A DNA stretch of 64,000 bases, taken from Corbicula japonica. Taxonomy: Eukaryota > Mollusca > Bivalvia > Venerida > Cyrenidae. The notes below the pieces were generated by a model that did no database searches, was not told where the DNA came from, and saw only the letters and a list, made by a program, of their open reading frames with translations. The stretch lies in assembly GCA_038501625.1 (NCBI GenBank), contig JAZAYU010000009.1, positions 11,026,396 through 11,090,395 on the forward strand, read 5' to 3'. Positions 1-64,000 of the stretch are shown here, in pieces (positions within the stretch are counted from its first letter, which is position 1; each line of letters starts with the position of its first letter). The translations under genes and the position numbers were made by a program.

Positions 1-1017
1 AGCCTTCAAACTTCATAGGGTGATAGCCCTTATTGAGTAAAAGAACCCTATTGATTTTGGGGTCAGTAGGTCAAAGGTCGTCACAGTGACCTGAAGAGTG
101 AAAACTGTTTCCGCTCAATAACTTGAGTACCCTTTGACCCAGAGCCTTCAAACTTCATACAGTGATAGCCCTTATTGAGTAGAAGAACCCTATTGATTTT
201 GGGGTCAGTAGGTCAAAGGTCAAGGTCACAGGGGCCCGAAGAGTGAAAACTGTTTTCGCTCAATAACTCGAGTACCCTTTGACCCAGAGCCTTCATACAT
301 AACAGGGTGATAGCCCTTATTGAGTAGAAGAACCCTATTGATTTTGGTGTCAGTAGGTCAAAAGTCAAGGTCACAGGGGCCTGAAGAGTGAAAACTGTTT
401 CTGCTTAATAACTTGAGTACCCTTTGACCCAGGGACTTCAAACTTCATAGTTTGTTAGCTATTATAGAATAGAAGAAACTTATTGATTAGGGGGTCAGTA
501 GGTCAAAGGTCAAGGTCACAGGGGCCTGAAGAGTAAAAACCATTTCCGCTCAATAACTGGAGTACCGTTTGACCCTGAGCCTTCAAACTTCATAGGGTGA
601 TAGCCCTTATTGATTAGAAGAACCCTATTGATTTGGGGTCAGTAGGTCAAAGGTCAAGGTCACAGGGGCCTGAAGAGTGAAAACCGTTTCTACTCAATAA
701 CAGGAGTTCTATTTTACCCAGAGCCTTCAAACAATACGATGGATGTCCTTATTGAGTAGAGGACTCCTATTGATTTTGGGGTCAGTAGATCAAAGGTCAA
801 GGTCAGAGGGGCCACGAAGAGTGGAAACCGTATCCGGTCAATTACTGGAGAACTGCTTGAACCAGAGTATTCAAACTAAATAGGGTAATAGCCCTTATTG
901 AGTAGAAGAATCCTATTGATTATGGAATCAGTATGTCAAAGGTCAAGGTCACAGGGGTCATGGCGCAGGGGTTATCGTGCAGGGGGGAGACATGTGTTTT
1001 TCACAAAAAACATCTAG
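1..1017 (+). mobile_element. 3' part of a Helitron-like element with ~144-bp tandem core
   Basis: About seven imperfect units of ~144 bp (each with AGCCTTCAAACTTCATA and GGTCAGTAGGTCAAAGGTCA), degenerating toward the right. It closes with a hairpin at 995-1012 (TGTTTTT-CAC-AAAAAACA) followed by TCTAG|T, the classical Helitron 3' terminus. The left end lies outside the window. Confidence 0.7.
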
Positions 1018-1166
1018 TTGTAATTACAGTCAACAGCAAAATTAAAAGTTCAATAAAAATTTATGTCTACAGCACACACAAAACACTAAATCCATCAGTG
1101 TTGAAGTAGTTCATTTATTTACCTCTCTTGCACTGTTGGAAACATTGAAACTATTATTGCCATTGC

Positions 1167-1383
1167 CACCTTTATCTTATGGGTGAACAGTGTCGATCCA
1201 ACTCAGCCAGCACATCCATGCCATATGAACAAGATCTACATTGTTTGCTCTTTGATTTGTTTCATAATTTCTTACCAAAATGCAACAAGTGCAGATCCTG
1301 ATCAGACGGCATGAATGTGCAGGCTAATCTGGATCTACACTAGTTGAACATGCATAAAAATGCGTATAGAGGAAAGGGTGAAC
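1167..1383. repeat. TTAA-MITE copy (diverged)
   Basis: Member of the abundant ~235-bp family. Consensus features are ends TTAACCCTTTCCTCCATA / TATGGAGGAAAGGGTTAA and two internal palindromic arms built on GTAGATCCAGATCAGC and GGCACATCCGTGCC. This copy lacks a clean left end. Confidence 0.7.
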
Positions 1384-2465
1384 TATGGTTCATCAGCAAA
1401 ACTAACAAATTTCATATTGCCATGCTCTTTTGATGAATATTGATCTCTTGAAGAATTATTAATTCACACCTTAACTGCCTAACATTCTTAGTTATTTAAT
1501 AATATCATGTGACTTTCTACTTACCCCTAATCAGTTGAATTTTGGTTTGAACTAAATAAAGATAATTAGGTATGTTCTGTTCAGAATTAACCAGCTATAA
1601 GCAGAACAGACCCATTTTCTAAATCACCGAGATGTTCTTACTTGGTAAGATAAGTTACAACAACACAAGTGTTTTTGGCTGATTTCTTCTGTTAGCTAAT
1701 TTCAGCAGCATGCTTAAAGATCTTATTTAGACAGAATTTGTTATTGTTATGAACCCATGATCAAAATATGGTCTAGCAATTATTAGTAGCTTACGTTTCA
1801 TAAGAGGACTTGATGGTGTTAGGGATGCTGCTGCTGGTGATGAAGAATCCTCCTTTGAGAATGCACTGCTAAATGAGCGCTTTAGTTTCATTAAAGATGT
1901 CAAACCAATTGTCTGAAATCAAAAGAAATTACTTGTACATTTTTAACATAAATTGAATTCAAACCACTCTAAATTTAGGGAAAAATGAAGAAAATCAGGG
2001 TGCCTCCATAGATTGTGTTGCTTTTCAATAACCGTCATCGGCAAGTGGAAATATTTTGCATATTTAAATAAAGTGATCCTCACATATTATTCTGACCAAA
2101 TTTTATGACGTTTGGATAATATTTAATTTTTAATGTCAAAACTGGGTGAGCAACGTATCCATCCACCTTAACTATAATAAATAAATATAATATTTACCTG
2201 ATTTTAAAAATGGTGAAGGTCTAGGAATAACCGGGTAGTCATGACCACCTTCAGGTTTGCATAAAGTATAAGGATTAGATATATCAGAGATGGTGTTAAA
2301 CTGCCCTCCTTCTGCTAATTATCACTAATAATTAATTAATTAATACCAATAAAAAAGTGAACATAATTTAATGTAGTTTCTTGGTATGACAAAATCCTCT
2401 CATGCCCCCTCCCTAAACCAGCATCAGCAGGTCACACCAGATGGGCACCAACATCACAGTGGAGG
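1384..2465. other. PMS2-distal intronic sequence, nothing recognised
   Basis: AT-rich single-copy-looking sequence. No open frame, RNA gene or repeat recognised on either strand. Confidence 0.5.
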
Positions 2466-2542
2466 TTAAATGTTTTACTCCATATACCGGTATACATATT
2501 TTAACGCTTGTGCAAAAAGTGTAGATCCAGATCAGTTGGCAC
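2466..2542. repeat. TTAA-MITE copy, left piece, split by the hAT
   Basis: Runs TACTCCATATACC ... GTAGATCCAGATCAG up to the hAT target site; it resumes at 4300. Confidence 0.75.
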
Positions 2543-4299
2543 CAGACCTGGGGTAATTGTAATCAGTAATTGTAATCAGCTGTAATGATTACATTGTTTC
2601 CAAGTAATCAGATGTAATGATTACATTGGCTAAAACTTATTAAAATTACTGTAATTTAATTAATTACTCAAGAAAAAATGCCTGTAATCATGATTAATTT
2701 CTGATTACATTCTGATTACATGTACATATGAAGTTTATATTAACAATGAAAAAGTTTAAAAATAAACAGGATATTGAAAAAACAACATGTTTCTCTGAAT
2801 ATGTTGTTGTTTTGAATTTTAACCTACATCAAAACTGAGCAAACCGATAATGCGTCCACACCAAAAGTTTAAATTAATGATTTAGAGGGCCATATCAAGC
2901 CTTAGGCAATATTATGACAAGGATCAGAAATACATTATGACAAAATGTATTGAACCCATGATCAATATGTTCTCACCTACAACTGAAAATTGAAAGGTGT
3001 CAGTGTTTTCACCTGCAAATTTATAAAAGGTGATTAAAATTATTTTCCAATTTAGGTAAAAGTGAGATCAAAGAGATTTGTTAATGATTTGTTTGTGAAT
3101 GTGTAAAATTGGTCATTTCAAGTTTGTCAGTCATGGCAGCAAACCTATGGAGCCATTTTGTGCTGCCTGAAAATGCAGGTAATTTTAAAGGAAAATGCAA
3201 GCACTGTGCTACAATAATATCTGTGCACATCAAAACAACCTCAAATTTCATTACACATTTAAACATTACTGGTAGTTACTCAATCCCTCATTCTATTAGA
3301 ATTTGAGTTAAATTATAATAACTATACAAAACTTTCAACAACAGGAAGACTCAGTAGAGAAGAGAATGGTTCCATATGAAAATGATGCTGCACTTGTGAT
3401 GGCAGCAGCATTAAATCCAAGGTTTAAATTGCGCTGGTGTAGTCCAGATAAACTGTCAAGAACAGAGAGAACTGTGGAATCTATCCTTAGTTCTTACAAA
3501 CCTACAGATGTCAGTGACTTTGATTCAGCATGTAAAAATCCCTCTGATGATTCTTTTTCACCTCCAAAATAAATTTAGTAGATTTGAATTTTTTAGACTT
3601 TATAACACCTGAGAAATAAAGAAATGGAACTACTCTGGTGTGAAAAAAATGAACTGAAAGATTATCTCTCTTCACCCAGTATCGACATGAAAGATAATCC
3701 ATCAAAATTCTGGAAAAACAGCAAAGAGTATCCATCTCTGGCACCACTGGCAAATAAATAGCTGGCCAATTCTGCCTCTTCAGCACCTGTAGAAAGACTC
3801 TTGAGCATTGCAGGCAGAATCTTTAGACCAGACAGATGTTATTTAAAGTCTTAAAACATTTGAGCAGTTGATGCTCATTAAATGCAACTCTTGTGTTTGC
3901 CTCAAAATTTAATATCATGAAAATATGAGCAAACTGTTAGCTTGTTTGTGTATCTTTTACATATTTATAGCTATTCAAAAAAAATTTAAAAGATAGTATG
4001 AAGTTCATTTATTCAATAGTGTACATATTTAAATGTGTTCATTAAAGTTCTTTATAATGTATAGACAATTATGTTCTTTGTAAAATTAATGAGAGATATG
4101 TTTTAATCTTCAATATGAATTGGTGTGTGTACATGTAATCAAATGTAATCAAAATGTAATCTGATTACTTTACCAAAGTAATTGTAATTTAATCATTACA
4201 TTTGGAAAATAAGGTAATTGTAATTTCATCATTAATTTAAATTAGCAAAGTAATTGTAATTTAATCATTACATTTTCCCTAGTAATCGCCTCAGGTCTG
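2543..4299 (+). mobile_element. hAT transposon relic with BED finger, 8-bp TSD
   Basis: Ends CAGACCTG / CAGGTCTG, flanked on both sides by GTTGGCAC (2535-2542, 4300-4307), an exact 8-bp target duplication as hAT elements make. Subterminal regions are rich in inverted TGTAATCA motifs. Inside on the plus strand: a BED-type zinc finger (about 3130-3270, LWSHF, CKHC, THL), a transposase segment (3366-3572, AAALNPRFKLRW) and the hATC dimerisation motif (about 3700-3840, ASSAPVERLLSIAG) interrupted by a stop. It is internally deleted and inactive. Confidence 0.88.
3109..3840 (+). pseudogene. Broken hAT transposase (BED finger ... hATC)
   Basis: Three in-order fragments of one transposase: BED finger MAANLWSHFVLPENAGNFKG, a middle piece ending ERTVESIL, and the C-terminal VERLLSIAGRIFRPDRC. 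Stops and a missing catalytic centre show that it is dead. Confidence 0.8.
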
Positions 4300-4448
4300 G
4301 TTGGCACCATGCCATCTGATCAGAGTTCACTTCTTTTTCAGAAAGAATAATTAATGAACTAAATACATTGTATCGTGAAGATTCTGATCAGACAGCATGT
4401 ATGTGCCGGCTGATCTGTGATCTGCATCTACATGGGAAACAGACATAT
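4300..4448. repeat. TTAA-MITE copy, right piece
   Basis: Continues CATGCCATCTGATCAG after the hAT, then GATCAGACAGCATG; the right end is decayed. Confidence 0.7.
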
Positions 4449-4701
4449 CCTTTGTAGTATTGGGTTAGTAAAAAATACTGAAGTGAAGTCAGAAAAACTC
4501 TTTATGGCAGCAACACTGAACTACACAACTTGGGTTGTGGTTGTAAATTTTGATTGATAAGGGGTTATCCATAGTCACAGGACACAAATATGTTTTAAAA
4601 ATAGTAAACTCTGTTTGACTAAGACAATTCATAAAGATTTCTTGATTCTGCGAAATCTCTCATCCGAGTCCCCCAGCTCCTGTATAAGTGTAACTGTTGC
4701 A

Positions 4702-4916
4702 TTAACCCTTTACACCATTTATACTCATTTAACATGTGTGAGACCAGTGAAGATCCAGATCAGCCAGAAGTCAGCGATCAGGATTGGCATTGTTTGCATT
4801 TTGGTCAGAAATAACCTTATTATAAAAAATTGAACAGTGCTGATCATGATTGGATGGCAAGGATGTGCGGGTAATCTGGATCTACACTGTTTTCCATCGA
4901 TGGAGTAAAGGATTTA
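4702..4916. repeat. TTAA-MITE copy
   Basis: TTAACCCTTTACACCATTTA to GATGGAGTAAAGGATTT, with both internal arms. Confidence 0.75.
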
Positions 4917-4999
4917 GAGACCCAAAGGTAGAGGAAAACCTTTACTTGTTTGTTATCGCCATGGATTAACAAAAACTTTTACACTTTTCTTACTACTAT

Positions 5000-5231
5000 T
5001 TAACCCTTTCCTCCATAGATACACCTTAATTGCGAGCGCCAACAGTTTAGATCAAGATCAGCCAGCACATCCGTGCCATCTGATCAGGATCTAAACTGTT
5101 CGCTTTTTGATTCACTAGGTTATTTCTGACCATAATGTGACCAGTGCAAATCCTGATCAGACGGTACAGATGTACCGGCTGATCTGGATTTACACTGGTC
5201 GCACATGCGTATTTATGGAGGAAAGGGTTAA
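5000..5231. repeat. TTAA-MITE copy, near-complete
   Basis: TTAACCCTTTCCTCCATAG to TATGGAGGAAAGGGTTAA, about 232 bp; a good reference copy. Open frames on both strands here are shadows. Confidence 0.85.
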
Positions 5232-5522
5232 AGTACAAGTAGGTATAAAATATAACAAACATAATTATTTACCTTTTCCACACTTTGATGCTTTACGAGT
5301 CTGTAAACAAAATGTTGGGGTTTAAATACTACCTCTACATGTTGTATTTTAGTTGTTGTCCATAATACCCCTTAGATTCCAGTCACTACTATTGACAATG
5401 CAATGCTTTTATACCCAGTTTTGGCACATTATACTGTTGAATCTGTCTTCAAAGATGGTCTATATTCACAGGTGACTTTGTTCTTTAAATCAGTCAATGG
5501 GAAAAATAAATAGAGGATATTT

Positions 5523-5941
5523 GTTTTTACCAGTGTAAGATAGAAATATATTTCACCGAGTGAGCTCCGGAATTGGTATTTTCACGAGTGGCGAAGCTAT
5601 GAGTCAAAATACATAATTCCGTAGTTCACGAGTGAAATATATTTCTATCTTACACTGGTAAAAACTAATTTTCTTTTTATTTTATGCTTTTAGTTCATGA
5701 TTTATGTGAATTAGACAGAAACATTACATGAAATGGCGCCAAAAACGTTTGTCTTTTACTTGACATATGACCAAACTTGAGCCCGATTTCTAAACGTTCT
5801 TATTTGGAATGTTATGTGCGTTTGAGTACCAACATCAAATAACAGTGAAAATAAAAATGATATTCCACTGTCTGAAAACTGAAATACCACTTTTATTTCA
5901 CCGGGAAAATTCTATATTTCACTGGAAAGCATAAAATAAAA
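5523..5941. repeat. Fold-back repeat pair
   Basis: About 33 bp at 5523-5556 (TTTTTACCAGTGTAAGATAG...) recurs inverted at 5632-5665. Next to it, TTTTATTTTATGCTTTT at about 5677 recurs inverted at 5925-5941. Probably one composite MITE with an internal arm motif TTCACGAGTG. Confidence 0.6.
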
Positions 5942-6959
5942 TGTGATCTTTACTTATAAGTGGTCTTGAGCACAGGTTCGGGTGTATTTATTATTCAATT
6001 CTCCACATTCGGAGACTTATAAGTCCATGATAGATAAAAATTGGCAGAATATTTCATCATCAAAGTGTAAACATCCTCACACTTTATTTTAACTGTATAA
6101 ATATTTTTTTTTTTACAAAGCCTTAAAAATGAGAATGTAAGTATCTTACCTTGAGTTTTCCCTAAGGTCTGTCTTTCCTATAAAAATGTTTAACACTTTT
6201 TTTACAATATATTAAATTATACATAGAATACCTGTACAAAAAAAAGCTCTATTATCATTTTTTTAATAGTATCTGGTTGGTTATACATGTTTAAATTTTT
6301 ACTACCTTTGAATTTGTTAAAACTATTTTACGACAGAAAGTGGCATTCCATCACTGTCTTTGATCAGATTTATTTAAATGTTCATGAAAACATTTGTTGG
6401 GAGACTTAATACAAATTCCTGTATTGTTAGTAGAGTAAAGGCAACTGTCACAAACTGAAAATGAACCACATCAGAAACAAAAGCATCTGTGGTATGTTAA
6501 CATTATCGGTAAATGATATTTCTTAAAATACCCAGTAACAGCTATTTATTTCATTTTCTGTTAACTGGTTATTCTATGAAAACGCCTGCCAAATTTCTTG
6601 CAACTCTGATTTTTTGAAACCTGTCCAAGATATATTGGATCAATCTCATATGCCGATTCATATGATACATTCTTAAAACGTGATGACAAATTATCTGTTG
6701 GCACTTCTCACAAAATGTTTTGTTTCCTTTATTGTGTTTATTGATTTATCAGGTTTTGTCTCCAGGTATGAACAAAAAGTCAATCTGCAATATGATATCT
6801 CTAAGATAAGTTTAGGGTATTTATAGTATTTATAATTCCTTAAAATCCTTTTTGGCAATAACTGTCAGTTTCTAGAATTAAATTATCCATATAAATGATA
6901 TCAGGATTTGGAAATGTTGACACAAAAACGATGTGAATACATTAAAGCCACACACTTAC
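5942..6959. other. PMS2 intron sequence, nothing recognised
   Basis: AT-rich; checked in particular for the PMS2 C-terminal motifs (QFNLGFI, QHATDEKYNFE) on the minus strand, none seen. Confidence 0.5.
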
Positions 6960-7032
6960 CAAAGCTCTGTAGTGGTACAGGTTGATACTGTAGTACAGAT
7001 GTTGTTGGCTCATACATGGCTATCAATGAGGC
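6960..7032 (-). CDS. PMS2: PMS2 coding exon 11 (last in window)
   Basis: Acceptor TGTTTCAG, donor GTAAGT. Encodes [20 protein letters not shown] then LQSF, matching human TSLIGMF right after the transducer domain. 73 nt, leaves phase 1. Confidence 0.85.
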
Positions 7033-10000
7033 CTGAAACATCAGTTTTTATACAAGATCTCTTACTGGAAGAAACACTAGTGGAGTTGAACACATTGCAG
7101 ATTTGTGATGAAATTGTATCAATAAACCATGTTTTAACCTACTAGTAGTTAAAAGTGATACAAAGTAGTCTAACTTACTCAAGTATGATTTCTGTTTTAG
7201 ACTGTTTAATCTGCGATCAAACAGTCCACAATTAAACAGAACAATAAGTCAAAATGCCTAACTAATTTTGCCTAACAATAGGTGATTAAACAGAGCAATT
7301 AGTCATAATGCCTATCTTATTTCGTGTTGTGTTTGATTGGAATCTTTCAACAGATTGCAAAGTGGTGCTGAAAACAAAGTTTTGCATTTATCCTTTACGA
7401 TTTTTTTTCAAATCTTAACATTGGCATCAATAAGATACTGTATAAGTGGTTATTTCTGCGTGCTACAAATTCTGTGGTTTTGTTAAAATTCAAAGGGTGT
7501 TTTAATTTCTGCATACATTATTTCTATGGCATCAAGTTCTTTCATAATCAGCCTAAAATTCTGCAGTCTCTGTAGAAAGTGGATATATGAAGGTCGTTGT
7601 CATTGCCATACAAACTTATTAAAATAAAGTAAAACTATTACATTTATTATGTTTGAGTTACCACTCATCTGTAAATTGAATATCTTTACGTCATCGTACA
7701 AAAAACAAAACAAACCATCATAGCAAACATGGTGTAGAATTTCATAAATGTTTCTTGATGCTTCCATAAACAATGAATGTTTGACTTACATGTAGGCGCA
7801 AACAATAATTATGTGTAACAATTGGAAAAGATTCGCCTATTCAATCATTATATGATGTGTGAAATATTTTCCTACGATTCACCTGTGTTTTAGGATTACA
7901 ATGACATGGTTTAAACACCTTTTAAATATGATCAGAGATAAACTTATTTTAATTTGATTACTGGTTAATGCAACATTATCCAAGCTCACTGAAATAAAAA
8001 ATATCTCTATATAAATATAGTGTAAGTACATACAAAATGTAGAATGCACATCGATAAGAAATTCACTAAGGGATAAAAATTCTGCAGATTTTAAATTTGG
8101 GGTCATTTATTTAACCACAGAAAAAGCAGAAATAAAGTCTCCGCAGAAATAACCACTTTATGGTAGTAACTTGTGCAGAATTTAGCAGAAGCCTGCTAGG
8201 ACATTGGCAATCTATTCTGCATACCTTGACCGTAGCCATGATAAGTTTCTCTCCCTCCAGGAACACCTGTCTCTTGTCTGGGGTCACATTAACATCTACA
8301 TTATCTGAAAACACATTACATCAATCAATAGTAAGTGTATATATAGTTTTTCAATAGGCTTTGAAAAATATTTAGGTTAACAGAAGCCCAAGGACTAGAT
8401 GCATTTATAAAATAACCTAAATGCTTTTCATATCCAGATGAATACATTAAATTATCAAATCATTCTTACATTTACACCAAATGTTTTCAAATCCTACCAA
8501 AATATTTGTAAGAATTTGGGATACTGACGCTTTTTGGAATGGCTGTTAATGATGGAGCCAAAGATGGGAAACTTGTTCACAGCATTAAAAAAGGTAGCAG
8601 CATTGCAAATATATACTACTTTTGGTACTCTGATAATTATGTTTGTAGGCGCACCTTTGATTAACAACTATTTAACCTTTCTTGCACAATACATATTTAT
8701 AGAATTTTAGAATGTCATTAAGATTACCTTTCTCCACAGTAATTTTGAAGACAACAAATGGATACTGGTGTCTGTTATACTGATGGTACACTTCATTCAC
8801 CACTTTACTTAACTGAAAAATAAAAGAATAACACCACCATTGTACCCTTTAACCCTTTCCTCAATCGATACACCTTAATTGTGAGGTTGAACAGTTTAGA
8901 TCCAGATCTGCATATCCGTGCCATCTGATCAGGATCTTAACTGTTCGCTTTTTGATTTGTTATGTTATCTCTGACCAAAATGCAACCAGTGCAGATCCTG
9001 ATCAGATGGCACGGATGTGCCGGCTGATCTGGATCTACACTGGTCACACATGCATAAAAAGGCGTATATATGGAGTAATGGGTTAAAAGCTAAACACAGC
9101 ATCAGTTACATTTTCAAACAGCCTAGACCAAGATCACTATACACTGTTTGACAATTAAAAAGTCAATTAAATGTCCCATACAATGAATAGACTGGCAAAA
9201 ATAGATATAAAGCTGAGTCCATTAGATGATTTCAGCTCGTAAAAGATTATTATAGAAATGTGACTGGTAAACTGTTATAGGAATGTGACTTGTAAATTGT
9301 TATAGAAATGTGATTGGCAAATTGTTATAGAAATGTGACTGGCAATTTTTTTATTGAAATGTGATTGGTTAATTGTTTTAGAAATGGGACTGGTAAATTG
9401 TTTTAGAAATGTAGCTGGTAAATTGATTAACAATTTAACAACCCACATAAAACCATTTTAACTGAAAACTATGAAATTTCAGGCCCACAAATATAAATAT
9501 ATTCGCAGTGAACAGTATGTACTTACCTTTGCTGAATCAAATGGTCTACCATTGATGAAAAAGAATTGTCTATCTGTACTACTCCTTCCCTGACCATGTT
9601 CACACTTCGACACATAGCCCTCTATTCTGCAAGTGTACACAAATAAACAGTCTCTTATGAAGTTTGCCCTAGTACACAAATAAACAGTCTCTTATGAAGT
9701 CTGGACAAATAAACAGTCTCTTATGAAGTCTGGCCTAAGTTATATTCTTTTAAATAATATAAAGATATAGACAAGATACACAAGCCTTAATATTTCAATA
9801 AATGCATTCAATTTTTCTCATTTACAAACTAATATCTAAAACAACCCCTTACTGCATTAATATTAAAAACATTCCCAAACTGAATTATTAATTGAAAGTT
9901 CCTTCAAACATTTTTTTTTCATTCAAAATTAGAAAACATGAATCACTCCATACAAAAACCCTTCTAGACAGTTTCCCTATTAGTTTAAATTACATTTTAT

Positions 10001-13000
10001 TTTACATCGATTGTGAAACAAGTTATTCCAACTTATATTAATCACACTCGATGACTGCTTCCTGGGTTGCCAACCAGTACTTGCGCCTTTTTTACCTTAC
10101 ATTTAGATTGTTAATGTAAATTCTTAGATTTTTTTCATTTCTCCTGTCAATGGACATTAATTAAAATAATAACAAAATTAAGTGCCAACCCAAACACAGT
10201 GGTATAACTGTACCTGAACACTGAATAGTTATTTCCCTTTATGCCAAACTCTGAACACTGATCTTCATTAGCCTCAATCTTTTTGAACTCCAGCAAACCC
10301 TGGCTCTAAAATGTAGGAGTTAATTAAGTAATAGCAACATGAAAGTTAACAAGCATTTGTAAGATTTAATATTTACATATTTAAGTAAAATCAGTACAAA
10401 ATAATTATATGACAACACCTCTATCAATAATATGTAAACTTTGCAGCCAGTCATATGGCATCATTCCAGGACATTATCCCTTTCCTGGATAGATACACAT
10501 TTTTACGCGTGTGCGACCAGTGTAGATCAAGATCAGCTGGTACATCCGTGCCGTCTGATCAGGATCTGCACTGGTCACATTTTGGTCAGAAATTACCTAA
10601 TGAATCAAAAAGCGAACAGTTTAGATCCAGATCAGCCGGCACATCCGTGCCGGCTGATCTGGATCTAAACTGTTTGCCCTAGCAATAAAGGTGTATCTGT
10701 ACAGGAATTGGTTATACAGTCTAATTGCAATAACTCAGAAGTCCCAAGGGATTAATGATTTACTTCGAGTTATCACTAACTTCGAGTTATCGCGACTATG
10801 ACTTTTCCAAAACACCATTTGAGTTTTAGAAAGTTACGATGTGCAATTATTACGGTATGTACATAACAAATGCTTGTTGAAAAGTTTGCTCAATAAAACA
10901 AGACAATTATTTTTTAAATAAGTTTATTACTCAGTTTTCTATTCATGATTATATAAACAAGAGCCGTCAGAGACGGGTTATGCTCCCCAACGCCGCTTTG
11001 TCACAAATACTTTTTTGTTAGAACAGGAAGAATTTGTAAGAAAGATATTGTATTTGAAAGTTTCCTTTACGATTCAAACAGAAAGCATTTTACAATATTG
11101 TACAAAAATAAGACAAAAAAAATGAGAAATTTCAAAGGGCACTAACTCAAAAATGAATAAAGCAAGAGTTATGGTTCTTGTGCATTGCACTGCTCCGCAT
11201 TGAGATCATTCTACTTATGAAGTTTCAAGTTCAGAAACTTTTATACTTTGTGAGATAAGCACCAGATAAAACTAAGTAAGAGAAATTTCAAAGGGAAATA
11301 AATAAAAAATCAATAAAGCAAGATTTATGGTTCTTGTGCACTGCACTGCGCCTCATTGAGATCTATCTACTTATGAAGTTTCAACTTCCTAACTCTTATA
11401 CTTTGTGAGATATGCCCCGGACAAAAAGTAAGTATGGTAAATTTCAAAGGGCATTAACTCTATAATGAATAAAGCAAGAGTTATGGTACTTGTGTGCTGC
11501 ACTGCTCCTCAACGAATTCATTCTACTTATGAAGTTTCAAGTTCATAACTCTTATACTTTGTGTGATATGCCCTGGACAAAAAATAAGTAAGAGAAATTT
11601 CAAAGGGCAATAAATCAAAAATCAATAAAAGCAAGAGTTATGGTTCTTATGCACTGCACTGCTCATCATTGAGATCTATCTACTTATGAAGTTTCAACTT
11701 CATAACTCTTATACTTTGTGAGATATGCCCCGGACAAAAAGGAAGTATGAAAAATTTCAAAGGGCAATAACTCAAAAATGAATAAAGCAAGAGTTATGGT
11801 TCTTGTGCACTGCACTGCTCCTCCCTGAGATCTATCTAGTTATGAAGGTTCAACTTCATAACTCTTATACTTTGTGAGATATGCCCCAGACAAAAAGTAA
11901 GTATGAATAATTTGAAAGGGCAATAACTCAAAAATGAATAAAGCAAGAGTTATGGTTCTTATGCACTGCACTGCTCCTCCCTGAGATCTATCTACTTATG
12001 AAGTTTCAACTTCATAACTCTTATACTTTGTGAAATATGCCCCGGACAAAAAGTAAGTATGAGAAATTTCAAAGGGCAATAACTCAAAAATGAATAAAGC
12101 AAGAGTTATGGTTCTTGTGCACTGCACTGCTCCTCATTGAGATCTATCTACTTATGAAGTTTCAACTTCATAACTCTTATACTTTGTGAGATATGCCCCG
12201 GACAAAAAGTAAGTATGAGAAATTTCAAAGGGCAATAACTCAAAAATGAATAAAGCAAGAGTTATGGTTCTTGTGCACTGCACTGCTCCTCATTGAGATC
12301 TATCTACTTATGAAGTTTCAACTTCATAACTCTTATACTTTGTGAGATATGCCCCGGACAAAAAGTAAGTATGAGAAATTTCAAAGGGCAATAACTCAAA
12401 AATGAATAAAGCAAGAGTTATGGTTCTTGTGCACTGCACTGCTCCTCATTGAGATCTATCTACTTATGAAGTTTCAACTTCATAACTCTTATACTTTGTG
12501 AGATATGCCCCGGACAAAAAGTAAGTATGAGAAATTTCAAAGGGCAATAACTCAAAAATGAATAAAGCAAGAGTTATGGTTCTTGTGCACTGCACTGCTC
12601 CTCAACGAGATCTAACTACCTATGAAGTTTAGTCTTGATACCTCTCATAGTTTTTGTGTAATTGTCCGGACAATATTATGACGGACGGACGGACGAACGG
12701 ACGAACGGACGAACGGGACGGACGGACGGACAAAGCGACAACTATATGCTCCCCCGAATTTCGGGGGGAGCATAATAAAGATCGAAGAAGACACAACTTT
12801 TTAACAAATTTTAACAAATATAATTGTACGAACATGAAACATGTGTATACAGTGCATCCTAATCCAATTACAAGCTAAGGCTTTACGACACACCTTTAAA
12901 TATATTCATATTAAATTGAGAATGAAAACATCAGATATTCTCAAACAACCATTACACATTTTATTATGAATATTTACAGATGATGACATGCTACAAATAC

Positions 13001-16000
13001 ATTATTACACAGCAACATGGGAGTCAGAGAATTCGACCAAATATCAACAACTCCAATGTTTGACACTTATTTGAGACAAATCACACTAATATCACTACAA
13101 TGACATGCCACTAAAAAAACATTTTTTGACAAAAAAAAGAAAGTTGGTGATAAACAAAAGACTCTGATCATTCTTGTGGGAAGTGTGAAAAATTGTGTCA
13201 ATAGATGTACTTCGAGTTATTGTGATCAAAATGTGGTTATTTCTTATTTCAGGGACTTATTAATATGTTCTAGATATTAAACATTTTGAGTTATTGCGTT
13301 TCATATTATCGCAACTTTTTTTAGTTAAATATATAAGGAAAATTGACGGGACTGTCGGCTGACTTCGAGATAAACCGTCATTTCAAGTTATCAATAAGAT
13401 TTCAATGTAATCAAATGTGTGCTACAAACCTGTTTAGGACCAAATACATTGGAAATATTCTCTAGCATGTTGACATTGCCTTGAGAAGAGACCACAGTAG
13501 ACCTGCTCCTGTAGAATTAACAAAACTATTTTGAATTTGTGGAAGTCAAACAACAGAGATAACAAAACATTGGTATATTTGTTCTTTAAAACAACCACTG
13601 TGTACACTAACTAAAAAAGGTGAAATATGCATTTCAGGAATTGCCATTCAGAAAAAAACAGCCTCCCCTCACAGCCAAGAAGAAGATAGAGAGCATGGTT
13701 AATAAAATGATCAGCTTCTAAACAGACAATACAAACAATTAACAAAAATGAGAAGGTCAGTAGCAAATCAAATTGCCACTGGGGGTTTAAACCAGGTTCT
13801 AGGGTGAACCAACCTCACACTTGCCACAACAGGTTTTCATATCAACACACAAGTACAAGTTGTCTTGGTAAAAATACTCAAACACACCCATCAGCTCAAC
13901 AATGTTTGGTGCAAAAGAACACAAACATATAAAACATAAGAAGCTAATAGCATTGCAAAGCCAAATGGGTGGGTACTCAATGATCTTACCGAGACCAGAG
14001 CTAAAAATACCAACATCTAATTATCAGTACAATTTAATAAAGAAATAAACTAGAAATGTGTCCAAAGGACACGGATGCCCCCGCTATAGGTTTTTCATAA
14101 AGCTCCCAGCAGTAGTGTAGAACAAGTTGTGTTCACGAGATAATTATATTCCTATTACAAGAAAATTCTATTTTTAGTAACAGTGACCTTGACCTTGGAT
14201 CTACAGGCATGGGTATTGTGCGGACACACTGCCTTGTCATGGTGAACATTTGTGCCAAGTTATTTTGAAATCCCTCCATTCATAACAAAGTTACAGCCTG
14301 GAGAAGAAAATTCTATTTTTAGGAACAGTGACCTTGACCTTGGACCTACAGGCTTGGGAATGTATGTGACACACAGTCTTAATATGGTGATCGATTAAAC
14401 CAAGTTATTTAAAAATCCAATGACAAATAACAAAGTTACAGAGCCGACACAATTTTGCAAGAAATTTCTATTTTTAGTAACAGTGACCTTGACCTTGGAC
14501 CTACAGGCATGGGTGTTGTATGCGACACACCACCTTGTCATGATGAACATTTGTGCCAAGTTATTTTGAAATCCCTCCTTTCATAAGAAAGTTAAGGGCC
14601 AAGTGTATATTTTGCTTAACACAAAATGTAAGTGAAAAAGGGGCATAATTTGAAAAAATATTGGAAGCAGGGTTATGGATCTTGTTGGTTATGATGTTGA
14701 TTTTGATGGTGAAAATATATTTCAAGTTTCAAGGCAATATCTCAAGTAGTTTTAAAGTTATGGGCAAAATGCATATTTTGCTTAACACAAAATATAAGAA
14801 TAAAACTAATGTAAATGAAATTATCAAAGGGCCATAACTTTTGAACAGAACATGTAAGAGCAAAACCCCGCCTTTATGCACAACAACATATAAGGCCAAG
14901 CATTGTGGTAAAGTTTTATTAAATTCCCACCAGTAGTTTAGGAGGAGTTGCGTTCACGAGATATATTCCTATTAAAACTAATGTAAATGGAAGTATCAAA
15001 GGGCCATAACTTCTGAACAGAACATGTAAGAGCGAAACCCCACCTTCATGCACAACTACATATCAAGCCAAGCATTGTGGTAAAGTTTCATTAAATTCCC
15101 ACCAGTAGTTAAGGAGAAGTTGCGTTCACAAGATATATTCCTATTAAAACTAATGTAAATGGAAGTATCAAAGGGCCATAACTTCTGAACGGAACATGTA
15201 AGAGCGAAACCCCACCTTCATGCACAACTACATATCAAGCCAAGCATTGTGGTAAAGTTTCATTAAATTCCCACTAGTAGTTTAGGAGGAGTTGCGTTCA
15301 CAAGATATATTCCTGTTAAAACTAATGTAAATGGAAGTATCAAAGGGCCATAACTTCTGAACGGAACACGTAAGAGCGAAACCCCACCTTCATGCACAAC
15401 TACATATCAAGCCAAGCATTGTGGTAAAGTTTCATGAAATTCCCACCAGTAGTTTAGGAGGAGTTGCGTTCACGAGAATTTCGGACGGACGGACATTCCC
15501 ACAGATGGGCATTTGTTGGGTATTTCTTTTGTTTAAAACTACCCAACAAGCGAAAAACTACCCAATAAGAGACTAACGGAATGAATGGAAAGTTCTCACA
15601 GAAGGGCATTTGTTGGGTATTATGGTACCCAACAGATGCCTTGCGGTGCGCTCGGACGGACGGACGGACGGACGGACGGAAGGACGGACAGGAGCAACTC
15701 TTAATGCCCGTCGCCATTTCATGGCGGGGGCATAAAAATCTTACAAAATATATAATAAAGACAAAGCTATAAATACATAAAGTTTTTTTCATCTTAAATG
15801 GTTTCAAGGTTAAAGTTTAGAATCTTTATGTAAACCCTATACTCCATATATACGCCTTTTTACATATGTGCGACCAGTGTAGATCCAGGTCAGCTGGCAC
15901 ATCCATGCCATCTGATCAGGATCTGCACTGGTTGCTTTTGGTCAGAAATAACCTAATGAAAAAGCGAACAGTTTAGATCCTGATCAGAAGGCACGGATAT

Positions 16001-19000
16001 ACATACCCTTTGCCGGTTTGATTGGTGCATGAGATTCTCACACCAGTGCTGATAATACAGTAGGAATTTAACACCTGCACCATCTTGACAAACTCTTTCT
16101 TTGTGTTTCTCTGAAACTCCTTATGTCTCACTGGTAGCGTGTAGAACAGGTTCTGTAACGTCACTGTGGTGCCAACCTGTAACCATCACATATAACATAA
16201 AACTTTGTGCACAATATCAGGTTTTACAATGTTAAATCTCTTTTATTGATTTTTATTATTACTATTATTATTTTTACAGGATCAAATGGAAGATTTCCAG
16301 AGAGGCTGATTGTCTGCAGTAGGGTAGTGACATGAAATTTTCTAACTTTCTGGCAAAAAGGGATTTGAGCTAACCCACTGAACCCCCTCGGAATGAGCAT
16401 CTTTAGTACATAAATACTATGAGGGCTCAAGGCAGAGTTATTTTATAGGATTGATCTCTTCGGAAATAGAATACTTTTGCATTGAGCACCTATATAAGAT
16501 TACTCAAATCATTACCCATAAATCATGCAAAAATGGGTGTAGGACAAAATTTCTTCCCTGAACTTCACATTGGTGGACAATATTTCTTTCATGAATTCTT
16601 CATGTAAAAGAGTACATTTTACAAATTAACCTTCATTCTATATTTCTCATCAACATTAGAATAAGAGCAGCAACAGCTTTTAATAAAATCCTAATCTTAT
16701 AAAAAGCTGAAAAGAAACAAAACACAGCAAAAATGAAAATATTGCATGCTTGGGTGATTATACTGAGAAAAAAATCACAACTGGCATCAACTTTGTACAA
16801 ATATATCATAACTCCATACTAATATCTGTTATAACTCCAGGACAACAGACTAGAGGTGTAGGAACTTTTACCTGTCTTGCCTGGTTTGTCTGTTTCGTGA
16901 TTTTACCATTATGATCAAACTCGAGTTTTGTACCAACAGCAGCATCTCTGTGTTTGGTTGTGACCGTCATATCACTGAAGTTAACAAACACAATGTCAAT
17001 TCATTGTTAGCCATTAATCCATATATATATTTATTTATTTATTGTGTGGGAATAACAGTTAGATCCAGATCAGCTGGCACATCCGAATAGTCTGAACATG
17101 ATCTATACACCGTTTGCTTTTTTATTTTGTTAAGTTATTTCTGAGCAAAATGTGACCTGTGCAGAACCCGATTAGATGGTGCAAATATGGATCTACACTC
17201 GTTGCACATGCATAAAAATGCATATATATGGAGAAAAGGGTTCACTGATTTTAACCCTTTTAGCACTGGATTAATATAATGGATTCATCTTTTTATCAGT
17301 TTTGGCAAGTCCATTCATGGACATTAATTTATTAACCAAAGTTGTTAAATGAAGAGCTAACAGTGTAGACCCTGTTTAGACAGCTGATTTGGGTCTACAC
17401 TGGTTGTCAATGTGATAAATGTTGTGTTATAAGTCTGAATACAACAAGTGACTTAACAAATCTGTGTGCATTTTGAAGTAAACAGTAATTTGCTTATTTA
17501 ATACTGTTTGACGTGGGAAATATAAGGGAGGCTGTGTAATCTGTGTATGGCTTTTCCTGGCTTTTAAGCCTTTCATTCGTAAATATCCATTTCAACAAGT
17601 GTAGGTGTCCCTGTGCTGTCTGATCAGGGTCTTTATTGTGAGCTAAATTTTTAGCATCTCAATGAAAACTGAATGGACTGAATCAAGTTCAAAGAAAAGT
17701 AAGCTTATTCGGTACTTATATTAAGTTGGTTGCACTGTGGTTTTTGCTACCTAGATGTTTTAACAATCAGACTTTTGTGTGTTTTTTCTTTTTTAAAGAG
17801 ACAATTGGATTCATACTAAAAAGTCTCATTCTTCTTCAGATAAAAATAACCCTGACCTTAAGACAAAAAATTCAAAACTTGTAGGATAACAAAAAGAAAC
17901 AAGTTTCAAAAAAAGATTTCTATGTGTCAATGGTACATGTAATGTGAAAATAATGTAAAATGTGAAAAATATGCCTTACCTTAGAGCACATAGGGAACTT
18001 AATGCTTCACCTCGGAAACCAAATGTTTCAACATTTATCAAGTCAGAGAAATCCTGAAGTTTGGAGGTGTAGTGTTTGAGGGCTGCAACAAAAAATGAAA
18101 ACTTTGAGATTTTTTGATTCAAACACAAGAACCTGAATTTCTATCAGAAACATCCAAATACAGCATAATTATACTACATTTCATCCTATATGCAATAGTC
18201 AATATATTGGGTATTGGGATGTTTACTGATAGTAATTAAGATTCAGGAGCTTCAAATTCCAAGTCCTCTAAAAAAATTTTACCAGGTTTTCATCTTTCAG
18301 CTAGATTAAGCTTAAGATTTACCTAACACTTATCCAATATAGACTAATAATAACAACAGAAATACATAGCAAATTTGGTGCTGATGATCCAAACCTGAGC
18401 CCTCTGAACTAACTCACTAATGCTCCAGGGCCTCTTGACCTGGGCACGGTCAGACACTATAAATGGTAGATACAATATGAATTCATATAATTTGGTGTCC
18501 AATAGTCTTAATAATTGAAGTATGACTGACTCTTGGTGATGAAGTGTGAGGACAACCAGCCTTTCAAATTCCAAAAACAGTACACTCTATTTTAATTTTC
18601 TGACCTAAATTACAGAGAAAGGAAGTGGATGCATGGTCTCGAGCATTATCCCTTTCCTCCATATATACTCATTTTTACGCACATGAGACCAGTGTAGATC
18701 CAGATCAGCCAGCACATCCATGCCGTCTGATCAGGTTCTGCACATTTTGGTCAGACATAACCTAACAAATCAAATAGCAAACGGTGTATAGATCATGTTC
18801 AAAAAGCAAACAGTTTAGATCCTGACCAGACAGCAAGGATGTGCCAGCATATCCGGATCTAAACTGTTTGCCCATGCAATTAAAGTGTATCTATGGAGGA
18901 AAGGGTTAAATACAACAGTTTTCACAGATATGAAAAATTTCTGCAGTGACAGAGTCCAGAAAGCTGGCATGTGATCTCCATGATCAACATATTGTCGACA

Positions 19001-22000
19001 TTCTGTTACTACCGCAGTAACTGTAATTGTAAGATATATATTTACTCCACAGACATTATGAATGTCTTCACATGTAGTACTTACATCATGTTTACAAGTA
19101 GATTATTAAACCTTTCATTATTTATTGGAGTTTATCATGCAATGATAACACCTTGAAATCGATATCCAGGTGCACTGTACGTATTTTCTAAAAACAGATA
19201 TAGATAAAAAGATTGCATTTTCAAAAAAATAGATCTAGATAAAAGATGGATCAATATACTAGTGAGTGTCATTATAGCAGTTGGAATACAGGCCATAACT
19301 AGATTACCTTGACTAGAGGAAATATTTATTTTATCATCACATGCAGGAAATATTAATTTTCAATATGTATGATGATATGGAAAAAATTAATGTAAATCAT
19401 GATCTACCAAACCTAACTTATAAATGTGAACTCTAGTAAGATGCTTTTAGTGCAACTGTATTAGACTAAAATGGCTGACAGCGTGCCTGGGAGAGGTTAT
19501 ACTGATATAGACATTGGTTACCATGACAACAGTGAGAATGATGAGGAAGATGTAAATGAAATACATTGTGATCCTTGTAAAGAGGATGGTGAACATACAA
19601 AAGCAAAAGGTTATTGCATGGATTGTCATCACTATTTGTGTAGAAAATGTTTTAAATACCACTGCAAACCTAAACCAAGCAGACATCACCGTTTGTTAGA
19701 TGAATCTGAAATGCCTCGCATTCAACCAGTAAAAAATGTATTTAATGAATTCTGTCAAAGTCATCAAGGTGAAAATGTTAAATTTTACTGTAAAATACAT
19801 GAAAAGATTGGCTGTCATTCCTGCATGATAAATGATCACAAAGAGTGTAAAGAAATTGTTTCCTTGGCTGAAATTGCAGAGGGACTGGAACATTCAGTGT
19901 CCTTACAAGATTTGCAGGCCTGGGTACATCTATCGGAGAAAGACATTGGTGGTATGATTACACATGTACAGCTCAACATTCAGACGAACAAAAGCTGTTC
20001 TAATAGAGCTATTGCTAGTATTGAAAAATATCAGAAGGAAATCAATGATAAATTTGAGAGGCTGAAGGAAAGCATTGTTAGAGAAGTGAAGAATACAGAG
20101 AGTGAGGACAGTCAAACAATCCTAAGGGTAGAGGACTCTGTCAAGTCTGCAGAAACTGAATTGCGCGAGATAAAATTAGACATAAAGAATCTGTTTGCTC
20201 TTAAAAGCACAAAACAGAACACACAACTATTTGTTGCATTAAAACAAGTTCAGAAAAGAAAAGAACATTTGCAATCAGTGATGACAAAAGTAAAAGAAGA
20301 AAACACAGTAAGAAAATATGAATTCATAGAAAATGAACACTTAACAAACTTTATGAAAAATACAGACAGCATTGGTGAACTACACATAATTGCCTGCCAT
20401 TCTTCTAATGTTTTGTTAAGTTGCATATTCGATTTTATTCCTTTTAATGTTTTGCAATTTTGTACTGATTTCTTGCAACTAAGTTTTATGACAGTATATT
20501 TTGTAAAACTGTAGCTTCTGACTGGTCAGTTTAAGCCTTTCCTCCATAAATACAAAGTTTTAAGCATGTGTGACCAGTGTGGATCCAGATCAGCCGGCAC
20601 ATGTGTGCTGTCTGATCAGGATCTGCACTGGTCACATTTTGATCAGAAATAACCTAAGGAATCTCCATCACCGTCAAATCTAACCTGCTAGGTCAGTATG
20701 CGTAAAGGTTTCCAGCTTGTGTTAATTACGTATGTTATGAAGACAGCAGTAGCAACAACTACACAAGCAGTTACAGCAATTATCCAGAATATGGAGTTCA
20801 AAAATTTGTTGCATTGTCTGAAACGGAGTGTGTTATTGCCGATCATATAAATAACCATATAGAATTAGTTGAGGGAAATACTGTTGTTCAGAAATGTCAC
20901 CTTTCTTCTGGGCCTTGGGATATAGCTGTCATAGGAGAACACAAAATTGCCGTGACTTTACCAAATGAAAAGAAAATCAAAATCTTGTCTGTCTCAAAAT
21001 CAGACATTGAAGAAAGTCAGAGTATCGCAATGGATGCAAAGTGTGAAGGTATAGCCTATGCTCAGAACTGTCTCCTAGTAGCATGTACAAAACCACCCAA
21101 ACTCACTATACTGAATATGCATGGTCATGTCTTAAGAAACATTGAAACCTCTGACATTGGTTTGCCATTGTTTAAACAACCAGCCTACATAGCTTACAAT
21201 GATGAAAAACGCCTTATCTGTGTGACAGACAGACAGAAGAAGAGATTAACCGTCATTACCATGGCTGGTGATATCAAAGCAGAATACAATACAAACTTGA
21301 AAATGCCACTGTATGTAGCAATAGATAACGAGACGGCACTTGTTTATGACCCTCTGCATTCCCAAAAATGCATAATTAATCTGGATACAGGGTCTAGAGA
21401 AAACAAAGATTTTGAACAAGACATGGTTGTGAGGATTGGTTTTGCAAAAGAATCTTCACTAAATAACTCTAAATACGCATCAATGGTTGCAATGGTATGC
21501 ACAGAAGTGGACCTAAATATTAAAAAGATCATGTATTAAAGTAGTTAGTATGATAGAAATATATTTATTGATCAATAACGCTCGATAATCATTAAACAAA
21601 CGAACTGTCAAAGCTGGAAAATATTAATTGTTAATTTACCAGGAACAATGTTGGCAAATATGTTCAGCGTGTAATGAAAACATGTGACATTTTTATGAAA
21701 TTTCTTTTTTTTTATAAAATACATAAAAATATTTTTTTCACAATATTGCTTACTTCACATTCAAGTTACATCTTAGTAGATTTTATGTAAAGTATTGGTA
21801 CTGGTTCATGTGTTTGAAGTTTCAGCTCAAGAAATGATTTAGACATGGCTTGGTGTCCGAAAACAAAAAAAATATCCCAAGTGTAACATTTTTGACAAAA
21901 TGAAACTAATGTGTTTTATTTGAAGTGTTAAATCATAGCTTTATAAGAAAAACTTCAAATATGACCAATTACTAGCATAATTCCATAATATAAAAAGAAT

Positions 22001-25000
22001 GACCAGTGTTGTTAAACAGTATTTTGTAAGTGTTACCAAATTAACTCTCATTCCAGTTTGTCGAATTTTTACTTTTATTTGACAGAATAAATGGAGAAAA
22101 TATTAATGTTACTATTTAACTGTTTTAGACCCATTCCACAAGAATTTCAGAATTTTAACAACAAAGTGATTTATATGAGATACAAAACTAAAGACAAAAC
22201 CTTTTGCACATGTCACAGGGTGAGAAAGAATGTGCAGCCAGACCGGGACGCAAACCTAGGACCCCTCACTTACAGTGCGAGTACTCTCCCAACTGAGCTA
22301 TTCGGGCCACTTTCACATCTTCTCCCCAGAATTTGTCTAGATTCATACTGGACATATTCCCACCACAACTTAGACATTTGTCCTCGAATTCCAGAGAGAA
22401 CTTTATATCAACAATTGCAGGCTTCTTAGACTTAACCATCAGGGCTTTTTCAGCCTATCTCACGGGGCCGATGTTCGGCCCCGTTCCCAATCCAAAATAG
22501 CGACCATTTTTCCCAAATTCAAGAAAAAAAAATCCCAATCTCGTAAATTTATTCCCCTTTTGAACCGAAACGCATTTTCTTAAAAAATGATAAGCAAGAA
22601 ACACTAATATCTAGACTTTTCAAGCCCGAATCGTTTGTTTATCGGCGATTTGTGAAAACTTCTTTCCGTGAAAAATGTATGTACTGGTGTAAAAACCGGT
22701 ATTTACCGTAACGCAAGTTGAAGATGAAGCGCGGCGCCCATGATTCCAGATAACCTATATTATGGTCAAATTATGGTTTGAATATTAACAGAAATTATAT
22801 TTTTATTTCGTTAACAAAAGCTTTTCCGCGATAATCGTTCGACTGCGTACAAAACAGAAAGGATGAATCAAAAATGGTATGTGCAGTACAGGCTTGTATA
22901 CCAACCCCGAAAACTAGTGACGACAATTTAAAAATGTCGTATAATAGTTAAAAAACTATGCAAAAATGCCGCGAAAAAAATGCCAAGGGTACTCCAAAAC
23001 TAAACTCTTTGTGGAACAAAACATCAAATGTTTCAAAAGTTCTTTCCCAGTCAGTTGAAACTTGCCAAGTTTCTAATGATCTGATGATGGCCATTCTACT
23101 GTATAAGTGATACATGTGTAAAGCTGTCAGAACAAACCCTGGAAGAGATTTGTAACAGTTCCAGGAACACTAAAGCAAGGCAAATCAAGCTATAGTGCAG
23201 CTAAATGAATGTTGAAATTTCCAAATTTGGTTTGATTTGTTGATACATTTTTACCAAATTTGACTATTTACTGCGTCAAAAATTCCCAATTTGGGTAGGG
23301 GCCTTTTTCCCAAAATCCCCTGAAAAAGCCCTGACCATGCAATGCTGTAACGGTCCCATAGAGCTCCAAATGTCACAGGGTGAGAAAGAATGTCCAGCCA
23401 GAACGGAACTCGACCCCAGGACCCGTCACTTACAGTGCAAGTGCTCTCCAGACTGGGCCACTCACACATCTTCTCCCCAGATAGTGACTAGATTCGTAAC
23501 CCGACACACACTATAGCTTTGTATTTACATTACACAGAAAATTCCTCCAAAAAGTTGGAAAAAATAATTACCAGTATATAAAGTTGTATATGTTGATCAG
23601 TTAGGTCCATGTCAACCGGTCAGCTGACTAGTTGTCAAGGTTATAAAGCTGAGATTGGAAACTAGTCTCAAATCTCAAGCATCTGATTGGCTGAAATGGC
23701 GACTGGTCGCCATTTCAGCCAATCAGATGCTTGAGATTTGAGACTGGTTTCCATGCTCAGTTTTATAATCTTGGGCATAGTTCTATAGATGTCAAACTAA
23801 TAAAACCACAAGCTAATTAAACCTTAAATACTTACTCAGAGCTTGGAAATTGTTTTCATGTACCCCCATTCCATTGTCACTGACTTCTATCAATTCACTA
23901 CCATAATCTTTCAGCTTTATATCTGTAAGACATAGACAGATAATGTTATACACACAAGGTCTGGCCGATTTTGTCATCAGAATCCTTTCTAATATAAAGA
24001 CTTAAATTTAATTTAAGTAAATGTCTTTAACCTATACGCCATGGGATATCTATGGGTAAACATTGTAGATATAGATCAGCTGGCAGATGTGCCAGCTGAT
24101 CAAGATCCACACTGTTCAGTTTTTTATTAATTTGGTTATTTCTGACCAAGAAGGAAACCTTGCAGATCACGAACAGATAGCAAGGATGTGCTGGCTGATC
24201 TTGATCTAAACTTTTAGCACATGCAATAAAACCCGTATATATGGAGTAAAGGGTAAATGATCATTCCCACATAGTTGCATTAAGGTATTCAGTTTCAGCT
24301 GAATACCAGCCAGGGTTTTTTTTCCTTATATAACAGACGCCGAAATACGGCGTTGTCCCCAGGCAAAATAGGTAACTTTTTCCTCTTTCCAAGATGAAAA
24401 ATTCCCCACTTTAATCAAATTTCCCCATCAAAAACAGACAAAAATATGACATGTGAAAAGACAATTTTAATACAAAAACAATCCATTATGGTAGAAGTTC
24501 AGAAACTTTACTAGTGTAAATGAATTGTTAAAATCGTGTCATTCTCTTTTTTTTAACTGTAAAAATTTGATGTCAGCAAGTTTTTAGCATTGCACCGGTA
24601 TCGTCCGTACCCACCCCAGACCGAATTCAAGATAACTGTAGTGATGATAGACTCTTGCACAGCAAAGTCTTGACTCTTTGCACACCAGTCTAGACTCTAG
24701 TCAGTTAGAACTTAGATGGTCTGGTCTGGTCTGGTGCAGACTTTACCGGTGAAAAGTTAAAAACTTGCCAGGCATTTTTACATGGGTAAACAAAATTAAG
24801 ATTAGTATCCACTGAAACTGCAATACTAATAGTTCTTTGGCAATTACTGGCATTGGCAATAACTGGCATTAGAATCCCCAAATGACACTGTTAGGTAAAT
24901 TGTTAGGCCATTTGACAGGCAATGTCATTACTATTAATACATGGTGGCAAGATTTAAAACTGGCTTTTTAACAGTACCCATCATGGAAATGTAACTTTTA

Positions 25001-26545
25001 ATATATTATGAAGAACAAAAGTTTTGTTTGCTTGTTCTAATGTGTATAATTATTACATATGTATTTCCCTAAGATTTGATAAGAGATTAATCATTTTCCC
25101 CAAAACAGGAAAAACACGCACGAATTTCCCCTCTTGACAGGCTAGGGCCGCATCCCCAATCCCTAATAAAAAACCCTGCCAGCAGAAAAATATCATCAAA
25201 TTACTTACAAGTAGAATTTAGAAATTACATTCACATTGTATAACTTTTCTACTTTCAGCCTTTCACTCATAGCTGATAGTTAGCTATAACTGGACCATAA
25301 ATAGGGTATAAACTACTCAAAACTTTGTCAAAAATGTTCCTGCAAAAGAACTTATAAACAGATCAGAATAACACAGATTCAAAGGAAGGTAATTCTGTTA
25401 TAAGAATGACACAGGTTACAGATTAAAAGACTAATAATAATTATTCAATTAAGGATTAAATCAATATTTTATTACATTCATCAGGGTAGGGAAAACATTT
25501 GGGTTGTTTAAAATGTGTCATGTAACATCAAGTTTATATTAAACAAACCAAGTTTTTTTTATAATCATGATTTAGTTCTTATATTTACTCTCCTTAATAT
25601 TCTCAATTCTGAACAAAAAATTGGGAAGAATTTGATATTATTATCATGACCTTTTGAATGGCACTGAAGACATAGTGAATGACAGCACACGTTTTTGCAA
25701 CAACTCATGGTAAAACGTCCGTGCTCATCGATATTGCAAGACAAAAAATTTTGCAAAGTCCAATAGTTTACGTGCAGCTTATTTGTAGCCACATCCCATA
25801 TCAAATATTTTACAATTCAAACTAAAATCAGACTTTTATCACAGCATAGTGCAAGATGACTGTTAATTAACAGATATAGAGAGCAATGCAAAATAATGAA
25901 CTTTTTATAATGCTTTTTCTTCAGTGAGTTAGAAAGACTTACTTCCATAACAAATACATTTCATATTTTTACAGTTTTGATTTTCACATATCTTTGCAGT
26001 GAAAAAATTATCTCTTTACTTCATATACTGATATATGCTTTTTATCGCATGGCCAAACAGTGTAAATCCATGCTGTCTGATCAGGATCTACACTGTTTGC
26101 GTTTAGAGTCATTAGGTTATTTCTTACTAAAAACCAAATGGTATAGATCCTGATCATATAGCACACATCAATAACAACTCTACTCAGGAGGCAAGTTTTT
26201 CATAACTGAAAAGTCATCCCTGTGTATAAGTGTCAAGAAACTGCTGACTCAAGAGCTTAAATCACCATCTTGGTGCAAAAACTCCTTATTTCAATGGTAA
26301 TTATACAATTTTTGCACTAAGATGACAAAATAAAATATTGTGATAAAGCAGCAATTACCAACAATAGTAGCTCCAGCATCAATGCTATTCTCTAACAGTT
26401 CTTTCACAGCTGTAGCTAGTGTTAGGACAACCTGACCAGAGCAAATTCGGTGTACAGACTTTCTGTCAATTGCACAGATGGTGCCAGCAGTTGGATGATC
26501 AGCCTTAGGCTCTGAGTTAGTCATTTCAACGTCTTCTGATTCCAT
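6960..26545 (-). CDS. PMS2: PMS2 mismatch-repair endonuclease, N-terminal half (11 exons, 3' end off window)
   Basis: MutL homologue; in animals it pairs with MLH1 as MutL-alpha and nicks DNA during mismatch repair in the nucleus. Coding exons (high to low): 26545-26359, 23922-23836, 18082-17980, 16974-16872, 16176-16007, 13508-13430, 10299-10214, 9626-9527, 8812-8728, 8304-8225, 7032-6960. All have GT-AG borders and their phases join, giving 384 codons plus 1 nt. Visible GHKL ATPase motifs: [13 protein letters not shown] (about residues 48-60, with the catalytic Glu and Mg-binding Asn), SDNGMG (77-82) and [11 protein letters not shown] (111-121). Later come [13 protein letters not shown] and VNVTPDKRQ of the transducer domain. 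The N-terminus carries [13 protein letters not shown], diagnostic of PMS2 rather than MLH1 or PMS1. The C-terminal dimerisation/endonuclease half is not found below 6960 and presumably lies beyond position 1. Intron 2 hosts a gene on the opposite strand. Confidence 0.95.
7033..8224. other. PMS2 intron 10, no element recognised
   Basis: Contains AAACAG(A/T)(A/G)CAAT-like repeats near 7200-7310 but no identifiable transposon or gene. Confidence 0.5.
8225..8304 (-). CDS. PMS2: PMS2 coding exon 10
   Basis: Acceptor TTTTCAG, donor GTATGC. Encodes [20 protein letters not shown] then [16 protein letters not shown] is the conserved MutL transducer motif. 80 nt. Confidence 0.96.
8728..8812 (-). CDS. 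PMS2: PMS2 coding exon 9
   Basis: Acceptor TTTTTCAG, donor GTAATC. Encodes [20 protein letters not shown] then VFKITVEK. A complete MITE copy begins about 36 nt upstream of the acceptor. Confidence 0.95.
8849..9086. repeat. TTAA-MITE copy, near-complete
   Basis: TTAACCCTTTCCTCAATCG to GGAGTAATGGGTTAA. On the PMS2 strand it ends 36 nt upstream of the exon 9 acceptor. Confidence 0.85.
9236..9425. repeat. Minisatellite, ~27-bp unit, about 7 copies
   Basis: Imperfect tandem units of the form TTATAGAAATGTGACTGGTAAA in PMS2 intron 8. Confidence 0.75.
9527..9626 (-). CDS. PMS2: PMS2 coding exon 8
   Basis: Acceptor ACTTGCAG, donor GTAAGT. Encodes [20 protein letters not shown] then [13 protein letters not shown], near-invariant in PMS2. 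100 nt. Confidence 0.96.
9640..9735. repeat. Three tandem copies of ACAAATAAACAGTCTCTTATG
   Basis: Units of about 30-40 bp directly upstream (in PMS2 sense) of the exon 8 acceptor region. Confidence 0.75.
10214..10299 (-). CDS. PMS2: PMS2 coding exon 7
   Basis: Acceptor CCAG, donor GTACAG. Encodes [20 protein letters not shown] then KGNNYSVFR. Less conserved than its neighbours; accepted because its phases link exons 6 and 8. Confidence 0.85.
10474..10715. repeat. TTAA-MITE copy
   Basis: TTATCCCTTTCCTGGATAG to CTGTACAGGAATTGGTTAT, both arms well preserved. Confidence 0.8.
10959..12775 (-). mobile_element. Helitron-like element, reverse orientation, ~156-bp tandem core
   Basis: Read on the minus strand: terminal palindrome 12746-12773 (ATGCTCCCCC...GGGGGGAGCAT), a CCGT/GTCC tetranucleotide tract at about 12680-12730, then about ten ~156-bp units, closing with a small hairpin (CCGTC-TCT-GACGG) and CTCTTG|TT. 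Units between about 12040 and 12600 are almost identical. Flanking segments (10745-10810 and 13200-13395) share TTCGAGTTATC motifs, as if the element landed in an older repeat. Confidence 0.7.
13430..13508 (-). CDS. PMS2: PMS2 coding exon 6
   Basis: Acceptor TTCTACAG, donor GTTTGT. Encodes [20 protein letters not shown] followed by VFGPKQ, aligning with human IKENIGSVFGQKQ. 79 nt, phases agree on both sides. Confidence 0.9.
13622..13995. repeat. Dispersed ~370-bp repeat, copy 1
   Basis: Shares AAATATGCAT...AGGAAT, TTTAAACCAGGTTCTAGGGT and CACCCATCAGCT with copies at 32577 and 60531. No termini recognised; class unknown. Confidence 0.7.
14050..15735 (-). mobile_element. Helitron-like element, reverse orientation
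   Basis: On the minus strand it ends with the hairpin GTGTCC-TTT-GGACAC followed by ATTTCTAG|T (14050-14070 on plus). The other end has a palindrome (15702-15735) and a GGAC tract (15653-15690). The core has ~150-bp and then ~172-bp tandem units (AAAGGGCCATAACTTCTGAAC). A ~150-bp insertion with repeated GGGCATTTGTTGGGTA splits the tetranucleotide tract at 15495-15650. Confidence 0.75.
15830..15998. repeat. TTAA-MITE copy, truncated at a PMS2 splice donor
   Basis: Starts AAACCCTATACTCCATATA and stops in the second arm (GATCAGAAGGCACGGAT), about 8 nt from the exon 5 donor. Confidence 0.8.
16007..16176 (-). CDS. PMS2: PMS2 coding exon 5
   Basis: Acceptor GGTTACAG, donor GTATGT. Encodes [20 protein letters not shown], then [16 protein letters not shown] and [11 protein letters not shown]. 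170 nt. A MITE remnant begins about 8 nt inside the downstream intron. Confidence 0.96.
16872..16974 (-). CDS. PMS2: PMS2 coding exon 4
   Basis: Acceptor TTAACTTCAG, donor GTAAAA. Encodes [19 protein letters not shown] and DHNGKI, matching the human PMS2 stretch that ends FDHNGKI. 103 nt. Confidence 0.93.
17040..17245. repeat. TTAA-MITE copy
   Basis: Arms diverged; right end ATATATGGAGAAAAGGGTT. Confidence 0.7.
17255..17420. repeat. MITE-related fragment
   Basis: TTAACCCTTTTAGC followed by AACAGTGTAGACC and GGGTCTACACTGGTTG arms; a diverged relative of the main family. Confidence 0.5.
17980..18082 (-). CDS. PMS2: PMS2 coding exon 3
   Basis: Acceptor TTGTTGCAG, donor GTAAGG. Encodes [11 protein letters not shown] and [15 protein letters not shown] (motif III, ATP lid). 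103 nt. Confidence 0.95.
18646..18909. repeat. TTAA-MITE copy, complete
   Basis: TTATCCCTTTCCTCCATATA to CTATGGAGGAAAGGGTTAA. Confidence 0.85.
19471..20374 (+). CDS. TRIM-like gene exon 1 (B-boxes and coiled coil)
   Basis: ATG at 19471 ([16 protein letters not shown]), 904 nt, donor GTGAAC after ATTG. The open frame continues to 20514, but the last 46 residues are hydrophobic and unlike the family, consistent with intron read-through. Confidence 0.82.
19471..21539 (+). CDS. TRIM-like protein: two B-boxes, coiled coil, beta-propeller-like C-terminus; nested in PMS2 intron 2
   Basis: Two exons, 19471-20374 and 20716-21539, joined in phase 1 (ATTG|GTGAAC ... TTTCCAG|CT), give 575 residues. Residues ~33-75 are a B-box1-like Cys/His cluster (CDPC, CMDC, CRKC, HCKPK). 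Residues ~95-130 are a B-box2 (CQSH, CKIH, CHSC, DHKEC). There is no RING before them, so ubiquitin ligase activity is not supported. Residues ~150-300 are charged and heptad-like, a likely coiled coil. Exon 2 contains repeated blades ([48 protein letters not shown]), typical of the NHL-like propeller ends of bivalve B-box proteins. The whole gene lies antisense inside PMS2 intron 2. The 341-nt intron is largely a MITE half. If unspliced, exon 1 would read on to a stop at 20514 and lose the propeller. Exact orthology unknown. Confidence 0.85.
20531..20662. repeat. Half TTAA-MITE inside the TRIM-like gene intron
   Basis: Left half only (TTAAGCCTTTCCTCCATAAA to GATCAGAAATAACCTAA). It forms over a third of the 341-nt intron. 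Confidence 0.8.
20716..21539 (+). CDS. TRIM-like gene exon 2 (propeller-like domain)
   Basis: Begins after TTTCCAG at 20715. Reads [20 protein letters not shown] and then [20 protein letters not shown], ending NIKKIMY and TAA at 21537-21539. The frame matches exon 1. A possible AATAAA lies at about 22086. Confidence 0.8.
22208..22350 (-). repeat. tRNA-derived SINE, copy 1
   Basis: On the minus strand: an A-box-like TAGCTCAGTTGG and a degenerate B-box about 35 nt later, then a shared tail (CTTTCTCACCCTGTGACA). It is not a tRNA gene: no acceptor stem. The open frame through it on the plus strand is a shadow. Confidence 0.65.
22440..23333. mobile_element. CAGGG-ended DNA transposon, 5-bp TSD, copy A
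   Basis: Termini CAGGGCTTTTTCAG / CTGAAAAAGCCCTG, flanked by ACCAT on both sides. 894 bp, no transposase frame. Probably hAT-like of the group making 5-bp duplications (inference). Confidence 0.75.
23367..23505 (-). repeat. tRNA-derived SINE, copy 2
   Basis: About 120 bp matching copy 1 (TGTCACAGGGTGAGAAAGAA ... CACATCTTCTCCCCAGA). Both copies lie in PMS2 intron 2. Confidence 0.65.
23637..23771. repeat. Palindromic MITE (GATTTGAGACTGG family), copy 1
   Basis: Near-perfect ~65-bp inverted arms running from AAGGTTATAAAGCTGAG through TCTCAAATCTCAAGCATCTG to a centre GCGACTGGTCGC. Could fold into a long hairpin. Confidence 0.85.
23836..23922 (-). CDS. PMS2: PMS2 coding exon 2
   Basis: Acceptor CTTACAG, donor GTAAGT. 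Encodes [20 protein letters not shown], ATPase motif II. 87 nt, phase 1 in and phase 1 out. Confidence 0.95.
24027..24257. repeat. TTAA-MITE copy
   Basis: TTAACCTATACGCCATGG to ATATATGGAGTAAAGGG. Confidence 0.75.
24311..25178. mobile_element. CAGGG-ended DNA transposon, 5-bp TSD, copy B
   Basis: Termini CAGGGTTTTTTTT / AAAAAACCCTG, flanked by CCAGC on both sides. 868 bp, non-coding, in PMS2 intron 1. Confidence 0.75.
25184..26029. other. PMS2 intron 1 sequence, nothing recognised
   Basis: A small Cys-rich open frame at 25565-25804 (minus) has no family match I recognise and no splice support. Confidence 0.4.
26030..26170. repeat. TTAA-MITE fragment
   Basis: Decayed copy: ATCCATGCTGTCTGATCAGG and TAGATCCTGATCATATAG arms. 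Confidence 0.55.
26359..26545 (-). CDS. PMS2: PMS2 coding exon 1
   Basis: Starts at the ATG read from 26545 and encodes [13 protein letters not shown], then the conserved [15 protein letters not shown] and [12 protein letters not shown] (ATPase motif I). Ends GTTG|GTAATT with one base of a split Asp codon, completed by exon 2. Confidence 0.95.
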
Positions 26546-28505
26546 TTTTACTGTTGTCTTTATCTAAAGGAAATGAGAAACAATTGCAAATAACTGAAGG
26601 AAATTTTCTAACTGCTCTGCAGGGTTACCTTTTTACTGGAAACTTGGCAATATGATTTTTACAATATACATTTTTATCATACTTAATACTTCAAGTTTAT
26701 GCTTTTCTATTATATCAAATAATTTGATATACACAGAAAACCACGCATCTATAAGAGCTGTTTCGTTGCTAGGGAAGGGGCCCATGCCCTTAAATGTTTG
26801 GAAAAATTTGACAGTTCCTTAAATGGGGACTGGTTAATTCTTGTCAGATTTTGCATGCTTTGAGAGCAATTTTAGAGGCCATGTGCCTGAACTTAGTGTT
26901 AAAGATGTACCAAACTTAGATTTGATTACATAGTCCTAAGCTTTCTGATTATGTCCATATATAATATTTACATTAGCATTTACATCACTCTATTCAAATT
27001 GTAACAGGGAGGCATCAAGGGATGCAGAAAAATTATTAGGTGTTTTTAAGAATTTGTAATTTCAAAAATACACCGCGGTCTCTTTAAAATGTGGTTTAGC
27101 GAGTTCATCATTGCTAATGAGTTAACAAGTAAATCGCATTATATAATATTTTCAAAAAAATTCGGTAAATGTTCTGATATCCCCGCCCAAAAATCCGTGA
27201 ATTTCCTCCTTGAATGTCTCCCCAAATTCTGATTTTTTTCGATCTAGTCTGAACATAACCTTAAATGTCCGAAATCAGCTTATCCGAATAACTTACTACT
27301 TACGTTAAACTGATTTTAAAAAGACGACATCATTAAGAATCTAACAATATTAAAGACGTGAATTTCTTTATCTGAACATTTTCATTGGAACTCCTATCTT
27401 TCAATTTAAGGACTTGTATTCATTATAAAACTGCAATGGAAATATCTTGGACTACTCCCGCAATTATTTACGGTGTTCCATTAAAAATGCTACCTGTGAA
27501 GATAAAATACGTCACCTTGGAAGAAAGAATAATTTTTGTAGAACTGTTTACTTTTGCAGGAATCGAGGTGAAGGTAAGAGTTTTGCTGTATAAAATTTTC
27601 TAAAATAAGTTCCAACCTTGAATGGAATGAATAACTTAGCGCTAAGAGGGAGTCATTGTAGAATTCAGCCCATGGGCCATGGTCAAAAGCAGCTGACACA
27701 GAACTTTATGCTTATGTAAAGTATCTTGCAATAAATGCTCACCTCAAAATATCAGAAAAGAAAATTGCATTTAAAAAGTTTAAAGTATGATCCGGAATAA
27801 AATATGACACTCTTATAACATATTGTCTAGGATATTTTTTACTGGAGAAAAAGCCAGGAATAAAAATGAACAGACAGTATCTAACGGCATCGTAAGACAA
27901 CTTCTAACAGCCCAACTGTGGGATTCAACAACATATTTAACATGTCAGAGAATTGGAATTGGATCATGATTATAACAAATGAAACGTAGTTAAAGTGTAC
28001 ATGATGTACAATGAACAATAAGATCAACACAATAAATGATGTTGAACACTGATGAATTAAAATTGTTTATTAATTGGCAGAGTTGCATAATTATCCAAAT
28101 ATAGTTACAGAAAGCATAAGCAACTTGTATCAGGCATTTGTAAATTACTTTCAGCAGGATAGAAAGTGCAGTGGGGCGGGGGAGGTAAAATATCCCAAAG
28201 GGAAGTTACTATGATACTATGATTTTAACTCCACAATATCAGGATGAATTAAAGTATAATTTGATTATGAAATACTTGTCACTTTCAATGAACACCCACT
28301 CCAGCACAATTATGAATCCAAATGAATAGTTACTCCCTGTTGGTACATAGTAGTGTCTTTTTAGCTAATATTCTAAAATTGTTATATTCTATAAGCTTGA
28401 TTTAAGTTTTTAAGCATATTACATTAAATTTTTCCTTCTTTTGCAGTAGACATGTGTGTGTAGTGGGTAAGCCAGATTTCTGTGTGAAGTTACTGCAGAA
28501 GGTTC
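26546..28505. promoter_or_regulatory. Divergent region between PMS2 and SLC25A19
   Basis: About 2 kb between two start codons pointing apart. It must hold both promoters and at least one non-coding 5' exon of SLC25A19 (acceptor at 28446). A small open frame at 27385-27603 ends near GAAGGTAAGAG, a possible 5' UTR donor. No TATA box or other element can be assigned with confidence. Confidence 0.4.
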
Positions 28506-28628
28506 ATGGTTGGATATAATCCAGATGTGAAGCTGACAGATAAGGACTATGTTACAGCTGGTGCTATAAGCAATGCCGTGACAAGGGCAGTAACTCAACC
28601 GTTTGATGTCCTGAAGATTAGGTTTCAG
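28506..28628 (+). CDS. SLC25A19: SLC25A19 coding exon 1
   Basis: ATG at 28506; MVGYNPDVKLTDKDYV ... QPFDVLKIRFQ, donor GTAGAT. 41 codons, phase 0. A palindromic MITE starts 31 nt downstream. Confidence 0.95.
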
Positions 28629-30186
28629 GTAGATCTTAGGCTTATTACTACAGTGCCTAAGGTTATAAAACTGAGCATGGAAACCAGTCTCAAATCTCAA
28701 GCATCTGATTCGCTGAAATGGCGGCATTTCAGCCAATCATATGCTTGAGATTTGAGACTGGTTTCCAATATCAGTTTTATAACCTTCAGCCCAGATTTTC
28801 ATTTATGTTTGTTCTTCTACACTTCAATGTAAACATTGGTAAACTCAGGTTACAAATTCTACCATGTTCATTTTATACCTCTGAAGGATATATTTAAGCA
28901 TATTAAACTTAAAAATGTGTATGAATTTAATATCTGTATAATAAGAGGTTATTAACCGGTGTTCAAGGGCCGGGAGGTGATATTGGCCCGGAAGAGCAAT
29001 ATTGGCCCGAGAGCTTTAGCTCGAGGGCCTATGTTGCTCTGCCGGGCCGATATCACCTTCCGGCCCTTGAACACCCATTTATAACCATTTTATTACATGT
29101 GCCGGGCTGATATCAAAGTCTGCCATTTTCATGCTCTTTAATTCATAAATGAACTGAGCACTTGTCTATTCGTTAATTAACTACGTCATGATGAATGCTT
29201 TCGCTACTACGTCATTAAGAGTTTTGTGACGTAATTAAAGATTGTTTACATTTTCAAACTGCAACAGAGGAAGTTGCTGTCAGTTGATTTTTTAATATTT
29301 ATTTGGTTTTAAGTGATTATGTCTTCGAACGATTTGATAAAATTGTGCTGGATATGAGATTGAGAAAATTTGAGTTCTGGAAGTATTTTACAGCGGTATG
29401 GGTATGTAAAGGCTGTTATTTGTGAGTGTTTTATTCTCATAACGCTGCTGGGAGCTTCAATTCAACAAAAACACAATGAAGCATATCTTTTTCAAAGAAT
29501 AATAGGCATAAAGCCTAAAGAAAATATGAAGGAACATGATTCTGGAAATACAGTGCTTTTTGTTCTTGGTTGTCCCCAGGTATGTACAATTTCTCCATGT
29601 TTCTCTTGTCATTTTGTCGCTCTTAGAAATATGTCTCATGTAAGCATGCAAGTTCTTTTTATGCCCCCGAAGGGAGGCATATAGTAATCGGACTGTCCGT
29701 CCGTCCGTCCTAACGTCTGTCCGTCCGAAATAATCTTGTCCTCGCTTCTCCTCTGAAACCGCTTGAGGGATTTCTTTGAAACTTCACAGGAATGTTTGTC
29801 ACCAAGCCTAGTTGTGCATGTCGTCAGGAATTTCTGCTCCGATTATTTTTGGCTGAGTTATGGCCCTTTGAAGCAAAATCTTGTCCTCGCTTCTTCTCCC
29901 AAACCGCTTGAGGGATTTCATTGAAACTTCACAGGAGTGTTTGTCACCAAGCATAGATGTGCATATCCGAAGGAATTTCTGATCGGATTATTTTTGGCCG
30001 AGTTATGGACCTTTTTACCTAACCCTAACCCTAAACCTTAACCCTAAACCCTAACCCTAACGTAAACTGAAATCGCTTGAGGGATTTCATTGAAACTTCA
30101 CAGGAGTGTTTGTCACCAAGACTTGTTATGCATATCCAAAGGAATTTCTGATCGGATTATTTTTGGCTGAGTTATGGGCCTTTTTA

Positions 30187-30222
<36 letters not shown>

Positions 30223-33200
30223 GGTAAATTTTGTTAACGCAATAGAGGTAACATTTTTTTGTCCGATTGTCATGAAATTTGGTCAGGATGTTTGTCCCAA
30301 TGATTTCTTGGACGAGTTTTAATATGGGTCATCAGGGTCCAAAAACTAGGTCACTGTTACTAAAAATAGAATTTTCTTGTTAACACTCTAGCGGTCACAT
30401 TTTTGCTCCGATTGTCATGAAACTTGGTCTGGATGTTTGTCCCAATGAATTCTCGGACGAGTTCGAATAAGGTTCATCCTGGTCCAAAAACTAGGTCACT
30501 GTTACTATAAATAGAATTTTCTTGTTAAAACTCTAGAGGTCACATTTTTGCTCCGAATTATCATGAAACTTGGTCAGGATATTTGTCCCATTTATTTCTA
30601 GGCCGAGTATGAATATGGGTCACCTGATCCCAAAAACTAGGTCACTGTTACTATAAATAGAATTTTTTTGTAAACACTCTAGCAGTCACATTTTTGCTCC
30701 AATTATCATGAAACTTGGTCAGGATATTTGTCCCATTTATTTCTAGGCCGAGTTTGAATATGGGTCACCTGGGTCCAAAAACTAGGTAACTGTTACTATA
30801 AATAGAATTTTCTTGTTAACACTCTAGCGGTCACATTTTTGTTCTGATTGTCATGACACTTGGTCAGGATGTTTGTCCCAATGATTTCTCGGACGAGTTT
30901 GAATATGGGTCATCTGGGTCCCAAAACTAGGTCACTGTTACTTAAAATAGAATTTTCTTGTTAACACTCTAGAGGTCACATTTTTGCTCCGATTGTCATG
31001 AAACTTCGTCAGGATGTTTGTCCTAATGATTTGTCAGACAAGTTCGAATATGGGTCATCTGGGTCCAAAAACTAGATCACTGTTACTAAAAATAGAATTT
31101 TTTTGTTTACACTATAGTGGTCACAATTTTACTCTCAGATTGTAAAGAAACTTGGTCAGGACATATGTCCCAGTTATTAATTGGTTGAGTTTGAATATGG
31201 GTCACCTGGGTTCAAAAACTAGGTCACTGTTACTATAAATAGAAAAATCTTGTCCATGCTGTAAATTTGTTATTTCTCATTGGATTTTAAAATAACTTGG
31301 CTCAAATGTTTACCATGACAAGGTGTACTTTCGCGTACAATACCCATGCCTGTTGGTCCAAGGTCAAGGTCACTGTTACTAAAAATAACATTTTCTTGTC
31401 TTGGCTGTTAATTCCTAATGAATGAAGTGATTTCAAAATAACTTTACAAAAATATTCACCATGACAAAGGGATGTGTTGCTTACAATACCCATGCCTGTA
31501 GGTCAAAGGTCAAGGTCACTGTTACGAAAAATAGCATTTTCTTTTCCAAGCTGTAGATTTGTTGTTTCTTATTGGATTTTAAAATAACTTGATGTAAATG
31601 TTCACCATATCGAGACGTTGCACTCAGGTGAGTGATAAAGGGCCATCATGGACCTCTTGTTCATATTAATATTTAACTTTATTTAACTATATATTTACTA
31701 CAGACTTGAAACATAATTATGATCCTGACATCTTTCACATTATATGCATGCAGTATGCTTCGTCTTCCACAAGCATATTTTTCATTACATATGTTTATTT
31801 ATTACATATGTATACCTATTTGATTTCAAGCTGCATTTCGGGGGCATATGTCAATTCCAGTGACAGCTCTTGTTTAAATATGCTACTTCTTGCATCTAGC
31901 TCCAAAAGACTTGAATGGGACTCGATCGATTCAATTGTCTCCATCTTGAAATTTAAAAGTTCAATCCTGTATCAATGGTTACCATGTGCAAAAAATCGTG
32001 ATACGGGATTTCTGCCCGCGATATCAGGTTTTCGGCCCATGATATCAGGTTTTCGGCCCGCCCTTTATTATGCAAAGTACCCGGGCATTTTGGTCATTAT
32101 TTGTTACTATATTTAGTAACACATGTAATAATGTAGAATACTATGCTATACTTTTATTTGTGCTATTGTTGTGGCATTGACTGTAAAAATCAACTTTCTA
32201 TAGAATTGATCATCACTTCAATATAACACCATATTTTTACTGATCCAGCTCCAAATTGAGCCTTTAAAAAAGACAAGCTCGTCGTCCAAGTATCATAGCA
32301 TCTATCAGGCAGCCAGGTGTATTGTTCGGGAGGAAGGATACAAAGCCCTCTGGAAGGGACATGTTCCTGCTCAGTTCCTGTCTATATCATATGGTGTAAT
32401 TCAAGTAAGACCTTTATTACATATAGATCTAGAAACTGAGTACTTATTAAGCTGTGATGTTGTGAAAGCTGAAGGATACATTAAACATTGTAGATGTGGA
32501 GTTTAAAATGTTCAAAATTTAGAACAGAAATTTACTCTGATTCAGTTTAACTTGCAACTAGTTGTATAAAAGTGTAATATGCATATCAGGAATGACCACA
32601 TCCAGCAGACACAGCCTCCCAACAGTAAGAAAGTCGAGTGGAGAAGAGAGCATGGCTTTACAATAATATGATTCAAAGTAGATGCCACAAACAATCAAAG
32701 AAAGTGAGAACTTGAGGGGTTACTGCCTTGGAACGGTCAGGGGCAAAATAATTTGCCACTTGGGGTTTAAACCAGGTTCTAGGGTGCACCAACCTCACAC
32801 TTGCCCAAACAGGCTCTCATATGAACAAACAAGTACAAGATGTCTTGGTGAAATAATTCCAACCCACCCATCAGCTTAACAATGTTGCATGCAAAAGCAC
32901 ACAAACATACAAAACACAAGAAGCTTATAGCATTGTAAAGCAAAAGGGCTTTATGATCTTACTGAGCCAGATCACCTGGAGTCAAATCAGCAAGAACACA
33001 ATTGCATGGATAAAAAAAATTAATCAAGCTTTTAGGTTCTTTTATAAGATTTCCCCATAAACCTTTATAAACTCTTCAGCCCCTGCCACCGTTGTGCAAC
33101 CAAAGAGGTAAGCATAATGAACAACTGTAGATGAGTAAACCCCCAGGCATGCAGAGAGCTGTAGAATTTCATGTTCTTGTTGAATTTACATAAGGTTTTT

Positions 33201-36200
33201 ACAAAAACATGGTGAAATTAACATTGCCTTTTATTTTCTTACGTTTATAAAATAAATCTCCATAAAAAACTGGCTGTGAATTACCTTGTTGATATTATGA
33301 TTTTAAAGTGCACCTGTTTTTTTAAATTAAATCTGGGTATTGGTGATAAAACTTGAAAACAGTTTTTTCTTAATTTGTGATACCGATAACCTTGTTTCAA
33401 TTCACGCAGCTTAAGTTGAAATGTAACTCAAAGATTTGTGGCCTGATATGTAATTTACTTCTTAAGATATAATACACATAGTAACACTACATTTACCATA
33501 GATTAAAAAAATTAGCTTTTTATATTTTTTTTTTATCTTTGAAATGAACATTTGAATATTAAACAAGTCATGCATTGTTTTCAGGTCAAGACACTATAGT
33601 ATTTTACAGAACATTCATTATTTGTTCAATCCAAGATATAGTTATATTTTTATGCCCCCGGCATCTAGTGATTGAACCGTCCGTCCGTACGTCCGTCCGT
33701 CCGGTTAACATTTTTCGGCAAGTTGGATATTTCTGAATTTCTACAAAGAGCATTGGCATGAAAGTTTACACACTTACTTCACAGTTTACAGGTCATGACC
33801 CTGACAAGTTACATAACTCTGGGTACCTTATTTCTGGTGTTATCTCCCCTTTTTGTACTTAAAAAAATGGTTAACCTGTTTCGGCAAGTTGGATATTTTT
33901 CCATTTCTACAAAGATCATAAGCATGAAAGTTTACAAACTTAATATACAGTGCACAGGGTATGACTTTTAACAAGTTACATAACTCAAGCTATCCTTATT
34001 CGGGGTTTTCTCCCATATTTGTACTTAGAGATAAATGGTTAACATTTTTCGGCAAGTTGGATATTTCTGAATTTCTACAAAGAGCATTGGCATGAAAGTT
34101 TAGACACTTACTTAACAGTTCACAGGTCATGACCCTGACAAGTTACATAACTCTGGGTACCTTATTTCTGGTGTTATCTCCCCTTTTTGTACTTAGAAAA
34201 ATGGTTAACCTGTTTCGGCAAGTTGGATATTTTTCCATTTCTACAAAGATCATTAGCATGAAAGTTTACAAACTTAATATACAGTGCACAGGGTATGACT
34301 CTGACAAGTTACATAACTCTGGCTATCTTAATTCGGAGTTTTCTCCCCAATTTGTACTTAGAGATAAATGGTTAACATTTTTCGGCAAGTTCGATATTTC
34401 TCAATTTCTACAGAGAGCATTGGCATGAAAGTTTACACACTTACTTAACAGTTCACAGGTCATGACACTAACAAGTTACATAACTCTGGGTACCTTATTT
34501 CTGGTGTTATCTCCCCTTTTTGTACTTAGAAAATGGTTAACTTATTTCGGCATGTTGGATATTTTGCAATATCCACAAAGAGATCTGGCTTTAAAGTTTA
34601 CACACATACTTAACAGTGCACAGATGATGACCCTTACAAGTTACGTAAGTCTGGCTACCTTTTTTCTGGGATTATCTCCCCATTTTATACTTGGATATAA
34701 ATGGTTAACTTGTTTTATTTGATTTTTGCCCTTTTTCGCTTAGAAATTAGAATTAAGACTTAGAAATTATGGTTAAAGTTTCAATGTTAGTGTTTTTCTA
34801 AGGTTATCTATAGAAAAGGTTTAAAACAGATGTACTTAACATACTTTGGTGAAAGTGCCTAGTGGTTACTATACTATACTATACTATACTATGCTATGCT
34901 ATGCTATGCTATGCTATGCTATGCTATACTATACGATACGATACGATACGATACGATACGACACCACACCACACCACACCACACCACACCACACCACACC
35001 CCCACCACCACCCCCACACCACCACCACCCCCACCACACCACACCATCTCACACCACACCACCACCACCCCACCACACCACCAACAGTAATACTGTCAAC
35101 AACAATGTCAACAACACCACCAACAACACCGTCAACAACACCACCAACAACTCCGTCAACAACACCACCAAGAACACCGTCAACAACACCACCACCAACA
35201 ACACCACCACCAACAAGAATAGCATCAACAACACCAACAACCAACAACAATAGCATCAACAACACCAACAACTGACAACACCAACAACAACACTGACAAC
35301 TACACCAACAACAACACCCACACCACCAACATTACCAACACCAACAACAATACCAACAACAGCAACAACACCCACACCACCAACAACAGCAACCAGCATA
35401 CCATACCTTACTATACTACACCACACCTCACCACATCACTATAGGTGGGCAGAGATAGTGGGTTGATGGGTGTGGGATCAGGGGTGTATGGACTGGGTTG
35501 TGTAAACCCTCTAAAAAAACTACAATAATAAAGTAACTGTAATTTATTGATTTCCTAACTTGGATTAAGAAACTTTTGTTCATGTATGTGTGTTGGGTGT
35601 CATAAACTCCTGAATCACTCCCCAGTTTAAATGAAGCCCAGTTTTAAATGTGCTTAAATATGACTTGAAATAGTCGAGCATGCAGTCGTTTCCGATTGGC
35701 TCTTGTTATGATAAATTCTTTTCATGTACAGGTTCTGGCACCAGACGGTTATTTTAATTATTTAGAACTAACTTGTGATTTTAGTTGCAGTTTTAACACT
35801 GTGCTATCATTTAAAATTTGTATCGTTAAAAACTTTGCTACCGAGGGCATATGTGTTTTCCGAACACAGCTTCTTGTTCTATTTTGTTATATAAATTTTC
35901 AGATTGTTTATATACACTAGACTTTTGTTTCAGTTTACAACATTTGAACATTTTACAAAGAGTGCCTGGGTGTTACTGCCAGATAGACATGCCGTTGAGC
36001 TGCGTCCTTTCATACACCTGGTGTGTGGTGGCATGGCAGCCACTGCAGCTACTATGGTCATCCAACCATTAGACGTTCTTAGAACAAGATTTGTGGCTCA
36101 GGGAGAACCAAAGGTCAGTGTCAGGCCGTAAAGCTTTACTTCATTTATATCCATGTGTTAGAATCTGTCAGTCAATTTTACACAACCTGTTATCTACTTG

Positions 36201-37634
36201 TATACTTTTTGTGTACTTTTTGCTAATTTGGTGATAATCAATTATTAAACTTAAAATAAAAAATGATATTCCCATTCGTATACATGTATGACTATTATTT
36301 GGGGTTCACAAGTTGTACAACAAAGCTTACAGTCATAAACAGTAATTTTCAAATGTTTCAAATTTGCCAAAATCCATATGTTTATCAGGCCATCTAACCT
36401 TTTTGTAGGTTTATAAGTCATTTTACCATGCTGCCCAATGCATCGCACAGAAGGAGGGTTTACGGGGTTTCTACAAAGGGCTGACCCCAGCAATACTCGG
36501 CACATCACCACAAATGGCATTGAACTTCGGACTCTATGCTCTGCTACAGAATATATGGAATAGTGCTTTTAGCTTTCCAAAACAACATCTTCCAGGTACA
36601 TTTAAGGGTCTGAAAATGCTTCTTTTGACTTGGCGCTTCCCCAAGATAATTCCAAAGTGATTAATTGCACAGGAAATCTTTTACTGTATGACACCTTATA
36701 AGTAAAAACTTTTAAACACAATATCCCAAAATTATTGATATATCTTAGTGATTGCATTTTGAGAATGAAAACTATTTAATCCTAATGAAAAATAAGTCTT
36801 AGTATGTCAGTGCTTCATCACAGTGTCATGTAGTATAGTTTAATCAATTTTTTGACAGGATATGTTAGAATTAGATTCAGATTAGCAAACACATCTGTGC
36901 TGTATTAGGATCTAAACTTTTCACATTTATATTCTGCAAGTAATTGCTGACCAATCAGCAAACAGTTTAGATCCAGAGCAAATGTCAATGCATCACACAT
37001 ATTATAATCTAATATGTCAATGATATACAAGCTGGGCTGGATCTATAATATTAGCCCATGATAAAATATGTAAATATGGACTAAAGAGTAAGGATAAAAG
37101 GCACCCTCTAAATTACTTTACTTATTTCATATACAATTTGCTGTATTTATTTATTTCATACATATGGATACTTGAATAAAAGGTATTTTTATTCAAATCC
37201 ATAATAACTAAATGAAGAAACAAAAATTATATCTAAAATTATCACCAATATCACCTGTTCAAACTCTCAAGTTCTGTTTTAAACACTATGTTAATCTTTT
37301 TATAACTTGATTCTTGTTTCTGTGTTTAGGAGCTGCTGAAAGCTTTATCTGTGGATCCGGCTCTGGTTTTCTGAGCAAGCTTATGATCTACCCTCTTGAC
37401 TTGGTGAAAAAACGTCTCCAGATCCAGGGATTTGAAGAAGCCAGGCAGCCATTTGGAAAGGTCACTAAGTACAGTGGACTGGTTCACTGTTTCAAGAAAA
37501 TGATTCAAGAAGAAGGTTATTTAGGACTATATAAAGGATTGAGTCCCAGTCTGTTGAAAGCAGTTTTTGTTTCAGGGACTATGTTTTGTGTTTATGATCA
37601 GATATGTTTCCTATTGGCATTAAAGAATAGATGA
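28506..37634 (+). CDS. SLC25A19: SLC25A19 mitochondrial thiamine pyrophosphate carrier (5 coding exons)
   Basis: Inner-membrane carrier that imports thiamine pyrophosphate into mitochondria. Exons 28506-28628, 32249-32404, 35934-36113, 36409-36595 and 37330-37634 join in frame to 316 aa (human protein 320). Three carrier repeats are visible, with signatures PFDVLKIRFQ (~residue 32), PLDVLRTRF and PLDLVKKRLQ, each followed by an acidic-Gly motif (EEGYKALWKG, KEGLRGFYKG, EEGYLGLYKG). The start MVGYNP, the block WKGHVPAQFLSISYG and RTRFVAQGEPK are specific to SLC25A19 within the carrier family. An acceptor CTTCTTTTGCAG at 28446 implies a spliced 5' UTR. It diverges from PMS2, the two ATGs being about 2 kb apart. 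A possible AATAAA is at 38022. Introns carry a palindrome, a Helitron-like element and a compound microsatellite. Confidence 0.96.
28659..28786. repeat. Palindromic MITE, copy 2
   Basis: Same family, AAGGTTATAAAACTGAG to CAGTTTTATAACCTT, 31 nt after the SLC25A19 exon 1 donor. Confidence 0.85.
28943..29100. repeat. GGCCCG-rich palindrome
   Basis: ATTAACCGGTGTTCAAGGGC recurs inverted as GCCCTTGAACACCCATTTAT around a centre GAGCTTTAGCTC. Related sequence (GGTTTTCGGCCCGCCCTTTA) at about 31975-32130 suggests that this is the left end of a larger, internally invaded element. Confidence 0.65.
29659..31659 (+). mobile_element. Helitron-like element with GTCC tract and tandem cores
   Basis: Head palindrome TATGCCCCCGAAGGGAGGCA, (GTCC)n at 29695-29728, two to three ~170-bp units (29740-30230), then about eight ~136-bp units (30230-31260) keyed by AACTAGGTCACTGTTACTA. 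It closes with a hairpin (GGGCCATCATGGACC) and CTCTTG|TT. Lies in SLC25A19 intron 1. Confidence 0.7.
30016..30228. repeat. Two telomere-like CCCTAA tracts
   Basis: 30016-30062 and 30186-30226 are runs of CCCTAA/CCCTAAA (TTAGGG on the other strand), each at the same place in consecutive tandem units of the Helitron-like element. Confidence 0.85.
32249..32404 (+). CDS. SLC25A19: SLC25A19 coding exon 2
   Basis: Acceptor TGATCCAG, donor GTAAGA. Encodes LQIEPLKKTSSSSKYHSIYQ ... LWKGHVPAQFLSISYGVIQ. 52 codons, phase 0. Confidence 0.95.
32577..32960. repeat. Dispersed ~370-bp repeat, copy 2
   Basis: Fuller match to the 13622 copy (TTTAAACCAGGTTCTAGGGT, CACCAACCTCACACTTGCC), in SLC25A19 intron 2. 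Confidence 0.7.
32961..33649. other. SLC25A19 intron 2 sequence, nothing recognised
   Basis: AT-rich, no repeat or coding signal seen. Confidence 0.5.
33651..34735 (+). mobile_element. Helitron-like element with ~167-bp tandem array
   Basis: Head TATGCCCCCGGCATCTAG, (CCGT)n at 33688-33702, then six to seven units opening GTTAACNTNTTTCGGCAAG at about 33703, 33870, 34038, 34204, 34372, 34537 and 34704. Units alternate between two types (ATTTTTCGG and CTGTTTCGG). The 3' end is not clear. Open frames here are repeat translations. Confidence 0.6.
34868..35450. repeat. Compound pentanucleotide and CAA/CCA microsatellite
   Basis: Consecutive blocks (ACTAT)n, (GCTAT)n, (ACGAT)n and (ACACC)n to about 35000, then CCA- and AACA(C/A)C-type repeats to about 35400 and a return to ACTATACTACACC. 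Long open frames on both strands are low-complexity artefacts. Confidence 0.95.
35934..36113 (+). CDS. SLC25A19: SLC25A19 coding exon 3
   Basis: Acceptor TTTGTTTCAG, donor GTCAGT. Encodes FTTFEHFTKSAWVLLPDRHA ... QPLDVLRTRFVAQGEPK, the second carrier signature. 60 codons. Confidence 0.95.
36409..36595 (+). CDS. SLC25A19: SLC25A19 coding exon 4
   Basis: Acceptor TTTTTGTAG, donor GTACAT. Encodes VYKSFYHAAQCIAQKEGLRG then FYKGLTPAILG. 187 nt, phase 0 in and 1 out. Confidence 0.95.
36850..37092. repeat. TTAA-MITE copy, decayed
   Basis: Retains GTTTAGATCC arms in SLC25A19 intron 4. Confidence 0.5.
37330..37634 (+). CDS. SLC25A19: SLC25A19 coding exon 5 (terminal)
   Basis: Acceptor TGTGTTTAG. 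Encodes AAESFICGSGSGFLSKLMIY, PLDLVKKRLQIQGFEEAR and YKGLSPSLLKA, ending LLALKNR with TGA at 37632-37634. Confidence 0.96.
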
Positions 37635-37794
37635 TTATTTATTACTCCTAGGTATATAATGCTATTTTCTTGAATACCTCTGTATTTCTATGTTTTTGCC
37701 TTTGCTGGAAAATCTCATTTACAACACTACATGGTTGAAAAATGTCAACATGATATTAGATTATGATATGTGTGATGCATCATGACAAAATGTG

Positions 37795-37980
37795 GTTTGT
37801 GGTCTATGCAACCAGTGTAGATCCAAATCAGCCTGCATCTCTGCAGTCTGATCGAGTTCTACACTGTTAGCAACTCAGTAATGGAAGCATTCTCAAAGCA
37901 ACTAGAAAACATTTTAGATCAATATTATATCCTAATTGTGATCAGGATCTACACTTATTGCAATGTCAACAAACTCCAAT
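37795..37980. repeat. TTAA-MITE copy, decayed
   Basis: CAACCAGTGTAGATCCAAATCAGC etc., downstream of the SLC25A19 stop and possibly in its 3' UTR. Confidence 0.55.
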
Positions 37981-38109
37981 TTTGCCATGGTGTGCCACAA
38001 TTATTTTAAAGTTGCATGAGAAATAAACTCTTGATATATGATATACATTTTAGCATCATTTTAAAAATAGAAAAAATAAAACCAGATAATAACAAAGTAA
38101 AAGAGTTAA

Positions 38110-38667
38110 AGGGAGATGTGCAGGGTCGAGCAGTTGTACTGGGTAAAATCGTAAACAGATCGATCTATGTAACACTTATGTGTACTTTTCACTAAACTCA
38201 CTTCACTACATTTCAAACCCTCCATGAGGAAGTTTTCGGATACTTTTACCATTTTACCAGACCTGAAAACAATCCACTGAAGAAATCCCTATACAAAAAT
38301 ACATTCTTTATTTAGCGATCATTCTATATTTAGCTCATCACAGAGTTTACTATTCATGGTGGCCCAGGCATTTGAAACAAATGGCGACGTCGATAGTCGG
38401 CAAGGTACACTGAATGCGTATTTTGGTTGAAGTGATCACGTGACAATCCCAAAAACATCGCGGCTTTACACGGGAAATACAAAAATAGCTAACCTATGGG
38501 CGTTGCATAGGATAGGAAACACCATTTAAATATCTTTTTTTAAAATAAAATATTGGTTTGAAATATTTCGGGGATAAATCAATATTTGAGCTTCAAATAA
38601 TGATATTCAACTGATTAATAACCCTTTTCGCAAATCTGTTCCATTCATCAATCCTGCACATCTCCCT
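38110..38667. mobile_element. TTAA-flanked MITE with AGGGAGATGTGCAGG ends
   Basis: 15-bp inverted ends AGGGAGATGTGCAGG / CCTGCACATCTCCCT, each bordered by TTAA (38106-38109, 38668-38671). 558 bp, no coding capacity. TTAA targets suggest a piggyBac- or Kolobok-type source. Confidence 0.8.
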
Positions 38668-39051
38668 TTAAATAAAATTACAGTATGCAAGAAAATGTAA
38701 ATGGGTTAACAACATAAAGATTTTTCTTTCATCTTAGGATAAATGAAAAACTATTTGTATAAGAATCTTGATAGGCTAAACAACAAATGCAGAGCAGATG
38801 TAGTCAAAAATTCTGTAAGTGTTTTTTGGCACAAAAAACATTAAGTCTTTAGATAAAAGTGTACTTCCAGCTATTTGAAACTAAAATTGTGATTCTGGTT
38901 TTGATAGTCATAAAATAGCAAAGATGCTATTATCAGTTTTATCTTCACTGTGTCTGTTGATTCACCCATATGCTTGGTTAAAATGGGAAAATTCAGCTTT
39001 TTAGCAACACTATAACTGTTTTGGGGTAGTAACTCTGCATAGCCAGATCTT

Positions 39052-39186
39052 GAGGTTATAAACCTGAGTTCGGAAACCAGTCTCAAATCTCAAGCATCTG
39101 ATTGGCTGAAATGGCGACCAGTCGCCATTTCAGCCAATCAGATGCTTGAGATTGAGACTGGTTTCCATGCTCAGTTTTATAACCTT
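39052..39186. repeat. Palindromic MITE, copy 3
   Basis: Same family, intact arms, centre GCGACCAGTCGC, between SLC25A19 and MSH4. Confidence 0.85.
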
Positions 39187-39206
39187 GGGCACAGGTTCAC
39201 TCTTTA

Positions 39207-39413
39207 CTCTGTATGACATGGATGTTATCCCATGTGCGAATGGTGTACAGGGTCTACACTGTTTAATTTTCTATTCATTAGGTTATATCTGGACCTTGTA
39301 GCGAACAGTGTAGATCCTGATTGTGTGGCATGCAAGCTTATCTGGATAAGCTTATCTGGATCTTCTCTCTGCACACATGCAATCAAACCCATATATATGA
39401 AGTACAGGGTTAA
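39207..39413. repeat. TTAA-MITE copy
   Basis: Diverged; right end ATATATGAAGTACAGGGTTAA. Confidence 0.65.
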
Positions 39414-39896
39414 CATCCAACAATGGTGCACGTTTGCTAGATTTTCCCATGTAAAAAATACTTGTAACATTTTTGGGTCAAAACTAAATGAATTTTCCTG
39501 TTTTTTTTTATGGTAAGTTTTTAAGCATTTTTAATGGCAAGGCTGTTTTAAATGAATAGCAGACAGTGTTTATACTAAATTTCTAGGTATTGATTAATTT
39601 CAAATGTGACTTAGTAATAAATAGATCGCTAAAAGTTAAAAAAAGGCATGCTCTCCAATAGAATGGTGTAGGCATCAAAAAAAGTAGCAAACTTAAAGCT
39701 GTAGCCTGTACTTGGTTAATGTTAGTAAATGACAGTACATTCACATGACCCATTCATAACATTTTGTTTTAGGCTTAACCAGTTTATTTTATAATTGTTG
39801 CATCGTTGTTGATTTAGTGTGTTTAAGACAACTGCGTTAGTTTCTGATTTCACACTGTTCTGAATTTTACCTACTGGTATGCACTGTTAATGTCTT

Positions 39897-41117
39897 TATA
39901 CCCCCACAAACGAAGTTTGAGGGGGTATATAGGAGTGAGCTTGTCGGTCGGTCGGTCGGTCTGTCGGTCGGTCGGTCGGATTCTTCGTTTCCAGATGATA
40001 ACTCATGAAAGGCTTGACAGAATTAAATAATTTTTGGTACACAGGTATATCGTCATAAGATACAGGTCAAGTTCGATTTTGGGGCTGGTGGGATCAGTGT
40101 CAAGGTCACTGTTACTAAAAATAGAAAAATGGTTTCCGGATGATAACTCATGAAACACTTCACAGATTTAATCCTTGTTTGGTAAATAGATGTAACATCA
40201 CAAGATACAGGTCAAGTTCGACTTTGGGGCTGGTGGGGTCAATGTCAAGGTCAGTATTACTAAAAATAGAAAAAGGGTTTCCAGATAATAACTCATGAAA
40301 AACTTCACAGATTAAATCCTTTTTTGGTACATATATGTAATATCAGAAGATACAGGTCGAGTTCGACTTTGGGGCCTGAGGGGTCAGTGTCAAGGTCACT
40401 GTAACTTAAAAAAGAAAAATTGTTTCTGGACTATAACTCATGAAATACTTCATAGATTTAATTATTTTTTGGGACACAGATGTAACATAACAAGATAAAG
40501 ATTAGGTTTGACTTTGGGGCCTGTGGGTTCAAGGTCAAGGTCACTGTTATTTAAACTTCAAAACTTCATTTCCACTCAGTAACTATAGCTTGGAATGAGA
40601 TTCTTAAATGAAATTTGGTGTATTGATGGTTTTTGTGAAGATGACTTTTGGGATTCAAGGCCTGTGGGGTCAAGGTCACTGTTACTAAAAATAGAAAATA
40701 AACTGTATGCTCAATAACTTTGGTTCAGAATGAGATATTGTGATGAAAATTGCTATATAGGTAGTGTCTGTGAAGACGAAACTTGGTATTGAAATTGGGC
40801 CTGATGGGGTCAAGGTCACTGTTACTAAAAATAGAAAAAATGGTTTCTGGATGATTTCTCATAAACAATGTTTGGCACACAGTTCTTAGATAAAAGTTAG
40901 ATAAAGGCCACTGTTACTAACATATTTAAACCATTTCTGCTCAATAAATTTAGAAGGAATGAGATATTGTGATGAAACTTGCTGAATATGTGGCTACTGT
41001 GAAGACGACACTTTGGATTGAAAGTGGGGCACATTATGCCATTGATTCGAAGCATTCCCAGTTCAATTATCAAGCATACATGTGGGGGTATTTAATCACT
41101 TTCAGTGATAATTCTAG
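39897..41117 (+). mobile_element. Helitron-like element with GTCG tract
   Basis: Head palindrome 39898-39930 (TATACCCCC...GGGGGTATA), (GTCG)n at 39943-39980, about eight ~130-bp units (GTCAAGGTCACTGTTACTAA). Terminal hairpin 41095-41109 (ATCACT-TTC-AGTGAT), then AATTCTAG|T, a canonical Helitron end. Confidence 0.75.
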
Positions 41118-41273
41118 TTTAAGATTGTTTTATCTCAAGGAAATGTAAACATCCTAATCATTTGGCATGGGAGAGACATCTTTGTAAAATAATACTTGTA
41201 ATTAAAAATATATTTGTTGCCCAAATTTGCCATTTGCTACCGAGCTTTGCAAATAATGCACACATAAAATTCA

Positions 41274-41515
41274 TTAACCTTTTCCTCAATATATATGCAT
41301 TTTTACGCATGTGGAACCAGTGTAGATCCAGATCAGCTGGCACATCCGTGCCATTGGATCAGGATCTGTGCTGATTGCATTTTTGTCAGAAATAACCTTA
41401 TGTATAAAAAAGCGAACAGTTTAGATCCTGATCAGCCGGCACATCAGTGCCGTCTGATCAGGATCTAAACTGTTCATCCTTGCAATTAACGTGTATCTAT
41501 AGAGAAAAGGGATAA
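41274..41515. repeat. TTAA-MITE copy, near-complete
   Basis: TTAACCTTTTCCTCAATATA to TATAGAGAAAAGGGATAA. Confidence 0.8.
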
Positions 41516-43016
41516 GATGTGAATTTGGAATATACTGCTATCATTTTTAATGTCACCTGAGGATTTTACTCTATATACCCAGTGATACATATTGTTTATT
41601 GTTTTTAGTGTTTTATTTACAATAAAATTATTGTACTTTGATTTTCTTTTAACTGATCTTTCAACTATTTACTGATAACTTTGAAATGAGAAATATTTCA
41701 AAGAAACATCATTCTCCCACCTATTTACTCGCAAGGTTTGAAATTTTCATCTTGAGCATGAAGATTAAATTTTTTCATGGTTATATATTTAATCTGTGTT
41801 CTAAAAAATGATTTGGAATAGTAGCAATTTTTAAATATTAACAAAGAATAAAAAATAACCAAAATCTATGTATGCTTTTTTGTGAACAACCGGTAAGCAA
41901 TTAAAAGACATTTTCGTCCCATTAAAACATAAGTTTTAAATTTTTTGGTCAAGTACACAGGAACTTCCACTCAACAAGTTGAATTTAGGCTGCCTTGATT
42001 TTTTTCTCTGTGTCGGATTAATGGCACCACAAAAAATATCTGTTAAATGCCTCCATAGGCAGTTAATTTTCCAAAATACAAAAATCCCAGATATGTTTTG
42101 GTAATCAACTTGTATTGGATATGATTCTACTATTAAAAGGTTATATCTCTGTGTCTGAATTATATACTTAAGAGGTCGCAAACATTGCAAATGCCGAAAA
42201 CTAGCTAAAATTTCAAAAATGAATTTTGGGGGAAATACTTATTGCCACCTAGATTTTAGTAAATAAATGTATTTAGCTATGGATGTAGTAAATGTTTGCA
42301 TGCTCAATTTAGTCTAATTCATGTTCTAATTACCAAGCACATACTAAAACAAAAGAAAAACCGTTTGCATGAGAACTCTGAAATTCATGAACAATATACC
42401 AAAGCAACTCATACCTGAAATATGTCTATGCTGGTCTACAATGTTTAGTGCCAATTTTTGAAAATAATGCTACGGTTTTCAAGAAATTCAAGGAAATCTT
42501 ACTTCCTGGTTCAAAGTGAAAGTAGATTTCTATAGATTTCTACCATATGGACACATGATATGTCCATACCACATCAGTCTATACAATATCTGTTAAACCG
42601 GCCAAACACTAATTATTTCAAGAAATCTTTGCAGAAAATTAAATGATTGTCATGACTGTCTCAACATTGCAACTCTTACATCTAAACTTATGAATACCTC
42701 CCGGTGCAGTCTACCTACAAGTCTAAACCACAGTCGTTTGAAGTTTTGGATCTTATTTACGTCTACTTTTACTTTTAATATACTTGTATATGCAATATCG
42801 AAGATAATGCATTTGATACTTGACCGAAAAGTGAAAGTTATCGCTAATCATAGATGAAACTTCCAACGCCTGTGCCTGAACAACAGCACCCTGCAATTCT
42901 TTTATCGGTCTTCAACCTATGGGATTTTCACAATGAAGAAATTTTACGGACTTGTGTCGGCAATCTTTCCGTCTGCAAAGAAATTCATGTCAGGCTCTGA
43001 GATAATTTGAATATGT
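41516..43016. other. Intergenic sequence, nothing recognised
   Basis: AT-rich. The minus-strand open frame 41936-42190 shows no family resemblance and no splice sites that connect to anything. Confidence 0.45.
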
Positions 43017-43308
43017 TTTGAAGAATAACAAAAGCGAACCAGGTTAGAATTTTAGCATGGGACATCGTCATGATATTGCATAAGTTTAAGAATTTGAAGG
43101 AAACACCATATTCTGCGTGTTACTAAATTATCACACAATTTCGCGATGCCAAGTTCCCGAGATTTGAAGAAAAACAATAGCGAACCAGGTTAGAATTTTA
43201 GCATGTGACATCGTCATGATATTTCATAAGTTTAAGAATTTGAAGTAAATACCATATTCTGCGTGTTACTAAATTATCACACAATTTCGCGATGCCAAGT
43301 TCCCGAGA
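43017..43308. repeat. Direct tandem duplication, 146-bp unit x2
   Basis: AGCGAACCAGGTTAGAATTT ... AAGTTCCCGAGATTT occurs twice head to tail with a handful of differences. Confidence 0.9.
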
Positions 43309-43554
43309 TTTAAAAATCACATGTTGACTAACAACCAAGATAATGAACAAGATGAATAATTAAACTTACATTTTGATTGAGTAAATGTAAACTCACTTTA
43401 CAAATGTCACCCACCTGACCAATATTTTACAAATCTTATCAAAATGGGTATGCTCCCTGACCTAGTTATCGGTGTATACTAGTAATCGGTGCAATCCGTT
43501 ATCGCCGAATATCTCTGACATCATCTAGTTTGCATACCGGATGTTTACAGTACC

Positions 43555-44398
43555 AGGCTTTGCGAAACTGCTGAAAACTTTGTCTGACATCCAGTCAGAC
43601 AAACTTCCAATTCTTGTCTGACCGTAAGAAATTTTGTCTGACCAAATTCTTTTTTTCAAATACATGTATACTTTTGTTTGTGTATTAAATTAAAGACACA
43701 TCATCCTTTAAAGGTTTCTGTAACATTTTTTATTCTCTTACATTAAACATCAGTTTATCCAGATTAATGGACTCTGTCTGGAAATCAAAACATTCATAAT
43801 TATCTAAACAGCCACAAAACATGTCAATAGAGTATGTGGAAAAAGAATTGGATGGTCTGGATTCCACTGGACGTACATCAGAACTGGGTACGATTTCTTC
43901 AGTGTCATCAAATACTGTCTCATCGAAACTATTCTCATCGAAAAGTAACTACAGGCATCCATTTCTCCATGTTTTTAACCAATTTTCGCTGCATGCGCTT
44001 TGACTCGTATTCCTTTTGTTTTGCTTTTCATTTTTCATCAGTTTTTTACGTTTTTTTGCCTGGTGTATCGCCATCGTAATACTGCAAGAACGACATTTTC
44101 TTTGTACTAGGTCGAATGTCGCATTTAGTAAATTAATCTAGAATTTGATTGAAAACTTAAAAAGAAACGGCAAAACTCATTTGACATTTTCTTTTATTCA
44201 AGGGAGAAAACTCAGTGTTGATCGGACTTGATAAATCCCGGTACTGGTGCCAGACGGATAGACTCTTACTCAGTCGTTATCAGAAAATAAACGACTGAAT
44301 TGTGCCGGACATCAGGTCCGGAATTCGGAAAAAAATTATCAGACCGGTCTAATTTTTGCTGGACATGTCCGACGGTCCGGCAACTTTCGCAAAGACTG
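43555..44398 (-). mobile_element. hAT-like element fragment
   Basis: Imperfect inverted ends (CAGGCTTTGCGAAACT / AGTTGCGAAAG-type) flanked by CAGTACC at 43548-43554 and 44399-44405. The minus strand from about 44094 reads MSFLQYYDGDTPGKK, then, after a frameshift, a basic stretch KEYESKRMQRKLVK, like the N-terminus of some hAT transposases. The rest is lost. Confidence 0.5.
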
Positions 44399-44477
44399 CA
44401 GTACCTCCTGTCAAATTATCCCGCCATATGTCAAATTCTTAAAATCTGCAAACCATGAGTTTTTATGGACAAGTTAA

Positions 44478-45179
44478 GGGATTGCCACACTCCTCCCAAC
44501 TTTATTCATCGATAAAAAGAAAATTATAAAAATCTCAATAATGGCAAAATGCCGTTCAATAAAACTTTGCACAATTGAATGTTACTACTGAATCTTTATT
44601 TTGCATACAGTAGGACTCGTTAGAAAAGTAAAGAAAAATAGCTTGACCTAAAAATTCCTTAAAATTCTATTTACATAAATTCACAATAACTAAGCGATAC
44701 AAAACATAATTTTAAATTCCCACGTGAGCGCAATGATACTGACAAGAAAATGTTGTATACTTTGTAAAACAATTTCAACTACTAAAAGAGAAATCAGTGA
44801 TTGTCATCGGTTTACGCGACCAGGAAGCGACCAGAACAATGAAGGTCAAACACACTTTTACTAATATCTCCTAAAGTTTACATATGTAAGTCACGAGGAC
44901 ACAATAAATTGTTGTCAGTATCATATTACTCATGTGGGCATTTAAAATGATGTTTTATGTTGTTTAGTTTTTGTGAATTTATGTAAATAGAAATTTAGGG
45001 AATTTTCAGATCTCGCTATTTTCCTTGACTTTTCTAACGTGTCTTACCACCTGCAAAATAAAGATACATTAATAACATACATTTGTGCAAAGTTTTGTTT
45101 AACGGCATTTTGCCGTTATTGAGATTTTGATAATTTTCTTTTTATCGATGAACAAAGTTGGGAGGAGTGTGGCAATCCC
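44478..45179. mobile_element. TTAA-flanked element with ~170-bp inverted repeats
   Basis: Starts GGGATTGCCACACTCCTCCC and ends in its complement, bordered by TTAA at 44474-44477 and 45180-45183. Similarity continues through AATGGCAAAATGCCGTT far into each arm. Non-coding. Confidence 0.85.
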
Positions 45180-45983
45180 TTAACATATTTGCATCTAATT
45201 ATGTAAAATGTCTTGTGATAAGTTGTTCCCTTTAAATAACTCAGCTCCAATTCCTTTACAAACCTGTAAATCTGTGTTTGTGTCTGCTGCAATGTTCACC
45301 GATACCCGGTGAATAGGTAAAAACACCTCGATCAATTTATCCCAATTATTTATTATTTGGCTGAGGTGATATTTATATAAGCACCGATAAGTGGTATATA
45401 ATGGGGAAACACTCTTTCCCATATTTTTGTAGGCCATAGTCTAGGCTTTATACCTCTAAATTTCGATTTTGGATAAAGGCTGTCTCGTTATAAACTTTAG
45501 ATTCATTCCGTATTTCTTGCTTCTAGCACTTTAATATGCGTAAATCAATGTGATATTTATCTTTGCCGCAAAAGCTTAACATGCTATATCGCAGTGTTTT
45601 TATTTTTTCGACAATAAAAATTTAAAGCTATGGCCACAGTGACTCTGTGACCTATGGAAAAGAGTCGCACCCTATATAATGACCTTGAACTTTGTGATGT
45701 ACACATGGTTGATCTCGAGTAAAATACAAGGAAATAAAGTTGTATTTCAGCAATTTCCTCTGTAAAGCATGTGTTTTAAATGTCAAATTAAAGATTGAGA
45801 CCAGGTAAGAAGAGAAATCAGTTGGTTTTTTTTCATTCTCTTGATAAGAAAATAAGACCACCGATAACTAGGTCAGGGAGCATATCTATCAAATTGTCTT
45901 TTCCTTTTTTAGTTTTTAGAATGTTCCCCTAGAAATTACTAAAATATTATCAATATTCTTGCAGATCATGTGAGAGCTTCATT

Positions 45984-46002
45984 ATGACACAGCAAAAATA
46001 CA
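45984..46002 (+). CDS. MSH4: MSH4 coding exon 1 (19 nt coding)
   Basis: ATG ACA CAG CAA AAA TAC A then GTAAGT: MTQQKY plus the first base of Asn. Joined to exon 2 it gives YNFGLLETP, the same block as human MSH4 YNFGLQETP, which supports this very short coding exon and the start. Confidence 0.85.
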
Positions 46003-49000
46003 GTAAGTGTTAATAAATTAATCTTTAAGCCATCAATTAGAATAAACTTTGATTCAGTTGTGATGACCCAAAATGCTTGATGGTTTGTACCTGCAACTCA
46101 ACATGAATTGTTAGCCCTATCAGTTCTTCTTAATTCAGATTAAGCAAGAAGCCCAGACTCAAATGCAAGGAGTTGAAAAATCAGCTGTCTGGAAATATTT
46201 ACAAATCTTGTTAAGTTGATTAACAAATGCAGAGTCAGTTCAAGCCGGTTTCCTTCATAACTGCCTTAAATTAATGAACATCAGAAGAGGTGAGAAACTT
46301 GAAACATGAAACATTGAGATGTGATGACTTGAGAAAAAATTTGGATTCCAAGCACAAATAGTCATTGCAATTGGACTGAAACATAGAATTGAGGACTGTA
46401 TTTCACTGAAGTTTAAATCACATGAATTTTTTGCGTAAAGAGGGAAAATACAGGATACCTATTTCAATTTTGAATTACCAGTAACCTCATTGTTAATGCC
46501 AAACTATGCTGTCTTACTTTTGCTTTCCTTCTGTTTGCAGACTTTGGGTTATTAGAAACTCCTGGAGAGTCGGATAATGTGGATGAGAGTTTAAGCTTTT
46601 TAGAAACCAGTAGTTGTACCAGGCAAGGTACCAGCTGTGGACCAACTCCTGGTTCATCTGATGAGCCAGGAACCAGTTATGAAGAGCCATACAGTATTAC
46701 CAGCAATGAAAGTGGTACCTGTACCTTAAGGTCAAGCAATGGGAACCAGTTGTCATCTGATTACACCAACTACAGTACTTTAACATCATGGTACTTAAAA
46801 AACCCAGTTTCTTTCAAAATTGTCACATAACAACTTCATATTGATGCTGTACTGTTAAAACTGCGTGAACCTTAAAAGTTTGACTGTTGGATAAATATGT
46901 CCAGTTTCTCTAGAAATTTTTGGGTCCAGGTATTGCAAGGTTTTTGTGTAGCCCTTTAGAAGAAAAGGCGCTACATCTATAGGGATCGCTTTGTCTGTCC
47001 ATCACAAATACTTAAATGTTGGCTGTAACTTCGCCATTTCTTCATATTTCTTCATCAGACTTTCAAATTATATTTCTTATGACAACACGGTCATGATGAT
47101 ACCAATTTCTTAAGGTCAAGTTGACATTTGATGGAGTTGTGCCCTTGTTTGTACTTGGATTTTGACATTAACTTAAACATTGGCTATAAGTTTGCCATTT
47201 CTTAATATTTCTTCATCAAACTTTCTTGTTGCTAATGACAATACGGTCATGGTGATGCCTAATTCTTCAGGTCAAGGTCACATTTGATGGAGTAATGCCC
47301 CTTTTTGTGCTTAGATTTTTTATTCTGAAGAATTACCACAAGTGTTCAACTGAATACCCATCTCATTGTTGTAATGAAATAAGAAGAAAAAGTCTGAACT
47401 GAGTTTTCCAGGTTTTTAATCTAGACAAATTTAGATTGTAGATAGGTTTATTCCCAACGCTTCAACTGGTAGATGTTATGTTCAAAACATGTAAAACATT
47501 ATTGTTTCCTCTATGTAAATTTTCCTTGAAAAAAGGGAGATTAAACCCTCTTAAATGCTGGGGATTAAATTTGTGTATTTGAGAACTGTGGTTAGAGCTT
47601 GTTTCTTTAGAACTTAGGAGAATAAGGTTTTAAAATTTTTTTATTGTAAATTGTTTTGCCAGTTTTTTTGTTTCAGAAAAGGTCAGAGTTAGCCCATTTT
47701 TATGCCCCCACAAAGTGGGAGGCATATAGAGTTGTACTCGTCCGTACGTACGTCCCCAAATCTTGTGGCATCAACTCCTCCTAAACTATAAGGCGGATTT
47801 CTTTCAAACTTGCACAGATGATCAAGCAGGATGTGTAGATGATCGTAAAGAAAGGATTTTTTCCTGCGACTATTTTTACCAGAGTTATGGCTCTTTGTTA
47901 ATTTCAGTAGTTAAATCTTGTGGCGTCAACTCCTCCTAAACTATAAGGCAGATTTCTTTCAAACTTGCACAGATGATCGTGAAGAAAGGATTTTTTCCTC
48001 CGACTATTTTTACCAGAGATATGGCCCTTTGTTAATTTCAGTAGTTAAATCTTGTGGCGTCAACTCCTCCTAAACTATAAGGCAGATTTCTTTCAAACTT
48101 GCACAGATGATCAAGCAGGATGTGTAGATGATCGTGAAGAAAGGATTTTTTCCTGCGACCATTTTAACCAGAGTAATGGCCCTTTGTTAATTTCAGTAAT
48201 TAAATCTTGTGGCGTCAACTCCTCCTAAACTACTAGGGGGATTTCTTGCAAACTTGCACAGATGATGAAGCAGGATGTGTAGATGATTGTGAAGAAAGGA
48301 TTTTTCCCTGCGACCATTTTTACCAGAGTTATGGCCCATTGTTTTTTTCAGTAATAATATCTTGTGGCATTAACTCCACATTAACTTTTGGACAGATTTC
48401 TTTATAACTTGCACACATTATCAAGCTGGATGGGTAGATGATCATAAAGAAAAGATTTTTTCCTGCTGCCATTTTTACCACAGTTATGGCCCTTTGTTTA
48501 TTTCACTTACAAAATTTTGTGGCATCAACTCCACATTTTCTATTTAGCTGATTTCTTTCAAACTTGCACAGATGATCAAGCAGGATGTGTAGATGATCTT
48601 AAAGAAAGGATTTTTTCCTGCGACTATTTTTACCAGAGTTATGGCCCTTTGTTAATTTCAGTAGTTAAATCTTGTGGCGTCAACTCCTCCTAAACTATAA
48701 GGCGGATTTCTTTCAAACTTGCACAGATGATCATGAAGAAAGGATTTTTTCCTCCGACTATTTTTACCAGAGACATGGCCCTTTGTTAATTTCAGTAGTT
48801 AAATCTTGTGGCGTCAACTCCTTCTAAACTATAAGGCAGATTTCTTTCAAACTTGCACAGATGATCAAGCAGGATGTGTAGATGATCGTGAAGAAAGGAT
48901 TTTTTCCTGCGACCATTTTAACCAGAGTAATGGCCCTTTGTTAATTTCAGTAATTAAATCTTGTGGCGTCAACTCCTCCTAAACTACTAGGGGGATTTCT

Positions 49001-52000
49001 TGCAAACTTGCACAGATGATGAAGCAGGATGTGTCGCTGATTGTGAAGAAAGGATTTTTCCCTGCGACCATTTTTACCAGAGTTATGGCCCATTGTTTTT
49101 TTCAGTAATAATATCTTGTGGCATTAACTCCACATTAACTTTTGGACAGATTTCTTTATAACTTGCACACATTATCAAGCTGGATGGGTAGATGATCATG
49201 AAGAAAATATTTTTTCCTGCTGCCATTTTTACCACAGTTATGGCCCTTTGTTTATTTCACTTACAAAATTTTGTGGCATCAACTCCACATTTTCTATTTA
49301 GCTGATTTCTTTCAAACTTGCACAGATGATTAGACATGATGTGAAGATTGTTGTAAAGGACATTGTCTTGCAACAATTTTCACCAGAGTTATGGCCCTTC
49401 GTTTATGTTAGTTATAAATTTTGTGGCACTTACTCCTCATTTACTAATCATGATCACCACATGTTGTTAATACCTGGTACAAAATTTTGTAACAAATGTT
49501 GTTGCAGCAGTGGGGGCATCAGTGTCCTGAGGACACAGTCTAGTATTTATTTGTAACATTTTCAGTGGTAATGTCAGCAGTAGTAGCTATTCAGGGAAAA
49601 GACCACGATATAGTACAGATTACTCAGGTGAGAGTGGTAGTACAAGTTCTTCCTTTTCCACCACACCTACTACACACAGGACACCCCGTGTGGGCTCCTC
49701 AAGCCGGACCCCTGGTTCCCGCAGAACTCCTTACACAGGATCAAGCATGACACCAATGGCCACACCTGCCAGAATAGACAGGTCTACCCTTGTAGGTAAG
49801 GTGTACCTTGTTGCTGCCTTCATTTTAAAATTTTCCAAAAAAAAAACTAACAAGGTTCCCATTATTTTCTGAATACCATGAAGCCTGGCATTTGACAGGT
49901 TAACTGTTTAACATTTGTTGTTGAATGGTAGCCCTTGATTATGCATGTACATGTATTAATTGCATTAGTTCATAATCTTGAATTGTGCCACTTTTATACT
50001 GAAGCAATGGTGGTGTATTCTATCAAAGATGCCCGAAGAAATTTTATTAGTTTTTTTTTTATAACAAGAATAATTTCATTTCTCTGCTGTCGGATGTGCT
50101 GGCTGATCTGGATCTAAACTGTTCGCCCATGCAATAAAGGTGTATCTGCAGAGGAAGGGGTTAAGCAAATACTATACTTGATTAGTGTCAAGGTTCAGCC
50201 AAAGTGCAATCAGGGTTTTTTTTTAAGGAAGAGGGGAAGACGCTGGATGCTGGTCAAAAGGGGAAAATAGCGTGAAAAATACAAAATTGGGGAAAATCTA
50301 GTTAATTATACACTCTTGCTTGTACTAGCTAGAGTGAATGTTTATATGCCTTTCCAATAATTCGATGAATTTATTTGGTTACCTCCCCTGTCCAGTCACG
50401 TGACTGCTCTACAGGAAAAATGATTGCTCGCTGTAATAACGTAATAGGGAATATGTACCTACAACTTTCTTTTTTATAATAAAATTCTTTTTTGGAAAAT
50501 ATATTTTCTCTTTGAATTAGTAATAATACATCAGTGTCATGATATTTTTGAAAATAATTTATAAAACAATCAGGTTTCTGACTAAAAGTGTCAATTCATT
50601 ATTCCTCGCATTAAACACTAAACGACTTGAACTAACAGACAGTCGCAGTGTTCTCTTCACGGCTTAATTGAGTCTCGTTTCCGGATAAGCGTGTCTATTC
50701 AACTACTGACATCATGTTGTGATAATGTCGGCGGCGATTGATTTTGAAGGCGGCATGCCATAAACATGTCAAACTGTCTCGCACACGGGGTCATCTGTCA
50801 ATTACTTAAAGGGGCAGATATCATTGACCAATAGAGATCGTGTAATTTCTATTTGCAATGTATCTACACCTCCCAATTCTTAAGTATTTCGGAGTCCTTT
50901 AACTACTGGATGTGCCAGCAAATGTATTTGATTTAGCACTTAAATGGATTCTTAATCAACATTACGACACGTTTTAAAAACAAAAGCCATCAATAAGAAA
51001 CAAATCTTGTCAAAACATTTTATATATGTTTAATTAAGAGTTTGGGCTTTTATGCCAAAATTTCAATCTGTCAAACCTAAGAAATCTAAATTGGATATGC
51101 AACCATATTGTGATATAAATATTCCCATCTTTTTGGAAGCCAGCATCTAAATCCTTGGATTTTATTCTACGAATGATACTTCTACAACAAACAATCAGAT
51201 TACCGATCCTGTTTTATTTCAAGACAGAATCAATCATATTTGCGTGTGAAGTATACGTAACATTTTAAATATTCAAATTATTTATTCGTTGACCATAAAC
51301 GCCTTAATTTTTTAGGACAATTCTGTATGTGTAAGTATCAACAAATTCAGATTGTATTTTTTTGTCTTCAGATCATGTAACCAGATGTTGATATATCACG
51401 ATTTCAGGATAATAGTGCATTACTAGCCTTAGCAATTTGCAACATTTACACCAGTAAAATATATTTTCAGCAGAAAAGATATTAAGAAGAAATTGTTGTA
51501 CATAATTGGTAAAATTAATGCTTATGTTTGTCCAAATTGCGTTTCATACTGCCTACTATAAACAAGAATGGTACATGTTCTTAAATCATTAAAAATCTAA
51601 ATATCTAACAAATAGTAAACATAAAAAAGTCTGGCTAGAATAACAGACCAGCAACTTATTTTTTTTACCGCCGGCGACGAACGCAGACCTGCAATATAGC
51701 GGATAAGGTTAGCTATTATGTGCTTAAGCCATTAGCCCGATTGTTCAGCTATCCTGCAGAGCCTCGTTTTGGATTGATTTTCGGTCGCGGGAAGTAACTC
51801 GTACAGGAAACTGTTTATTGGAAAGGCGTATACTCAAGTTTATGCTTCTGTTATTCTTTTTTTAATTTTGCTTTCATTACCAAACAGTCTATTTAGCTTA
51901 CAGAGGCATGTCTCTTTGTTATCTGTTTTTAAACAGTACAAGAATAAGTTGATTTATACTTGCTCACTTTCTGAGCCTGCTTAAAATTTATCCATAATGT

Positions 52001-55000
52001 GTGTGCTTACTCGGTTCTGTTAGTACCTAATTTCTATCAATTATTCGTGAAAATAGTGCAGATTTTAGCTGAAATAGATTAAACATAACTATAAATTAAG
52101 CTTCTGTTTACGTTTTGATAAAAAATATCACTTTACAAGGGGGAAATTGATTTTTGTTGGGGAAAAAATTTTCTGTGGGGAATTTTTTTTCTAGGGGAAG
52201 ACGCTGACTACCAGCGTCAGTTTGTTAAGGAAAAAACCCCTGGCAATCATAACAAAGCTTTCATTTGTATGTGAAATTTAAACATGTATATTATTTTGTG
52301 CAGGAGAAAATAATGTTATTTACTTATTAACATATGTGGTTTGATTGGTGAACCCCAAATGCAATGTTATACATGTATCGAGTTTGAAGTATCTATACTT
52401 ATGGACAAAAGTCTTGTCGTATGTTTTTTTCATAATATCTTTTTAACGCATAAACACCAACAACGCCAACATTCAAAACATTAGTACCGGCTTTAACTTG
52501 TTATCGATGGAAAGAGGACATTTATATGCATTCAATGAAAAAAGAAGTTCGGAAATTAAGCCTGTACTGCTAGAAGAGTAATATGTTGAGAAACTGGCAT
52601 GCAAAATGTTTCAATTTTCCTACTGGACCTGACTTTTGTCCATTAGCATATAAATGTACTTTTCAAAATTGCATCATTCTTATTTAAATCTTTGAAGATG
52701 TAGATAGATTACAAAATAAATTTGAAAATTTTTGAATATTAGCAATAGTTGAAGGTCGAGGTCTAGCCAGAGGGGAGATAGGGATGGCTACTTTGGATCT
52801 CAAGAAACCAGAACTGGTACTGTCCCAATTCTCAGACATGTCAAGTTATGTGAAAACCATCACTAAACTGCAGATTGTACATCCACTAGAGGTTAGCTAA
52901 CACTTCTTTAAACTACACTGAGCAAAACTTCAGACTTATTTTTTTCTGACTAGTCTGATTTTAATTGAAATTTGAATTGGTCTTATTAAATTTTATGGCT
53001 GTTAGTCTAGTAATCATGCACCTGTGTTAATCGCACTCTACCTGTCTCATGCAGATAATCAGTTTATGTAAGGAATCTATGAAGGATCTTTTGGTTTATT
53101 CATTACTTACTATGCCATTATATTCCAGATAATATTGCCAAACACAGCCTGCGAATCCGGAACAATGACAAATCTCTCAAAGTTTATTAGTGACCAGTTT
53201 CCGAATACTAGTATCTCAACAGTACAGAGGAAATACTTCAATGAAACCAAAGGTACAAACACATTTAGTGATAGATTTATTCTGAATATTGCATTGAAAT
53301 TCTTAGTGTAAACACACAGATTTGAGGAAAATTTCTATCCACTTTGACATGCGTAATTTACTAGTAACTACAAGTAAATCTTGTATTGGGACCTATTCAT
53401 CAGGACAGTGCTTATTTAAATGCATTTTGCAGTAAGTCAAGACAAGATGATAACAAAAAGTGGTAACATAATAAAGGGCTTGTTTATATTGGTAAAGTAA
53501 ACATATTGTTAACCTGGTTTTCCGAATAAAAAATCCTGGTTATAAGATTGGGGTACGTCTGCGGGTGGGCGGGCGTAATCATTTTCTTCTGTGGGAAACT
53601 CCTACATTTCTCAACGGATTTCAACTAAACTTTCACAGAAGTATTGTCATGAAGTGACCTGGCCCATATTGTCGGGATTTTGTGATTTGGTCATTTTTGA
53701 CCTAATTATGGCCATTTGCCTTTTTTTTCACATATGTTATTCTTCTGTGCGCAACTCCTACATTTCTCAAGGGATTTCAACGAAACTTTCACAGAATGAT
53801 TGTCACCAAGTGCCCTTGCCCATATTTTCCTGGTTTTGTGATTTGATCATTTTTGACAGAATTATGGGCCTTTGTTTTTATCCACATAATGCAATATAAA
53901 GAGAAATACTCTTCTGTGTACAACTCCTACATTTCTCAAGGTATTTCAACCAAACTTTCACAGAACTAAAGTTGTGAACTAAAGAATAGAGAGGAAGAGA
54001 GATAATGGATTTGATCATTTCTCAACAAGACAGTTAGCAAACTGTCAGATGTAGTCTACTAGTACGAACTGTCAATTCATTTATAATTGGGGACATGAAA
54101 CAATGTTTTATTTTGTGAAATTGCAGTTTCATGGGTTTTTAAATATTTGGATTTCTTTTACATTGTTGTTTGTTAAAATTTAAATGCCTAGATTGATTGT
54201 CCGAAGAAGTCCACAAAAATAAGACTTCAGACAAATAAGAATCTGCAATATTAAACCTTTCCTGTATAGATACACCTTTTATTGCTAGAGCGAACAGATT
54301 AGATCCAGATCAGCCAGCACTTCCGTGCCATCAGGTCAGGATCTATTTCGCCTTTTGATTCATTAGGTTATTTCTGAGCAAAATGCAACCAGTGCAGATC
54401 CTGATCAGATGGCACGGATGTGCCGGCTGATCTTGATCTACACTGGTTGCACATACGTAAAAATGCGTATATATCAAGGAAAGTGTTAAACACAAAACAC
54501 GCTAGAATAAAACTTATTTGCTTGTATTTGTTTAGTTTATTTTTCATCAACAGATATAATTCATACTTTATTGGCAAAATTCTGTGCAAATATTAAGAAC
54601 TTTTATCCTGCGGCTTGGGTAATATGACATCCAGACTGACAATATATCCTCACATACCCTGTCAAGAAAGCATGTAAAAAAAATTAACAAAAAACTTTTT
54701 TTAAAGCAATAATCACTGTCCAATTATTTGTGTGTTTCAGGGTTGTTGTATGTAAAACAGCTGTGTGTGCCAGAGTACAGCAGTGTAGAACTTGAGATAT
54801 CCTCCAAGTAATCACAGTTTTTTTATTTATTTAAACTGACAGTCTTAAAAATGACTTGGGAGTTACTCGTTTTGATGATATTGTGAAATTGCTAGTACAA
54901 TAGACTTATGCACAATCCACTGCTTGTGTTGTATTTGTTTCTCTTATAAATTTAAAATGCCTCATGTGCATTATATAGGATAAAGTTCCAAGCTCATGAG

Positions 55001-58000
55001 GCACTAAGCTTATGAGGATGGCTAGTTTGAGCAAACCTATCTATCTGTTGCACTTTGTTCCAGGATCATTTGCTTTGATGTTTTCAAACATAAAATACAA
55101 TTTAAATAAAGAAAACTAGGTGGGCGTCTGTTGAACACTTGTGTCACCCTTGGGTACTTGGTCAGAAAAAAACCCTGCAAGTTTAATGAAAAATAAAAAA
55201 TGGCAATATTAGAGTAAGTGTTAAGTTTTTCTGACAAAATCCAAGTACAAAAAGGAGCCTAACCGTCATATGTGACCTTGACCCAAAGATGTTGGCTTCA
55301 TCACGAGTTAAAGAATTGCCATATTATGATATCAGCAGATTAAGGATGAAAGCATAATATGTAGGAGAAGTATTCAAAAAACAGTCACATTATAAGGAAA
55401 GTATTTTGAGAACTTTTTCTTAAGAAAGGCCTGTCCAAATAATGTGATAAAATCACCAAAATGATGTCATTGTTCTTGTTGTAACATTACACACTTGCAA
55501 TTATGGCATGTTGTTCTGATAAATAAAGTAGTACTTCTGGAAGTTTTCTATCGTCATCATTTGGATATTCACCATTACATCATAATGTAGCAGTTTTCCC
55601 CGAAGAAGATTTTTAATCTTTACCCCCTGGTAATGAGTGTTATATATCACTCAAAATTACTTAGTAAAATCCATTTTATATAAATGCTTTTGCATTTTCA
55701 GATACTACTGCCTGGCAGCAGCTTCAGCACTTGTGAAATATCTTGAGTTTATACAGAACACAAGCTATGCCCCTGCCTCTCTGAAGATTGTCTTCAAAGG
55801 AAGTGAAAATACTACTATGATAGGTAGGCACATTGCTTTATTACTTAAAACTGTATGCAAGAATATAAAACCTTAGATTGGAGATAAGTCTGAAACTTCA
55901 AGCATCTGATTTGCTGAAATGTGGACTCAAATTTTAAGCCTCTGAAAGGCTGAAATGATTTCAGCCAATCACATGTTTGAGATTTGATATGGCAAGGGCT
56001 TTGCACAATTAATCTGAAATCGGCCAATAATTTTATCAGTCTGAAAACCATAGTTATTGACAACCTGGGTTACTGGCTGATAACCATGTGTATTGGCATA
56101 TAGTTCTTGGCGGTGTTGAATATGGTTTCTGTTGGGAAAATTCTGGAACCATGAACATGTGGAAGACGTTTGGTTTAAAAAATTTCTTATCACTGAGCAT
56201 AAAGATGATGAAAATGATGATAAAGATTACTGTCTTGGTTTTTAGACCAGAAGATAAGTTGGTATAATTTTGATGTTTGCTGGCTATTTAAAAACATATA
56301 CACTTTTTTTATTTACCCATGTTCCATTATCATTTTTGACACTATGTATTGGTCAGAAAAATGTTGGTTCAGTCATACGAAATTTATTGGTTTGTCGGAC
56401 CAAATGTGTCAGAACTCCTTCACCATGACTTGGTTTCCTTACATAGATTTTGCTTTATGTTAATGTACGCCTTTAATTGATAAAGGTAAGTACTAATATT
56501 TCCTTATTATCAGCGACCATTGTTATTAATTACAACAACTAGAAGTACAGTTGAAACTTTCCATAAAAAATTTGAACCTAGAAATGGCATCCAAACATTG
56601 ACTGAAATTTGCTTTATGTGGATGAAAATTGTATAAGTAGTGTCACTAATAGACAGAGTTAGCCAAGACTTCAAAATTATTTGCATGATCTTTGTCACTT
56701 TCATTTCTATAACTGTTTTAACCTGATCAAATAGCATGTGTCAGACTATCACCCCTCCCTCTTAGGATGTTTATAAACATCTGGCATATTTGGGAATACA
56801 CATGTCGCTGTCAAAAATTCACATGACGATTACCCGGGTATAATATATTTAAAAGTATGAAAGTATCTACAGCAAATTTTATTAAATTTATTACTTTCTA
56901 TTTTTCACAATATGATTGACCAGTTAATCGATCACATACCCAATATTAACAGATGTGTCTACTGCCAAGAATCTGGAATTGCTGCAGAATCAGAGAGATC
57001 CCAGAAGTGACCACACCTTGTATGGAATACTCAACTACACCAAGACTGTGGGCGGAGCTAGACTTCTTCGATCCAACATCTTGCAGCCACCATCAGGTAA
57101 ACTAGGAAAGAAAGTTTCCATTTAGGTGAAGGCATATCTTGGGACTGAATATCTTATAATCCCTCTCTATTTACAAGAAATACCTATGTCTACCATTGTG
57201 GAAGATTTTAGTATTAGAAACATTGTTAAAGTTCCATAGTGTGCTTGCAAACACTGCAAAGTATATGGTTGCTGTTTTTTAGAATTTAAAAAATTACCCT
57301 TTCAGATCTGGCCACTATCACACTGAGACAAGATGTTGTTGCAGAGTTGACAGAAAAGTCTGAGATATTCTATAACCTTGGAGCAGTTATCAGCAGATTT
57401 CTCGACATTGATCATCTGCTGTCATTGTGTGTTCAAGTACCGAAACAAGAGAACATTAAGACAGCCGAGAATAAGATTACAAACATGTTGTATCTGAAGC
57501 ACACTCTTGAACTTGTTGCTCCCCTCCGGGAGGCTCTAGCCAACTGTGAGAATCCTCTCCTTAAGGCCTCTTACAAGGTACTGTGTTTTGTTAACCTGTT
57601 ACTTCATATATATGGGTTTTATCACATATGTGAGCAGTGTAGATCAATTCCAGCCAGCACACCAGCGCAGTCTGATCAGGATCTACATTGTTTGCTTCTT
57701 GGTAAGAAATAACCCAATGAATTGAAAAAAAGCAAACAGAAAATCAGGCTATGGGATAACAATATTATCCCATGGACTACATGATTATTCTGTAAACCTA
57801 TAAATGTTTGCAAATACAATATTTCCTGTTGTCTTTCGATAAACATATTCACTATTACTAAGCAACTGCAAAATTTCAAATATGTCATAGCAAAATCTTT
57901 TTATAAGGCTTAACAAAAATGGATATTCAGATTCTCTCTGATATGTTAGTTAGATCATCAATGCCAATTTCTAGTTGTGTCAATTGTTTTTATTGATGAA

Positions 58001-61000
58001 GGTAAAAAATACATTTATTTCCATTACTGTTGCAAAACAGTTGGAATTGCTTACATTTTTCACATAAATGTACTGGCAATTCATTTTCACACAATTGTTA
58101 CTGCTAGTTACTTGAATGGTTTATTAGAATTTATAAGAAAGCATATTATATATACTTATTATAAGTGAGACCCTACACTGTTTGATGTTAATTCATCAAC
58201 TGCCTGTGATATTCATTAACTCTAGTAGACTCTGGTAATGTAATCATTTAAAAGTTAATGTTATCATTTAATGAGGGCTTGTTTTCACTTGCAATCCAAA
58301 AGTAAGATTTTGGCATTGGCTTACACATGCTTGAGTTCATGCTGTACCTGACAAAATATTGCAAGCTGTAATGATTCTTTTCTATCATTTTGAATTGAGG
58401 CATTTACTGTTCAAAGCTTTAAGTAGTTGAAATTCTTGTGTATAAAGCGATACTCACATAAAACTATTGCAGGTTCTGGAAGACCCACGGTTTACGGTAA
58501 TGCTGGACAAGATCAACTGCATCATCCATGAGGAGGCCAGGTACCAAAAGGGAACACTCAACATGAGGTCGCAAAAATGCTTTGCTGTTAAGGTAACATT
58601 ATTAACAAGGTTTTCTTTTGTTCAGTGACATCTGATCAGGATCTAAACTGTTTGCTTTTTGATTTCTTAGGTTATCTCAGACCAAAATGCGACCAGTGCA
58701 GATCCTGATCAAATGGCACAGAAGGCCAGCTAATCTGGATCTACACTGGTTGCACATGCGTAAAAAGGCGTATATATGGAGGAAAGGGTTAAGTGGTCTT
58801 GATGTTTTATTTGTTTTATCAGTTTAATACTTAAAGGAAAGAATAAAACTCTTGTAACACACTTAACTTCATTACCATTCTGTAAGATTACAATAAGTAC
58901 TGAATAAATGTACTAACATTCCTGGAAAAAGGTGTCCTAAAAACTGTTTTATATGAAAATATATAGTCTGTCTGTAAACAATTCTTTACTTGATGTAATA
59001 TTGATTTGGACTGTTGGAAGACTTGAATTCACATTTCACAGCCACAGATGAATGGTATGTTATTTCTTTGTTACATATTCACACTTGTTAAACATGTTGT
59101 CTTGTTTGGTTTTATCATTTTTTATGGGTTCTTTTAAGATTTTGGTACTTACTGCATAAATTTTCTAAGAATATTGCAGATAATTCACTTAATATTTTCT
59201 TGTTTGAACAAATAAGCATAAACAATATTAAAATAAATTGTTGAACTGACAGTTTGTTGAACAGGTATTTCTGTTGAATTAAAAAAATTCTGGAAAGCCC
59301 ATTGGTAATCCGCAGAGTTGGAAGTGCTCACTTCTATTTTCAATTCACAGCTGATTTTGATGTAACCTGTTTTGCTCATTATGTAGTGTTTTGAATCCAA
59401 GATAATATGTTGTGATGTTTCAAACTGTTGGTGAATGTCTGCATAAATATGAAATAAAACTTTAAAAATTATAACAACAAAAATCAAACTAAAACAAAAT
59501 TGAATAATGATATATATTTGTAGATGCCCAAATGTGATCTGAATCGAGGCAATAATGATACCTTTATACCTTCAGCATATATTTTTTTGGATATTTGCAG
59601 GACTGCTAGACATTTCGAGAAAGACATACACAGAAATAGTTGATGACATAACAAGTAAGCAATATTAAAAACTCCAATGACAAAAAATAAACACTATTTT
59701 TAAGCATCTTGCAGACTGATGACATAACAGTTATTTCATATGAATTCTGTCAGAAATTAATTAAATTCATAATGATATGAAAAACATTAGATTTGTTTTG
59801 TTTCGTTTAAAATTAGTGTGAATCCTTCTGGGCTCCACACACTTCAAAACAACCTAAATGTTTTCCATACCATAATGGATGTATACACAAAATTATATTT
59901 CTTCAAAATAAGCAAGAAAAATGACTACTACTTATTTATTTCATTACAAACTGATTAAATGTCCTTTAAGCTGTGGAAGCCTGCTCTCAAAAGACTGTTT
60001 TCTATAACTACATTATGATTGCAAGGTTGCACAGGTTCATAGCTTATAAAATTCGTCTAGAAAATGTCATTTAAAACTAAAAAATAACTTGGTAAAAAAT
60101 GAAGTGAGTCTAGTGAATATATAATGAACGATGCCTGGACATAAATTGTAAATATTTGGTATACAGATTTAGTGGAGCAGATGGCAACCATGTACAACCT
60201 GCCACTGAAGATATTCTATAGCAATAGTCGGGGGTTTCACATGCAGATGTATGGGGAGGGGTACACAACTGACAATCTGCCAGGGGTCTTCATCAAAGTC
60301 ACCAAGTTCAAGAATACATTCAGCTTTACCACAGCAGATCTGGTAAGGTTAATTTATGTTTGGTGAGTTTTTATTTTATTGTAGATTTGCTAATTAGGCT
60401 TATGCATGAATTTGAAATGGAAGCAAAATATGCATAATTGTGTATCAAAAACTGTTGTTTTTTTGCTCAAAATTTAATACTATTAAAGTAAGATTTTCCA
60501 CACGAGTTAAAATTTTGTTGTTTAAAAAAGTGAAATATGCATAAAAGGAATAGTAGCCCCCACCCCCCACCCCTACTCAAACACTGCCACAAACAGAAGA
60601 AAAGAAAGCATGAGTTTATAATATTGTATCAAATAGACACCACAAACAAAAGTACAAGTTACCTTGGTGAATTAACATCAACCCATCCATCTACAAGACA
60701 ATTTTGCATGCAGAAGCTTACAAACATACACACATAATAAGCTAATGACATTGACAAGCAAAATAGATAGGTAATTGATGGACTTATAGATGGACAAAGT
60801 CATCTATTTGGCATAAGCCAGCCATTAAGTGCATTAAGTTTTGTACAAAACAAGATAGCTGAAAACAGCTGATAAACTTTATTAATAGCCCAAAACTGAT
60901 GTTTTATTATAAATTTGATTTCAGATCAAGATGAATGGTATGTTATTTTGTTACATAATCTGTTAAAATGTATTTTGCCTTGTAAAAAAATGTGGAAAAA

Positions 61001-63945
61001 TGTTATTATAAATGCTGATTTTATTTTGGATATAGAGATGTTTTAAGACAGCGTGGTCCAAACTAAAGCAACAACCGTGAGCAAAAACATCTGAATAAAG
61101 ATTACATTGTAAATTTTTTCAAGTGTATTTCAGTCTGAATAGAAATCATCTGCCAACAAAACCATTTTCTTACACTCATATGGAGGTCATTATGTACAAG
61201 TTAGGTTGTAACTGCTAAACCTTTAACCCTTTCCTTGATATATACACATTTTTACGCATGTGCGACCAGTGTAGATTCAGATCAGTCGGCACATCTGTGC
61301 CGTCTGATCAGGATCTGCACTGGTCGCATTATGGTCAGAAATATCTTAATGAATCAAAAAGCGAACAGTGTATTATTAGCTAGGGTCTTTGCCAGATGTG
61401 CTGGCTGATCTGGATCTAAACTGTTCGCCCTAGCAATAAAGGTGTATCTGTACAGGAAAGGGTTAAGCTTTAGACACAATTATTATTATATAATTAGTTA
61501 ACACAATTGTTGCTTTTACAATTGTTTTGATATAGTTTGAAGGCACCAGCTGTAATCTCAGCCAGTCAGATCCTTGAGATTTGAGACTGGTTTCCTTTCT
61601 CAGTTTTATAACCTTGGGGCATAGTCTGTTTACTCACCACCTGCTCACCACTTACTCTTCTCTTAATTTTTACAGGTCTATTAGTGTAAATAACTCAATC
61701 TTTTTCAATGCCTGTTATATCAAAATATGATTGTTATAAATCTAACAAATTATCATAAGTTTTGAACCTAGTGAAGTTAACAAGAGCAAGAATGGGAAAT
61801 GGGTGGAGGTAATGTTTGTTTTTATGATTTTGTAGTATTTTAACCCTTACTACGCAGATACGCCTTAACTCCATAGATACACCTTTACCCCATAGATACA
61901 ACTTCTCTTCATAGATACTCCTTTATGGCATAGGCTTACAGTGAAGATCCAATAGTTACATCTGTCCCATAGGATCAAGATAGATCTATACTGTTAACTC
62001 ATTGGTCAGAAACAACCTAACGAATCTAAAGGCTGACAGTGTAGATTCTGATCAGATGGCATGGATGTGCTGGCTGATCTGAATCTACTCTGTTTGCCCA
62101 TGTGATGATGGTTTTATGTATGGAGTTAATGGTTTAGATTACATGAGAGTTTGGTTACATGAGAGTTTGTTACGATTTCTTCAGACAGAGTGAAAGAATC
62201 ACTTCATGAGATCTACATGATGACAAGTATGTAAGTATAAGACTTGTTACAAATGTATTTAATCAACACAAAAGCTAAAGTAATTCCATAATCACAGTAA
62301 TGAAGGGTTATTTCTGCCAACCATATCATCATAAGTTTGCTTTTTATAACCTTCATGGTACTGTGATATGATTATTTTGGGTGGGTTTATATTTCGTGTA
62401 TTATTAGCTAGGGTCATTGCACCAATTTAAACCCCAGTATAATAACACCATGTAATAATTTTGACTTAATAGAAAATTACCATTGCTCATATTTATTTAT
62501 GTTGATATATCATTTGGCACAAAAATATGTACATGTATCTGCAAAATTAAATGATACTGTAGTAGTTCATTTTGATGGCACTAATTTTTTGTGTACAGAT
62601 ATTGATGATATTTTACATAGACATAAACTGATGCCTATGTCATGATATTTTTATGACATCATAAGGCATGATAAAGCTTTTTCTAATGTTTTGAATTTGT
62701 ATTTTATTTCTCAATATGATATGCACTAAAATTAACCCGTGCTTATTTAAACAGTACCATTAGTGAGGCACATATCATTGCGCAATAAGAAGATCTGTCA
62801 CCACATACTGACATGGAGAAATTTTACTATCACGGAGGACTGTAACGTTCGTTGCATTGTTGTGTTGTATAACTGTAAACCGCTGTAATGCATATGATGG
62901 GTGATTTGTGATTAATATATGAAAATTGATTAATTGGGAACATTTCGAAAAATTCAATTATTGATAGAAGTCTCAATTTTGAAATTTCCTGAATTTTGTT
63001 AACCCTTACTCCATGAGATATGGCTGTTATTCTAAGGGAGATAGCGTAGATCCAGATCAGCTGGCAGAACCATGTTGTCTGATCAGGATCTACATGTACA
63101 CTGTTCAGTTTTTGATTCAAACAATGTAGATCCTGATCAGGATCTGCTGGGTTTTTTTTATTCGTTTGGTTATTTCTGACCAAGAATCAACCAGTGAAGA
63201 TTCAGATCAGAAAGTAAGGATGTTCCAGCAGATCTGGATCTACACTTTTCACATATGCCATTAAACCCATATAAATGTTGGAGTAAAGGGTCAAGATGTT
63301 GATTTTGTGCTTGTGTTACAGAGTGATGACAGAGTTACTGAACAACATCAGAGATGACATAGGAGCTCTGTACAAGCTGACTGAGACTGTCGCCACAGTA
63401 GACATGTTACTAGCCTTTGCTCATGCTTGTACCCTCTCTGAGTTTGGTAGGTACATGTCAGTGATGGGACCACAATTCATAAGTATCTGTACACATGTAA
63501 GGATAAAAGCACTGATTTTAGACCACAGATGGGCACTAATTAAAAAAAATATCTATCACATGTATAATATATTTGAATGTAAACCCTGCCAGTCTGCCAC
63601 CTTTCAAAGATTGGTATATTTGTTGTGAAATAACACCCATGCTATTGTTTTTGATATCAAAGAAATTTTGCAAGACTCGAAACTATTGGTAAAGTTATCC
63701 TAATATGTTCCCTGTGTCTTCGTAGTGTGATAAAATCACTTTTGGAATCAGGCTAGAATATTTACACTTATGTGGACTGCAGTGGTTTTATTAACACTGG
63801 TCACATGAAAATAAAACAGACAAATCACATGAACCACTTGCTTTTTTTAGTGAGACCTGAGTTTACAGACACATTAGCAGTAAAACAAGGTCGGCATCCA
63901 ATACTGGAGAGGATTTCGTTAGAGCCTCCTGTCCCAAATATTATT
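45984..63945 (+). CDS. MSH4: MSH4 meiotic MutS homologue, N-terminal and core domains (17 exons, 3' end off window)
   Basis: MSH4 pairs with MSH5 to form a clamp that stabilises crossover intermediates at meiosis; it lacks the mismatch-reading domain. Coding exons: 45984-46002, 46541-46790, 49566-49795, 52743-52891, 53129-53252, 54741-54807, 55702-55823, 56953-57096, 57306-57577, 58473-58592, 59042-59054, 59601-59654, 60167-60342, 60925-60937, 62185-62230, 63322-63446, 63851-63945. All are GT-AG and every phase joins, giving 673 codons. Family landmarks in order: YNFGLLETP near the N-terminus; a Ser/Thr/Pro-rich stretch (~60-165); [124 protein letters not shown]. The Walker A/B ATPase domain should follow past the right edge. 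The 5' UTR appears spliced (TTCTTGCAG at 45964). Confidence 0.96.
46541..46790 (+). CDS. MSH4: MSH4 coding exon 2
   Basis: Acceptor TGTTTGCAG, donor after TCATG (GTACTT). Encodes [20 protein letters not shown] and a low-complexity Ser/Thr/Gly region. 250 nt, phase 1 in and 2 out. The start is secure; the donor rests on phase and is less certain. Confidence 0.82.
46950..47330 (+). repeat. Short Helitron-like or minisatellite element
   Basis: Starts with a small hairpin (GTAGCCCTTT...AAAAGGCGCTAC) and has two ~150-bp units (AAATGTTGGCTGTAACTTCGCC). 3' end not resolved. MSH4 intron 2. Confidence 0.5.
47697..49543 (+). mobile_element. Helitron-like element ending 22 nt before MSH4 exon 3
   Basis: Head palindrome TATGCCCCCACAAAGTGGGAG, CCGTACGTACGTCC tract, then ~146-bp units (CTTGTGGCGTCAACTCCTCC) in a ~756-bp higher-order block present twice. 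Terminal hairpin GTGTCCTGAGGACAC, then AGTCTAG|T (CTAG at 49540-49543). Confidence 0.78.
49566..49795 (+). CDS. MSH4: MSH4 coding exon 3
   Basis: Acceptor AACATTTTCAG, donor GTAAGG. Encodes [20 protein letters not shown] ... [20 protein letters not shown] and DRSTLV: a Ser/Thr/Arg-rich disordered region. A Helitron-like element ends 22 nt before the exon. Confidence 0.85.
50090..50164. repeat. TTAA-MITE fragment (right end)
   Basis: GGATGTGCTGGCTGATCTGG to GAGGAAGGGGTTAA. Confidence 0.75.
50211..52242. mobile_element. CAGGG-ended DNA transposon, 5-bp TSD, copy C
   Basis: Termini CAGGGTTTTTTTTTAAGGA / TTAAGGAAAAAACCCCTG, flanked by GCAAT on both sides; subterminal GGGGAAGACGCTGG / CCAGCGTC. 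2032 bp, no transposase frame recognised, in MSH4 intron 3. Confidence 0.75.
52743..52891 (+). CDS. MSH4: MSH4 coding exon 4
   Basis: Acceptor GAATATTAG, donor GTTAGC. Encodes [20 protein letters not shown] ... [15 protein letters not shown], strongly matching MSH4. Confidence 0.96.
53129..53252 (+). CDS. MSH4: MSH4 coding exon 5
   Basis: Acceptor TATTCCAG, donor GTACAA. Encodes [20 protein letters not shown] ... [12 protein letters not shown]. Confidence 0.96.
53500..54000 (+). repeat. Tandem units related to the Helitron-like cores
   Basis: About three ~165-bp units (CTTCTGTGNGNAACTCCTAC ... TTTCACAGAA) preceded by a G-rich GGGTGGGCGGGCG tract. No clean termini. MSH4 intron 5. Confidence 0.6.
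54251..54489. repeat. TTAA-MITE copy, near-complete
   Basis: TTAAACCTTTCCTGTATAG to ATATCAAGGAAAGTGTTAA. Confidence 0.8.
54741..54807 (+). CDS. MSH4: MSH4 coding exon 6
   Basis: Acceptor TGTGTTTCAG, donor GTAATC. Encodes [20 protein letters not shown]. 67 nt, phases fit both neighbours. Confidence 0.93.
55702..55823 (+). CDS. MSH4: MSH4 coding exon 7
   Basis: Acceptor GCATTTTCAG, donor GTAGGC. Encodes [20 protein letters not shown] then [20 protein letters not shown]. Confidence 0.96.
55862..55990. repeat. Palindromic MITE, diverged copy 4
   Basis: Keeps CAAGCATCTGATTTGCTGAA and TTTCAGCCAATCACATG; in MSH4 intron 7, about 40 nt after the exon 7 donor. Confidence 0.6.
56953..57096 (+). CDS. 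MSH4: MSH4 coding exon 8
   Basis: Acceptor TATTAACAG, donor GTAAAC. Encodes [20 protein letters not shown] then [20 protein letters not shown], the MutS core. Confidence 0.96.
57306..57577 (+). CDS. MSH4: MSH4 coding exon 9
   Basis: Acceptor CCCTTTCAG, donor GTACTG. Encodes [20 protein letters not shown] ... [20 protein letters not shown]. 272 nt. A MITE copy starts 14 nt into the next intron. Confidence 0.96.
57591..57745. repeat. TTAA-MITE left part, 14 nt after the MSH4 exon 9 donor
   Basis: TTAACCTGTTACTTCATATA to AAAGCAAACAG; second half missing. Confidence 0.7.
58473..58592 (+). CDS. MSH4: MSH4 coding exon 10
   Basis: Acceptor CTATTGCAG, donor GTAACA. Encodes [20 protein letters not shown] then [14 protein letters not shown]. 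40 codons, ends in phase 0. Confidence 0.96.
58618..58792. repeat. TTAA-MITE right part, ~25 nt after the MSH4 exon 10 donor
   Basis: GTGACATCTGATCAGGATCT to TATGGAGGAAAGGGTTAA. Confidence 0.8.
59042..59054 (+). CDS. MSH4: MSH4 coding exon 11: 13-nt microexon
   Basis: CCACAGATGAATG between CATTTCACAG and GTATGT. Exon 10 ends in phase 0 and exon 12 needs phase 1, so a piece of 3n+1 nt is required. This one gives [16 protein letters not shown], the same length as human AVRSNINEFLDIARR. Inferred from phase and alignment, not from transcripts. Confidence 0.72.
59601..59654 (+). CDS. MSH4: MSH4 coding exon 12
   Basis: Acceptor ATATTTGCAG, donor GTAAGC. Encodes [17 protein letters not shown], a highly conserved MSH4 block. 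54 nt. Confidence 0.95.
60167..60342 (+). CDS. MSH4: MSH4 coding exon 13
   Basis: Acceptor GGTATACAG, donor GTAAGG. Encodes [33 protein letters not shown] and [16 protein letters not shown]. Confidence 0.96.
60531..60790. repeat. Dispersed ~370-bp repeat, copy 3 (shortened)
   Basis: GTGAAATATGCATAAAAGGA then AAGTACAAGTTACCTTGGTG; MSH4 intron 13. Confidence 0.65.
60925..60937 (+). CDS. MSH4: MSH4 coding exon 14: 13-nt microexon
   Basis: ATCAAGATGAATG between GATTTCAG and GTATGT. Encodes IKMN plus one base; spliced context TADL-IKMN-D-RVKESL equals human SADLIKMNERCQESL. Exons 13 (phase 0) and 15 (needs phase 1) require it. Confidence 0.88.
61223..61466. repeat. TTAA-MITE copy, near-complete
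   Basis: TTAACCCTTTCCTTGATATA to GTACAGGAAAGGGTTAA. Confidence 0.85.
61549..61616. repeat. Palindromic MITE, right half, copy 5
   Basis: CAGCCAGTCAGATCCTTGAG to CTCAGTTTTATAACCTT; left arm missing. Confidence 0.65.
61840..62133. repeat. TTAA-MITE copy, diverged
   Basis: TTAACCCTTACTACGCAG, with three partial tandem copies of CATAGATAC(A/T)CCTTTA, to GTATGGAGTTAATGG. Confidence 0.65.
62185..62230 (+). CDS. MSH4: MSH4 coding exon 15
   Basis: Acceptor TTTCTTCAG, donor GTAAGT. Encodes [14 protein letters not shown], aligned with human RCQESLREIYHMTY. 46 nt. Confidence 0.9.
62999..63294. repeat. TTAA-MITE copy, expanded
   Basis: TTAACCCTTACTCCATGAG to GGAGTAAAGGGTCAA, with an extra internal arm (~296 bp). 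Ends 27 nt before the MSH4 exon 16 start. Confidence 0.75.
63322..63446 (+). CDS. MSH4: MSH4 coding exon 16
   Basis: Acceptor TGTGTTACAG, donor GTAGGT. Encodes [20 protein letters not shown] then [20 protein letters not shown] copy ends 27 nt upstream. Confidence 0.96.
63851..63945 (+). CDS. MSH4: MSH4 coding exon 17 (last in window)
   Basis: Acceptor CTTTTTTTAG, donor GTAAGA. Encodes [20 protein letters not shown] then [11 protein letters not shown]. The ATP-binding exons should follow. Confidence 0.94.
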
Positions 63946-64000
63946 GTAAGAATCAAGTGCTAGAACTTAAAGCTGCAATTACATTCATCAAGTGAAGACG

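What the first reader, a model, noticed from the sequence alone, without database searches (positions are those of the whole stretch)
59042..60937. Two 13-nt microexons in MSH4 that share the same junction sequence
Exons at 59042-59054 and 60925-60937 are both 13 nt, both phase 0 in and phase 1 out, and both end in ATGAATG|GTATGTTATTT (18 identical bases). Similarity continues into both downstream introns (TTGTTACATA, TGTTAAA, CTTGT). Each is needed to keep the MSH4 frame. This looks like duplication of a microexon with its donor, or copying of one onto the other, inside one gene. If the two can swap or be skipped together, residues between the core and clamp regions would change.
Basis: partly seen in the sequence, partly recalled or inferred. 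Interest (0 to 1): 0.75.

Follow-up and report, generated by a model that had tools for sequence, protein, structure and literature searches.

The report
Twin microexons flanking the MSH4 clamp
A clam's meiosis gene MSH4 contains two 13-letter exons, one at each edge of its DNA-clamp domain; they look alike at one end, but both appear to be old, separate and needed parts of the gene, not a recent copy of one another.

Summary
Both 13-nt exons (59042-59054, 60925-60937) have GT-AG borders, phase 0 in and phase 1 out, and keep the MSH4 frame. They share 20 identical bases; this 20-mer occurs only at these two places in the 1.07-Gb assembly. Similarity continues about 45 nt into both downstream introns, above Markov controls, and is absent upstream.

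Duplication of a whole microexon is not supported. The two 4-residue blocks (PxIN|G and IK[L/M]N|D) are separate, conserved MSH4 positions across animals. Annotation errors at these blocks in coral, sea anemone, sea cucumber, tubeworm, snail and clams point to small exons there, so both probably predate the cnidarian-bilaterian split. Most of the exonic identity follows from the encoded residues. The intronic remainder may be a short local copy or chance; about even.

Added here: the microexons sit at the two edges of Pfam MutS_IV (clamp). Because length and phase match, skipping one microexon plus the two exons between would remove the clamp in frame (81 codons); skipping either or both microexons alone breaks the frame. 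No clamp-less MSH4 was seen among 127 homologues. No RNA of this species was examined.

The parts
59042..59054 (+). microexon 1 (m1), 13 nt, phase 0 in / 1 out, encodes PQMN + first base of G; just before the helix entering the clamp
60925..60937 (+). microexon 2 (m2), 13 nt, phase 0 in / 1 out, encodes IKMN + first base of D; near the start of the helix leaving the clamp
59046..59065 (+). copy 1 of the shared 20-mer AGATGAATGGTATGTTATTT (9 exonic, 11 intronic bases)
60929..60948 (+). copy 2 of the shared 20-mer
59055..59105 (+). start of the intron after m1, similar to that after m2 with gaps
60938..60983 (+). start of the intron after m2
58473..58592 (+). MSH4 exon C (120 nt), ends CFAVK, phase 0
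59601..59654 (+). MSH4 exon D (54 nt), [18 protein letters not shown], phase 1-1, between the microexons
60167..60342 (+). MSH4 exon E (176 nt), clamp strands, phase 1-0
62185..62230 (+). MSH4 exon F (46 nt), joins m2

Best explanation
These are two separate, old, constitutive 13-nt microexons of MSH4, one at each edge of the clamp domain (MutS_IV). Each supplies the start of one of the two antiparallel helices that carry the clamp, and each must be included to keep the reading frame (shown from sequence; constitutive use is inferred). Their shared length and phase are inherited features of two different splice positions, probably older than the cnidarian-bilaterian split (inferred from annotation errors in relatives, not from their DNA). 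Most of the exonic identity is forced by the encoded residues (Q/K-M-N-G/D) and the phase-1 end. The extra match in the first 45 or so intronic bases is most simply a short local copy of one donor region onto the other in this lineage (template switch or micro-conversion); that step is inferred, at about even odds with chance.
For: Gene model with GT-AG borders in 10 of 10 exons. Both blocks are conserved at separate positions in the 120 listed MSH4 proteins of 810 hits (N of block 1 in 106 of 120; I 113, K 109 and N 116 of 120 for block 2). Same-species contrasts: Nematostella P0015 has PHIN, P0046 lacks it with odd residues in its place; Mya P0003 has IRMN, P0040 and P0126 lack it (together with exon F). 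Block 2 is also replaced in Porites lobata P0032, Holothuria P0033, Pomacea P0087 (block 1 and the end of exon C too) and Ridgeia P0124; Mercenaria P0002 and Mactra P0030 continue past m2 as NGML.. and NGMS, which fits a GTATG donor. A pattern count over all 127 proteins finds block 2 absent in 9: these 8 and P0039, whose block is intact but follows E instead of D. 6 of 6 listed 'lgn' proteins (contigs 2.7-5.4 kb, too short for this gene's introns, hence probably cDNA) contain both blocks. A spliced query matches the genome only at this locus and leaves only the microexons uncovered (12 of 13 bases each). Intron similarity above Markov controls.
Against: No DNA or RNA of relatives could be read, so ancient exon borders are inferred from annotation errors. 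For block 1 the errors are few: 2 of 127 (P0046, P0087), plus P0041, which keeps block 1 and lacks exon D. A first automatic anomaly score did not single out the two blocks. Against real sequence the intronic match is less extreme: 5 of 4000 random window pairs and 2 other pairs of 1326 GTATGT sites do as well or better. The match has mostly gaps, few substitutions, as a gap-optimised chance alignment would. If P0002 is a plain read-through, the Mercenaria m2 intron diverges after about 8 bases, so a copy would have to be recent, yet the copies already differ by several gaps.
Confidence: 0.75

Rival explanations
1. The junction similarity is chance plus constraint: both exons must end in ATG-AAY-G, both use a GTATGT donor, and AT-rich intron sequence supplies the rest.
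For: Exonic part largely forced by residues; relatives already have M at both blocks (PNMN and IKMN in Ruditapes, Mercenaria and Mactra). Two other pairs of 1326 score higher and 5 of 4000 random window pairs reach the score; from +12 on, 1 of 12000 Markov pairs reaches it. Exon B's donor resembles m2's at 12.0 and m1's at 8.0. Gap-rich alignment.
Against: From +7, 0 of 12000 Markov intron pairs, and 0 of 2000 Markov genes, reach it; best of 36 pairs of nine donors. The composite pattern occurs only here in 1.07 Gb, though it was chosen from here.
Confidence: 0.4
2. Both introns carry the same U-rich splicing enhancer next to a weak GTATGT donor, selected to define very short exons.
For: Both introns are T-rich after +6; both donors are GTATGT.
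Against: The match is a specific string, not just T-richness; no other pair of the nine donors scores above 12.0; Mercenaria's m2 read-through does not keep it.
Confidence: 0.1
3. Recent duplication of one microexon with its donor inside the gene.
For: 20-nt identity and matching phase.
Against: Blocks are distinct and conserved in animals; no upstream similarity; small exons implied at both places in cnidarians and bilaterians.
Confidence: 0.04

Closest known systems
Small conserved microexons (1-15 nt), as catalogued in plants (PMC8831610; start of abstract and passages seen)
   Same: Very short, conserved, encode part of a protein domain, often missed by annotation
   Different: Animal meiotic gene; two of equal length and phase at the two borders of one domain. 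Terms MutS and MSH: 0 occurrences in that paper's main text
Neuronal SRRM3/4-dependent microexons of animals (PMC12626424, PMC8797185; search listing with start of abstract)
   Same: Size class
   Different: No TGC within 30 nt upstream of either acceptor; frame-required; germline-type gene (recalled)
Tandem duplicated, mutually exclusive exons (recalled)
   Same: Two look-alike exons of equal length and phase in one gene
   Different: Two other exons lie between, both are needed together, and they encode different conserved positions
Plant MSH7, a MutS homologue with a highly reduced clamp (PMC12292046, passages seen)
   Same: Shows that a MutS homologue can have a reduced clamp
   Different: Separate gene, not a splice form; here no clamp-less form was seen

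Membership tests
microexon | internal exon of at most 51 nt (1-15 nt for the smallest class; start of abstract of PMC12409088 and passage of PMC8831610) | tested here: met
   13 nt each with AG/GT borders
microexon | inclusion in mRNA | not testable with these tools
   No RNA of this species; both blocks present in 6 of 6 listed short-contig 'lgn' proteins of other species
MSH4 | MutS II, III, IV, V domains and best match to MSH4 | tested here: met
   87% identity to Ruditapes MSH4-like; the four Pfam domains were scanned on that Ruditapes protein, not on the window's own
neuronal SRRM-dependent microexon | UGC close upstream of the acceptor (recalled) | tested here: not met
   weak test, four of the eight other exons examined lack it too
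mutually exclusive duplicated exons | either exon alone gives an open frame | tested here: not met
   dropping m1 or m2 alone gives a stop
mutually exclusive duplicated exons | homologous exon sequence along the whole exon and flanks | tested here: not met
   similarity begins inside the exon, none upstream
intragenic conversion / template-switch copy | tract shared by two sites in one lineage and absent in sister lineages | not tested
   No relatives' DNA reachable; only Mercenaria read-through residues

The most novel reading that the evidence does not exclude
The two matching microexons make the MSH4 clamp a removable module: splicing C to m2, or m1 to F, drops exactly 81 codons in frame and leaves one microexon as the seam, and recombination between the 20-mers would do the same in DNA. 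Inverted repeats in the two outer introns could help loop the module out. A clamp-less MSH4 could then be made as a regulated form.
Probability: 0.05. Interest if true: 0.7.

Novelty: new member of a known kind. Interest (0 to 1): 0.33.

Why it matters
Two frame-critical 13-nt exons at the edges of one domain of a meiotic crossover gene, probably kept since early animals, would be a clean case of long-lived microexons outside the neuronal set and a repeated trap for gene annotation: 9 of 127 MSH4 proteins here are lost, replaced or read through at one of these points. The matched phases also define a domain that splicing could in principle remove in frame, which is easy to test.

Tried and rejected
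A block-anomaly score over the alignment ranked naturally variable loops first and did not isolate the microexon blocks. The cases were then picked by eye; a pattern count over all 127 proteins returned the same block-2 set plus P0039 (intact, different context). For block 1 it returned P0041 and P0046 and passed P0087, whose odd residues happen to fit the loose pattern.

Clamp-less isoforms: by interval, none among the 120 listed homologues (shortest is Argonauta P0041, which lacks exon D only); by listed Pfam domains, 24 of 24 hits to a join-specific search carry PF05190, including the 7 new proteins (only 28 candidates were scored). 690 of the 810 hits were not visible.

Retrocopy or second gene copy: none found by DNA (4 candidates scored); the protein search for paralogues did not complete. 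A repeat element as source of the intron match: none found; one search is insensitive, since it did not find even the m2 copy. One search used a pattern with one T too many and found one of the two copies; one search corrects it.

The AlphaFold model of Ruditapes MSH4 has mean pLDDT 58.8; only the clamp part (blocks of 76 to 90 from residue 491 to 600) was used, and no fold search was run. No solved MSH4 was among the 31 PDB sequences matched.

Papers: no paper in the library held both MSH4 and microexon, none microexon and bivalve, none all five copying terms. Searches listed 2 and 1 papers and one search listed 8 of 114, none of the 8 with MSH4; none of these was opened.

Full report
What was checked. 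The window lies in a 1.07-Gb assembly (G000, contig 9). Ten exons from 56953 to 63945 join in one frame, 10 of 10 with GT-AG borders. Further MSH4 exons match upstream to 49567 clearly and to 46540 weakly (35% identity, E 0.001), and downstream to about 79.7 kb in window numbering.

The two exons. m1 is CCACAGATGAATG and m2 is ATCAAGATGAATG. They share AGATGAATG and the next 11 intronic bases, 20 in all. Counted from the first codon of exon C, the frame stops at codon 43 without m1, at codon 124 without m2, and at codon 43 without both. Of 14 possible frame-keeping exons of up to 60 nt between C and D, five have a GTAA, GTAG, GTAT or GTGA donor; two of these are m1 and its 7-nt sub-exon starting at an internal AG, and m1 is the one whose product matches the MSH4 family. 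m2 contains the same kind of internal AG (read directly from the sequence).

Is the similarity more than chance? For the intron alone, starting after GTATGT, the anchored alignment scores 19.5; 0 of 12000 Markov pairs reach it, extrapolated p about 3e-5. Starting at +9 it is 0 of 12000 (about 8e-5) and at +12 it is 1 of 12000 (about 3e-4). It is the best of 36 pairs of nine donors; exon B's donor resembles m2's at 12.0 and m1's at 8.0. With real sequence as control it ranks third of 1326 pairs of GTATGT sites, below one pair from the abundant repeat and one of unknown kind, and 5 of 4000 random window pairs reach it. With the exonic part, 0 of 2000 Markov genes reach the blastn score. The 20-mer and the intron composite each occur twice in the genome, both sites here; these patterns were chosen from these sites, so the counts show uniqueness, not a p-value. 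Upstream of the acceptors there is nothing.

Are they duplicates? In the 120 listed MSH4 proteins (of 810 hits) the residues at m1 are mostly P or S, then a variable residue, I and N, before G or E; at m2 mostly I-K-M/L-N before D or E. These are different positions of the protein, present together from cnidarians and sponges to mammals. In several annotated proteins one block is lost or replaced by odd residues. Block 1: Nematostella P0046, with intact neighbours (the other Nematostella record, P0015, has the block), and Pomacea P0087, where the end of exon C is altered as well. Block 2, with intact neighbours: Porites lobata P0032, Holothuria P0033, Pomacea P0087 and Ridgeia P0124; and Mya P0040 and P0126, where exon F is lost as well (P0003 of the same species has both). 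Mercenaria P0002 and Mactra P0030 continue past m2 as NGML.. and NGMS, which fits a GTATG donor; P0030 also lacks exon F. Argonauta P0041 joins PNIN to the exon after D, which fits the phase-1 end of block 1. These are the errors that unrecognised tiny exons produce. That makes 2 of 127 proteins with block 1 altered, 6 of 127 with block 2 lost and 2 of 127 reading through it, 9 proteins in all because P0087 has both; the block-2 set was picked by eye and then matched by a pattern count. 6 of 6 listed proteins from short 'lgn' contigs contain both blocks, which suggests inclusion in mRNA in those species. I conclude that both exons are old and separate.

What then explains the match? Ruditapes, Mercenaria and Mactra already have M-N at both blocks, so ATGAAYG at both ends probably predates this species. 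The intronic part remains: a short copy in this lineage, or chance. If P0002 is a plain read-through, the Mercenaria m2 intron differs from the one here after about eight bases, so intron sequence turns over quickly and an old copy would be gone; but the copies here already differ by several gaps. I leave it near even odds.

What the exons do. Pfam MutS_IV covers residues 497-588 of Ruditapes MSH4; the residues at m1 are 495-498 and at m2 579-582. In the predicted model of that protein, confident in this part, m1 lies just before helix 499-525 and m2 near the start of helix 576-610, the two arms that carry the clamp strands. m1+D+E and D+E+m2 are each 243 nt, so C-m2-F and m1-F joins stay open and lack 81 codons. 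No homologue seen shows such a product: 120 by interval, 7 more by their listed Pfam domains. So this is a possibility, not a finding.

Verdict.

Noticed in passing
58621-58793 and 61223-61467: Inverted copies of an abundant repeat lie in the introns just outside m1 and m2; cofold -255 against -176 kcal/mol apart, duplex over 178 nt. They could loop out m1-D-E-m2 (256 nt) and favour a circular RNA. The repeat core has 59 matches in the window and is in 6 of 14 MSH4 introns examined, so the placement may be chance.
   Followed up: partly
15973-26563, - strand: Open frames that resemble PMS2 ([12 protein letters not shown]..., [21 protein letters not shown]...), so a second mismatch-repair-type gene may lie near MSH4 (name recalled, not searched).
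   Followed up: no
28488-37634, + strand: Open frames that resemble a mitochondrial carrier gene (SLC25 type) between the two (name recalled, not searched).
   Followed up: no
34840-35466: Simple-repeat stretch giving long T/H/P/N-rich open frames.
   Followed up: no
59042-59054 and 60925-60937: Both microexons contain an internal AG six bases in, so a 7-nt in-frame version that loses two residues is possible for each.
   Followed up: no
P0002 (Mercenaria isoform X2): An annotated isoform extends m2 by 48 nt in frame (NGMLKYQKVLQKKFFKAY), either an annotation error or a second donor downstream.
   Followed up: no
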